NCBI GenBank assembly: GCA_002104985.1
Contig: MCGO01000011.1
Span: 124,001-188,000 of the forward strand
Origin: Rhizoclosmatium globosum
Lineage: Eukaryota > Chytridiomycota > Chytridiomycetes > Chytridiales > Chytriomycetaceae
Length of the DNA: 64,000 nucleotides
Direction of reading: 5' to 3'
Part shown: in pieces, positions 1 to 64,000 of the stretch
How positions within the stretch are numbered: position 1 is the stretch's first letter
Layout of the letters: the number at the start of each line of letters is the position of its first letter
The notes under the pieces: generated by a model
What the model was told of the DNA's origin: nothing
The model's database searches: none
The model's input: only the letters and a program-made list of their open reading frames with translations
Made by a program: the position numbers and the translations under genes

Positions 1-1
1 T

Positions 2-2652
2 CCACAACCATCCGCAAAGTCTTCCCAGAAAGAATCAAACTGGGTCACTGTCGAAACTACAACCTTAAACGCACCGTCCTCTGAAACCCCCGTCGCAGGC
101 GCAAGCCCACTCAGAAACCCTTTCACGCATTACGTGACGTGCGAAGCGACGCTCTTTGGTGTTGATGGTGTCATCACCAACTGTAAAAGAATAGTCCGCG
201 GCGTATCTGTTGCAGCAGGGATTGCATACCTCGGACGCTACGCACGGGTCCCTGCCGATGAGGTTTCCAGGAGTGGAAGCAAGAAGCAAAAGCATGACGA
301 CGTTGAAGTTCCTATGCGTAGCGGGAGTAAAAAGCACAGGCGTATAATGAGGGTGTGGAGGAGAACGTGTTTCTAGAAAGGGGAGTAAGAAGCAGCCTGT
401 GTATGTGAGTGAGGACGAGGTTGTCGCTCCTGTTTCGAGGAAGGGAAGTAAAAAGCAGGCTTATATGAGTGAGGAGAACAGGTTCCGATGCCGGTTTCTA
501 GACAGGGGAGTAAGAAGCAGCAAGCTTATTATGAGGAAAGTGGGGAAGAAATTCCGTTGCCTGTACCAGTGTCGAGGAAGGGAGTGAGAAGACGAAACCG
601 GAAACTCCCGTTCCTGTGTCGAGGAAGGAGAGTAAGAAGCAGGCTTATATGGTTTCGGACGAGGAAGCACAGGAGCATGAGGTCAGAAATGTGGCAAGCA
701 AAAAGAATGTGGAGGAGGAAGTCCCTCGTAAGGCGTCGAACAAGAAATATCAGGGGGATGAAGATCTCGGCAGAAAAGATTCACGGAAGAAGAATGCAGA
801 ACCAGCGCCACAACAGCAATCCGAAGATCCTTATGGTATGATGTCCCCAAACCGTAAAATGGCGCAAGAGCTATTCGATTCGTACTTGGAACTTGAAGCC
901 CCTGATCCTGTCCCACTTCCACCTTCCGTTGTTGCAGCAGCATCTCTCCCCGCTTCTCACAACCTCACTTTCAACTCTCAGCCTCAACAAAACCATCTGC
1001 AACATCCCCAAAGAAAGCCAAAAAGACACTGAGACAGCCAGCATCCTTCTCAGACCTCGACTCTGAATTCCAAGACTTCCAATCACACTACTCTGCGTCG
1101 CCGTCCCCTGAACCAGCCTCAAAGAGTACAGTCAAGTCCCCAATTTCGAAGGAAAACCCAGACCCGCATCCATATCACGACTCTCGAAAGCGACGCGAAT
1201 TGTATCCACTGTTTCATCGCGGTTCAGTGCTGGCGATGAGAGTGTTGCTGGGGGTGGGAAAGGGTTGGATACCACGCGGTTGCGATACGCTTCATCAGAG
1301 GAGGAAGGAGACGTTTCAAGTGGTGCGGACAGTGCTTTCCAAATCCCTGCGTCTCCACCTGCACCTGTGAAGGCGAAATCTCCACAGAAGGGGCAGTCTC
1401 CGAAAGTGCGGTCTGTTTCACCGGTTGTGCAGCGGAAACGTGCGGATAGTTTGAGGAGTTCAGGATCAATTGGAGAAGGGGATCAAGCGATACTGAGGAT
1501 GAAAAGAATGTGCCTTAGTGAAAGCAAACCTGTTGTTGAAGCTCCGAAACGGTGGGGTAACAAGACAGCAATAGTAAAGCTGCGCCGCCTCCGCCTCCAC
1601 CTGCAGAATCCGACTCAGCGAGTAGTAGTAGCACGGAGGAGGAGGAATCGTACCCCCGTCGAAAACCATCTGAAAAAACTCCCCCTTCTCTTTCCCGCTC
1701 GCAAACCCCAGCCACAACCACAGATATTTCCCCTGAAAAGAGGAAAGCCCCTTCCCCTGTTAAACTATCTCCTCCACCGACACCAGCCAACGGCTTCCTT
1801 GGCTCAATGTGGTCCGGAAAAGGTGCCAAGCCCGCTGCCGGCAAGTCGAACCAGCAGCAACAGGATTCACCTGGATCCATTCGAAACTCCATTATTAGTA
1901 TCGCAAGTCGGGCAAGTAGTGCTGTGTCCGATTCGGTTGGATCCCTTGTGGCCCGTGATCAACCTGTTGCATCTACAACTCCTAATGGCAGCACGGAAAC
2001 TACAGCTACAACAAACGCCCCAGAAAAGAAACGTGGAGTTCTTGGGTGGATATTCGGGGGAAAGAAAAATGCTGCTGCTGCCGCGACACCTACCGAACCT
2101 ACTCCCACAGCGACTCCACAAGCACCAGCTGAACCTGAAGGTCCCAAGATCTTTGGAAAAGCCAATATCGAGTCTGTTATCGATCCACGATACTCTGTCG
2201 TCAGTGCCGCTAGCACGCGACTTTCTGTTGCGATTGGATCTCGGTCAAGGAAACCAAAAGGCGATGACGATGATGGCGATGATACCGAGGAAGAAGAGGA
2301 AGAGGAAGAAGAGGAGGAGGAGGAGGAGGACGAGTCTGTCATGGAATCGGTTCCTGAACCTGTTGTTAAACGACGACCTCCCCCGCCGCGAGTTGATACA
2401 CAGCGTGGGGATGCGAGGACGCGGGATTTGAGTGCACCTCGACAGGGTGTGAAACGGTCTGACCGAAGCCATGAGCGGGTTGATGCTTCTCGGCAGGAAA
2501 GGAGTCGTGGAGGTGATAGAAGTATGGATAGGAGTCGAGATAGAAGGGATAGGAGAGTTGGAAGTGATTCTGAGGCTAGACGATATGATGGAAGGAAGGG
2601 TGGTGTGCAACAGAGGGATAGACGAAGGTCGTCTTTTGATAGTGTGTATTGA
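2..2652 (+). CDS. Disordered Ser/Lys/Glu-rich repeat protein, 5' partial, frame broken
   Basis: The frame is open at the left edge, so the 5' end lies outside the window. The last stretch (1807-2652, 281 codons) is intact: Ser/Pro/Ala-rich, then an acidic Glu run, then Arg/Asp-rich, ending RRSSFDSVY. Upstream the same kind of low-complexity sequence continues but changes frame near 340, 370, 485, 585, 985, 1215 and again between about 1490 and 1590. A short unit (consensus VSRKGSKKQAY) recurs in all three frames, which shows the breaks are recent or artefactual. I see no domain with enzymatic residues and do not recognise the family. The composition suggests a scaffold or a nuclear or cytoskeletal adaptor, but that is inference. 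It could be a pseudogene, but the intact 3' part and the single-base nature of the breaks favour sequence error. Confidence 0.6.
240..660 (+). repeat. Degenerate tandem repeat encoding SRKGSKKQ units
   Basis: About seven copies of a unit coding for V-S-R-K-G-S-K-K-Q followed by 8-15 acidic residues lie in this stretch (near 268, 311, 370, 438, 492, 572 and 617). Spacing varies from about 40 to 80 bases. Successive copies fall in different frames, so each junction holds an indel. The unit at 572 shows one directly: it has one G fewer than its neighbours in the run before AGT. Confidence 0.7.
2285..2332 (+). repeat. GAR purine tract encoding a Glu run
   Basis: A GAA/GAG run codes for about 16 consecutive acidic residues in the intact 3' part of the repeat protein. 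The opposite strand shows a poly-Ser open frame that is only its shadow. Confidence 0.85.
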
Positions 2653-2872
2653 AATAACTATGATGGAGGAGAGGGGTAAAACCGTGCATATATTTAATCT
2701 TAAAAGCATGATAAAATTCATTGATGAAACTTGTGATTTTGTTGCGAACGCCTTTTTCAGTACAATTTCCACATTCCTTTCTTCTCTCGTCTCCAAACCA
2801 TAAGAATATATGGAACAGAATTATATTTATACATTGTAACATAACAGGGAGGGAAAAAAGAAAACTATACAA

Positions 2873-3991
2873 CTACAAAAACGATAAATTCACATTGCCC
2901 TTTCCAGACCGCGCTTCCAAACTGCCTTTTCCCGATTCACGTCCAACCCAACCACTCTGGTTCAACTTCTTGACAAACTTTCCACTCACTTTCGTGACGC
3001 CTTCTTCCGCTACAGCCACAAACTTTCCATGGAAGTCCACAATATCAATTTTCACATGACCTGATGTAGTGTTTACGAGTGTAGAGTGAGGAATATCTTG
3101 GTTGGACAGGTTTGAGTGGTTCAAGTCAAGAGAAACGGGGCCAGACATGGTTGAGACGGCGAGCGAAGGTGTTGAATGGAATAAAGAGCGGAGTGAGCCG
3201 GATTTTGTAGTAATGGAAGCATGAGAGAGGGCAGAAAGGTTTGTAGTCACGATATTGCCTGCTGTGGTTGACAAACTGATTTTCGAGGCTGTGAGCGGGG
3301 CCGACACAATGATGGAAGCGTGTTTTGAAGAGAGAGTGAGGGATGAGAGCGATGAAGGGGCAGTAAGAATTGACAGTGAGCCTTTTTGACTTATTGATTC
3401 CGAGGTGGCTGACAGGGTGTCAGTGATCGCCATCGAAGTATCCCACAGCATCGAAGTGGAGACCGAGGGCGACGATGAGGCCAGGACAAACGAGGCCAAC
3501 TGTGGCTGAGGCAGAGTAATCCTGACTGCGGCCTCGAGCGGTGCCCCCTTCTTACCCCGTCCCACCCGCGCATCATCCAATACTACGCCAATATAAAGCA
3601 CGCCGCCGCTGACTAATGCCGTGACTAACGAGTCAATCTGCGCAGCCTCGGCGATCGACCGCAACTCAAAGGCCACGTGCGCAACATCCGACGTCCCAGG
3701 CACAACACCGATTTCAACGCTCTTTTCGAGGATGCCGCCGTCGAGCGCCGATGAAACTGTCACGATGACTGATCCAAACTCGGTCGGCGAAAAGGCAAAG
3801 GCGCCGCTGATTGGCTGCGGCTTTGCACAGGTTACTGTCCATGGAAGGGTATTACCGGTGGCGAAGGCGTGGAACTGTCGAGTGAACCAGGTGGCGCAGA
3901 GGACTGCAAAGAATACCACGAATAAGTATCTTGGTGCTCGCTTTGGAGGTGTTGGTTGCTTTGTTGTTGGGAGTAGCGGCGTAGTGTCCAT
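2873..3991 (-). CDS. Membrane-anchored DUF4097-like beta-repeat protein
   Basis: A single open exon of 372 residues. Residues 1-20 are Pro/Lys-rich and cytosolic in type. They are followed by one hydrophobic segment (about 23-42) that acts as a signal anchor, so the rest should face the lumen or outside. From about residue 200 the chain consists of short beta-like repeats of the form xxISLSTTAGNIxxxxLS and TTSGHVKIDI, typical of the DUF4097 putative-adhesin superfamily, with several N-x-S/T sites. No catalytic residues are seen. Its 3' end is 220 bases from the convergent end of the repeat protein. The role is unknown. In this family the repeats form a stacked beta solenoid; a cell-surface or organelle role is inference. 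Confidence 0.65.
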   Translation of the reverse strand: MDTTPLLPTTKQPTPPKRAPRYLFVVFFAVLCATWFTRQFHAFATGNTLPWTVTCAKPQPISGAFAFSPTEFGSVIVTVSSALDGGILEKSVEIGVVPGTSDVAHVAFELRSIAEAAQIDSLVTALVSGGVLYIGVVLDDARVGRGKKGAPLEAAVRITLPQPQLASFVLASSSPSVSTSMLWDTSMAITDTLSATSESISQKGSLSILTAPSSLSSLTLSSKHASIIVSAPLTASKISLSTTAGNIVTTNLSALSHASITTKSGSLRSLFHSTPSLAVSTMSGPVSLDLNHSNLSNQDIPHSTLVNTTSGHVKIDIVDFHGKFVAVAEEGVTKVSGKFVKKLNQSGWVGRESGKGSLEARSGKGNVNLSFL

Positions 3992-4166
3992 CGGAAGAGC
4001 CGGATTTGGGTTGTTTTCAAGGGGGCACTATTGGTGGGATACTTGGGACTCGCACCCCTCCACGATACATACAATTCCATCTCTCCTCACCCTCTCCTCT
4101 CCTAATTGATATTGGACGAAGACGAAACGTATGCCAAAAAAGATAACACTGATGGCTTTATTGAAT

Positions 4167-5597
4167 TTATGCAACAATTTCCTCAACAACTGTGTTAGCC
4201 TGCTTTCTGGGCATCCAGAAAATAAGTGGCAGGAATAACACCAGTAGTCCAGCAAAAACAATGTTCTGGTACATCCAACCCAACTTGTCATACACCACGG
4301 ATCCAACAATAGGTCCCACACTGATTCCAATGGAGAATACAAGATTAAACAACACATATCCCATCGTATGGTATTCCGCCGGAATCGCGTCAGCAATAGC
4401 AGGAGCAACTGGGGCCGCAGCCAATCCCTCAGTGAAGCCAACAAGGGCAAGAACAAAGCACGTGTATCCAATATGATCAGGTCCAGGTATAGCGACAGCA
4501 ACAAGGCAATCACAGAAGTGGTATTGTGACACAGGTGAGATTTCGCATTCCAAATCGATCGTATGCCAAACCACCGAGCATACCTCCGACTACATTTGGA
4601 AGAACAAGAGCAAGCCATGTTGTTCCGATTTGTGCAGCATCGTAGTTGAAGCGAGACTTTAGGTATAATGGGAGGGTTGGTTCAATTTGAGTGAGACTGA
4701 GCGAGAGGACTAGTGACAGAATATAAACGTTAATATCATGATAACTTTAATATCAAAATAACCAATACATACCAGCACATAGCATGCAGGCGACCCAAAG
4801 GCCCTTGAACCGGAATAATTTAATGAGGTTGAACTCAACCTCAGCTGGAGCAACCACAACCGAAACCATAGGCTTATCAACAACAGTCTCCGTCGAGACA
4901 TCACTCAACTTAAACTCCTCTTTCGAAGCAGACCTGTTGTCTTCAAAACTACTCCAGGTTCAACAATCAACAACCGCCAACCAAATCCAAGCCAACAAGC
5001 CCCGCACAAAACACATATGGCCACTGTCTGCCATAAGTAAACAACCACCCCGAAATCGGAGGCCCCAACAACATCCCCATCGACAACCCCGAAAATATAA
5101 TCCCCATCACAGTCCCAATCTTATCCTCCTCCCCACCATACAAATCCGCAACAAGCGCAAGCCCCAGCACCCAAACCCCACACGACGCCAATCCCTGAAA
5201 AAACCGCGCAATACAAAGCATCCAAATATTATGTCCCAATGCGAAAAACAGGATCGACGCCCACACGACAAAGAGGGATCCAATCATACCAAGCTTCTTG
5301 GAGACGAGTTTTCGGGAGACCATGAGGCCGAGTGTGAATGAGCCGACGATCACGCCGAGGCCGTAGATCGCGAGGAGGATTCCGATCCATGATTCTGGTT
5401 CGTGGATTTCTTCGAGGACGAATGGGATGACTGAAATGGTGTATTAAGAACTTAGGGAAACACACGGGTTCTGAATTAAGGTGAAACTTACTTGGAATAA
5501 TAATTGAGTACACGCAGAGATCTGTGAATCCCCCAAGAAAGACGACCGCAACGGCAAAGTGCTTGGATTGTGTTTGGAATCGACTTAGGATAGACAT
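4167..5597 (-). CDS. MFS transporter of the DHA1 / vesicular amine transporter type
   Basis: Three exons: 5492-5597, 4773-5430 and 4167-4709, with introns of 61 and 63 bases. Exon 1 holds the start and TM1. Exon 2 carries TM2-TM6, including a SRKLVSKKLG loop corresponding to MFS motif A and an ARFFQGLASCGVWVLG segment typical of the SLC18/DHA1 branch. Exon 3 has the C-terminal half with GGMLGGLAYDRFG and GFTEGLAAAPVAPAI. The sequence changes frame near 4978, 4935, 4515 and 4490. At each point one missing base restores a continuous family-like protein, for example DLVGRLLIVEPG across 4978. Substrate cannot be told; this branch exports small cations or drugs, or loads vesicles, by proton antiport. 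An intact protein would have about 12 helices and 430 residues. Confidence 0.7.
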
Positions 5598-5931
5598 TGT
5601 AGTATGCAAAAGTCTGTATGAGAAATGATTTTTTGAATTGGGTTTCTGAGGACTGTTGAAACTGTTGTATTTATGGTGTTCGTTTCAGAATTTGTCGTGC
5701 TTTATGATTTTGTCATGCCAAATTTGTGTATTTTGTCATTTTCCAACACGTCAATGAAACTTCACCTCAAATGTCGAACTTGGAAGCAATGAAGGAAAAA
5801 GGGGAGGCCAAGATAACAAAGTCGATTTTGGAGCATTCGATGAAATAATCAGACCCCATAATTGACAGTAATTACAACAATTAACTCAACGATACAGGTG
5901 ACTTTATTTTCACGAATCACAGAGACATTTT
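5598..5931. other. Intergenic, promoter side of the MFS gene
   Basis: 334 bases between the GCN1 stop and the MFS start, both on the minus strand. It must contain the GCN1 3' UTR and the MFS promoter. It is AT-rich with no open frame of note and no RNA gene that I can recognise. Confidence 0.5.
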
Positions 5932-8900
5932 CTAAACATCAGTTACATCCTCATCTTCATCATCACCACCCTCATCTTCACTCTCCTTCTCTGCCAGTTT
6001 ACTCAACACACGCTTCGCGTAATCGTTCGTGCTACGCGCTGCCATGTTATCCAGACCCTTGCAGTACTTTTCAAGCACTTCTGGGTTATTATTCGCCTCC
6101 GACAAACACAACAAGTGCAACAGAGACCTCTCAGCCGCCAACTTGATTGGAATAACTCTCTCACGCACAAGGAGCATCAATGTTGGGACAAGCAACTGTA
6201 AGTGTGGCGCCACGACGTTGTAATGCTTCTTGGCAAGATTCTTGACACCCAAAACGGCCATTCTACGAGCATCCACTTCAAGACCTTCTTTAGACAGACC
6301 AATCAAGGACTTCAACAGGTTCACGCGGCTTGACTCGTCCAAGAAGTTTTCTGTGGCGTCAAGGAACAGCAAGTTGTTTGCACACGAAACCGAAGCTTCC
6401 AAGACGACTGACTTGTTGTTCTCAAAACCTTCGGTGACCTTATCCAGGGTGGTGGCAAGGAACGATGGGTTTGTTGTGATCAATGCTGGACACTTGATCA
6501 AGACGCGAGACAATGTCTCCATCAGACCATGACGTTTCATATAAGCAGTGACAAGGTCATCCAAAACTGATTTACACAGAAGCTTGGAGCTATTAAATTT
6601 CAATTGTCAGTTAAATACGAAAGCAAAGTCAATCTGCATACCTAATCAAAGTCTTTGCATCATCAGACGGTAAGTATCTGGCATACACCGCAAAGCATTT
6701 TGCGGCAAACTTTCGAATAACATCTGAAAACACCGAGAGTTAGAAATTGAAGGTAAAAGAATTAAGGGCACAAACCGTCATTCTCGCCAGAGTTGAAAAG
6801 AGTTTCAATCAAAATTGTCTCAACTGTCTTCTTGCTGACATCAGTGATCTCCTTTCCTTCAAGTCCATTGAGCAGACCCAACAATGCTCCCCACATAGCA
6901 TCGCGCACACTTTTCTCTTCAGCAGTCTTGATTCCAGTCGTCAGTTCGACAATCAATGGATCCAAACGTGGCTGGAGTCCAATCAAAAGAGTCAAACACT
7001 TGCGAGCAGGAGTTTGAACATAAAGAACAGGCTCAGAAAGAGACTTGATGAAAGTTCTCTGCAGCTGTGGCAAGAATGGCTTCAAGTTTGCCGGAACCTT
7101 GACCAAGAGAAGACTTGACAAGAAATGTTAGTTGATTGCGAGAAACAAATAATCCTTCTTACCCAAGAGTCTTCAAAATAGCAGCCTTAACACCAGGTGC
7201 AACTCTGTCACCGATGATTCTGATCAATGGACCAGTGATCTGGGTAACAAATGCTTTGAGCCCTTCAGGGCTGGTGCGTCTGACCAAATCACCCAATCCC
7301 TTCGCCGACTCTTCACGGACATCAGACTGACCATACATAAGACCTTGCAAGAAGAAAGGCAAAATTGGGGAAATTCCCTTTGGCAAACAAAATCCTTCGA
7401 GTTCCTCATTTGGTCCCAAGTTCTCTGTAGCCCCTGCAATGGAGCGTCTGACAGGGGTGACAAACTTTTCCATTTCGTCCTTCTTGATTCTCTTTGACAA
7501 CGCGTCGACAGCACCCCAGGCAGATTGAACCATTTCTGGAGCGTACTTTGGCGCACCTTGGAAAATGTTGATGAGTCTGCTGAACCACTCGACTGCAAAT
7601 TCAGAAACATCTCCTTGGATCCTTCACAGAACATCATGAAGCAGTCACAAGCAGCGCGAGCCCGAGCATCAGAGCCTTCAAGCAAAGACTCAGACAAGAT
7701 TGGCATCAGGAGGTACAATCCATCCTCGTCAACGCTCAACAAGAGTACCTTAATGGCTTCGCGGATGTCAGCCACTGCGTGGTCGCCCTGTTCAAGAGCG
7801 TCCATAAGAGTTGGCAAAATAACACCCAAACGTCTGTTCAAAGCAGATCCAGCGACAGAAATCAAGGAAGCAAGAGCTCTTGCGTTGAAAGCGGTAATAG
7901 GAGTTGTCAACAGAGTAGGAATCAAAACAGGGAACACAACATTGCTGCGAACCGACATGATTTCCTTCAAAGCTTCCAGGGCATATGCCCCAGTAGCACC
8001 TCCACCAGACTTCAATTCATTCAACAAGCTTGGCAAAACTTCGTCAATGGCCTTAGCGCCCATGTGTTGATGCAGCATGTCGAATGCTTGAGCAGCGGCT
8101 TCTCGAACTTCTGGCTCTGGATCCATGAGAGCTTTCTTAACACTTGGAACACACTGCACAACAAAGTCCACAAGTTGGGCCTTTCCAGCAGTTGCCATAA
8201 TTTCGGTCATACCGATACAAGCACCTTCTCTGGTAGTAGCCTCGTCAGATTCCAAACCAGCCTCCAACACTGGAACAAGTCTCTCCAAAACGACATCACC
8301 AAGTTTACGGACCAAGTCTCCAAGAGTACGGGCTGCAACACCACGCTTCTCAGCGTTCTCATCGGCAAGAGATTCGATAACCATTTGAATAATAACTGGT
8401 AAAATCTCCTTGAGGGTACGAGGAGTGTTGTTGACAATACTCTTCCAAACATGCAACGAAGCAGAACGAACGATACCGTTCTCGTCACTACGAACCATGT
8501 ACAAAGCGGACAAAACACTTTCGTATCTGTCTTGCCAGTGTAGTGAGAAGCGCCTTCTTGTTGTGTTCAGTTCCAATCGACTCATCTTCGTTTCCGTCAA
8601 TATCCACCTTTCCAGAAACACCTGCGATTCTGTAAAGCAAGTCACCCATCAATTGGATGGAAGACTGACGAATTCTCCAGTTTTCATCAAAGAGACCAGT
8701 CTCCAACTCTGGCAGGAGCAAGTCTACAGCAGTGGTGGCGTAGTTACGGACAACGACGCGACCGCCTTCATGGAAGTTTCACGCACAGTATCAGTTTCAT
8801 CAGCCAATCCACGGAGAATAGGAGGAATATTCCACCAATATATGGTTGGAAGGCATCCCCGAAAGTAGCTGGCAAGAAGACAAGCAAGGTGATGAAACCT

Positions 8901-11900
8901 TCACGAACGTAAGTTCTAGGAGACATGGCGCAGTTAACAATTTCTTGGAATAGCGAGTCAAGCCGCTGAATACCAGCACCAGCCAAAACTTCAGATAATC
9001 CTTGAGCAGCACCAGAACGATCAACAGCCGAGGTCTCGGACTTAAGGGTGACAAGAAGTTCATTGATAAGGCCTGGGAAGTTGGTCTCTCCAAGTTTTGA
9101 GAACATTGATCCAAGACCGCGAGCAGCAATTGCACGGGCCTCAGGAACAGGGTCCACAAGAACTTCCTTGAGTCCTGGAAGAAGAATTTCCAAGTCTTTT
9201 TCGAAGTTGTAAATAACGCGAACAATTAAGAATGTGAAACTTACAGGGAATCAAGTCTTTTTGGTCCGTCAATGTAGCCATCTGTCCCATAATCTGGGCA
9301 GCGCGCTTTTTGGTCTCTGTGACCCGCTCAATCAAACCTCTTTGAAGAATTGGAACAATCAAAGCCAAAGATGGAGAGTCAATGTAGTGAACAAAGGATG
9401 TCTCCAAAAGAGCGTCAAAGCAGTCTGAGTGTTTTCGTTAGGGTCAACAAGCGCGGCCAACAATTCTGGAACCAATTCTTGGATTTCTGGGTTCTTGATG
9501 ACTTTACCGAACGCGTTCAACGCCTCCTTAGCTGCCTCTTGGACCTTGATATGGGTATCGGCAAGGACTTCACACAGACGAGGAATAATGATTGGAAGTG
9601 ACAGAGAAAGTTGCTTTGGCGCCAATGCAGCCATGGCTCCCAACATTTCAATAGATCCAGTCTTGGTTCTCCAGCCTTGTCATCCAAACCGTTCAAAATC
9701 GAGGGCATCACAAGCTTCACACAGTGTCCTGACAACTTGGACATGATGGCCTTACAAGTATCGTTAGTAGCATCTCGAACTTCGCGCTGGTTGTCACCGT
9801 AGCAAACGAGAAGAAGAGGCAAATCTGAATGACGTGTGGCTCAAAGAGACGACCCAAAGTCATAGAGAGAGTCTCAAAGGCAAACAATGCACCTTCACGC
9901 TTTTCCATCTTCTTCTTGTCTTCAATGGCTTCCTTCAACGATGACATGATGTTGTACTCCTTCAATGAAGAAATACCACGACCCTTGACAGCTCCCGCAA
10001 TACCATAAGCAGCACCACGACGTTCAGCATACTTTGGTGAAGAAAACAATGATCGCAAAAGCCTGTCGACAAGCGAACGGACTTCATCTGATGACATGAC
10101 TTTAATGAGAGGTGGCATACATTCGGCAACGGCCATTTGAACGACTTCAGATGGAGTCTTCAAAGTCTCTACAAGACGATCAACAACCTCAGGAATCTTC
10201 TTGTCGGATGCATCAAGATGTTGAGCCACGGTACCCAACAAGATAACGACAGATTCGCGAATCAAGTCGTGAGTCTCAGACGATCCAGCAGGCTGAGACA
10301 AGTAGTCTGAGAATGTCTTCAACAGAACATTCACCAAAGACTTTCCAGTATCAGTGTTCACAGCAGCAATACCAGCTTCAAGCATCTGCAAACGAACAGA
10401 TTCTTCACGGTCTCCAAGAGCTTCCTGCTTGATCAAAAATCCAAACAGAGAGTTCAAGAGGGCTTCAGTTTGAAGAGCAGGAGCACAGGCCTGCAAAGCC
10501 AAAGCGATACCGCTACGAGCAGGGAACTCGTCTTGCTTGTTCAAAGACTCGGAATAACGATTCCAAAGTCATCATATTCGGGTACTGGAAGAATGTTCTG
10601 TGATACAGGGTTTAATTACAATCCCAAAACTAACGCGTAAAGCTCACCTTGACTTCGTACAACGCGTAGAGCTTCTGCAAAACTTCTTCAGTCTCGTCAG
10701 GAAGTGTTTCCAAGGCAGCATTCAATGCACGTCCAGCAGCAGCACGAATTTCAGAAACAGGGTCACCTACAACTGATAAGCATACTATAAATCAGGTATA
10801 AAAACTTACAAATAAGGTCCACAACTCCTTGAATTCCACTCGCAACAAGACTCTCCTCGTCATTCCACATTTCCCAAACTCTTCCACCTTCCGTTGAAAT
10901 AACTTCGTCCGCATCGAACTTGGCCATCCAGACTCGCGCAGCAGCGACTCCATCAGTCGAGCCCTCGGGAATAGCCATATGCTGCAAAGCCTTCAACGCA
11001 CTCTGACGTGCGATAGGCTCTGGACTCAAAAGCGCATTCAAAAGCTCGCTAGTAATCTCAACCTCGTCACTCTTGATCATTTGCTTCAACAACTTTTCAG
11101 ATTCAGTGAGTTCCTCTGGATCAACATCCTCATCTTCATTAGCAGCTTCATCTTCCATGGAGACACAGAACGTCAAGAGACCTTCACGTGCAGCACCGTG
11201 CAATCGTGGAAGAGTGTTGAGCAACTCAATCAAAACATTGACCATCGACTTTCGTGGGACGAGAGGACTTCCACCAAGACCACAGTGAGCAATCAAAATT
11301 TCAGAAGCGAAGATGATCAACTCAGTGCGAATCTTTTCCTTGATATTTCTTGTTCTACCGGTTCTCAGAATCAAGAATGAGAGCAGTGGGAAGATATAAG
11401 CAAAGGCGCCTGGAGACAGAGGGTTGGATGCAACGTAGTCGCTTTTCGCAGCCATCAACAGTTTCGTCAACACGACAGACAAATCTTTCTTGCACAAGTC
11501 TTCTGGAATTCCAGTTGCTGAAATTTCAACTCCCATGAGACGAAGTGTGGCAATATCCCATCCCATTTCAACGATACGCCAAATACGGTCTTCAGTAGCC
11601 TTGGAAATGAGTCTGAACACATCAATAGCCTTCTTTCCAACCAAGACTGGACCTCTCTTTCCTTTCTTGCCTCGTCGAATGACAACGCTTTCACGCTCGA
11701 CAACTTTGAGGACAGACTCCATACAACGAGCCATCCACATTTCAAAGGCTTCACGAGCTTCTTCATCCAAAGCAGACGCAACGCCTTCCAAGACAGCTTG
11801 CAAAATATCCAATGCAGTAGAAACACGCTCATAAATAGCCTGAACTCTCTTCCTCGTCGCGCTTTCTTTCTCCAACTGAACACGCTCAGCTTCCTTCTCA

Positions 11901-14900
11901 GCCTTGGCAGCCGCAGCAGCCTTTGCATTCACAGGCTTACCCTTCTCAGGAGCTTTACCCTTGGCAGCAGCAGCAGGAGCAGCAGTAGCTCCCTTCTTAG
12001 CCTGCAACTCCTTCTTCAACTGAATCTCCCACTTCTCCTCCTCAGTCTTTCCTCTCAAATCCTCTTCCTCCTCCACCTTCACAACCTTCAACTTTCCATA
12101 AACGTCACAAACAGCAACGCCTTCAACACCCTTCCAGACTTCCACATCTACAAGTCCAACGCCAGAGACAACAGAGTTATCAAGCGACGCAATGACACCG
12201 GGCATACACGCGCTCATGACTACGTTTGCAGAGATTCCAACGAGGAGGGTGACTGCATTCAACGTCGCTTTTTGGAACCCACCTTCATCTGCACGCAGCT
12301 GGAACCCTCCGAGAGTTGGGTCTACATCTGCCGTTGATGCCATCCATCCAGCAATCTTGGTAGCTCCAAGACGTTCGACAACTTGTAACGGGTCCACGCC
12401 GGCGCGCCAACAGACACGGATCCAGGCGTCGCTGCCGACTGTCGCGTCAACGACTGGGTGTGTACAGAGGACGAGGAGGTTCATGAGAATGGTGGACATG
12501 ACGTCGGGGGTGTAATGTGAGACATTTGAGGAGGGGACAAGGCTTTGGATGCTGTTGAAGACGCGGGTGCTGAATTCGTACACGAGTTTTTGGGCGTCGT
12601 CTCCCCATGCGCTGCTGGTTTCGGCGGCGGCGGCAGCTGTGGCTGGGAGGGTTGTGAGGATGGCAGGGTTAGGGCGGGTTGGGACTTGGCCCTGTTTTTC
12701 GAGAATTGCACCAAGACCGTTTCGGCCGAGGGTTGTGATGTAGAGGAGGGTTTCTGGTGTTGTGGTTGGGTTGTTAACGAGGGTTTGGAGGTGCTCAAGG
12801 GTTGCACGACGGGCTGTGTGGGTAGTTGTTGTGGAGACCATTAGGTGGGCCCAGGCGCTTGCAAAGGGGAGTTGCTCGGCTCTTGTGGCACAAGGCAGAA
12901 GCTTTAATAATGATGGAGTTGAGAGAATAAGCGATAGAGATTCGAGGAACGCGAGTTGGTCTGCATCGGTTGTTAGGAGCTTCTGGTAAAACTTTTCGTT
13001 CAGAAGGAAAGACTTTGGGTGTGGTTGAGCAAGGTATGTTGCCAACGTCTTCTTGGATTCGAGCAACTTGGCTATGAGAATAAGTTGATGTCAGCGAAAT
13101 CCAACGGTACAAATACTAATTAAATAAAATACTCACCAATGCCAACACTCTTCCCAGTACCACTCTCCTCCCACAAACCAAACTTGACAACCCAAGCGAA
13201 TGCTAAATATCCTTCAACAAGCACCGGGTTCTCCTTCTTGGCTCCAGTATCAACAATCATAGCATTTCCAGCAGCCTGTACTTTATCTAAAACCTTCAAA
13301 ACACCTTCAACCAACGCAACCAAGCTCTTTTCAGGAATACGTTGCGCAAGATGATCATATGACAAAGACTTCAAGAGCGTCAAAACAGATTTACGAGTCA
13401 TGTTGGTTGACTTTGCGTCAGTGAGACTTGTTGTCAAGAACGTGGCAATTTGGGTCAGGGCTGCAGTGTCGTCAGTGGCAAGGTACGATTCGATATGTGT
13501 TGAAAGGGCAGAAAAGCATGCAAAAATTCCGCCTTCGGTGGTTTCTTTGGCAGAGAGTGGGATCAATGCTGCGATAATCTTCGCTGAGACAGAAGCGGTA
13601 GGTGCTGATAAGTTCTCGAGAATCGTATAGTACAATACTTTAGCTTCTGGAGTTGGGGCCTTGGCTATTATGGAAAACAAGTATCAGAATATCAATATCA
13701 AAATAGAAGAGTCAAACCTGTAAAAGCCTTCAAAACGATTTCAACAACTTTCGCGACTTCTTCTGCGTCATAAGACTTGTCAGAGAATGCTTTGAATAAA
13801 GCAGCTGCATCAGCACGAATGCTTTCGTTCGTGGATTTCATGTGAGCTGTTTTGAAGTTAGAATACTCTGAAACCTTAGTTTAAAATACGCACTCAAGAG
13901 GGAATCAGCAAACTTCTCCCGGAATAGTTTGGCGACATCGAAATTGACTGCATCAATGATTGTAGTGAAAATACGAATGACAAAGTCTGGAGAACGGAGC
14001 ATCAATCTTTCAGCGGAAGCGCATAATTGGGTTTGAAGCGAATCCAGTGTTAAAAAGTGTTTGAAAAAAGTGTTGAAGCTGGACTATAGATTATAAAGCG
14101 AGTGAGACGACAAGAAGACGATGCCTGATGGACATACCAAAACAGCTGGAGAAACGGCCACCTTTGCAGCGCCTGCCAACACATTCTTTTCAAAGTATTT
14201 TACAATACGAGGAGTCAACTTCTCGATATGATCCAAATCCCACTTTTTGTGAACAGTACAGCCGATAGCTTCACCCACAAGAAGGGCATATCGAGAGGCA
14301 GTAACGTCAGTTCCATCCACCAGCTTATCATCCCCAATAATAGCATCCAGAACAGCGTTCACCATGAAACCTCTCTTTCCAAGAAGCATGAATCTTCGGG
14401 TTCCTTTGATACACTGGTTCAGAATTCTCTCATGACGCCTGTCGTGCGTGGAGACAATTGCCTTTGTGACAGTATCGAGGATAGTAGCATGAAGAGCAAG
14501 AATGTGTTTAAACAGAGCCTGGTCAAGGACAGGAGGCTCCTTCGACTTCTTTGAGGTTACAGGCAGCAGTTCGAGCAGCAAACCAGACCATTTTGCAAAG
14601 CGGAAAGCCACAATTGGATCCGCCGCTGCCGCCGAAGAAGCCGCCTTCCAGTCCCGTTCGAGCAGTTTCGCAGCGCCTTTAATTGCGAGTGAATGGTTGT
14701 TTTCAGCGGCGATTCTGAAGCATTCGCGGGCGTCGTTCTCCGAGTTTTGCGCCGAGGAAGCCGGTGCCGATGCGCTTGAAACGAGCAAATTGAGGACGGC
14801 GGCGAGGTCGGTTGGCTCAGACGGAAACGAGGCGAGCAGCTTGTGCCGGACCAGCGAGTACTTGGATCCATCGCTTAACACTCGGACTACGGCCACAAAC

Positions 14901-14995
14901 TCGGCCCATTCAAGGCTCAGGAGCTCCTGTTGTTGCGACTGTGACTGCGTTGTCGATAGGGCGTCGTCTTCGCCGTCGTCTGAATAGCTGTCCAT
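5932..14995 (-). CDS. GCN1: GCN1, HEAT-repeat activator of the eIF2-alpha kinase Gcn2
   Basis: Eleven exons: 14138-14995, 13894-14083, 13718-13846, 13137-13664, 10810-13071, 10648-10766, 9245-10597, 7163-9195, 6776-7113, 6642-6723 and 5932-6589. All introns are GT-AG, 43-65 bases, and phases agree. The product is about 2,850 residues, slightly longer than human GCN1. It is HEAT repeats throughout, with hallmark stretches such as GAAYGIAGAVKGRG, RTLGDLVRKLG, HVWKSIVNNTPRTL and TGPLIRIIGDR. Gcn1 sits on stalled or collided ribosomes and, with Gcn20, passes uncharged-tRNA stress to Gcn2. The C-terminus is acidic (EDEGGDDEDEDVTDV). The frame breaks near 10550, 9825, 9665, 9410, 8840, 8775, 8545 and 7620. 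Each is repaired by one missing base (two at 8545), for example a T in the TTT run at 9825. Exons 1-6 and 9-11 are intact. Confidence 0.93.
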
Positions 14996-15261
14996 TCAGA
15001 GTGTGATGTTTGTTGGTTGAGAAAAAGAAAACTGGATCATGAGAACATAGTAACTCGACATGGTCACTTATCCACTATTTGCAAAGTGCCATTCAATGAT
15101 AAAAGGCTTGGCATGATTGAAATACAACTTGATTCAGTACACGCCTCCCCCTGCTGTCAGCTGCAGATCCATCTTACATACTAGTAACCAGAGCCCAAAT
15201 AGAATACATGCAATAGGCCTCTTTATTTACGACCAGTTATAGAGTAATAGTAGAATTTAAA

Positions 15262-15556
15262 TCATTGCTGCCCTTGTGATCGTTGCAGTTGCTCCTCTTC
15301 CTTCCTTCGCTGAGTGTCAACTTCCAGGCGATGTTGTGCCATACTGTTGCGCATTGCATTTCGGCTTTTAAGATCGTTTTCTGAAGGGAACAAAGCTGGT
15401 GCTCCGACAGTGTAAATCGCAAGACAAGTGACGCTAACCTACAGAAGGTCAGCATATTATGTCAGGATTATGGAACCTTCACCAGCTTCCACTCTTTCCA
15501 CTCACCATGACTACTGTCAGCAGCCTTGAGTTGTTTCGCTGCGATCCATAGAACAT
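15262..15556 (-). CDS. Small single-pass membrane protein, 75 residues
   Basis: Two exons, 15506-15556 and 15262-15438, with a 67-base GT-AG intron in phase 0. The product begins MFYGSQRNNSRLL. It has one hydrophobic segment (about residues 11-32, LLTVVMVSVTCLAIYTVGAP) and a charged Gln/Arg/Glu-rich helical tail of about 40 residues. Size and topology are like small mitochondrial inner-membrane assembly factors, but I do not recognise the family and assign no function. Its start lies 64 bases from the divergent UBC7 start, so the two probably share a promoter. Confidence 0.55.
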
Positions 15557-15620
15557 TGTGAAACCGATTCGAAATGGATAGAAGAAGAGAAGAAAGGAAG
15601 AGTCTCAAAACCAAAACAAA
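15557..15620. promoter_or_regulatory. Compact bidirectional promoter
   Basis: Only 64 bases separate two divergent ATGs (small membrane protein on minus, UBC7 on plus). Transcription starts of both genes must lie here or within the partner's transcript. Confidence 0.5.
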
Positions 15621-16585
15621 ATGAGTGAAACGCAGTCCAGCCTCCTCCTCCGACGTCAGTTGAAGGGTATGCTCCAGTCTAACCCACAACCTTGCAATCT
15701 AACGCTTCTTTTAAAGAGCTCTCAAAGAACCCTGTGCCTGGTAATAACCATCATACACTTGGGAGGATACCCAAGCTGTTTTGCTTGATTTCGAGCTCAC
15801 CAAACTGACTGAGCGACTCCTTTTCTAGGTTTCTCTGCTGGCCTTGTTGACGACAGCAATATTTATGAATGGGAGTTGATGATTATGGGGCCTGAAAACA
15901 CCCTTTAGTATGTTCATATCCACACTTACCTCCCATGAGCCTTTCTCTGGACTACTGGGACATCCCATGGATTCCTCTAGCGAGGAAATGATCATATAGA
16001 CTGTGGATGAGACAAACATCAGGACAAACCTTCAAGGGTGGCACGCTTGACACTACCCCCAAACCAAACAAACAATCGTCTCAGATATAATCAGCCCCTT
16101 CCATCTTGACATAATTCACCCACCGGCATATCCATCTGCCACTCCCCCAAAAAGCACCTGCTAACCAATTGTCCGAAACAGCGAAGGAGGTTTCTTCAAG
16201 GCAAAACTCACCTTCCCAAAAGACTACCCCCTTATGCCCCCCAAAATGACCTTCACTTCCGAGCTATGGCACCCAAACGTGTACCCCTCCGGTGAAGTTT
16301 GTATCTCCATCCTCCACGCTCCAGGAGACGACGCGTTTGGCTATGAAAGCGCTTCGGAGAGGTGGCTGCCCATTCACACTGTCGAAACAATTGTTTTGAG
16401 TGTGATTAGTATGCTGAGTAGTCCGAATGATGAATCGCCTGCAAATGTCGAGGCTGCTAAGGAGTGGTGAGTTTTTTGTGGTGAAACAAACAGGACTAAT
16501 GTTTGTACGTTTTTTTAGGCGAGAGGATGAGAAGGCGTTCAAGAAGAGAGTTCAGCGATGTGTGAGAAGAAGTTTGGAGGATTGA
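15621..16585 (+). CDS. UBC7: Ubiquitin-conjugating enzyme E2 of the Ubc7/UBE2G2 class
   Basis: Five exons: 15621-15666, 15717-15740, 15829-15907, 16182-16466 and 16519-16585, all in phase, giving 166 residues. Introns are 50, 88, 274 and 52 bases; the third is the longest clear intron in the window. The catalytic Cys is in [21 protein letters not shown], which includes the acidic loop insertion after the active site that defines the Ubc7/G class. [20 protein letters not shown] follows. This E2 works with ER-membrane RING ligases (Hrd1, Doa10) to mark misfolded proteins for ERAD. Exon 2 is a 24-base microexon, so automatic gene calls may miss the N-terminus. Confidence 0.93.
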
Positions 16586-16909
16586 GAGGACTGGGTTGTT
16601 TTGAGGGGGGATATGTATTGCATGAACAAGAATGGAGAAGACGAGGAGAAGCGAAAAGGGAGGAAACTAGTATCAAAAATCTTTATCTATATCAAAATAA
16701 ATACTGAGAGAAACTTGAGTGTTGTTTGTATTGGAATGAGGTGTGGTGGGATTGACCACACATCTTCATCACGTATCCCTTCCATAATAACGAATCAAAT
16801 GCGTTAAACTCGAATCAAGAATGATATCATCCACTGCAGATCAAGAAAAAGGGGGAATCTGCGAACAAGACGAAGAAAAAACACACACCAAAACCAACCA
16901 ACGACGATA
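16586..16909. other. UBC7 3' UTR and LYS1 promoter
   Basis: 324 bases between two plus-strand genes. An AT-rich stretch around 16675-16710 with AATAAA-like sequence fits the UBC7 poly(A) region. No TGACTCA (Gcn4/AP-1) site was seen upstream of LYS1. Confidence 0.4.
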
Positions 16910-18418
<1,509 letters not shown>

Positions 18419-18458
18419 ACATATCGACATTAATAAAACGCAGTATTTAGTTTGAAAA

Positions 18459-19184
18459 TCAATATTCTTTGTGGACTGTCAGAGTAATCCAAAAGAAAAA
18501 GAATATTCCTGAACTCCATATTCCGAACAAAGAAAAGTTGATTCCAGCCCAGAAGCTCAGCCAAAAAGGCGTTTCGTGTCCCAAGAGTTGTAAAACGCGA
18601 TTTACCGTGCTCGGCATCCAAGCGAAAAGAAACCCGACTGATATTAATCCTGCTTTCAAAGTGAGCTTCTTATCTATTCGCCCAACTTTTTTCTTTTTAG
18701 CGGTTTTATCAGACTCTATTTGAAACGAGCTTGATTTGAGTACTGTTAAAGAATTTGGCATTGAATTTGCAGACGTCTTGGAAGGAACCCCAGAATAGGT
18801 GAATTTGCTTTAAAACGCGGACGGGATTCTGGCTTCCCATATTTCATTTCACTTGTTCGCGGTATTCAGAGGTAATCCAGCAGCAATAAGTTGAATTTCC
18901 AAACACTGGTCTACGATTGTACGCAGCCATTGTGTGAATCAAGGGAACACCCCAGCCAAAACATCAGGATAACGTGCGAGGAAATTCCCAGTCGTCCAAG
19001 ACGTTGCTGTAATTATATCGCAAATGGCCAAATTGACTTGCAATAGATTCACGGCCTTTTGAAGCTTTTTGGACTTTGCGATGCAAACAACTAACGTTAT
19101 GTTCATAAATATTGACAGTGGACATATGATTCTAAGCGTTACTTGGATGAGTTTGTTTTGGTTTGGATCTGGAGCCATGGCCAT
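18459..19184 (-). pseudogene. Degraded seven-helix receptor (cAMP-receptor / class A-like)
   Basis: The 5' ORF (18939-19184) encodes TM1 and TM2 with NLAICDIITATSW. The 3' ORF (18459-18761) encodes a Lys-rich loop, TM6 with a FAWMPSTVNRVLQLL core and TM7. The 180 bases between them cannot hold TM3-TM5. One frame still reads an ECL2-like piece (GNSTYCCWITSEYREQVK), followed by stops. The gene therefore appears to have lost TM3 and TM4 and then drifted. A large deletion in the assembly would give the same picture. Its ATG (19184-19182) overlaps the 5' end of the class C receptor on the other strand. Confidence 0.5.
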
Positions 19185-21500
19185 TGTGTTTTTTCGAAAA
19201 AGGATCTCTTGTTTTTTCTATACAATGGGCGAGACTGGTAGTCTTTTCGATAATCCACGCACAAAGCCTACGAATCAGAGCATCACTATCGCGTTTTTAG
19301 GTCCTTATGTTGATTGCGATCGGTTGACGTTGAATGGTTCCTTGGTAGTATCGGGTATGGAGACATTGAATGTCACGCAGTACTCCGACTGGAATAGTAT
19401 GTCTACTTTTAATATCTTCATGTACCTGGAGTTTGGTGCGATGGTAAGTTTCTATTCAACCAAAAAAAGGATTGATTATGGATTCGACACAGGCCGCCAT
19501 ACGCGACATCAATCGAAATCCAAACGTACTTCCAAATATCCACATCAATGTGAAGCGATTCAACGTTGTTACCCCAGACAGTTTTGGGACTATCAATGGT
19601 GGCTATGTCGTCAGCCAAACAATCGTTCCTATCGCCGAAACACACACAGGTCAGCCATTAGCTAGAAATTCAATGATTTAACTTGCAATTAGATGTAATC
19701 GCGCTTTTTGGTGACATAACGGGATATCGAATCCCAGCAGTCACTTCATTTTACAAGCTTCCAGCCATCGACCCTCGTGGTTTCAATTACGGTCTCTTAG
19801 ATCGCATAAAATACCCCTACTATATGCAGCTGGATGCAATGGGTGGAATGCCGGAAGTTCTGATTTTGCTATTGAACCGTTTCAAAGTAACAAGGCTGGC
19901 CATGATATGTGAAAAAAGGGATCCTATGTGCATAACAATGACGAGAGCACTTCAACAGAACGGCTTTAATATTTTGCTGTTGTTGGATATACATTCTGAT
20001 CCTGACTACATTGGTCTTTGGTTGAAGAAAACAAACGCGCGGTACATTTACCTCGATGGACCATCATATCAATTGAGCTTTATGTACGAAAAATTGGCGT
20101 CGAAAGGATTTGTTGGAAAAGATTTTGTTTACTTTGGGCCTTTCTGCCCTGAAGTGCTTCAAACTCCTTCCACTGAACAGGCTGTCAATGACTATCGGAA
20201 AGGATTTATTTATTTAGGAGGCTTTAACGACATGACAGAAGATATTAAACTACTGCAACAGCATGTACTTGATACAGTAAGCACATTTACAAGGTCTGGT
20301 TTTAAATTCATCAACAGTCACGAGATGCTGACAGCATTAAGCTTTAATATTACAGATGAAATTGCAACATACACTAATTTGTTCGCATCTTACGATTCCA
20401 TTTGGACCTTAGCAGCCGGAATAGACAAGGTACTTAAGCACCAACCAAACCTCATTCATGAAAATATAAAATTGTGTCTGAATTCGTCGGCGTTTATGAA
20501 TACCGGTATTGCTTAACAAGTCATGATGCTCAAGAATATAGAGGCATCAATGGGGATCCCTTAGAAATGACAAAATTGGGAGATTTGAGAGCACCTTATG
20601 TCTTAAATTCATTTACGGGATCGGATTTGAATGCGGTCCCATTTGCTAGAACTGATTTAAATTGGTCAAAATTCACTGACTTCAATGAGACAAGCTTAAT
20701 ATTCAATGATGGTAGGTTTTAAGCTCAGCTAAATTATATTTCGAAAATATTAAAGTGAAGTAGGATCCAATATTCCTCCTTCTGATGGTGCATTGGTTCA
20801 ATCAGAAGTTTTTATTGACTATTCAAGCACAAGTGGAATCATTCTTATGCTCTTTGCAGTAGTCGGGATATTCTCAACCCTCTTCACACTCAGAGTCATT
20901 TTGGTGAATCGATCAAAGTCATCTCTTCGTCATTCTTCTCCTCAACATCTAGCGGTTATTCTTCTGGGAATCATAGGATTATATTGCAATGCTTTTTTAT
21001 ACTTGGGTCAGATTCGAGATTGTTTTATGACTCTGTGGATACCAGTGCTTTCGTATAGCTGCATTGTCGGGACGATTAATGTCTTGATATTCTCTGGCCA
21101 GAAGGATCAGGCAAAGTTCTTGAAAGATTCTATCTACATTCGGTATCTGATTATTGTTTTATGGTTCGAGATTGTACTTCTGGCTGTGTGGACCAAACTG
21201 TCGAGTGTACAAAGTCTAAAAATTGAGCTAGCTCCGGATTCTTATGCCTTTGCTTGCCAATTTTCAACTCGAATGGACTGGCCTTATGCTTTGATAGCCC
21301 TTTTCAACATCATTCTGGGCTTGTTTGCACTTGTAATTTCAGGATTGATTTGGAATGTGGAGGCGACTTACAATGAATCCAGTGAGATGTTGTGGACGGT
21401 AATTGCCATGGTTTTCTATGTCTTGGCATCGTTTGCGTTGGATAAGGGTGCTGATTTTGGCAGGAAACTAATTTTCAAAGCAGGGGCATCTTATAATTAA
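19177..21500 (+). CDS. Class C (GABA-B-like) G protein-coupled receptor, apparently short of TM7
   Basis: Five exons (19177-19443, 19493-19649, 19693-20505, 20544-20711, 20764-21500), introns 38-52 bases, phases consistent, 713 residues. The first part is a bilobed periplasmic-binding-type ectodomain: SITIAFLGPYVD starts the first strand, and EFGAMAAIRDINRNPN, PRGFNYGLLDRIKYPYYMQ and a GDLRAPYVLNSFTG C-terminal strand follow. The ligand in this group is often an amino acid or GABA-like molecule, but no ligand can be read here. I count six hydrophobic helices (TM1 from SGIILMLFAV; TM3 with Cys at CFMTLWIPVL; TM6 MLWTVIAMVFYVL). The frame then stops after FKAGASYN, with no TM7 or tail before the next gene 48 bases on. 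The start is uncertain: the first ATG gives only a weak signal sequence, so an upstream exon may exist. Confidence 0.75.
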
Positions 21501-21548
21501 TAGCTCAGCTCAAGTATTTGTACAGTGGGTAATGATTATGAACTTACA

Positions 21549-24500
21549 TCAGCTATACGTCGCTAACGTGTCCAGCAGCTCCACGGGAGGCCAAGTGCAA
21601 GATAGGAAAGTATGTGGATTGTCATCCACTCGCTGAGATCCTCGGTAGTCATCCTCAGCCTGCCTCGAAGTGGGACCAATCCCACCTTCGTCCAATCTCC
21701 CTTCCACCTCCTCCACCACAACATACTCTAAACGACCTTTTACAATTCGCTGCTTCTTTGCAGGCGGTAGTTTGGAGTCACTGTCACTTGGTCCTCCATT
21801 TCCCTCACTGCCTCGACTTCCACCACTTCGTCCACTCCCTCCACCTCTCCCTCCTCCCGGTCCTCCACCACCCGGATCGCCGTTTCCATCATTGTTTTCA
21901 GCACCGCCTGTCCCACCACCTCGAATGTGGTGATGAACCCGCATCAACGCAATCGCCCACGTTAGATTCTCAATGAATAAGCCGCTTTTGATGTCGCGTG
22001 GGAGACGGAAGGTTAGGCTATCACGCGAAGAAACTGCACGACCACTGCACCGTGGGTTGGAGCATTTGAATGTCTTGGCCTTCCCGATTCGTGAGATGCG
22101 ACCGCAAAAGCACATGATTGTTGACCCAATCTAGTGAACAGTGAACAGGTTAAATAAAGTAAAATGTATGAGACTCTTACTTCAGTCACTATGACTACAG
22201 CCTTGATCTTTCCAACTCTGCCAACAAGAGGAAACGCAGGATCAAATTCTTTGGCCATGATTTTCTTCATTGTGCGTGTATTCCAGGCAGGTCCACCAGG
22301 ATTAAAGAATGCGCCGTCATTTTCTGACTTTTTGTACGCCATTACTGTGGTTTGTTTCCTGATGGAAGCATGAGCCGCATATGAAAGGACAGTCTTGACC
22401 CATTCTAAGACAGAGGAGGTTAGATTCAAAATTAAGTGATCAATGACACTCACTTGGAATACCATCCTTCCCAGAAGTCACTTTCTTGTTTGTGGTTTTG
22501 GAGTTGAAGTCAGAAGTAGCGTATGAGTCAGCACCAGAATTCCATTCCGCGGCAGATCGGCGAACTCGTTGAGCGTACTTGTTCAATTTGTCCTGCGTGT
22601 TCTTGAGCAGCCGTGACAAAAGGTTTGTGTCGTCTCCACCACCGCCTCCATCACCACCTCCATCAAAAGTGACATTGAATTCATTTCGGATCTTTTTCAA
22701 CTCCTTATCCACTCTCCCCACTTCATCCAGAAAATCATTTTCCTCCTCCACCACATTCATGTCATCTGGGCCAGGAGTTGGTTTACGAACCATTCTTGCT
22801 GACGCGCGAAGATCCTTCAACCTAGCGTCCAATTCCTGTTCCGCTACAAGTACAAGATTTTCCAGTCGCAATGTTTCTTTTGATACAACTTGATCACCAG
22901 AGGCGTATTGAACAAGATCCAGTACAGCAGCAGCGACAAGACTCCGTAACTCCACCACAGCCTCAAGTTGATCAATGGCTCTGTCTCGAAACGATTGAAG
23001 TGTGCTGATGCGTTTCTGAAGACGACAAATCACTGCTTCAAATCCGACTCCAATCTGGACAACATGGCCAGTGCTCGCCATCTGCGTTTCCACTGTTCTC
23101 CCACCTGGATCACTGCTCAACAATAAACGAGATGTTCCAAACGCATTCCGAAACGCAGACTGAACCGCTTCTGATGGATTCGTGATCCAAACATCAGGAC
23201 TGTGGAAGGATCCCATCCGAGATTTGAATAGTTCAGTATCTTCAGCATGTACTGCGCCCAATTTGACAGAGTCGTAACGAAAAGATCCAAAGTTGTGTTG
23301 CCGAGAATAAACAATCATGGCATCTTCCAGTTTGCGGCGGTGCTTTGCAGAACATTCATTCTGAATTCGATTTCGGATGTACCGAACCAAGTGCGATGCA
23401 TGCCGATATTCCTCGCGTGCCTTCAAGTTTGATGGATTTCCAGCATAGTATTTTCGAGTCTCAGCCATCTCTTTCAAAGAATCTGACAATAACTCTTGGA
23501 CTTCATTAAAGCTGACATCAATGGAATTGCGGTTGACTGCGGGTGTTGTTGTTGGATAACGTCGAGGGGCGTTTTTGTATGAATATTGTTTCGTAATCTG
23601 TCCTAATTCTTTGGTGTTCATGTGGTGAGTTTGAAGCGGCAACATTGATTTGAAGATTCCAGTTTCCCTGTCATACGTAATGCTGATTGCACCTGGCCTA
23701 TACGTCACGAATTTATTCTTGGACGTCGGGAAGTTGATTGTTGAGTTCTTTGTCAGACGAAGGTGGATGACATTCCTTGCACTCGCAAATATCTTGAATC
23801 CCAGTGGATGAACAACAAGCCTCTGACAGAGCGGACCTCCTTTTTCTAAAGCCAGACGCATCAAGTTCAAGTAATGCAAATTGACAGAAGGGAAACTAGG
23901 CGGCCATGGAATGTCTCTGGTGGGTTCATCACAAGAATCAAGGAAATAGCCTTCAATGTGTGGAGCTGTTTGTTTGTTCTGATCAAAGACTGCAGACTGC
24001 ATCCCCCGAACTTGAGAGTCAGGAAGTCTGGGAAATATGGTGTGACCATCAACCGAGAGATATCGACGATTTGAGTGGCTGAACTGTTCATGGAATGATT
24101 TTCCTGGTTGAATGTGTTGGATTAGGAAAGTGGAATGAAAGAGATGATGTCAGATACAGAAAAAAAAAAAGATTACCTAATTTCAGGCCAGTTGTAGCCC
24201 ATGTCTTGTATCTGGCAATAGCGCCTTTGAACGCACCCTGCACAACACCTGCGTTGTTGAGCTGTTCACCAACCTTGTTTTCCAAGAATCCTTCATTCCC
24301 AAACAACAAATACTTGCTCTTGCTCAGCTTAAATATATCAGTGAACAAGTTTACAAGATCATCTCGGCATAAATGTGTGATGTTGACATATGGTGTAGAA
24401 GATACTAGTCGTGTTCCAGTTTCCAGACACAAGCCCCACTGAACAGGCTGGATATATTGGAGAATAGAGGTCTTGAACGAGGTTCGTAGTTGAGCAAGTG

Positions 24501-27500
24501 TTAGCTGGGAGTTGTCCTCTGGGGCTTCGTCTTCTTCATCCACTCCCTCTTCCATTTGAACTCCAACACCTCCGCCAACTCCAACTCCAACTCCAGCAGG
24601 TATTTCAACATCAATTTCTTTCACGGGCTTGATGACAAATGAAACGACAAGAGCATCGAGAAACTGGGAAAGAGCCTTGGCGTAAAAGTTGCCTCCGACA
24701 GCAGGCCGAACTCCAGTGATGATTGCTGGATGCCTGTAACGCTCTATATTATTCCGCGACTGTATAGTATCATCGATTCCATTTTCCACTTGATAGGCAG
24801 GCAAATTCATGACATACTGATAGATGGAAAGTTCATGTGGACTCAAAGAACTCAGATTCACTTGATGATCAGTACCAACCAGAAACCCATCAACCATGCT
24901 GAACGGGCCAGTTTCGATAATCACATTCATGGCTCTAGTGGTACCAAGCTCTGCATCAGTCAAAGGGACTTTGGAATCAAGGAAGCGATTAAACAAGAGA
25001 TTCGAAAAACATTGTGCAGCATCTTGAAGATTTTGAACTGGTATAACTTGACCAACACCTGGTGCAAGCCGAACTCGATAAACAACCTCTCCAGATGAAT
25101 CTTCACTTGTATTCTGTTGGCGTGGAACATAGTCCTCATTATCTCCACCCTGAAGACTTTCTTCATCATCACTACTGTCTGCTTTAGCCGCCTTTGCAGC
25201 CTTCTTTTCTCTCTTCAAGTCATCTTCAAGCCAGATGCTCAGACTCAGTTTCAACGCTGAGATGCTAGAGTCCTTCAAATACTTTGCAAGGTAATGTTCC
25301 TTGTTGGGGATGTTGAAGCCAGATTCTGGATCCAAAAGTTGAGTAACAACAGCAGTCCTTAAGAGCGCGAGCTGTTTGGCAGAGTGGTCTGTTGGATAAT
25401 ACCAATACTGTCCAGAATCGGTGATGAACCCAACAGCTCCGTCATTCATTTCTTCTTCCCAAACTTGGAGTGATTCACTGGTATTTGCTGCTCCCAACAA
25501 CATGGCCAAGATGATCATTCGATCCCAACAACTCGACTTTGAAAGTTTGAGCCCATCAAGTTCTGTGACAATATCAAACAGAATTCTCAGTGGATTTGAA
25601 TTTTTATCTCCAAACAGGTCGCGTATAATCTCAAGAAGATGTTGAGGTTGCTGGCCAGCAGACAGACAATTATTCTCAATCTCAGGGCTCTGGTTTCTTT
25701 TGAATGTTGGAGAGTCCAGAAACGATAATATTCTGTGGTGGACTGGAAACTGATTCTGATCTTCGGGCGGACCATTTTGAAGTCTGATGTTTACAGCGGC
25801 TGCATGCAACTTGTTGAACAAATTGATGGTTCCAGGAGTAAGAACATGGACAGTGTCAAAGATCAAGGTTGAAAGATCCACGTAAGCTTTGAGTGACTGT
25901 CTTTCAGCTTCGTTTGGAACCGTTCCTATTCAACAAAAGGGAAAGAATAAGAGAAATGAAGAGGAGTATAAAGATATCAAAGACATAAAGTAAACATACC
26001 ATAAGCTACATATGTATTCAAGAAATGCTGTTCGTGGTCTTTCTTGTCAACCGTCATCCTTTTCCGCTCCAGTATCATGTCGGCTTGTGCGGCAGTCATG
26101 TCCCTAAAACCAGAAAAGATCAGTTCTTTGATGACAACAATGAAGTTGAAGAATGCTCACGCAAGATCAATCTGTTCTTGGGTTGCATCATCAGCAAGGT
26201 TGCGACGGTTCACAAACGCTTGTTTCAGCTGACGTTCCTGCTCTTCTTTGAGAATCTTGATTACTTTGGGAGCCATTTGTTTCAGCTTTTTGTTGTCTAG
26301 TTCAAAGATGGAAGTGTCAATCTCGCGTCGAGGTTGTTTCTAGGTATTTGGGTTAGGTTACATAACGTTCTGTAATTCAAACATTATACCAAGACTTGAA
26401 CTTCCTCAATGCGGCCTTCACACTTGGTCTCGTCACTCTTGGTCTCAAAATCTCCAGTCTTGTTCTGTTTGAAAAGCGGCAGAAACAAGGCCTCGTATTG
26501 ATTGTTGTTGGACCAGTTACGCGGAACCTCGCCCAGTTGCGGAACTCGTTGTGAAGGCATAGTACCAGACAAGTGGGCTCCTTTGTATCCACGAGTGTGT
26601 TTGAAGGTAAATTTGGACCCATCTGAGGAAACAACAACTGGACGGATATTCAAGACTTTTGAATCAGACGGAAGAATATTGGTTTGAAGTGTCAGATTCA
26701 GAAAGTTGTGCTGAGGAAATACAAAATCCCAGTCTTCATCATTGAAGCGTTCTTGAACTCTTTGATGCAGGACAAAATCAAGAGTCAGCTGCGCGCCACC
26801 TTCAAAACGTTGCTCCATATAAGGCGGAGTTTCTTCCAGCTTTAACCACCTTTGAACTACTGCGCGCATGTTCACATATCCAAGCTTCGAGATAGACAGT
26901 GGAGACGACATGGGTTGTGCGACCCGACCTCGACCAAAGTGGGTTGCGATTGCTGCGTTCAAAACAAGATTGTTGGAATTCTTGAACTTTGGGTGACGGG
27001 ACAAGAGCTTCCTTATGACTGTGTTGAAGTTGTTGCGATACACAGAGGCATTGTCTTGACTGATAGACACAGAAACAAGAGAGACAGGCTGTTCATGTAC
27101 CAAGCCAGCAACAAAGTTTTGGATTCCAACAGCAACAGAGTGGCCTCGAACACGTCGAAGAGTATCATTCCAAGCTGGAGAAATAAGTTCATTCCATAGA
27201 TAGACTTGGGTCTTGTTGCCGCCAGGACTTATGAACGACTGAGAAATGGAATAGAGTCTTTGATGCGACTCTTTCCCCACGTGGAGCAAATGAGTTGTTT
27301 GATATCGGAAATCCCGAAGAACCACAGTCTCGCCCATAAGAATTGAGTGAAGACCCAACACTTTGATTTTGGCAGAAACAGGTTGGTTCTTGGTGGGGTT
27401 GAAAGACGTTGTAGCCAGCACTTGAAACAAAGGTAGAATCTATTGTTGAATGCTCGGTTTTAATAATTGGAAAGAAGTGGAAGAATAGAAAAACATACAT

Positions 27501-30500
27501 GTGATATCTTTGAATCCTTATTCTTGAAGAACACAACACCAAGCTCCGTAGCTCCTGAAAACGTCATTGGTTCTTTGGTGAAATCAGGTGCTTTCGAATA
27601 ATGCTTGAACAAGACAGACCCAGAACACCATTCTCCATTTGTAAACGTTGGCTCATTGTCAGCAAGCCCGTTCAGTAACGTCAATGCTGATTGGAATACG
27701 TGATGCATACCATTCTTTTGTACTTTGAGGCTGCGACCAATAACCTTCTTGTTGAGCAAAGAAAGTCCAATCAACATCAGTTTGCTCAAGTCCATCAGCT
27801 CTGTGTAGTTTTCAGAAGACTGGAGAAATGATGCGGGACTGATTGGAGTGGCATCAATGAACAGCTGACACTCTCCCAATCCTGGTCAAATGATAAGTTT
27901 TGATACTTGGTTTAACAACAAACACTCACCATGTGCCTCTCCCATCTCAACGTCTTCATTATCGTGCAAAACGTCAACACCACCAACAACAACGTTTCCA
28001 ACTGCATCAACTTGAAGATCAAGACGGTGCTGGTTATCCTGAGCAACTTGGACTCGGTGTTGATGAATGGGGGTGTTCAATAAACGCGCACTGGTTGTCC
28101 AGTGCAGAGTTTCCACAATAACCCCAGTCACATTCTTGATCCCGCCCTTCTTGTTGTACTGCTGAACTGCACCAAACAACTCTATTGCCTCCTTGTCACT
28201 CAGCTTGGATTTATTGGCTGCTGCAAAATCAAGTCGGTGCGCCAAATACGGACCATAGCTTTGATAAACGTCTTGATTCTTCACGGCGTGATATACGTTA
28301 GTCAAGTCAACGTCAGTCGGATCACCATTTGTGAATGCCTGCCAGGTAGCAGCCAGTTGGCGAAGAACAATAAAGTCATGAAGTTTAAGCTCCCGATTTG
28401 TCATGGCTGTCCGAGGAGGTTTCAACTGTTTTCCATCGTTGGTCTTGATCCAAATTGGATAACTGCCTGGACGCATAGAGTGAGCTGCTGTTGCTGGATG
28501 ATTGACTGAATACACGTGACTTGATCCCATTTCGAAGGCCTGGTTTACTAGACGAGCGTCCATAATCCCAAGCGAAGTGACACAGCGAGAGGCGTCAGAA
28601 CCAGCCACCAATTGTCGATTCACAACTGAGTTGGCACTTGTGGATGGAGCAACAGTAGTATTTGGATCAGCCAGAGCCGGAGAATCTGGAGAATCAGGAG
28701 CAACGGGAGCAACAGGAGTTACGGGAGCAACAGGGGCTACGGGCTCGACGGGAGCAGGAGCAACAGGGGCTACAGCAGCGACAGGAGCAACAGGGGCTAC
28801 GGGCTCGACGGGAGCAACAGGAGCAATGGGTACAGTAGGAACAGCGGTAACGGCTGGATCATAGTTTGGATGTGACTCAATCATATGTCGAATCAAGTCT
28901 TGACAATATCCATCTTGAAGGCAGACAGGACAAGTATCGTCCTATAACAGTATACCACATAAGTAAAATATAAAATTGGCAAGATTCAAAACAAACCGTT
29001 GATCCAGCTTTGGGTGAATTTGAAATAAGTCGAGCAAGATGGTTGTTGAAAAGATTGGCATCTGTGTACGATCCTATCGAGGGAACAGTAGACCGTAATG
29101 AAGCAGGTCGATGAAAATGTTGAGCCAACAGGTGAGCTTCAAACGCAGCCAATGTTGCAGCGTCACTTGACTTTTGGTGAGAAGTTCGACACAGTGGACA
29201 GAAGCCATTCTAAGTGTTGAAATTAGTATGACAAACAAAATGAAATATCATACCAAGAAGTGTTGTTCGGTAAAGACCTCTGCAAGTCGATAATCTTGAT
29301 TCTGCAATTTGTCCATTAGTATGAAGTGCTCCTTCTTCCAAGCTGCTCCGCTGTCTGGTCGAGGACGTTGAGGCCAGCTTCCAAAAACAGAGCTACTTTG
29401 TCTTTCTTGTCTTCCCCCACCAAGTACATTGGATGTTCTGCCAACATCTCTGACTCCACCACCTCCAAGTACATTGGATGACCTTCCGAGAATTCCAAGT
29501 CCACCACTGCTGACAGACGTGAATTGTTTGTCCGCGACAAACAAACTTTGACTCCCGCTCCGACCTCCACCAATACCAGTAGAACCATTCCTGTTCCCAC
29601 TTCCACCTCCACTTCCACTTCCACCTCCACCTCCACCTCCACCTCCACTCCCACCAACACCAGTAGAACCACCACCGTTCCCATTCCCACCAGCACCAGC
29701 ACCAGCAGCAACACCAACACCAACACCAACATCAACATCAACATCAACATCAACATCAATCTCTGGTTCATCCATCAAAGAAGCAGCACCAGCCTTGACC
29801 ATGAGCGCCAAAGTCACTTTGTACATGGCTTCGTGAATGGCCTCAACATTGGCAACCTTCTTTCCAAGAACTGGTTCCGCACACACACCAACGTCCAGGA
29901 GTATCTTTGGACAGAACAGATACCTAAAAAGCAAAACGCGTCAACTCTAACAAGACTAACATAAGAAAGAGAACTAACCGATTCAGCGACAAGATAAACA
30001 CAACAGTCGGAACAACGTTTCGCCTTCGAGATACCAACTCCTGCCTAAACTGTTCCAACCTTCCACTCAGAGGGAATATAGTAGCGGCGTGAGTTTCTCG
30101 CAGCACATCAAAAGTGGCTTGATTGATACTGTAGCTCCAGTCCCCTGTGAAACAGCTGCAGTGATCCAATCCGTCAATCATACCCTGAGGACACTTGTAC
30201 AGTTGAGGTACTATACTGAACTGCGTTTCACCCTCCAGATTGTTTTCAGCATTGTGTCTGCGCACGGAAATAATGCGATTACGAATCGCAATCAAGGCAG
30301 ACCCAGCTGGATGAATGAACCCAAACTGAGATTCAAAAGAGGCCAGAGCTTCATGGATGGTCATATTGTCAATAGTATCCAAAAAGGATTGACAAATAAG
30401 TAGCGACTGTGATGTACTCAAGAACCTATTATAAGCACGAGCAAACAAACGATAGCGTGGCCTCAGGGTGATGGGAATGAACGACGTGCTCCCATCAACG

Positions 30501-33500
30501 TAGATAGAACCTTGAGGTACTTTGACGCGGGTCAGAGACAAAGACTCCTATTACGAAACAATAATACTGTGGTTAGAATCACGATGAGAGACATTTTGCT
30601 AAACTCACCATTGGTACTGGATCCGAAGGAGGATCCTCTTCAACATCATCTGCATCGTCATCTTCCATTGCTCTCTTTCCTTTCCCTTTCGTTGCTTTCG
30701 CTTTTGTTGCTTTCGCCTTCACTGGTTTTGCAGGTGGGTTTGGCTGTTTTGCTTTCTTGCTCCCTTTTCCAGCAGCTGAAATGAATGGAGCCGTACCGTA
30801 GCCTAGATCCAAATCTGCCAGGTCTTGCTCGAGCTCAAACAGATCAACAGAATCAAAGCTGTTCAGATTCAAAGTTGTGGTTCCGATCAGCAAATCTTCC
30901 AGTCCGTTATCAGAGTCCACATCCGAATCCACCTCCGAGTCCACCTCCAAGTCCACGTCTGAGCCCACGTCTGAGTCCACCTCCAAGTCCACCACACCGA
31001 AGTCCAAGTCAGAGTCATTGGAGTCATCGAAACCAAATCGCTGAAACCAATCAAGTAGTTCAGAATCAATGTCACTGACCTTATCATCAAGAGTTAGATT
31101 CAACAGAGCATCAATCAAGATATTACCTCTCCATCAGCCAAAGATTCAGGGTCGGAATTGTTACACGTTGAGGGTTCACTTTGCGTCTCTGAATCAGACA
31201 CAATAAACGAAACATATTCTGATATTTGAGCCGGAGGAGCAGACTGCGTGGACACAAGGCCTGACTTGGCTTCCACGGTTTGAGACAAGGCAGAAGAAAT
31301 AGAAGTCGCATCAAAGCCAGACATTTCGAATGGAGCGTATTCAGGCAACGGAGAAGAAGTCAAAACAGAAATAGAACTTGTTTCGCTTTCGACTGCACCA
31401 GAAGTGGCTAACGTGTTGGACCTCAGTGGGACAGTCGTCTCTTCGTCAGACTGATAATCTATTTGGTTCAGATTCTTTGGTGTTGGTGTTGCAACTACGT
31501 CGAGGTAATCACCGCGTGATATAGTCGCAGAAGAGTCGCCGACGTTGAGATCAGAATCCTAAAAAACCAGTGAGACAACACTATTTCGAACACAAAAAAG
31601 AAAAAAACTTACAGTTGTGGATGATTGGCGGGAATAATGGAAGGGGCGACGACCTCGGCGAGAATATGGCTGTATTGGGCTGAAACTTGGGACAGACGAA
31701 CCAGCCACTGATGAACCACTAAGAGATGGAAGCTCATTGGACTCATCACGAAGAGGAACAGACGGTGGTTCTTGACTTTCGACGGGTGTTGCATCAGTAC
31801 TGGATGAACCAACTTTTTGGCTAGGGTCAGTACTTGAGTACATATTATCGGCTCCTCCAGGTAGTTTCCCAACAAATCTGATAGTGGAGTCAACAACGAG
31901 ATTATACGCTAAATTAAAAATGTTAGATCACATTTAAACAAAACATTACAAACGTACACGAGAGTAAATGAGAGTCATCCATATACTGTCCTCCAAAGAC
32001 CAACTGAAGCGAAAAAGCATTCGCAACATTTCTGGACTGGACGAGATAATTTCGAAGCTCAAGAACAGTGGCGTCTTGCCGAATCTCGACAAACAAATGC
32101 TTCCCGTCCAGCAATTTGACAAAGAACGCCAGGACTTGAGTCAAACACGTATTGAAGCTTGTTTTAATAATAGCTTGTTTTTCCATCACACTTGGTGCAG
32201 CATCTGAAGCTTCAAAGATTGCCAGTGCAAGTGCGGGTGATGGAATCCAATCATGATGCGACATGGATTGCAAAGAGAACCAGGATGCGTTTGTTTTGAT
32301 TACAGTTTTGGACTGGAGTTGCTGGACGAGTGTTGGTGGCGGAGGCGGAGTTGGTGGAGGAGGAGGTTCTGGTGGAAGACTGTGGCTTTGAGGTATGGTA
32401 ATGGCAGCGTTACTTGAGTCAATAAGCTCGAGTGGAATTGATAAACCTATTAAATTATAATGGATGAGAAATAGTGTAAAGAGATTGTGTCGAATAGTTA
32501 CCAAGTTCAGGAAGCATACGTGGTAGAATGAAGTCAATCAAGGTGATTGGTTCATACGGTGGCAAGTAAAGTCTTGCTTTTTTGATGCCTAAAGACGGGA
32601 TTGGTGGAGTTGTGACAACAGACGATATTGAGTGACGATGTAAGGTAGCAGACAGCCAATTCAATGACGGGATATCACCCATTGCAGGATGAAAGATGGA
32701 AGGAGACCATGAAGGGGATAATTGAGGATTCATGTCCGAGAACCAAATCCCAGAATAGCGATGACTCTTCTTTGTAGATGGAATCTTGGGTTGGTCAGAC
32801 CTCGTCTGTGACAGACGACGAGGATTTGGAGACGCAGTGTTTGGAATCATGAAAGGATTCAAAATAATTGAATCGGACTGGTTGGAAGCAGGAATTGGAG
32901 TGGAGGTCTTGATGGTATTTAATGGGCTGTGTGGCCCTGGACGTGACGCAAGACGAACAAGAGTACTGGAATTTAGACCGAGGCCTGACCCAACAATTAG
33001 CTCTAGACACCTTAAATGAATTGAATCTTACCTGAGAGTGTTGCACCAGATGTTAATCGCTTCCAGTGTCGGCCAGGTCGATACAGTTGGAGGCCTTCAA
33101 CTGGAAGACCAACAGCCAAACATGTAGCCTCCTTTGCTTCAAACACGGTTGAATCGTTGGAGACTAGAACCATAACGATTGATCCAGTTGGAACGATAAC
33201 AGATAGATAGAACTTGTCATCAACGGACAGGGGCTTCAACGGCACTGATAACCAACTGCAACTGGACAGCCGAGAGTAGCAGACATACTTGATGAGATCC
33301 AACGGCCCGCCAATAATAAAGCCACAGAAGACCAGTAGTGAGTAGAACGGGAGAACAAGGTTCTCATAACGAGCAAGTAACTCAGCAACACCAATCTCCT
33401 GGATAAGTCGTTCGTAGCCAGAGAGCAACTCGATCAGTTGAGAGAGCTTCAGTTCCTTGGCCACGGCTTTGAGACTCCTCTTGGCCCAAGACTTGTGTCG

Positions 33501-34137
33501 GCGATGTTCTTTCCGTCTTCGTTCATATTGAGCAGGTCCAAAGAGAGGATGATTTCTCAACCATTTTGAGTGGAACTTGAACTGGAGACGCAGTGAGTTC
33601 TGGAATAAAAATCTTTCCCAAACAAGTAGAAAGAATGGAAGAGGGCATGAGATGGACACGGAAAGGAGTGACGAGATTGAGAGTTTCAAGGCGACCTGGG
33701 GAAAGGAAAAGACAAACGTTAGAAATGCGAATCAAGAGGACACAAGAATCGTACCTGCGTGTCCACAAGTGGAAGACAGATTGAAGCCAAGAATCCTCCC
33801 ACGGTGGTTGGAGACCAGTGTTTGGAACCCCTGATTACATTCACTTGGACAATGGACGTCAAACACCGACAAATGATCAGAGAGAGACTACGGAACGAAT
33901 AGGATACTATGTGTCAATATTGTCAGTGATACTCATTGCGATTCAGGAGACAAGACACACCTCCAGCAGTAAAGATTTTCGAAAGGAAGGAAAAGAGAGC
34001 GACGACGGAGAAAGAGAATAGCATCGTTTAAGTCTATTTGGATCTTTAGTATTAGTGCTTAAATCAAGAAGAAGAGGAAAGGCATGGTAGGAATTAGGTG
34101 TAGATAGCCTCTGCAAGGTTCCACTCGTAACAAACAT
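21549..34137 (-). CDS. Giant ubiquitin-like / TnpB-Fanzor-like nuclease protein (about 3,840 aa)
   Basis: Twenty exons in coding order: 33961-34137, 33755-33887, 33032-33695, 32502-32984, 31958-32446, 31613-31908, 31127-31558, 30609-31079, 29979-30547, 29254-29923, 28997-29209, 27930-28941, 27499-27881, 26390-27439, 26161-26339, 26000-26103, 24177-25925, 22454-24103, 22181-22404, 21549-22130. Introns are 44-74 bases and phases agree except one extra base near 33560. Order of parts: two ubiquitin-like folds (about 265-342 and 602-667, the second ending GG); acidic Ser/Asp tracts; Gly/Asn repeats; two C2H2-like fingers (about 1465-1560); Pro-Val-Ala repeats; a long unassigned region; a RuvC nuclease module (about 3350-3705); a Gly-rich tail with [12 protein letters not shown], a nuclear signal. 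Exons 1-3 are least certain. Family assignment rests on motifs read by eye. What it cuts, and whether it uses a guide RNA, is not visible. Confidence 0.65.
21990..23450 (-). other. RuvC / zinc-ribbon nuclease module (TnpB-Fanzor type)
   Basis: RuvC-I is [20 protein letters not shown], with the Asp codon at 23109-23111. It is followed, as in TnpB, by VVQIGVG and a long helical stretch with basic residues. A RuvC-II candidate is the Asp in YATSDFNSK (22509-22511); TnpB usually has Glu. Then come [14 protein letters not shown] and FKCSNPRC, a zinc ribbon with Cys at residues 3656, 3658, 3672 and 3677. RuvC-III is [13 protein letters not shown] (Asp at 21993-21995), matching RDxNAAxNI in spacing. 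Confidence 0.6.
28695..28848 (-). repeat. Pro-Val-Ala coding repeat
   Basis: A run of six- to nine-base units encodes V-A-P-V-A-P and V-E-P-V-A-P after the second C2H2-like finger of the giant protein. On the plus strand it reads as a false collagen-like GAT frame. Confidence 0.8.
29570..29765 (-). repeat. Simple repeats encoding Gly/Ser/Asn and Val-Asp/Val-Gly linkers
   Basis: CCACCT-type, ACCAACACC-type and ACATCA-type microsatellites lie within exon 10 of the giant gene. They code for alternating D-V-D-V and G-V-G-V, then a Gly-rich linker. Length polymorphism is likely. Confidence 0.8.
30888..31010 (-). repeat. Asp-Ser-Asp-Val coding repeat
   Basis: Repeats of about 12-18 bases in exon 8 of the giant gene encode D-S-D-V and E-V-D-S units, giving an acidic tract. 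Confidence 0.75.
31852..32100 (-). other. Second ubiquitin-like domain, ending in Gly-Gly
   Basis: Split by the 31909-31957 intron. It reads [19 protein letters not shown], then [20 protein letters not shown], then [12 protein letters not shown]. This follows ubiquitin residue by residue in its C-terminal half (RLIFAGKQLEDGRTLSDYN, STLHLVLRLRGG). The GG falls near 31854-31859 and is followed by Ala-Asp, the context in which deubiquitinases cut ubiquitin fusions. Confidence 0.75.
32930..33212 (-). other. First ubiquitin-like domain of the giant protein
   Basis: Split by the 32985-33031 intron. It runs from [19 protein letters not shown] to [11 protein letters not shown]. The order of strands and the TLS...STL...L pattern at the end follow ubiquitin, where the equivalent is TLSDYN...STLHLVLRLRGG. 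The tail reads RPGP instead of RGG, so it cannot be conjugated or cleaved in the usual way. Confidence 0.6.
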
Positions 34138-34630
34138 TTGACTCAATCACAGATTGATAGGGAAGGAGGAGTGAATAACCGATGGTATCAAGAGGAATTG
34201 AAGGGTGAGATACGAGAAGATGAGATCGTAATCAAATTGAGTGGGGGACGGTGGTCCAGACCAATGACAATCCAGATCACGGAATGAGAGGATGCCGTAA
34301 GATCGCAGAGGACTCAAGGTGAACAAACAGTCCTCAATCAACGACAACTAACGCTCGCAGCTTTAAGAAGGGAAGGGAAGGTAAGGGACGAAGGGGAAAG
34401 GGGATTCACTTGCAAGCGTTTGTTCAAATTTGTGAGGATTTTCAAAATTTGTCTCCCTTATTGAAAAGGAAGAGGAAAGAGAATGAACAGAAAATATATG
34501 GCATTATCACCTCGTTGTTGAAACCCTTGTTTCAGTCCTTAAAAAACGGCAGTATTTTGCACTATTAGCGATGACTGGATTAGTTTGAGGGATATTGCAG
34601 CAAAAGAAGCCTCATTAGACTACGTTGGTG
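34138..34630. other. Intergenic upstream of the giant gene
   Basis: 493 bases. The minus strand has a 66-codon open frame (34147-34347, ending SVIHSSFPINL) that could be a missed 5' exon of the giant gene, but it lacks an ATG and no splice junction is convincing. No terminal inverted repeat or target-site duplication was seen relative to the far end near 21500. Confidence 0.4.
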
Positions 34631-35028
34631 TTAACGAATTGTTATGTCGCTGTATGAGTTACCATACAGCGCACGGATGGCATTGTAATGGATATCACTG
34701 CTTTGGAGGATGATGCCTTTGTTGCTCTTTTCACTCTTGTGTGCGTTCTCGCGCTCACGCTCCATCTTGCCGAATTCTCTGCCGTCAATGATACCCTGAT
34801 CAACGTCAACAAAGATGAAGAATGACCAAGCGGCCATGAATTGAAGAGCCAAGAAGACCATGGACCACAACTTGTTTGCTCCACTGTTGTCGATGATGGC
34901 AACGACAAGAGGGCCAAGCCAGGCACTGCACTTGTCAGTAATTTCGTACAAAGAGTAGAACTAGGCCTCAGGTCCATCAGAGGCTTACCGTTAGCAGCTT
35001 CAACTTTGAATTTCGAGAAGAACGGCAT
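34631..35028 (-). pseudogene. 3' fragment of an Atg22/UMF1-like MFS transporter
   Basis: About 105 codons (34631-34951) encode the end of a transporter: YEITDKCSAWLGPLVVAIID, a last hydrophobic helix (LWSMVFLALQFMAAWSFFIF), then a hydrophilic tail. Upstream, a piece reading PFFSKFKVEAANGK (34980-35028) is in another frame. Nothing earlier of the protein is present before the next gene begins at 35058. It is a truncated relic, probably of a vacuolar amino-acid effluxer-type protein. Confidence 0.55.
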
Positions 35029-35057
35029 AGACTCGAATTTCTAAAAGCAATAAATAA

Positions 35058-36572
35058 ATGAGATTGGATGCTTTGAAATCATTATTATGGAGAGATTGGG
35101 GCTTCTCAAAATCCACACCACCAACCACAGCACAAACATCAATGATGTCCCAGATCAACATTGAGACAGTCTCGCATGCCGCGTACTGGATCTCTGCAGC
35201 CAGTATACTTTGGTTCAGTGTGGTTATTGTTGGACTCTTTCAAATCGTCTGGTTGCAAGTGTCCTTCTATCCGGCCGCTTTGGCGAAGGCGGGCTACTAC
35301 GTCCATGTTGCATCAGGCACTATCTTCTTCATCGCAGGCCTTCTCCAGTTCAACACGAATCTCCGGCGAAACAACCCGTTGGTACACAAAGCCTGTGGCC
35401 TCGTATACTATGGAATGACGATCCTTTCGACGGTGAGCCTACTCTTTATCGCAATTGGTGGCTCGGAAACCGGCTTTGCGGCCTGGTTTACCGTTCTTGT
35501 TCTTGGACCTCTCTGGCTGTGGATCAACTGGCTCTCGTACAAGGCAATACTGCGAGGGGACGTTGCACTGCATCGAAAAATGAATCTTCGAGCATTTGGT
35601 TTCGCAAATACGATTATATGGATGAGGCCATTTTTGTTATTAATGGTTTGGCCGTGCTTTCCCACATTCGTGTGGGATGATATGCATCCCGTTATTATGG
35701 AGGCGTTAAAAAGTGCTCTTTGGCTCTTTTTCTTCATTCAGTCGGTAGCAATGGAATTGTATCTGCATTGGGAGGACGCCGTGAATGGTATAGATGGCAG
35801 CCACGGGGTATCAACTTTCATTCACTCTGACCCATTCATTCCCGTCTCAGTACATCGAATGGAGATGCTGAACGACGCCGTGCTTCGTGTTGTTTTCCAA
35901 ATTACGGATTCATCTGCGCTGCTTATCACGACAGCAGGACAACATATCTCGTTGAAAGCCATTTGCAATGGCTCATACGTAATTCGTAATTACACGCCTG
36001 TTACCACACGCGCTGATATGGAATCTGGCTTCGTGGATCTGGTCATTCGTCTTATCCCAAATGGACAGATGTCAACATTGCTGTTAGACTCCGTGAAAAC
36101 CGGTAGCAACCACAAGTTCTCAATTGCTTCGTGCCATAGAAGCTTCGATTATAAACCAAATCAATTCTCGACTTTAGTCCTGGTCGCTTCAGGAACTGGA
36201 ATCACTCCCATGATCAATATTGCCCGAGCGGTGCTCAAAGACCAACGTGACAAAACAAGAGTGCATATTATTTTCAACGTTCGCAGTGCGGAAGATGTGT
36301 TCTTTGAATCTGAATTGAAGGAGTTGGCAACAGAAGGGTCCGAAACTGCAGCGAGGCAAAGCTCAAATAAGCTAAGATTTACGTTTACGATTCGATATCA
36401 AGACAGTGATGGACATGTTTCGGCTGAATCCATTTTGAAAAACGTTATTGAATCGGGCAAACTGAGAATTGTTCTTTCTGGCCCAACTACATTTGTGAAA
36501 CCCCTAGGTATGCAAATTGTACAGTTGAAACGAAAAATTTCGGTGTTTGTATTTGGAGTTACTGATTGGTGA
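35058..36572 (+). CDS. DUF2306 membrane domain fused to a ferredoxin-reductase-type FAD/NAD module
   Basis: A single exon of 504 residues. Residues about 40-240 form six or seven hydrophobic helices in the pattern of DUF2306 (YYVHVASGTIFFIAGLLQF, HKACGLVYYGMTILSTV), with several intramembrane His that could bind haem. From about 270 a flavin-reductase module follows: RNYTPVT is the RxYT FAD site, ASGTGITPM is the nucleotide loop and VLSGPTTFV is the C-terminal motif. This layout suggests electrons pass from NAD(P)H through FAD to a membrane acceptor, as in ferric reductases and cytochrome b5 reductases; that role is inference. The ATG at 35058 gives a hydrophilic lead; the ATGs near 35142 are alternatives. 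Confidence 0.7.
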   Translation: MRLDALKSLLWRDWGFSKSTPPTTAQTSMMSQINIETVSHAAYWISAASILWFSVVIVGLFQIVWLQVSFYPAALAKAGYYVHVASGTIFFIAGLLQFNTNLRRNNPLVHKACGLVYYGMTILSTVSLLFIAIGGSETGFAAWFTVLVLGPLWLWINWLSYKAILRGDVALHRKMNLRAFGFANTIIWMRPFLLLMVWPCFPTFVWDDMHPVIMEALKSALWLFFFIQSVAMELYLHWEDAVNGIDGSHGVSTFIHSDPFIPVSVHRMEMLNDAVLRVVFQITDSSALLITTAGQHISLKAICNGSYVIRNYTPVTTRADMESGFVDLVIRLIPNGQMSTLLLDSVKTGSNHKFSIASCHRSFDYKPNQFSTLVLVASGTGITPMINIARAVLKDQRDKTRVHIIFNVRSAEDVFFESELKELATEGSETAARQSSNKLRFTFTIRYQDSDGHVSAESILKNVIESGKLRIVLSGPTTFVKPLGMQIVQLKRKISVFVFGVTDW

Positions 36573-36800
36573 AAGCACTTTTAGTGATTTGGTGAAAGAA
36601 GGGGAAACGCGTGTCCTTGCATGTACATTTACTTTCTAAAAAAAGAATATATGTGGTAGCACGTTTTCTTATATGATTGTTTGATTTGTTGGCTTTTTCT
36701 GGAATCTTCGATGTTCCCCTCGAACTTCCTCGAATCGTCACCAAAATCATAACAAAAAGGTGAACATCACTTCCCCACCAACCAAACAATCTGACTTTAA

Positions 36801-37982
36801 ATGGTTACAGCAAATATGCCCAACTACTACGACGTTCTGAAGGTTCCCAAGACGGCTTCTGATGATGAAATCAAGAAGGCTTACAGAAAGCTCGCGCTCA
36901 AATGGCACCCAGACCGTAACATTGACAACAAGGAAACTGCCGACCGTAAATTCAAAGAACTTGCCGAAGCTTACGAAGTTCTATCTGATCCCAAGAAGCG
37001 TCAGATTTACGATCAGTATGGTGAGGAAGGTCTGAAAGCCAGTGGTGGCCCTGGCGGCGCTGGAGGCTTCCCAGGCGGATTCCAAGGCTTCCCCGGAGGT
37101 GCTGGTGGATTCCCTGGCGGTGCTCAGTTCCACTTTACCTCAGGTGGTCCAGGTGGGGGATTCACACCAACTTCAGGTTTGTTCGATTTCCTTCCACCAC
37201 ATCATCATCCCACAGATGACTAAACTAACTATCATACAGCCGAAGATATCTTTGCACAATTCTTTGGAGGTCAAAATCCGTTCGGTGGCGCAGGAGGTTT
37301 CGGTGGAATGAACATGAATATGGACTCAGACGATGACTATACCAGCGGTGGTTCATCTTACGGAGGAGGATTCCCAGGCGCGTTTCCATCTGCCGGACCC
37401 AAAGCTACAAAGAGGAAAACGTCACAAGGACCCGCCAAGAAACCTGAACCTATCCGAAGACCACTTCCAGTTTCGCTTGAGGACCTCTACACCGGAACAA
37501 CTAAAAAGCTGAAGATTACGCGCACATATCTATCCGGAGAATCTTCAGAAAATATCATCGCCATTCAAGTCAAGGCTGGATGGAAGGCTGGTACTAAAAT
37601 CACGTACCCCAACGAAGGAGATGAAGTCTCCCGTGGAGTATTCCAGGATATCGAATTTGTTATTGAAGAAAAGCCACATGACTCATTCAAGCGGGAAGGT
37701 GATGATCTGAAGGTGGTTGTGGAAGTTGACTTGGTTGATACTCTGTCAGGACCAGTAAAGAAGTCGGTGCAAACTCTTGATGGCCGTCGAATTGAAGTAG
37801 ATGTCGGTAACCTGAAATCAAGCGGAGAAACCCGCACTGTCAAAGGCGAGGGAATGCCTATCAGCAAGATTCCAGGAAAGAAGGGTGATTTGGTTGTTTC
37901 AGTTAACGTCAAATTCCCTTCTGCTTTGAGTGATGCACAAAAGAGAGATCTGAGAAGAGTTCTATCTCCTAGCAGCTTGTAG
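36801..37982 (+). CDS. SIS1: Class B (type II) DnaJ/Hsp40 co-chaperone, Sis1/DNAJB type
   Basis: Two exons, 36801-37176 and 37240-37982, with a 63-base intron, 372 residues. The J domain (about 7-75) carries the HPD motif in KWHPDRN. A Gly/Phe-rich region (about 80-165) follows, then two beta-sandwich substrate-binding domains starting near [20 protein letters not shown]. There is no CxxCxGxG zinc domain, so it is class B, not class A. It delivers clients to Hsp70 and stimulates its ATPase in cytosol and nucleus. The ATG at 36816 (MPNYYDVL) fits the family start better than 36801. Confidence 0.92.
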
Positions 37983-38109
37983 GCTTTGTCCTGATTTTTA
38001 TCTGCTGTTATGCATGGGTGAATATGAGAGATTCAATATATAATCATGATATTTAGAACACTATTGAATTTAGATTTTAATTACTTTTAACTTGTCAAAC
38101 AGGTGTAAC

Positions 38110-39106
38110 TTATTGGGAAAAACCCAAATCTTTACCCTCGTTTTGGTTGGCAAGCTTGATCAAGTTGTCATATAGTGGGTACAGTCTTGCTGGCAAAGTC
38201 TCCTTAAAACGCTCCTCGCGCATCCAAGCAACACCGTGCTGAAGAATATTTCTGGCGCGGTGTGGACCGCCGTTCACAGTTCCCATACATCCGTGGAGAG
38301 TTGCGCGCTTCTTGGACTTGTCGTACACAGCACGGTGGAGAATATTGTTGTTGTAGAAGACAGTTTGACCAGCCTTCAACTCAACACACATCTGACCAGG
38401 CATGTTCAAAGAGAGTGGGTCATTAATATTAATATCACGCTCCTCTGGAGTTCTGATACGGTAGTGAGACTTGGGAACAATCCACAAGCAGGCATCGTCA
38501 TAGAGAGCAGTGTTCCATTGGGTACCGTAGTGTGGAATAGCAAGTCTCTCGATTTCCTCCTTCTCATCCACGTTTGGCTTCACATCGTCTCTGTGCCACT
38601 CAAGGGCAAAGTCCTTGTGCTCAGGGTTGATAAGCATGTTAAAGAGCTCAAGCTGGAGCTCCTCTTCCTTTGACTCGAGAATCTCGCAGACAGTGTCCAA
38701 GAGCTTGTCAGAACCATACCACTTGGCAAACTCTGGCTCCTTGAGATCTGGGTGCATAATCATTTGGACTCCCCAGACATCGTCAGCAGTCTCACCCCAA
38801 GGTGGGAATTGGACACCAACAACCTAATCATTCATACAGTTAGTCTCTGTTTTGAAAGAGAGGGACACGCAAGGGGGTCTAAGCATGAGTGGCACTGACT
38901 CGTGGCCTTGCACCACCAGAATGGGTCACGATGAAGAGGGATTGATTACTTACACGGCGGAGCTTCCACTCATCATTACGGGCTTTGGCAACGGCGCGGT
39001 CAGCAGCAGCACGAAGAATCTCGAGCTGTTCATCTGAAACCAAGCCATCAACGATCACGTAGCCGTCTTCTTCGAGGCGCTGAGAGATGGTGCGTTCAAC
39101 AGTCAT
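38110..39106 (-). CDS. Phytanoyl-CoA dioxygenase (PhyH) family protein
   Basis: Two exons, 38954-39106 and 38110-38823, with a 130-base intron, 288 residues. The N-terminus has the PhyH signature EEDGYVIVDGLVSDEQLE. The Fe(II) triad is visible as HRD in ALEWHRDD and a distal His in YNNNILHRAVYD. The 2-oxoglutarate-binding Arg is in KKRATLHG. It hydroxylates a substrate using O2 and 2-oxoglutarate. The substrate is not predictable, because many fungal PhyH proteins act on small molecules rather than phytanoyl-CoA. No peroxisomal targeting signal is visible (C-terminus LGFSQ). Confidence 0.85.
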
Positions 39107-39677
39107 TTGGATTATTCTTGGGGCTTAGGAAAGTGTTTTCTGAAGTAATTTGGAGCAGCGAATTCAGCCATTTTGAATGCTTTTCGGTGGCTCCGGAAAA
39201 AGGCGGAAAGGGTTCCAACTTTCCAAATGAATCAAATTTTTCACGGGGAAGGAAGGCGGAGGCTGAAGTTGGAAACTGTACAGATGAAGGGAAACATTGG
39301 AGTTTAACCTGTTGTCAAACCAGCAAAGAAGGAGAAAGCATGAGGTCCGATCTTGAAACGTCGTTCTGGTTTCACTGAATTCAACTCAAAAAATTTTCAC
39401 GGAACGGAACTGCTTTTCCGGAAACTGTGTTTCTCTTCCTACATAAGTAAATGTAGCTTATACACATTTTATGGGCCATGATTTCATCTGAGGACTTTCC
39501 TGGTTAGAAGTGGCGCTGCGTTTCTCAACTCGTAAGCCCCACTACCCCTTGATGATGAGGGTCCAGTACCGCCAGTTGTACCTTTTTCATGTGATTTGAG
39601 AGTGCCACCCATTTGGAAAGCCTTGCAAAACGAAAAGCAAGCTTTGATTCTTTGTCATCACTCAAGGGAAAGAAAGT
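39107..39677. promoter_or_regulatory. Divergent promoter region, PhyH / oxidoreductase
   Basis: 571 bases between two divergent ATGs, so both promoters lie here. It contains short ATTTTCACGGAA- and TTTCCGGAA-like direct elements near 39395-39430. I see no gene in it. Confidence 0.45.
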
Positions 39678-40886
39678 ATGTTTGCAAAAACAACTTCCAC
39701 GAAAACAGTTACAGTTCGGTACCCAACCAAAACCACCACCACCACAACTACAACCACTAGCTACAAGAAAAAGATGAAGTTTGGAGTACTTGGCACAGGA
39801 GGAATTGCTGGAAAGGTTCTCACTGTTGGAATCCGCCGCAGTGGCAACGTTGTTCTGGCAGTTGGATCTCGTAACCAAGCATCTGCAGATGCCTTTGCGG
39901 GCAAGTTTGCAATTGAGCGAGCCTATGGCAGCTACCAAGGAGTCCTCGATGATCCCGAGGTGAGTTGCAACATGAATTGGGTGGCCCCGCTCAAACATGC
40001 CATTTAACTTCAACAACTTCAGATTGAGGCTGTCTACATTGCCCTTCCCTCTGGTCTGCACAAAGAGTGGGCCATCAAAGCCGCCAAGGCAAAGAAGCAC
40101 ATTCTGTGTGAAAAACCAGTTGCTCCGTACACTGTCGACGTGATTGAAATTATTGATGCGTGTAAGGAGAACGGCGTCGTCTTCCTTGATGGAACTTTCT
40201 TCAAGCACCACCCACGAAACAAATTGATTCGCGAAATGGTTGTGAATGGCGATTTGGGTGCTGTGACAAGCGTGTTTTCCCAATTCTCATGCGACTTTGA
40301 GCCTGCCAAGGCGTCCGACTCTATCCGTCACCAACCTGCAATGGAACGAACTGGTGTTCTTGGTGATATGGGATGGTATACTGTTCGCTTCGGTCTCCAC
40401 GTGTATGGCTATGAGCTCCCTGAAAGAGTGATTGGAACCATTGTCCGACGATACCCTGAGACAGGAGCTGCAACTCACTTTATTGGGCAATTGCACTTTT
40501 CTGGAAACAGAGTCGCCATCTTTGATTCTTCATTCGGTCAAATGGACACTCAAATTACTCACATCAGTGGAACCAAGGCCATTCTCGCACTTGATGACAC
40601 ATTTGTGCCATGGAAGGGATTGATCGATATGAAGAATCCAAGTGCTTTTGTCGGACCAGAACAGGACACGTTCAAGATCAGTAAACAAGCTGGTGTCTGG
40701 GAAACCAAAGTTGTAGAAATGGGCGGAGTTGTGGAGGAAGTAATGATGATCAATGACCTGGTTGCTTGTGTTGAAGGCTCCAAAAACTGGAAAGAATGGG
40801 CTGAGGAGTCGATCACTATCCACAAGGTCCTTGACGCACTTTGGGAATCTGCCGAGAAGGGTTCTCTGCCTGTTTCTCTTCAGTAA
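39678..40886 (+). CDS. Gfo/Idh/MocA oxidoreductase, trans-dihydrodiol dehydrogenase-like
   Basis: Two exons, 39678-39959 and 40023-40886, with a 63-base intron, 381 residues. A Thr/Lys-rich lead of about 32 residues precedes a Rossmann start, KFGVLGTGGIAGKVL. Lys in HILCEKPVAPY is the family's catalytic Lys. LDGTFFKHHPRNK and GDMGWYTVRFGLH carry the substrate-side motifs typical of dimeric dihydrodiol dehydrogenase and D-xylose dehydrogenase. It should oxidise a sugar or diol with NADP(+). Met33 (MKFGVLG) is the more usual start. The poly-Thr lead could be a mitochondrial signal or an upstream extension. Confidence 0.85.
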
Positions 40887-40906
40887 TCAATGTACTAGAT
40901 GGTTCT

Positions 40907-42955
40907 TTATTCAATAAACAATTGTACTCCAGTAATTTGAACAGATGATTCCATGAGACTACATCCAACTGGCTCAGCAGCACCACCAAGAAACGATGAT
41001 AAAAAGGACTCAACGATGGATGCTGCGGCGATATTATTAACCTCTCGCTTGAAAAAATGACCTTCATCCGGAAACAGTGCAAAGGTGGCTGGCATTCCTT
41101 CGCTATGAACAGTCTGAAACACCAGCTTCATCTCCTCTCGAATACTCTTCTTTTCAAAGCCACCCTGACCAATTAACAATGGTTTCGCTATCTGACTCCT
41201 GCTCACAATCGGGGATATGGATGTCAAATATTCCAGATCACGTTTGTCGCGACTAGCATATTGACGAACGTCAGCAAATCCAACAAAAGATATTGCACAT
41301 GCAAACACTTCAGGAGTCTTTGTCAATGCGTAAAGAGCTGAATATCCTCCGAAACTCTCGCCATAAAACGCAATCTTTTCCTTGATTACAAGTCCTTGCT
41401 CAATTGACCATTTCACCGAATCTGCAGAGACGAATTAAATTTATGGCAATTATATCCCGAATAAAGTCGTTACCGATGATGTCATTTTGAATGTTTAACC
41501 ATGTTGAATATCCACTTCCATTTGTAAACCATTTCTTCCCAAACCCAGGCGTTCCACGAAACATTGGCAAAATCACGATATAACCCCGCGTTGCAAATAG
41601 ATGTCTACGTGAACTAAACCCATACCTTGGTCGATAATGAGGTCCTCCATGTGCTTCCAAAACAGCAGGAAGTGGTTCACGAACATTTCCATCAATTCCA
41701 TTCATGCCAGGAGGAACTGTTATATAAACCGTCATTGAAAATCCGTCTCGTGTTGTAATCGTTCGCGTTGTTGTTGTACCCAGTTGATATTCCAACAAGC
41801 CAGGACGTGTGCTCAGGAACTGGTAGATGTGAGATGTTTGGCGATTGTAAATCCAATATGAAATGGGGGAATCGAAGCCAGCAACGCGTAGGATCCACAT
41901 TTTCCCGTTACGAGTTTGACTATGAACTGTAAACTCGGAATGTTCCCCCACACTATTTTGTATCGTTGTCAGCTCGTTTGAAGCGCTGGGTAAAAGTGTC
42001 GTGTAGGTCCTGAAAATAGGCTCGCTTTGGAATGCAAGCAATTGAGATGTAGCGGAATCTCGAAGTATTCCAGTGATATCGCTCTTGTCATCATATCCAA
42101 GAAGCTTCTTTTCTTTCGAATTGATGTTGAAAGCATAAAACGCCGTCATTTTAGTTTGATCGTTTGACAACATCAGCACGCTTGAACTCTCGGCGTCATA
42201 TCCAAGAACTTCGAATATAGATTCATCTGAGAGTGTCAAAGTTTCGAAGAGGAATGTCTTGGCGGATGTATTGGTCTGAGTGACACTGGTATTCTGCGTT
42301 GAACTAGACATATCCACATTCACTGCAAATTCAAATCGATGCACTTGACTCGCTTGAACAACGATCCCAAATCCACGCTCCAAATCAACATGAACATCCG
42401 TGAACCCTTCATCAAACTCAACCAGAAGTTTCCACTCTCCTGACCAAATATCAACCAGATACAAATCGCGGCAAGTTTTCTTTCGTTTGTTGGAAGCAAT
42501 TATGATTTGGTTTGGGTGACTCAGAGATATCCAGTGTGATTGCGTTGAGTTTAGAGAGCCACGGGTTGGAGTTAATAACGTTTCTTTGAGGGTTATTGTA
42601 TCGAGAGCCCATATCTCTGTTCCAGAGTTGAAGGCCGCTTGTGGAGGTATTTCAATGGTGAGTTGATATAGAGGAAGTGGATCAGAGAGCATTGTACCTT
42701 ACCATTCAGGGTGAAGACAAGGACATTTGGATGCGCAGTCCAAATGAAATCTGATATTCGTTTCTTGGTGTCGCAGTCTGTGATGCGTTTGGCAGACGCC
42801 AAGTCTTCTGCTGAAGCTGCCTCAATCACACAGATATCCACCAAATCCTTCGCTTTGTATTGCTTAAATGCTATCCTACTTCCATCGCAGTTGACTTGAA
42901 CATCATCGTATTGAGGATTTCCTGAAAGCAGAGATCGTGGAGGAAGAAGACCCAT
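40907..42955 (-). CDS. S9 prolyl-oligopeptidase family peptidase
   Basis: Three exons, 42703-42955, 41474-42616 and 40907-41421, 636 residues. The 42617-42702 intron has two possible acceptors; the one chosen gives VFTLNEIWALD. An N-terminal beta-propeller is followed by an alpha/beta hydrolase with LEAHGGPHYRPRYGF (oxyanion side), the nucleophile Ser in GESFGGYSAL and the catalytic His in DEGHFFKR. The expected acid site (G-x-x-D-x-R-V) reads GQGGFEKKS, so the usual Asp is not obvious. No signal peptide is seen, so the enzyme is probably cytosolic, cleaving short or acylated peptides. Its stop codon is 20 bases from the stop of the convergent oxidoreductase gene. Confidence 0.85.
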
Positions 42956-43006
42956 TTTGAGATGAAAAAACAAAGCCCAGAAATCAACAATAATAGAAAT
43001 ATTATT

Positions 43007-44712
43007 CTAAACTACAGTAAGCATATTCAACCAAACCCCCAACTCCCTTCCAGTAGGCCTAACCCCACCATCTCCCTCCAAACAAGCACACATAATTCTA
43101 ACAGCCTCAGAATCCAATAAATCCCCATTCCCAAACTTAATCCTCCCTTCTCCACCAGGGACCTCATCTCCAGGTTGTAACCATCGATTTCGCTGTAACC
43201 CCGTACTCCCTCCAACCTCCGCCGCAAGACTCCTCCTCATTTCTTTCCCTCGTTCATTTTCCCCACTTACAGAGGGCCCAGAAGCACCAATCCCGGGTTG
43301 CATTCCACTCGCCCAGAACCCGCGTCGAATTCCCATCATCATGAAAACACTGCTTCCGGCACCGCTGAAAGGTGCGATTCCTGTTGCGGCGACGTAGAGG
43401 GTTGCGCCGATGGCGTATATGTCGACCGGGTAACTGTATTCTTTCCCGTTTGTTGTTCCAAACATTTCGGGGGCCATGTATGCTTGAGTCCCGCGACCGA
43501 GGCCGTCTGTGAGGGATCCTGTGCGGGATGTGCGGAGGGATTGGGCGTCGGAGAGTTCGGAGCGGAAACGGGATAGGAAGGAGGATGGGATTGGGGAGAG
43601 GATTGAGAGAGGTTGAGGGGAGGGAAGTGTTAGAGACGCATCAGATATACCTGAAGTTTCTCTTGTGAGTGGAGTTGTTGGTGTTGGAATTAATGTTGGG
43701 GACATTGTTAGATGGTTATCTATAGGCGCTGTTGGAGTTGTTGGAGTGATTGGAGAGTATTGAATAGAGGCAGATAAGGGAAGGGAAGGCGGTGGTGGTT
43801 GGAATCCTTGCACTGGAAGCGCGTTACCAAAGTCACCCAGCTTCACATCCAAGTTGTCATTGAGCTGCATCAAAAATTCAATATAAACCACAATCTAAAA
43901 CGGCAAAGGCTACATACCAAACAATTATGCGGCTTCACATCGTGATGAACATATCCAAACGAATGCACATAATCAATAGCACTAGCCAACTGTTTCGCCC
44001 ACTTCATCCAAACATCCTGCCCAACACCTTCCCCAACCATACTCTCAATATAATCCATCATAGTCCCCCGCGTCGCTAGTTCCAAAACTACAAACATTCT
44101 AGGTACACCTTCATCCTCATCCTCATCATCACTATGCATCCAATCCATCTCATCCCCATCCGCACTCGCGTCGCTAGGCCGCCTTCGACTCCGCCTATGC
44201 TTACTTCCTCGAGACTGTGCACTCAAACGCGCTTTATCATCACTGCCACCAACATTTTCTTCACTCGTGGTTCCAATCAACTCAAGAATATTGGGGTGCC
44301 CGATGAGCGTTCGAAGGACTTTTGCTTCCTTGATAGCAAGATCGAAGCACTCATGTGACGCGTGCATTTGTTTCACGGCGCAGGGGGTATAGGTTGAAGA
44401 GGTTGGAGATGTTGCGGTTGAAGTTGTGAGTGTGTATGACGCTAGGTATACTTTTGCGTAGCGTCCGTTTCCGAGAAAGTTTTTTCGAAGTGGGAGGAAC
44501 TTTATGTGTAGGTTTGGAGGGTTTGGTTTTGCGAGGCTGGATAAGTCTGGGAGTGGTGGCAATGTGGGTTGTAGGCTTGTTGGGTCTGGAGTTTGTGTTG
44601 TTGGAGAGGTAAAAGTGGGACTGGCTGTGACTAGTGTGGTTGAGATTGGTGGCAAGTGCTTCGAGTTGGTGTTGGAGGTCTCAGAGAGTATCGTTCCAGC
44701 TGCAGTTCCCAT
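43007..44712 (-). CDS. Serine/threonine protein kinase with a long insert in the activation segment
   Basis: Two exons, 43918-44712 and 43007-43864, with a 53-base intron in phase 0, 550 residues. A Ser/Thr/Pro-rich lead is followed by the Gly loop (LGNGRYAKVY, about 80-89), the ATP Lys (CAVKQ, about 114), the catalytic loop (VHHDVKPHN, about 253), DFG (276-278) and APE (396-398). All key residues are present. About 117 residues, Ser/Pro/Thr-rich, lie between DFG and APE, where 20-35 is normal. Another basic-acidic insert (KHRRSRRRPS then DDEDEDEG) lies in the N-lobe. Group cannot be fixed from motifs alone; a Ran1/Iks1-like fungal kinase is possible. Confidence 0.85.
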
Positions 44713-45024
44713 CAATTATTAAGAAATTTTAGTTGATTGTTGTAAGTGACGTGGAAGGCGTGGCAAAGTCGAAAACGAATATCAACGAAGTTGACAATTG
44801 TTATGGTTCCACGATTTTCTGGCTTTTTTAATGCATGTGCCCATTTCTCCAGCCATTTCTCGCTCTTTCTTTGAATTTTTTTGGTTCATTCCTCACTGTT
44901 TTTGTGACTTCGTGATTCCTATGCTCACTACTTGACGTCGTTCCTCGCTTCTTTCTTCCGACTTCGCTGCCATCAACGCTCCTGTATTATCTCTCGACTT
45001 CACCGATTCCAATACTCGCTTCCC
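44713..45024. other. Intergenic
   Basis: 312 bases between the kinase start and the end of the next minus-strand gene. It is T-rich with no open frame or RNA gene that I can support. Confidence 0.4.
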
Positions 45025-46006
45025 TCACAAAACTGAATCATGGTACTCACATGTAATTGGCATAATCTTTTCTGAAGCCAAAGTGATTGGAAAAGAAATA
45101 TCCATTCCAACAGGTGCAGTAGCAGACCGCAGAGGAATAAAACCTTGAGTAGTAGGCAAAACAGGAGGAGTCCTAGAATATTCCGTTGACGGTTCCTGAT
45201 CCAAATCAACAAACCCTCTCGGAGTACGTGTAGAAGGAGTTGATTGTTCCACGGGATCTGATTGACGGACGTTACGCAGTGCAGAAGAAGATGTTGTAGG
45301 TGATGGAAGATCGTATCGGCTGAAAGTTTCTGAAGCTGCTGAACGCCAGTCAGGATTGTGAGAGGATTGTGAGCCGTAGTGTTTTGGGGCTGGAGTTGGA
45401 TGCGTCTCTAGGGCTTTCACTTCCTCTTCTGTCATTTTAAGCACCTAAAACGGAAGCGTCAGTGTTTTGTATTCTAAGTGAGTGAGTGTCAAACACGGAC
45501 TCACCGGTTTTGTGACAGCATGATCCATAAAGAAGATGTCGTTTCTCCGCGGTTGAACCGGGACGGAAGCTGCACGAATTGGAGGATCGGCACGCACAAA
45601 TGGCTGTGATATTGAGTGGGCTGCATCAAAGTCGAAGAAGGTGCGCGTCTTTTGGTCTGATTGATTTGGCTGATTCGGCGGAAGAGGATCGGGTTTCAGT
45701 TGGCCGAGTTCCCAAAGGTCGCGCTTTGAACCGAGCACCGAGTTTGAATGTGAATTGTTTGACGATGCGGAGAACGTGCGCTGGTTTGGTTTGGTTGGTT
45801 TAGTTGGTTGGTTTAGTTGGGTTTAAGTTGACGAGGTGGTGGTGGTAGGTAGAACAGGGTGGTTAAAGTGGTCAAGGTGGTGGTGGATGGGTGGTGGATA
45901 GGTACTAGGGCAGACTCACAGCAAGACCAGGGACACTGTGCTGACTGCCACTTGCCGCACGTCCTTTGCCACCAAGACTCGAGTCGGTGCGATGGAGTTC
46001 CTTCAT
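45025..46006 (-). CDS. Disordered Ser/Pro/Gln-rich protein of unknown function
   Basis: Three exons, 45920-46006, 45505-45780 and 45025-45444, introns 139 and 60 bases, all in phase 0, 260 residues. The start MKELHRTDSSLGGKGRAASG and the whole chain are polar and low in hydrophobics, with NNSHSNS and PPNQPNQSDQK stretches. The only helix-prone piece is MTEEEVKALE. I do not recognise a domain. The end is uncertain because a GTGAGT donor lies near 45049 and a further exon could exist. The first intron is unusually long and ends in a repetitive CCAAACCAAACCAG tract. Confidence 0.55.
45781..45850. repeat. GGTTTGGTTTAGTTG simple repeat
   Basis: An imperfect tandem of TTGGTT/TAGTTGG units with a trailing GGTGGT run. 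It fills the acceptor side of the first intron of the disordered gene. Confidence 0.7.
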
Positions 46007-46369
46007 TTGTGCGTGCGTGAATCACGGTTGAGGTTGAGTGCCTTTCTCTCGCTGCCTGGCTTTCCTTCGAGAAGCTTTTTTGCATCTCCGTTTGAAACCA
46101 CTTTTGGTTGCATGGCTGTCATTGGGTGGCGTTCGTGAAACTTTCTTTGGCCTTTCATTAAATCGAAATGTATTAGAAGTAAAGAGAGAACCTTGCTTTG
46201 CTTGGTGTGCTGGTGTTCATGTCACGCGTTTCGGTAGCGGGATTCCCCCTTGACCCACAAATCACCGGCAAAAACATGAAACCTGGTTTTTATTTGGATT
46301 TAACACAGATACGCACAGCTCACGAGCCATTTGGCACTGGTCTCTTTGAATATTCCTTTTTCCAGTCGT
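46007..46369. other. Intergenic
   Basis: 363 bases between two minus-strand genes. It should hold the 3' UTR of the LITAF gene and the promoter of the disordered gene. The short frames here are not convincing. Confidence 0.4.
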
Positions 46370-47183
46370 TCATGCTGGCACAACAGCCAACACCCTCCGA
46401 CACCCAGGACACTTGTGCACTTGATCCTGACACCGCGGTGCAACAAGCGGAACAAAGAAACAACATCCCAATCCAACCAAACACAAAAACGCACTCGTGA
46501 GCCATGCCAAGCAGCCCGGTGCATTCTCAACCACCGATTGACAGTTTGCTTGACAGAACGGGCAGAACATGAGCACTGATTCCGATGTATCAATCACGAT
46601 TGTTTGGGCGGGCACGAGTAATGGCTGCGTGTCCAGAGAGAGTGTGGTTTGGTTTGGCTGGTGGCTGTAGTACGAGTAAGAGTGGCCTGAGAAGCCTGTT
46701 GACGATGTTGTTGAGTGCGAGTCGCCAGTTGTTGGGAGGAATGTGAGTACTGTGTGTGCGCCTCCGACTCCGACTCCACCTCCAACTCCACCAACCACGG
46801 CTCCTCCTCCGCCGCCGCTGCCTGGTACCCCGCCAACAACAAAGGAAGCTTGTTGATTAGGACTGTAGTGCGGCATGTGGGTGGTGGCAAAGACGAGTGG
46901 TGGTTGCTGGAATGGGCCTTGCGAAATGTACTGTACTTGCGACACGTGTTGGGACTGTGGTCCCGTGTGCAACATCCCTGGCGCAGTTGAAAAGGTTTGG
47001 GATACAAAGCCGGGCTGTGATCCAGAATCATAGGTTGAGTCATATCTGTTTCTTTCCTATCAGATCAACTACATTCTTCAACCAATTGGCTCAGACTCAC
47101 GCTGGTGGAGGCGCTTGCTGTCCTTGCTGCTGCTGAAGATGCTGCTCGGTGGTGCTGTCAGGAACCTGCTTTGAATGTGACAT
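46370..47183 (-). CDS. LITAF-like zinc-ribbon membrane protein
   Basis: Two exons, 47101-47183 and 46370-47045, with a 55-base intron, 252 residues. The first 180 residues are disordered: Gln-rich (EQHLQQQQGQQ), then Ser/Tyr/Gln-rich, then a Gly/Val run. The C-terminus has the LITAF pattern: CPFCQANCQS, a hydrophobic segment that dips into the membrane (WLTSAFLCLVGLGCCFFVP), then KCPGCRRVLA. LITAF/CDIP proteins attach to the cytosolic face of endosomes, where the two CxxC knuckles bind one zinc. Fungal members are little studied. Confidence 0.8.
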
Positions 47184-47839
47184 GATTGCTAACGTGAGTT
47201 TTCGTGGACTTTTCGAGAATGAAATCTGAATCCCACGATTCGATCAAACCAGGTGTCTCTCATTTATTATATTAAAAGGCGAAAAGAACGGATCAAGTCG
47301 GTGGAGAACATGATTTCTATCACCGTATCGCATGTATTCTTTGCCATATGGAACAAGCCTCCAAACATTATTACAACAGATGGTTGACTGAACACGAAAA
47401 TGTCTGAATGAAATAGTACCACTCACTTTTGACAAGGTTTGCTGAGCCTTAAACCCCACCTTTCAATTTGTTACTCATGGAATTTTGAGTGTTGACGCGA
47501 CAGTGTAAACGGATGAACAATTAAACTACAATCGTACATGGATGGATGGAACGGGTATCAACGTTTATGACAAAGAGGATGGCTCAGAGTATTGATCCCG
47601 AGCACGAGTCTTCACATTCATTCTATCACCCTCTGCTAATTTGATGTTCGGTGGAAGAAATTTGCTGCCCTTGAATGTTGGCTTTCTAATTGATGCGAGA
47701 ATCAACAATATAGCAGACTCTTCCGTAATCACTGAAGAACCACGCAATGACAATAACTTTGAATGCATTGTTTTCGATTTTGTGGTTTATTATGTTCGTC
47801 TGTACAGAAGAGGTGTGACTTGCAGAGATGTATATTCAA
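47184..47839. other. Intergenic with two short unassigned minus-strand frames
   Basis: 656 bases between LITAF and SEM1. Two frames could be exons of a small gene: 47244-47457 (ends LDPFFSPFNIINERHLV) and 47565-47695 (contains NIKLAEGDRMNVKTRARD). Neither has an ATG with a clean splice pattern. I assign nothing. Confidence 0.35.
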
Positions 47840-48260
47840 TCACATTTTCATTGCGCTTGAAACCTTCTTCTTCTCAGCCCTAACGATTAAAAACCAGATT
47901 AGCAAATTCACGGGTGTGTATGCCCTAAACGACGTACGCCAGGAGCACCGCGAAGTCCGTCTCGTTGTCGTCGTCTTCCCACGAATCCTTCCAGGCATTC
48001 AGTTCCTTTTCTGCGGCTTCGACGGCGTCCCATCCTGAAAAAGGCGATGGTGAGTCAGAGCGAGTGCGAGAGAAGAGAGAAGAGAGAAGAGAGAAGAGAG
48101 AGGACTGGGACGCACCAATAACTTCCTTGTCCGCGGATGGAAAGTCTTCAAACTCGTCGTCTTCTTCGATGGTCGATACTACTTTCTTCTTTTCTTCTGG
48201 TTTGGCGGTGGCGGCGGCGGCGGCTGGGGCAGCCTTCTTGTCGTCGGTTTTGCTGACCAT
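47840..48260 (-). CDS. SEM1: SEM1/DSS1, 26S proteasome lid subunit
   Basis: Three exons, 48116-48260, 47938-48034 and 47840-47879, introns 81 and 58 bases, 93 residues. An Ala/Lys-rich lead precedes the two acidic-aromatic blocks that define Dss1: EEDDEFEDFPSADKE and ELNAWKDSWEDDDNETDF. A short helix follows, LLAAEKKVSSAMKM. Dss1 is disordered. It stabilises the proteasome lid and also serves TREX-2 and BRCA2-type complexes. Reading through the last donor gives a false end (LLAYVV). The spliced 40-base last exon restores the conserved C-terminal helix. Confidence 0.9.
48065..48105. repeat. GAGAA microsatellite in the SEM1 intron
   Basis: Repeated AGAGAAG units, polypurine on the plus strand and a CT-rich pyrimidine tract in the SEM1 transcript, between donor (48115) and acceptor (48035). 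Confidence 0.8.
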
Positions 48261-48626
48261 TTGAGGTGGTTGGTTTGTTGTTGGGTTGTTTTTTGAAGCA
48301 GCTTTTGCAACGCGTCCTCATGCCAGTTCACTTGCTCGAACTTCCTAACAGGTATAGGGAAAGATATATTCTAATCTAATTACAACAAGGAACTCCTCTC
48401 GAAAACCTTCCACTCTTTGAACTTGTCAGAATTTAATGTTGAACAAACGAAATTGAACAAGGAACAAAGAAAGGAACGACATTTCCAGTTTTCCTTCCTT
48501 CTTGTCTCATAATTATAATGCATGAGGCACAATATTTTATTCAAGAGACGAGAGGGAGAAAGTTAGGTAGCAATAAAAAAACTAATAACGAGAAGCATTG
48601 AAAAAGATGGTCATAAAAACCACAGA
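48261..48626. other. Intergenic
   Basis: 366 bases holding the SEM1 promoter and the 3' UTR of the next gene. AT-rich; nothing else seen. Confidence 0.4.
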
Positions 48627-49964
48627 TTAATGTCCACTGTAAGCCAGAACAGGAAGTCCACCGTCCACTCGAATTGGAATATCCTTAACAGGCCCTTCAG
48701 AAGTATCATCCTCTTCCAATCCAAAGATATCATCCTCATCCACATCATCGTCATCATCCACAACAGTATCCTCTTCAACAGGATCTTCATCGTCGTCATC
48801 CATTTCATACACTACAAATTCAACAACATCCACATGCCACCTGAACCGAACACCAGCTTCCTGCATCCTCCTCCTTTGTTCTTTTGGAGTCACTGGAGTC
48901 GAAGTGAATGAACGTGTCATCATGGAGACACCACCTGCAGAAGAGCGACCGTCCTTGATGCTGATGGAATGATTGGAAGACGCAGTATCATCCATATTGT
49001 GTTTCAGAGTCGGTTCACGTTTAAGAATGCTTTTCAGGTGCGGTGGAGATTGGTATGCTTTTAAGGAGGTGGAGGGAGTTGTCAAATTGAGGGCAATTGA
49101 TTTTCTGGGTTTGATGGCGGCAAGGAGGGGGGAAAGGGAGAGAGCGGGTGGGGAGCGTTGGGAGAGTGCTTCAGATGATTCTTGGATACGGTATTCGAGA
49201 GTAGATATTTTGTGGCGGAGGGAGTAAATGCGGGGGTCAATGTCATTTTCAATCTTCTCAGTCTGGGTCTGTGGTGTAGCAATTGGGGGTGATACGTGCA
49301 TAATATAGTCTGGCGAAGGCGTCATAGGCCGCATGATGCCTGGCGAGAACAAGGGCGAAGCGAGTTGATCGTTGTCGTTTGAGTCGTCTTGATCCGATTC
49401 ATCCTCATCCAAGTCGTCGTCGAGTTCGAGTTCGAGATCCGGAGTCGGAGTCGCAACCGCCGTTCCCGACGAAACCGAAGAAGTCGAAGTTCTTGTCGAG
49501 TTGGGCGACACGGACATTGAGCGTTGTCGCAGTTGAAGGCCCATCAGAGACAACGTGGTCAGATCGAGCGACCGCCGCTTTTCTTCGATGCTCATTCGGC
49601 GATGGTTCTTTTCGGAGGAAGACAAAGTGGCGGTGGCGGTGGTGCGCGGCGACGTTGACGTTGACGAGGGGAAGTCCATTGATCGGCGGCCGTTGTTGCG
49701 CGTGGGACTCAGTTGGCGAAGGAGGACAGGTGGTACATCCGCATTCGTGTTCGCATAGGCACTGGTACTACTACTTGTACTTGCGTGTCCTCCGCTGCGA
49801 GTCGATGCCTTCTTCTCGACCTGGTGCAGTCGGTGTCGCGCTACGGCCAGATCAACCTTGTCCAACGTCCGTGCAATGAAGGCAAGCGGTGCATAGCCGG
49901 TGCTGCCCGTGCGTGGCAGCGACTCTTTCCATTCGGCGAATGTCCGCATCCGTGCTTTTTGCAT
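48627..49964 (-). CDS. Disordered protein with PP1-docking-like motifs
   Basis: A single exon. The ATG at 49964 gives 445 residues beginning MQKARMRTFAEWKESL; the frame stays open to 50105 but the extra lead looks non-coding. The chain is Ser/Thr/Asp-rich, with a possible short coiled coil (DPRIYSLRHKISTLEYRI) and a very acidic end (DDDDDVDEDDIFGLEEDD). Two short motifs stand out: LKSILKREPTL and GVRFRWHVDVVEFV. A SILK element followed by an RVxF-type (VRF) element is the docking arrangement of protein phosphatase 1 regulators. A PP1 targeting role is therefore inferred, not shown. The basic MSIEEKRRSLDL box may be a regulatory site. Confidence 0.6.
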   Translation of the reverse strand: MQKARMRTFAEWKESLPRTGSTGYAPLAFIARTLDKVDLAVARHRLHQVEKKASTRSGGHASTSSSTSAYANTNADVPPVLLRQLSPTRNNGRRSMDFPSSTSTSPRTTATATLSSSEKNHRRMSIEEKRRSLDLTTLSLMGLQLRQRSMSVSPNSTRTSTSSVSSGTAVATPTPDLELELDDDLDEDESDQDDSNDNDQLASPLFSPGIMRPMTPSPDYIMHVSPPIATPQTQTEKIENDIDPRIYSLRHKISTLEYRIQESSEALSQRSPPALSLSPLLAAIKPRKSIALNLTTPSTSLKAYQSPPHLKSILKREPTLKHNMDDTASSNHSISIKDGRSSAGGVSMMTRSFTSTPVTPKEQRRRMQEAGVRFRWHVDVVEFVVYEMDDDDEDPVEEDTVVDDDDDVDEDDIFGLEEDDTSEGPVKDIPIRVDGGLPVLAYSGH

Positions 49965-50464
49965 GAAGGTTGAAGACGGTGGATCAGACACACTTTCAAT
50001 CACAATCAAAAGTGCAACTGCCAAAAAACACTGACCAGCACTTTTTAAACTTTTAGGACTGAAAGGCTGGCAGCATACTGAACTTTTATTCTGCATATGA
50101 AACAACGGACAGGATCCTATTCGCCAGTAACACTCCCTTTTTCTTCAGATGTGGCTAAAACAACGTCAGCCACAAGTCAGCTGATAAGCCTGAGAGCATA
50201 CACTAATGATTAATTCACATAAACGTAGTCACTCCATTAATACGAGTGCAGCAATGTACTGTACAATACAGTTCCCGATCTCCATTGCTGAACTCTCACC
50301 ACAATGACAATCAATTCAACAAAGCAAATAAAGAGAAGATTAATCATTATATTGTAAGCATGCCAGAAACTTGAAAATGGAAAGAATGATACGTGATAAA
50401 AGTGCAACGATGATAACCCATACGAATAATTATAAAACCCCCTAACATGCAAGAGCATAGCTAC
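49965..50464. other. Intergenic
   Basis: 500 bases. The promoter of the PP1-docking gene and the 3' UTR of the WOPR gene must be here. No other gene seen. Confidence 0.4.
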
Positions 50465-51648
50465 TCAAAGGCACATCTTCTTCAAAGGATTTAGAACGAC
50501 AGTAGATTGCATCCAGTCACGAGACAGAGCAGCAGAAATCCCAAGAAGTCTTGATTCCAACGACAAGCTTTCTTGCTTTGGACTCATGGCAGGGCTAGCC
50601 AAATGAGGAACTGGCTCTTCAGATACAACATCTTCGAAAGTACGCTTCCTTGAAATTTGCAAAGCTGGCAAAGCAACAACTGGCTTGACAGGAGCAACAG
50701 CCTGAGCCCCATAGCGTTCAAAGAACCCACACTCAGATGGAGTCTGCAACACTTCACCATCAGCCAACCGTCTAGAATCAACTCCACAGCTCGACCCAAC
50801 CGCACTCTCTCCATAATGCATTGCAACATCATGAGGGAAGAAGTAGGAAATCACACGGTACTTGACACCATCACTTCCCACAATTGTGATGGTACGTTTC
50901 GCAAACCCTTGCGCAACAAGACGCGTGTTGGGTCGGAACGACGTTGTAGCAAATCGGCACTTTGCGTTGAGTGTCTGCACACTGGAAGGAGACGAAACAG
51001 CTGCCGCCTTTTTGGTCGATTCGACTTCACGATACAACAAAAAGTCTCCATGGATACGAGAAGGAGACCACGAGGAACCATCTATTGGATAAGAAAAAAA
51101 AAGGAGAGGTCCATGAGTTATGATGTGGGCTGACAAATTCTAAACAAACCTCGCCACCGTGTCAACTGTGTGTTTCCCCCCGACTCTGCAAACACAATCA
51201 CAGATCCGCTGCGCAGTTTTGCATCTGCTGGTACAATCTTGAGAGGTCGGATGGCGCCGGCGATAACTGCTTCCACGAGTAGGTTTGCGTCTTGCTTATC
51301 TTTCACAAAGCCGAACCATGATTCAAAGGATGTCAATTGCTTTGGCGATGGTAGTAGTGGTAGTTTGGTTGTGGCAGTTGTGTTTGAGGTGGATGTGGAG
51401 CTGATGGATGCTTGTTTGGGTGACCCATGTGCGTGGAGTCCTAACCCTGTTGATGCTGGAGACGGGCACACTTCCGGCGATGGTGAAGCCGATGAAGAGT
51501 ATGAAGAGAGTGTAGGTGTTGGAAGTGGAACTGGAGAAGCTGTTCGTGCTGCAGGAGAGTATCGCGCTGAACAGAGGCTTGAGAGCGCCAGTAGTGTTTG
51601 AGCTTGCGAAATGGAATCTTGGTCGAAATGCAGTAGTGACATGCTCAT
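50465..51648 (-). CDS. WOPR-family transcription regulator (Gti1/Pac2/Wor1)
   Basis: Two exons, 51150-51648 and 50465-51081, with a 68-base intron, 371 residues. After a Ser/Pro-rich lead of about 100 residues, the first WOPR half reads SWFGFVKDKQDANLLVEAV, RSGSVIVFAES and LTRWRDGSSWSPSRIHGDFL. The Arg-Trp-x-Asp-Gly-x-x-Trp-Ser-Pro-Ser core is the family hallmark. The second half (TITIVGSDGVKYRVISYFFP) follows about 60 residues later. These factors bind DNA and switch morphology, development or gluconate uptake in fungi. A basic KRTFEDV near residue 310 may help nuclear import. Confidence 0.88.
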
Positions 51649-52542
51649 TCTAAGGTGGTGTTGTTAGCAGTCTGACTTCGCCTTTAGCAGTTATGGCAGT
51701 GGATACGCACTTTGGGTTGGATTGGTCCAGAACTGTTTGTTTTTCCGCAACACAAAAGGGAGCCCGAAAAATCTTGAAATATCATCCTTGCCAGCCCCCC
51801 ATGAGTTTTATCTTACATCTACCTGACAAATCCGCAGCCTTACAAATCAAAGCATAGTGCTGCTTCACCAGATGGATTCCCATTTCAACATCTTACCACC
51901 ACCCTCTCACTTGTTCAAGTATTCGATAAGGAATTTATTAACAATCATCTCATATACTGTTATCGGGCACGCCATTACAAAAAAATCTTCATCGCGAGGC
52001 AAAGTCGGAGTCACAAGGAGACCATGTGCAAAATCTTGGAATACTAAACAGATTAGACCCGAGACGATAGCAGATATGACGCAACCTTACAAATCAAAAA
52101 CCCCTTATAAATCAGGGCTCCCTTTTCTGCTGCTTGTACTCATGGGCGGCGTCTCATGGGTGTGTATTCTGAAGGAGCATGAAAAGGAGAATAGATGTCA
52201 GGGTCCATGTGCACAATTGGCACATGAGCAAGACACATGCATCTGTTGGTGGCGTGGTAAAGCATGAGTTGGGCCATGTGTAGAGAGTGATGAACGACTG
52301 GACTCAACACAACTCAAGGTGAAGGGGAACCACTGATCCAGACAGACTCTACCTAATCTACAAATGAATATTTACTCTCAATGTAGAGTCGAGATGTCTG
52401 TGTTGTGTTATCACAAAAGGTCAACTTATCTTCCGATTGACAAGATAGGTATAATGTGTCAAAGCTTTGTAGTTTGCTGAACGTGGAGTTAATTTATGCC
52501 GGCGTGACTTGCATTTCCTCTTCCTTCTTCTTTTCCAATCCA
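51649..52542. other. Long divergent intergenic region, WOPR / NAT9
   Basis: 894 bases between divergent starts. This is the longest gene-poor stretch in the window, in keeping with the extended promoters of developmental regulators. It holds one short frame of possible interest (52076-52267, listed separately) and an ACCTTGAG/CTCAAGG-like inverted pair near 52310, but nothing I can name. Confidence 0.45.
52076..52267 (+). CDS. Possible small single-pass membrane protein
   Basis: 63 codons starting MTQPYKSKTPYKSG, then one strongly hydrophobic segment (LPFLLLVLMGGVSWVCIL) and a Cys-rich tail. The first half resembles small mitochondrial inner-membrane proteins in layout. A GTGTGT donor at 52157 might end exon 1, so the tail may not be real. 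Weakly supported. Confidence 0.3.
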   Translation: MTQPYKSKTPYKSGLPFLLLVLMGGVSWVCILKEHEKENRCQGPCAQLAHEQDTCICWWRGKA

Positions 52543-53264
52543 ATGAAAGTCAATTCAAACCACATTGTGTACGGCAAAACTGTCGTCCTAGTTCCATACA
52601 AGACCCACCATGTTGATACATATCACAAGTGGATGATGGATCCCTTCTTGTTGGGTAAAAGCCGCAATCCTCTCCTCACAAAGCAGTTCCTAACTCAACG
52701 AAACCCCAGAAATGACAGCCTCAGAGCCGCTCTCCATTGAAGAAGAACATGAAATGCAGCAATCCTGGGCTGTAGATGAAACAAAACTGACCTTCATCGT
52801 TCTCAGTAAAGATATGGATGGGAAACTGAACGGATCACCTGCCGCTGAAGCTGCGCTTGGAGGCATGATTGGAGATGTGAATCTGTATTTCACAGACTTT
52901 GAAGATCCTATTGGGAAGCCTGAAATCGAAGTCATGATTGCTGGTGAGCCTTGTCTAGTGTTGAGAACGATAGTTGACACCTTACATAAAAGAGCCTTCC
53001 ATGCGAAGAAAAGGAGCCGGACTTGAGGCATTACAGCTCATTATGCAATATGCTATGCAGAACGTCCCTGGAATCCACACATTCGTCTCCAAAATATCTT
53101 TGAAGAATGAACCATCTCGAACACTTTTCACCCAGAAACTTGGATACAAAGAAGTGAAGATTGTTGAAGCATTCGAGGAAGTCACGTTAGAGAGGGCAGT
53201 GTCCGCTGCCGAGTTTCATGGAAAGCTGGAGATCCAGGAATACAACCAAATCATAAAAGAGTAA
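52543..53264 (+). CDS. NAT9: N-acetyltransferase 9-like GNAT protein
   Basis: Three exons, 52543-52654, 52710-52943 and 52993-53264, introns 55 and 49 bases, 205 residues, the normal NAT9 length. MKVNSNHIVYGKTVVLVPY, EMTASEPLSIEEEHEMQQSW and GDVNLYFTDFED follow NAT9 throughout. EPSMRRKGAGLEAL is the acetyl-CoA pyrophosphate loop (R/Q-x-x-G-x-G/A). NAT9 proteins are cytosolic GNATs with a reported link to microtubule stability in animals; the fungal substrate is unknown. The first exon donor is GTAAAA, a weak site. Confidence 0.9.
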
Positions 53265-53303
53265 ACAAAGTTGTTATTTCAAACTTATATATAAAGAAAT
53301 TGT

Positions 53304-56300
53304 TCAAGCAAAAGCTCCAGCAATCAAACCAGCTTGCTCAGCCTTGTATCGGGCTCCGATACCTGTCGCTGGCACAGCCAAAGTCTTGCGACCTACGTAA
53401 CGCAACTTGGCGCCTTCTGGGAGAAGCTGTTCCAGCCTTGGGGCGATGAAAGTGTAGCTTCCTTGGTTCTGTGGTTCTTCCTGGACCCACAAGAATTCTG
53501 CAAGTAATCACCGTTAATAATCAAAATCAGGAGATGAAAATAAAGAATGGTGCGTACCAGTAGCGTTAGGGTAAGATTCCAAAGTTTTCTTGACCTCGTT
53601 CCATGGGAATGGAGCGATTTCTTCCAATCGAACAAGGGCAACGTTGTTGACGAGTCCCTTCGCCTCTCTCTCCTTGACCAAATCGTAGTACAACTTTCCA
53701 GACAAGAAAACGACTCGTTTAGCATCACTTGGCGATGGCGCATCAGCAAGAACAGGTTGGAAGCTAGTTCCTGGACCCATCTCAGAAAGGCTGGAAACAA
53801 CGTTAGGATGACGGAGAAGAGTCTTTGGTCCAGCAATGATAAGTGGTCTACGGTAGTTGCGGATCATCTAGTGAAGAAAGATTCTCAGAAAGGGATGAAC
53901 AGACTCGATTTGAACCAACCTGACGTCTCAACAAGTGGAACATTTGAGCAGGTGTAGTTGGGTAAACAACGTGCATATTGCAGTTGTCTGGAGTTGGATC
54001 GGCATAGTCGAACTTGGCGTCAGTAAGCTGCACAATCAACGATTAGCTGCTAGAATCCACACTATAAATTGATTCAATACAAACCTGCAAGAATCTCTCA
54101 ATTCTGCAACTAGAGTGCTCAGGTCCAGCACCATCATAACCATGTGGCAACAACATGACCAAACCAGTCTGTCTCAACCACTTGCTTTCACTGCTTGACA
54201 GGAAAGTATCAATGATGATCTGAGCACCGTTGAAGAAGTCTCCGAACTGGGCCTCCCAAATAACCAACCGGTTGGGGTTCTCCCAACTGACTCCAACCTC
54301 GAAACCAAGAACCGCAAATTCACTCAAGTTGGAGTTAGCAATCTCCATCTTTCCAGTCTGGGACTCTGTGATGTGGTTCAATGGAATGATAACATGCTCG
54401 TCAGTCTGGTCAACAAGCATCGCGTGACGTTGTGAGAATGTTCCACGACCAACATCCTGACCAGAGATACGGACGTTGTAATCCTGGAGGAGGAGGGATC
54501 CAAATGCAAGTGCTTCACAGGTAGCCCAGTCAAGACCGGTTCCAGCCTCAATTTTAGCCAATCGAGGTGTAATGTGGAACTTTGAGAGACGGCTGTGTGG
54601 GGTCTGTCAAGGAGAAACATAAATAATCAACATTTTCAGCAAAATTAAACTCACGATTCCATGGGTAGCAACTGAAGCAACTCCGACCTGCTTGAGAGTC
54701 TCGACATCAACACCAGTCTCAACTGGAACAGTAGTGTCGCGAGCAATATCCATACCAGCCCACTTGCCCTTCAAGGTGTCAGCCTCAGGCTTGAAGTCAT
54801 AACTGGCCTCCAACTGAGAATCCAAGAAGGAGGTGTAAGAGTTGCGGACCTCGTCAATCTCTTGTTGAGTGACAACACCCTCCTTGACAAGCTTCTCCTC
54901 GTACAACTTTGGAACACTGCGGCGACCACGGATGTGCTTGTACATGACTGGTTGAGTAAATGCGGGCTCGTCGAGCTCGTTGTGACCCATACGACGGTAA
55001 GCAATCAAGTCAATAATGACATCCTTGCGGAACTTGTTGCGGTATTCGAAGGCAATCTTGGTCGCAACAGCAACATCCTGAGAATAGATTGTAAGAACTA
55101 CTTCAATTTCGAATCCAAACTTACCTCTGGGAAGTCAGCATTGACGTGAATAACGGGAGCATCAATAATCTTTCCAACGTCACTGCTGTAAATGGTACTT
55201 CTAGCATTCTGAGCTTGGGTAGTGTATCCAATTTGGTTGTTGACAATCAAGTGGATGCTTCCACCACAAGTGTAGTGTGGAAGGTTGGAGAGAGCCAAGG
55301 TTTCCATCACAACACCCTGTCCAGCAAAGGCACTGTCTCCGTGAAGCTGCACGCAAAGCACACGATCACCGACATCACATTCTGGAGTAGAGTTGCCTCC
55401 TGGAGTGATGGATTTCAAAAGGTCAAACTGCTTAGCACGAGCCTTTCCGGCAGAGACAGGGTTGATTGCTTCAAGGTGCGATGGGTTGTGAAGGAGAGAG
55501 ACATGCACTGGGTCACGAGCAGATGGATACTTGAGATCAACAGATTGAGCAATCTGTCATCAATTGTGAGTTATGCAGGAAGAAAACTATCTGCGTGAAC
55601 ATACGTGAGAGAGCACATCACCAGCTCCAGGAATGTCTTCTGGGAACTCAGAGTTACCCTTGATTTTGTTGAAGAGAGCTTTTGGCGAGAATTGCAGCAA
55701 GTCGGTCAATAAGTTGAGTCTACCACGGTGAGGCATTCCAATGACAACATCCTTCACGTTGGCTATTGAAATTTTCACATTAATAAGTTAAGTGAGGCAT
55801 TGTCAACAAACCTTCGCCAGACAACTTGAACAACTCATCCATAACAACCATCATGGACTCAGCACCTTCCAAACCATATCTCTTCACCTGAGGGAATCTC
55901 TTGGCCATGAAGTGGTCGAAAGCCTATGCAAACCATCAGCATTTTGAGAAGGAAACCAAGTGAAAAACAAACCTCGGAACGGCTCAACAAGTGCAAGATT
56001 CTCTTTTGCGAATCAACCTCGACCTTCCTGTCGGCATAGAGAGTCTCCACAAGCTCATTACACCATCTACGTTCACTCACGTTCTAAACGAAGTGAAAGA
56101 TTAGGGAAAGCCTCAAAAAGGTGTTGGGTAGGAGATCTGGTTCCGAAAAGGGCCCAACTCAAACGCCAAACACCACCAAAAATACGACAAAAACCTACCG
56201 GCAAGTGAGCAAACTCAAATCCAACAGACCCGGCGTAGGTTCTGTTCAACCGCTCGACAATCTGGTTCAAAGTCATCACGTTTTTGCCCTCGGTTCCAGT

Positions 56301-56717
56301 GTTGACGATTCCGTTCACGTCGAATGTCATGTCTCCAGAGAGGCCGTAACGCGATGGGTCAAGTTGGTAGATGGCAGATGGGTCCGATGGTGTCAGGGAC
56401 AGGGGGTCGAGCGAGGCAAGACGGTGACCCAAGCTGCGGTAGTACGACACGAAACGGAGCAAGTTGGATGCATTTGCACGGTTGGCCAGTTGCTCGGGAG
56501 TGTCTGGGTAATTTCGGAAGGATGATTAGTACTTAGGGGTAGTTGAAGTCTGGCGGTGGGTCAAAAGCTTACAGTCTGGAATGGAACGGACGACAGGCTC
56601 ACGGAACCCATACACCTGATCGCGAGTGTAGTGGTACTTTCGCGACAGAGAAGGGATACTTGGTCGGGTGAAGAGGGCGGGTGAAGGACCCCTGATGGTG
56701 GCGTTTCGAGCAAACAT
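53304..56717 (-). CDS. DHTKD1: 2-oxoadipate dehydrogenase E1 component, DHTKD1
   Basis: Eleven exons: 56573-56717, 56199-56503, 55973-56083, 55812-55923, 55605-55762, 55125-55553, 54655-55077, 54085-54603, 53920-54027, 53558-53867 and 53304-53497. All phases agree, giving 937 residues. The N-terminus is an Arg/Ser-rich mitochondrial presequence ([10 protein letters not shown]). [21 protein letters not shown] and [13 protein letters not shown] are the thiamine-diphosphate E1 motifs. It lacks the N-terminal E2-binding segment of OGDH and ends [14 protein letters not shown], as DHTKD1 does, so I call it DHTKD1 rather than KGD1. It decarboxylates 2-oxoadipate from lysine and tryptophan breakdown towards glutaryl-CoA. 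Confidence 0.9.
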
Positions 56718-56873
56718 TTCTTCCGATATATCCCGTCCCAAATCTCCTCCCTTTCACAACCAAGATCACTGCTTTATGCTTTCTCCTGCTTTTAGCTAAG
56801 TATTGCGTTATAGAGAATAGAAGAATAATTAAGCTTTTATTCGGAACGTCTCCCGGCCATATGAGAAAAACCC

Positions 56874-58564
56874 TTAGAAGATCCCCTTCTTTGCATTGTC
56901 AATAATGGCACGAGAAATGATCAATCGCTGAATCTGTGAAGTACCCTCGTAAATCATGAAGATTCTAGGACAATTGTATTAGCGTCTTACGACAGATATA
57001 ATACCAACTTACTTGGCATCTCTCATGAGCTTCTCGACTGGGTATTCACTGTTGAATCCGTTTCCTCCAAAGATTTGTACAGCATCAGCAGCGTTCTTAT
57101 TGGCAACTTCAGAGGCCATAGCCTTGGCCATGGAGGCATAGAGTGTGTTTCTCTCTCCGTTGTCTCTCAACCAAGCAGTCTTGTGAACAAGACCACGAGC
57201 AGCCTCAACTCCAATAGCCATATCAGCGAGCATAAAGGCAACAGCTTGGTGCTCAGCAATTGGCTTGCCCATTGTCTTACGCTCTAAAGAGAAGATATGA
57301 GATTGGGAAAGAAGAAATCAATGCACTCACCAAGAGAGTACTTCAAGGCTTCCTCGTAAGCTCTAGAGAAGCATTGATAATCAGACTTTGGTTTCTTAGT
57401 AGAAACCGAAAAATCACACACCTTCTGGCAAGTCCAACAGCAGCACTCGCGACAAGTGGTCTTGTCACGTCAAACGCACCCATAGCAAGCTGGAAACCCT
57501 TTCCGATGTCACCAATACGGTTTTCATCAGAAACCTCAACATCCTCAAAAGTGATTCCACGGGTGTCAGAACATCTTTGACCCATGTTAATCTCCTTCTT
57601 TCCAACAGTAATTCCTGGGGAGTTAGCATCAACGACGAAACCAGTGAAGGCCTTTCCTGTTTTGAAATGAATGTGAGTGTGTTTTTTATATGACTCTTTG
57701 GGGAAACTAACCTGGACCAGCGTTGGCGTCGGTCTTAGCGAGAACAAAGTACCAGTTAGCCTTTCCTCCGTTAGTAATCCACATCTTGCTCCCTATTATT
57801 TCACAGAATTAATTTAAGCTGGTTGCATGAAATTTCAGACGCACCAGAAATACTCCAGGAGTTTCCCTTCTTGACGGCCTTGGTGGCGATACCAGCGACA
57901 TCACTTCCAGCAATTGGTTCAGTGACACAGTAAGCACACATGAGAGGCTCCTCGGTCATACGTCCCAAGTACTTCTTCTTGAGTGCATCGCTGGCACCAA
58001 GAATGACTGGAGCTTCCTGCAAACAATACATGAGTACTGAATCTATGGGCAAGTTTTAAAAAAAAGCTTGTTACCGCAAGGCCGTTAGCTTCAGCGGCAG
58101 TCTGGATTCCTGAGCATCCATAGGACATTTCCTCCGAGATAAGCGAGCAGTCAAGGACACCGAGGCCGAGACCACCGTACGCCTCTGGAATGTGGGTGTT
58201 GAGAAGCCCGACCTCCCAGGCCTAGCAGAAGGTGTTAAAGAGGGTCTGAACACGTGGGGGGGCCTTTCACGAGAGCCACACCTTCTTCAGAATTTCCGAT
58301 GGGTACTCTCCGGTGCGGTCGTGGTGCGCAGCGTTTGGCGTGATTTCCTTCGCGGTGAAAGAGCGGGCGAGTTCCTGGAGCTCGAGCTGTTCTGGCGTAA
58401 GGGCGAGGTTGATGCGCGTGGCGGCCGAGGCAGAGAAGAACTGGGCCGGGCCAGGCGAGGGCGCGTGTTAGTGTTCGCTGTTGCGTTTGACTACTCGGAC
58501 TTACTTTCTTTTGGGCGGCGAGGCGGCCGAGGCTTCGGAGTGGTGTGGCGCGAGTAGCGAACAT
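56874..58564 (-). CDS. ACADM: Medium-chain acyl-CoA dehydrogenase
   Basis: Nine exons: 58505-58564, 58282-58440, 58075-58221, 57845-58016, 57712-57792, 57422-57656, 57331-57362, 57013-57283 and 56874-56964, 415 residues, including a 32-base microexon. A mitochondrial presequence ([18 protein letters not shown]) precedes the ACAD fold. [17 protein letters not shown] and [11 protein letters not shown] bind FAD and substrate. The catalytic Glu is in [28 protein letters not shown] is closest to ACADM. It performs the first step of mitochondrial beta-oxidation on C4-C12 acyl-CoAs. It lies 156 bases upstream of DHTKD1 on the same strand; shared control is possible but not shown. Confidence 0.93.
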
Positions 58565-58911
58565 TGTTGGATTTCGATGTGCTTTTTGTTGAAATCCAAA
58601 ACTGTTGCCTGCCTGCCCCCATGTGCTTGGCAGCTGCCTCCCTCTCCTCCACCCAATCTTTCTTTCATATCTGACAAATACAATACACATCAACTCAACG
58701 AAACCGATCGGTAATTTACTGCCAACTCCGTGTCCAACTGTGTCTCCGATCCCAACCACACTCAGAACAATCAACCAGCACAAAAATTTGTTCCATTGTT
58801 CGCTTCTTGGTATCATCTGTGGGATACATAATCTGCGGTGATCTCGTGATTGGATGAACGCGTAGTTTGAAAGGGTGGTATGAATCTTAACTTTATCTTT
58901 ATTCGTTTAAG
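58565..58911. other. Intergenic
   Basis: 347 bases with the ACADM promoter and the nexin 3' UTR. Nothing else recognised. Confidence 0.4.
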
Positions 58912-61900
58912 TTACTCCCCAAACAAAGCCTCTATAATGTCATCAAGGAGCATATATATCAATTGTCGATTTAGAATGCTGTTCTGAAACACCCAAAGAA
59001 ATTTGAGAGCCCCTCTGCGGGCATTCTTTTTGCCTACTACCTTGCCTAATAGCGCAAGAGATAGATGTATCATTTTCGAGGACGACGTTTGGCGACATTT
59101 TGCTATTGATGCGTCAGAATATGCTGTCACGAAAGGGTTCTATACCTTTCTGTTCTGGCGTTCGAATGGGCCAAACAGTGTCGAACAAGCTGGTTTTCAA
59201 ATATTCGATTCGAGAAACCATGAATTCTTCACAGAAAACACTCTTCAAGCTGTCTGTTACTCGACGCTCGATGGCTCCACCAAGAATGTGCTGCAGGACA
59301 AGATTCAAGGCCTTTCTGCGAATAAAATTGCCCTTCTCCTTCAACTCAAAGATTTCAGTGATGAGATCAAATAAAAGGTCGACAGTATCGGTGTTGTTTT
59401 CTGGACGGCTTTTCAGTGCAGCTACCTCTTCAGCATTTAAACTGACACTATTAAACCGAGATTGAGGCTTCGTATGGCGTTTGATGTTTTCTTCAAACTT
59501 GTGAAAGAGGTTTTTGACAAACTGTTTTTTCTTTTTGTTTTCAGCCTTGCTATCGTGGGTACTAACTGTGTCATTGTAGAGTAATCGAATGATATCTGTA
59601 TGACATATGAACTTGCGAAACTCAATTGATTTACAGATATCCACATGTTTCAACAGGTTCTGATGAAACTGATATCAGCACCCCAGAAACACATCATTAT
59701 ACTCGCCTGAAGGTACGTTTCCAGCAATTTACGTCTATTCTCCATAAAGCGCTTTCGGAACTTTAAAACGCCTTTGAATATCTTATTCTGGGGTGCTTCA
59801 TATTGGTTTACAACGGGAAAGTGGGATTTCAACGTTTGATGCAGGGTAATGAATTCCGAGAATTTGCGATGAACAATCCAACTATTGAGCAGTAAGCCTC
59901 ATACCACACAATTCAATGACTTACCCAGACTGAAGTCCCTCAGCATTTGTCAAGTGCACTTCGACAGTGAAGTGTGTAAGATCTCTTCCATCCTCATCAC
60001 ACCTTATGATCACTGAAGTGGATTTCTAATATAATTTTAGACCAAAAATTATAAGAGTAAGATCTTACCGGAGAGATAAGGTTTTGAATATCGCGATCTT
60101 TACAGGCAGCCTTTTCGGTTTCAAGTCTTTTCAGTTCAACTTCCAAGCCTGCTTTCATCAAATTGAGAGCCCGTATTCGACTTGCTGATAAATCTAGTTG
60201 TGCCGAATTCGCTAAATGTTCCTGTACATCTTCTAACTCAGACCTTGTGTTCTCCATGACCTCATCCAATTCAATAATTCTTGGCGTTGATAATGCAGGA
60301 AGTAGAATATCAGCTTGGGTGACTCCTTTCTTCTCTAACGTGGCTGAATCTACGAAAGGGCCGTCCTCTGAAACCTCCATTTCCTCGAGAACAGTTTCAT
60401 AACTCTCAGACCAAGTCCGATCAAGCGCGTTATCATTGCACGATTCATAGCCTGAACTTTCTGCTTCGGCATCTGAGTTGATTTTCTTTCTACCTAAATT
60501 TGGTCTGAAAGACTTGATGGTTTCAGCACCATTTGCAACTCGTTGTAGAATCCCTTTCGCAGCGGACTTAATCAAATCAGATCCTTGGGTCAGCGTGGAT
60601 CTTCGATTTGATCCTTGGATAAAAGGATTCTTGTCACTTAGGGTGTCAGAGGTTTGGGTTGAAGTTCGAGTTGGGGATTGATGTGACTTTCTACGTAACA
60701 CAGAAACAAGAGAGTTACTATTCGTAGGAGATTCTTTAAGAGTTTTTGCTGAGGAATGCATTGAACCAGGTGGCGAGGCTGAAAGAGCATCAGTTGAACC
60801 AGTTCTGCTTGGAGACTGCCTTCTACTTTTCAAGAACCGAAATGGCTCTAAGGTGAATTTCTCTTTGTTCGATTGAGTCCCTGGTTTGGGGAATTCTTCC
60901 AATGATTGGGATTGAAGTCGATGGAACGGTTTTGGTTTTGTGATCGTCTCGATTGAAGCACTGGATACACGCTTTCTCCCCAAACTTTGAGTAGATTCAT
61001 CAGTTTTCAAAGGCTCTGAGCGAGGAGACATTGTTTGCTTCGGACTTCTCATGCTGCTGCTTCGTGTCATGGAGTTGTTAGCCGATTTTGGCTCATCAGG
61101 TTGCTGTTTTTTTGATTTCCAGCAGCTTAAAGACGATAGTTCTTCCAAAGCCTTTTTCTTGAGCTTCTTCATTAGGCCGATAGTTTTTTCTTCGTCAGAT
61201 TCATCAGAACAGTCTACCTCCTCTGTCGTCGGTAGTAACCCTCTTGATTGTTGTTGCATTCCAAAGATATCAAACGACTTGCGCTTCTTCATTTTTGCTC
61301 TCAATTCAGGTGACTTAATTCTTCTATCCGCAAATGTTTTCCACCGCACCGGTAATTCATCGTCACTCCCGTCATCATCACTTGTTTCCTTCAATGGAAT
61401 TATATAAGAACGAATGTATTCATCGTCGTTAACTTCGGTCGCGTCGGCCATCAAGTCTTTGTCCTTTGCCTTCATCCAATGCAAAGCAGCAAACAACTTT
61501 TTTGACGGAAGTTTGGACCATCGTCGGATTTGTAATGGCCCACTGTTACTGTCAGCCTGGTTTTCAATAGTTTCACAGTTTCCATCGTCTAAATCCTCGG
61601 CTATACAGCTCATCATGTCTTCACATTGTGAGGATTTCAAAAAGGAACAGTATTCGACGCTTTCCAGCTCCTCTATAATGCTATGACGTAGTTTCCACAA
61701 CGGTTCCAAATCATTCAATAGCACTAACGGCTGATTTGATGTCCCAATCGTATTTAATGCATTTGAGATTTTCTCGTGAAGTGTTTGTAAATCATCCTTC
61801 AAATTCTCAGATTCTTGAATATGGGTGCCCGCAAGGCTCCAAAACCGTGAGTTGACTTCTGTTTCAAGGAAAGTTTTGATCGAATCCATAATCACTGGTG

Positions 61901-63708
61901 ACACACTTATATCTTCAGTGTCATAAAAATCAGCCAGGTCAAAATACGAATCCTGTAACACTGTTGCAGTTGACAATCGCGATGACTGAGATTCTAGAAC
62001 ATGCCGATGCTCGGCTGGATTGCCTTCTGAAATCATAAGACCAGTTTGAGCTTCGATATTTGAAAGCTTTGTCCACAGTTGATAATAGTGAGGCCGAACT
62101 GAGTTCGTCCGAGGCAAAAGTGAATCAAATTCTTGGAAGAATGACCGTAATTGTCCTGACTTCAAAATTTCCTCGAGTGGAGGGACATTGGACTTTTCTT
62201 GATTTGACCCCCCATTTTTCTGTGAAAGAGACATTCATTAATCTAAGCAACAACAGTACGAAATTAACCTGTCTTTTCAAGACCCTTATTCTTCGCTTCA
62301 CTCGTTTTACCGCCTTATGATATAGCTTAATCCGATGCTTTATGTCTTTGACTTGAATAAGTTCGCCGTAATTCCCTTTTGCGAGACTCTCTGTATGAAT
62401 GAATTAATACTGACTGTTTTACCAGGCTTGATTGTTACCCATTCGAGCTTTATCTGCCATAATTTCGTTCTGAATACATTCCTTCATTTTCATGGCATCC
62501 TTTAAGATAGTACATGACTTAATTTCATCCAAAATATCCTCTATATTTCCGTTGGAGATCATGGCGGCGATTCCAGAATCAAGGAGCGACTGTGGGACTG
62601 GCTGTTTGTCCTCTCGCTCAACATCTTCCTCATTTATTTGTTTTTCCACAGCCTCAGATATTCTTTTTGCCAAGACATGTTCTTGACTCATTACGTGGTC
62701 TCCCTAGAATTTGAATCTTAACCCCTCAAAACACTATGAAACAATTACCAATGTATCGAATATTTGATTCCAATAATCAAAATCAGATAGCATATCAATT
62801 CCTGCTTTCAGAACCTGATCCGCCAATAACTCAGTCATTAGAGTTGAAAAGACAGAACTTTTTGTATCATTCTCAAACAATGTTGGCAATAATTGTCGCA
62901 CAATCCCTTTCAAATATTCAATCTCACTCAATTTGTGAGATGATTTTTCTGGCCCCTCAGCCGTCCATGACTTGAGTGCTGAATGTAACTCTCCGTCTCT
63001 ATAGCATTGTACCAAAAGGGCCTCGTCAATTGTCTCCGATCCAGCTGACTGAATTTTCGAGTTATTTGATGTAATTTTAGAAGCTTTGATGGCGGCTAAT
63101 CTGCAGTCTTTGATGTGCTGTGTGATTTTTGGTACTAATTTGAGAGAAACGAGTGCAGTGAAGTCAATATTGGATGATTTTCGTCCAATCTCGGTGATGG
63201 CAGATATGATCGCGGACTCTATGACTTCAAGGACTTTTGCATCGTCATCTCCTTGAGTAATTATGTTGACGATTGGAGTTAAAGTCGTTTTTGAAAATGC
63301 AGAGACGACTTCCATTAGAGGCTTTTCAGTGCTTGGAGCAAGTGGAATTACAACCTGAAGTTTCATCGAAGTCGATTTTGATTCGGTAACTGTTGGTTTC
63401 GCAATGAAGGCTGAGTGGGGCAGTAGATAACGTGAAGGTTCGCGAACGAGCTTTCCGAGTTGTTTCGCCTTCACCACAACCCCACCATCTGATAAAAATA
63501 TATTCCATATACCAATAAGTACTAGTATGTGGTATAATGTAGCTCTGAAGGTCGGTGAGGAATAGCAGAGTAGAAATATGAAGTAGAGAGTGGCGGAATA
63601 CAAAGGCCTCTTCACGATTGAATACAGTGTTGACGAAATAGCAGATTGAATGGATGCATGGATAAACTCTAATGCTTCCTTCGAAGTCACAAGGTGTTTC
63701 AGTGGCAT
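58912..63708 (-). CDS. MDM1: MDM1/SNX13-type sorting nexin (TM-PXA-RGS-PX-Nexin_C)
   Basis: Seven exons: 62749-63708, 62439-62703, 62269-62390, 60069-62219, 59925-60025, 59707-59881 and 58912-59659, about 1,506 residues from the ATG at 63708 (frame open to 63816). Two helices near residues 30-75 anchor it in the ER. A PXA domain follows (to about 320), then an RGS fold (SGQLRSFFQEFDSLLP), a long Ser-rich linker, a PX domain (WIVHRKFSEFITLHQTL; KGVLKFRKRFMENRRKLLETYL) and a Nexin_C domain (FDLITEIFELKEKGNFIRRKAL). This family tethers ER to vacuole, endosome or lipid droplets. The intron after LLETYLQ uses a GC donor (59706/59705). One extra base near 59127 breaks the frame; removing it joins IEPF to VTAYSDASI. 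Confidence 0.88.
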
Positions 63709-64000
63709 CCTCGTTTGTGGAAGTGACAATTCCAAAAAAGGAGTTTCACTCGTTTGAAAAAAAGAATAATTCAGTTGTACAAAAAATTGTGTTTTGAATT
63801 GAAATAAATGTTGCATGCTGTATCAATACCCCACTCAAGTATCAACTGATTCAGCACACCATTCATACAAAAACTTAGGGAATGAAACGTGTATAAAAGT
63901 GGCTCAAACAGCGTTAAATTCAAAGCAACGACTTAACAGACTAGGTTGTGAAAATTAAAGTGACTATATATTGGAAAGAAACGTCTGACCACCGGGAACC
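63709..64000. other. Nexin promoter region at window edge
   Basis: About 290 bases upstream of the nexin start. It is AT-rich with no other gene visible before the window ends. Confidence 0.35.

Follow-up and report, generated by a model that had tools for sequence, protein, structure and literature searches.

Fanzors are RNA-guided nucleases. Those described so far are compact, mostly of 600-700 aa (PMC11423790) with some reaching ~800 aa (PMC10711439), and their use to the elements carrying them is an open question (PMC10432273). Two features separate them from TnpBs, namely DPG and, six residues ahead of the zinc finger, a glutamate (PMC10711439). The Fanzor motif of Bao and Jurka reads [TS][TS]xx, a C4 zinc finger, X(5,50) and RD, with 125-275 residues from the RuvC-I Asp to [TS][TS]; the same paper interprets the Fanzor1 elements CRe-1/2/3 of Chlamydomonas reinhardtii as non-autonomous Helitron2, and reports that Helitron2 elements carry 3'-terminal hairpins (PMC3627910). 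The Fanzor PpFz1 has an insertion of ~100 aa that binds a host cyclophilin (PMC11423790). A giant Fanzor-like protein bearing a ubiquitin-like domain (UBL), as presented below, was not found described in the available portions of the open-licence PMC literature on Fanzor, nor was any report of a Fanzor in Rhizoclosmatium globosum found in the open-licence PMC literature.

The window, by which we mean the whole stretch of 64,000 nucleotides of R. globosum DNA analysed, contains a giant gene that sits in one of the many copies of a mobile element:

21542..34616, minus strand: one mobile-element copy, with the 3' end fixed at 21542/21543 and a ragged 5' end (blastn against other copies)
21549..34024, minus strand: giant gene of 21 exons and 20 introns encoding 3,794 aa; ATG at 34024, TGA at 21551-21549, start region checked by eye

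The C-terminal part of the encoded protein bears a set of Fanzor-type features:

23094..23111, minus strand: RuvC-I motif DPGGRT, residues 3308-3313, in 19/19 copies examined
22181..22183, minus strand: glutamate at residue 3601, a catalytic candidate, six residues ahead of the first Cys of the zinc ribbon
22047..22124, minus strand: zinc ribbon STIMCFCG...CSNPRC (TNB-like), residues 3604-3629
22020..22025, minus strand: RuvC-III RD, residues 3637-3638
21747..21767, minus strand: PPAKKQR, possible nuclear signal, recognised by eye

Both features given in PMC10711439 as distinguishing Fanzors from TnpBs are found here, the first in DPGGRT and the second in E-IGSTIM-C at 3601. The [TS][TS]xx-C4-RD pattern of PMC3627910 is present as well, and arises in 1/20,000 shuffles of the chain. 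However, the RuvC-I Asp and [TS][TS] are 295 residues apart, outside the range which that paper gives, with a charged/Gly-rich stretch between them. Among 19 copies examined (the window copy included; L002, one of 20 near-complete copies, was left out), DPG is kept in 19, the glutamate exon in 18, the zinc ribbon in 17 and the last Asp in 17, where it stands as RD in 14 and as SD in 3.

Profile searches gave a different picture. No significant TnpB, Cas12 or Fanzor match to the giant protein was found in Pfam, NCBIfam or PDB, hhalign of the protein against TnpBs was not significant, and a six-frame search of the genome yielded a PF07282 match at E <= 0.001 nowhere. Family HMMs ranked TnpBs above other reading frames, but a shuffle control weakened this ranking. 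With the window-family HMM the best of 36 TnpBs scored 7.3 bits against 6.7 for the best shuffle, and the TnpB median was attained by 1.4% of 1,440 shuffles; the best shuffle outscored the best TnpB with both the third-family HMM (8.8 against 5.8 bits) and the combined HMM (5.6 against 3.3 bits). An AlphaFold model was too poor for use (pLDDT 42, pTM 0.21). A third family in the genome, sharing the ribbon pattern, does match PF07282 over nearly the whole length (E 0.003, 2/2 members tested), although below the curated cut-off. Protein searches, which covered proteins 0.55-1.75 times the query length and scored at most 8,000 candidates, gave matches in three Rhizoclosmatium species only, among the matches listed, and none for the third family within that length range; because of this range, giant annotated relatives could be missed.

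Because the protein itself is without a significant profile match, the case for a Fanzor rests on the motifs, on conservation and on relatives, and likeness was judged from published motif rules rather than from aligned Fanzor sequences. On these grounds the protein is probably a giant variant of Fanzor. The first-pass annotation, made from the letters alone, had proposed a C-terminal RuvC/zinc-ribbon module with a nuclear signal. DPG, the glutamate, STxxC, the C4 ribbon and RD agree with the module and PPAKKQR is a possible nuclear signal, whereas an RNase H-like fold was unconfirmed and the HMM search it had suggested against TnpB, Fanzor and Cas12 profiles came back empty of significant matches.

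Immediately downstream of these motifs lies the right end of the element:

21541..21745, minus strand: nucleotide-conserved right end, candidate guide-RNA (reRNA/omegaRNA) region
21542..21547, minus strand: GTAAGT, splice-donor-like word at the element 3' terminus, directly after the stop codon

The reading frame of the last ~25 codons differs between subfamilies, and conservation of the last ~200 nt is at the nucleotide level and runs across the frameshift, a constraint such as would be expected of a right-end guide RNA, for which this region is a candidate. Another explanation, which we regard as possible but rather unlikely, is that the protein is RuvC/Fanzor-derived but no longer carries out RNA-guided cutting, and that the right end serves a mobilising enzyme (as a terminal hairpin) or is kept similar by gene conversion. 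In keeping with this, the predicted right-end RNA structure is without statistical support (fold z -1.26, not significant; two-sided change in 1/59 pairs) and has no Rfam match at the gathering score. Moreover, the RuvC-I and zinc-ribbon surroundings are also 90-95% identical in a copy of 70% overall identity, and Helitron2 hairpins of this kind are known (PMC3627910). Against it stand the retention of the candidate catalytic residues in nearly all copies examined, the nucleotide constraint running across the frameshift, and the similar end words borne by relatives whose proteins have diverged far.

The gene model is comparative and was built by aligning the window with three copies, whose nucleotide identities are 97%, 91% and 70%. 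All exon phases agree, there are 0 internal stops, and the 20 introns measure 44-74 nt each. GT and AG are retained at 17/20 introns in the 70% copy and at 20/20 in each of the other two; between the window and the 70% copy, intron identity is 0.42-0.76. Candidate introns that skipped poorly conserved linkers were judged spurious and left out of the model, and the frame was rechecked. The giant chain is under purifying selection, with dS 0.98, dN 0.23 and dN/dS 0.24 against the 70% copy, and exon-wise dN/dS of 0.09-0.61 in the 20/21 exons where dS was computable. The agreement is imperfect: the 70% copy has length differences not divisible by 3 in exons 1, 14 and 21 and a stop in exon 19, in the 91% copy exon 13 holds a stop and exons 15 and 21 are of odd length, and the 97% copy has a stop in exon 18. 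The first reading of the locus, as 20 exons and ~3,840 aa, was right in strand, extent and approximate size, and also in calling the chain far longer than described Fanzors.

The N-terminus opens with a hydrophobic segment and is followed by domains and linkers:

32935..33233, minus strand: possible first ubiquitin-like domain, residues 210-293, containing intron 33031-32985; by eye only
31853..32126, minus strand: ubiquitin-like domain, residues 545-619, with LPGG end, containing intron 31957-31909; PF00240 37.8 bits, Rad60-SLD 29.7 bits, when spliced
30609..31079, minus strand: Asp/Glu-rich linker, exon 9
29563..29766, minus strand: Gly-rich linker, residues 1243-1310
29111..29200, minus strand: CxxC...H zinc-finger-like motif, residues 1417-1446, sub-threshold matches only
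28870..28932, minus strand: CxxC...H zinc-finger-like motif, residues 1488-1508, sub-threshold matches only
28696..28842, minus strand: Pro/Ala/Val repeat linker, residues 1518-1566

Single-exon profile searches found no element-encoded domain above its cut-off, and the UBL at residues 545-619 passes the PF00240 cut-off of 25.4 bits only in the spliced chain. Two ubiquitin-like domains had been claimed at the outset; this one holds at 37.8 bits, while residues 210-293 have no Pfam match. The zinc fingers likewise survive as motifs but not as profile matches, and the acidic and Gly-rich linkers are present, together with the Pro/Ala/Val-rich one.

UBL and RuvC exons appear, from the exon structure, to form one transcript and one huge protein. 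It is unlikely that the element instead holds at least two adjacent genes, a UBL protein and a Fanzor-like protein starting from an internal ATG such as 26276 (MAPKVIKIL). Public gene models do divide the region among small proteins, with P0002 (536 aa) beginning just before RuvC-I and P0005 beginning with MAPKVIKIL, but some of the public models for these copies come from partial contigs, and none names a domain. A distant paralogue, colinear and ~26% identical, also speaks for a division, its N-terminus being different (a UBA-like domain at the start instead of UBLs): it lacks the UBL region as well as some of the zinc ribbon, and keeps the middle and C-terminal parts. However, no stop lies between the two parts in the window, 20 introns hold a single frame, and selection acts on both sides. 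A ubiquitin-like fold and a Fanzor active-site signature in one protein would be a new architecture.

The element is ~13 kb long, with ~20 copies dispersed in the genome; the nuclease exon is found in near-complete form 20 times, on 8/420 contigs. Its 31-bp end occurs 27 times in the genome (control 0). Right-end matches reach the terminus in 28/36 cases, the terminus being missing in 8/36; 7 of the 28 are short pieces of 38-132 nt that consist of the 3' end without an upstream match. The 5' end has 12 matches in the genome and fell at 34424, 34443 and 34616 in three blastn copy comparisons. Beyond short common tails at the fixed 3' end the flanks of copies differ, and the junctions are T-rich. 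Non-autonomous Helitron2 elements insert beside TTTT, and their truncated copies have flanking repeats. Flanking direct repeats of 15, 18 and 18 nt were found in 3/8 copies tested, the last extending to 37 nt with one mismatch, and were absent in 5/8; the control gave <=12 nt in 56 mismatched pairs. No ATIRs were found on inspection by eye. The 8-28 nt common to copies beside the 3' end were considered as guide-directed target sites, and this was rejected for copies with a repeat beyond the tail because such a repeat fits a carried-over flank better. The repeat nature of the region had escaped the first-pass annotation.

A host gene family spread by segmental duplication would accord with the strong purifying selection, the concentration on 8/420 contigs and the flanks common to copies C253 and C13:488k, but is very unlikely given the fixed 3' end with flanks differing after short tails, the 7 short 3'-end pieces, flanking repeats above chance and the in-frame stops that 10/20 copies have in the aligned part of the nuclease exon. 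With many copies, a fixed 3' end, 3'-end-only pieces and flanking direct repeats, the locus is a multicopy mobile element, and the 'domesticated' nuclease first suggested is therefore unlikely.

Taken together, we favour, at a probability of roughly 0.55, a mobile element with one giant intron-rich gene whose product has a UBL start, linkers and a Fanzor-type RuvC/zinc-ribbon end, and which would persist with the help of a guide RNA. The nuclease would bind a guide RNA derived from the conserved right end and cut DNA matching the sequence beside the element; as has been proposed for TnpB and for Helitron-riding Fanzors, cutting would favour the element's persistence or copying. The UBL at the N-terminus would bind ubiquitin/SUMO factors of the host or be a tag for processing. 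Movement appears to be anchored at the 3' end and to truncate the 5' end, and would depend on a mobilising enzyme supplied in trans. Of 18 Helitron Rep matches in the genome, 0 lie on contigs with a right-end match, and by this contig comparison a mobilising partner sharing the element's ends was not found. The expanded nuclease coupled to the ubiquitin system that was first envisaged keeps its open, selected giant chain, Fanzor motifs and one UBL, but loses domestication and profile support; the ubiquitin coupling itself was read from one UBL, perhaps two.

We also considered a bolder version, which is highly doubtful, in which a self-spreading RNA-guided nuclease exploits host ubiquitin/SUMO through its GG-ending UBL and the right end is both guide-RNA end and post-stop splice donor. 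Splicing from the right end would then let transcripts acquire host sequence from the flank, to serve as guide or 3' UTR. If the favoured reading is true, a multicopy, selected, UBL-bearing giant shows the Fanzor family acquiring host-facing modules, and one chytrid genome with near-identical copies and 3'-end remnants makes the role of Fanzor in element spread testable.

Lastly, we compared the locus with known systems. SpuFz1, a Fanzor1 of Spizellomyces punctatus (633 aa as SPu-1-1p, PMC3627910), is alike in DPG, the glutamate before a C4 ribbon and RD, and is also carried by a repeated element in a chytrid, with a conserved 3' region. By comparison, the giant protein is several times longer, adds the UBL, linkers and 2,300 N-terminal residues, has 20 introns and a longer D-to-[TS][TS] distance, and shows no significant sequence match; no terminal inverted repeats were seen. 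TnpB (IS200/IS605, IS607) shares the order of RuvC then zinc ribbon and a right-end RNA, here a candidate, overlapping the 3' end of the gene, but differs in DPhiG and an upstream glutamate (PMC10711439); moreover, it is compact and without a UBL. In mode of movement the closest are the non-autonomous Helitron2-type CRe-1/2/3 of Chlamydomonas. These too are intron-containing Fanzor-type genes with 5' truncation and intact 3' ends, variable-length flanking repeats, additional host DNA at the 5' end of some and T-rich sequence near junctions, and the 3'-anchored, 5'-truncated copies of the giant element resemble this Helitron2 type; unlike them, it is ~13 kb long, has repeats in 3/8 copies only and no matching-end Helitron was found among the genome contigs. 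PpFz1 offers a parallel of another kind, a Fanzor to which a module, perhaps in contact with host proteins, has been added, yet there the addition is one small insertion inside RuvC, whereas the giant protein carries a giant N-terminal extension.

Within the genome searched (56.9 Mb in 420 contigs, with the window at C13:124001-188000), the window copy of the giant gene was aligned with three other long genomic copies, named here by their nucleotide identity to it (97%, 91% and 70%), and the spliced frame was fitted by way of substitution patterns. With spurious introns removed, the model holds 21 exons, 20 introns (44-74 nt) and 3,794 residues with no internal stop, upholding the single long chain of the first-pass annotation (20 exons and about 3,840 residues). 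The dN/dS ratio was 0.24 against the 70% copy, 0.26 against the 91% copy and 0.28 against the 97% copy. The giant open chain is real. Some element copies are decayed or locally misaligned: in the 97% copy exon 18 carries a stop; in the 91% copy exon 13 carries one and exons 15 and 21 have odd lengths; in the 70% copy exon 19 carries one and exons 1, 14 and 21 show length differences that are not multiples of 3. Three introns of the latter lack a terminal AG in the alignment, and by eye an in-frame reading is possible from a nearby upstream ATG.

Two ubiquitin-like domains (UBLs) had been proposed. That at residues 545-619, which ends in LPGG, was recovered by profile after splicing (PF00240, 37.8 bits; cut-off 25.4); residues 210-293 are similar-looking by eye and gave no profile match. 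The proposed zinc fingers correspond to two CxxC...H motifs, both with sub-threshold profile matches. Hydropathy peaks in the first 210 residues could be membrane segments, encoded in the first exons:

Hydrophobic stretches in the giant gene
Window 33755-34024, minus strand: possible membrane segment(s)
Window 33285-33695, minus strand: possible membrane segment(s)

From residue 3308 onwards the motifs DPGGRT, VTEIGSTIMC, CFC...CSNPRC and RD follow in order. DPG and a glutamate six residues ahead of the zinc finger mark Fanzors as against TnpBs, according to extracts of PMC10711439, and both are present. The motif of Bao and Jurka (as extracted from PMC3627910) is otherwise satisfied, except for an Asp-to-[TS][TS] spacing of 295 rather than 125-275, and when the chain was shuffled 20,000 times the [TS][TS]xxC4-RD pattern turned up once. 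In the genome, 27 matches to the nuclease exon were found, 20 of them near full length (77-100% identity, 8 contigs); ten of these are free of in-frame stops over the aligned stretch, and some of the stops counted may sit in the adjoining intron. Among 19 of the 20 near-complete copies, the window copy included, DPG is retained in 19, the glutamate exon in 18, the zinc ribbon in 17 and the last Asp in 17 (14 as RD, 3 as SD).

The RuvC/zinc-ribbon module described earlier was found as a motif signature, and searches of Pfam, NCBIfam and the PDB with the giant protein matched no TnpB, Cas12 or Fanzor. Profile comparison likewise failed to bear out the likeness to TnpB. A six-frame search of the whole genome with PF07282 gave no match at E <= 0.001, and shallow profiles compared with seven TnpBs in hhalign gave nothing significant, the A4 and third-family queries aligning at the zinc ribbon and the A6 and A5 queries not aligning there. 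With the window-family HMM, other reading frames all scored <= -0.3 bits and TnpBs a median of 1.9, the best shuffled TnpB (6.7 bits) coming close to the best real one (7.3); with the third-family and combined HMMs, real TnpBs did not exceed shuffles. AlphaFold of P0002, a spliced public protein spanning the RuvC part, returned pLDDT 42 and pTM 0.21.

Relatives within the genome were also found. A distant paralogue (C334:~98.1-106.7 kb; loci L047 and L048) shares 24-26% identity across the last large exons (E 3e-19 for the RuvC part), appears by eye to be colinear further upstream, and has lost zinc-ribbon cysteines. Its N-terminus carries a UBA-like domain (L048:5597-5863; PF14555, 22.6 bits; cut-off 21.8), a different ubiquitin-related module in a place similar to that of the window-family UBLs. 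A Pogo/Tc5-type DDE_1 transposase gene adjoins it (L048:1782-3263). The third family is separate and multicopy, with three copies at 46% and five at 99-100% identity, the latter suggesting recent activity. Its ribbon reads STxxC, FxCxNxxC, RD, and both members tested matched PF07282 below the curated cut-off:

Third-family members
L048:410-1654 (C334): PF07282 E 0.003
L107:230-1384 (C201): PF07282 E 0.003

At the ribbon, BLAST to P0002 gave E 0.003 for one member and 0.059 for the other. Judged by sequence, the third family connects the window family to TnpB-type ribbons stepwise, not directly. On motifs, conservation and relatives, the giant protein probably belongs to the Fanzor family.

The window gene lies in a mobile element. 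Copies share one endpoint just past the stop codon, beyond which pairs are alike for 8-28 nt and then diverge. With <=3 mismatches allowed, a search for a 31-bp end pattern gave 27 occurrences (19 exact; reversed control 0). The last 205 nt have 36 matches, 28 extending to the terminus and 8 without it. Of those 28, 17 span all or nearly all of the stretch and 11 start within it; four of the 11 have a nuclease-exon match upstream, reflecting internal loss, not truncation, and the other seven, 38-132 nt long, are pieces of the 3' end with no such match. The element's 5' end has 12 matches with ragged limits. Direct repeats of 15, 18 and 18 nt flank three of the eight copies with both flanks (one 18-nt repeat reaches 37 nt with one mismatch allowed); repeats in the remaining five were <=9 nt, and in 56 mismatched control pairs <=12. 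In two of the three repeat-flanked copies, fragments of host genes separate the outer 5' repeat from the element; by eye, such fragments resemble ribosomal protein L24 (RPL24) and FKBP (L046:797-1500; L036, minus strand).

A class C GPCR gene (matching ANF_receptor and 7tm_3; window 19677-21497, plus strand) directly adjoins the element, and another copy has pieces of a similar gene on its flanks, one of them inverted (L032:7267-7833). Just past the 5' end, an open frame at window 35058-36569 (plus strand) contains DUF2306 and FAD- and NAD-binding reductase domains.

Over the last ~200 nt, the copy with only 70% identity overall reaches 92-96%, and a one-base indel shifts the frame between subfamilies across the last ~25 codons. 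High identity across a frameshift indicates that constraint acts on nucleotides. Telling against a guide-RNA reading, bins near RuvC-I and the zinc ribbon reach 90-95% identity in this copy as well, so gene conversion may contribute to the likeness; in addition, the right-end RNA fold was not unusual (z -1.26), 1 of 59 base pairs showed two-sided change, and Rfam gave nothing at gathering score. The window family ends in TGATGTAAGT. At the stop codons of the paralogue and third family stand TAGCTGTGAGTA, TTTAGCCGTGAGTA and GTAGTCGTAAGT, and every one of these ends contains a splice-donor-like word:

GTAAGT/GTGAGT directly after the stop codon
Window 21542-21547, minus strand: window family
L047 ~6683-6700: relative on C334
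L048 ~1655-1668: relative on C334
L107 ~220-230, minus strand: third family

Most likely, a Fanzor-type nuclease would employ RNA from the right end, and its cleavage at flank-matching sites would most likely promote persistence or copying of the element; extracts of PMC10432273 propose the same benefit of cutting for TnpB and Helitron-borne Fanzors. The UBL could serve to recruit host factors or as a processing tag.

Fanzor1 proteins are mostly 600-700 aa (extracts of PMC11423790), with some up to ~800 (extracts of PMC10711439). The architecture was not found in the partial texts available on Fanzors, including Fanzors with ubiquitin, or on Rhizoclosmatium globosum transposable elements, in agreement with the earlier view that a UBL joined to a Fanzor-like nuclease is unfamiliar. 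The nucleotide-level constraint at this right end resembles that of guide RNAs overlapping a gene's 3' end. The genome has 18 matches to Helitron Rep, none of them on a contig carrying a right-end match. In the extracted text of PMC3627910, Bao and Jurka interpret the Chlamydomonas Fanzor1 elements CRe-1/2/3 as non-autonomous Helitron2 and report for them the same copy features as those of the window element.
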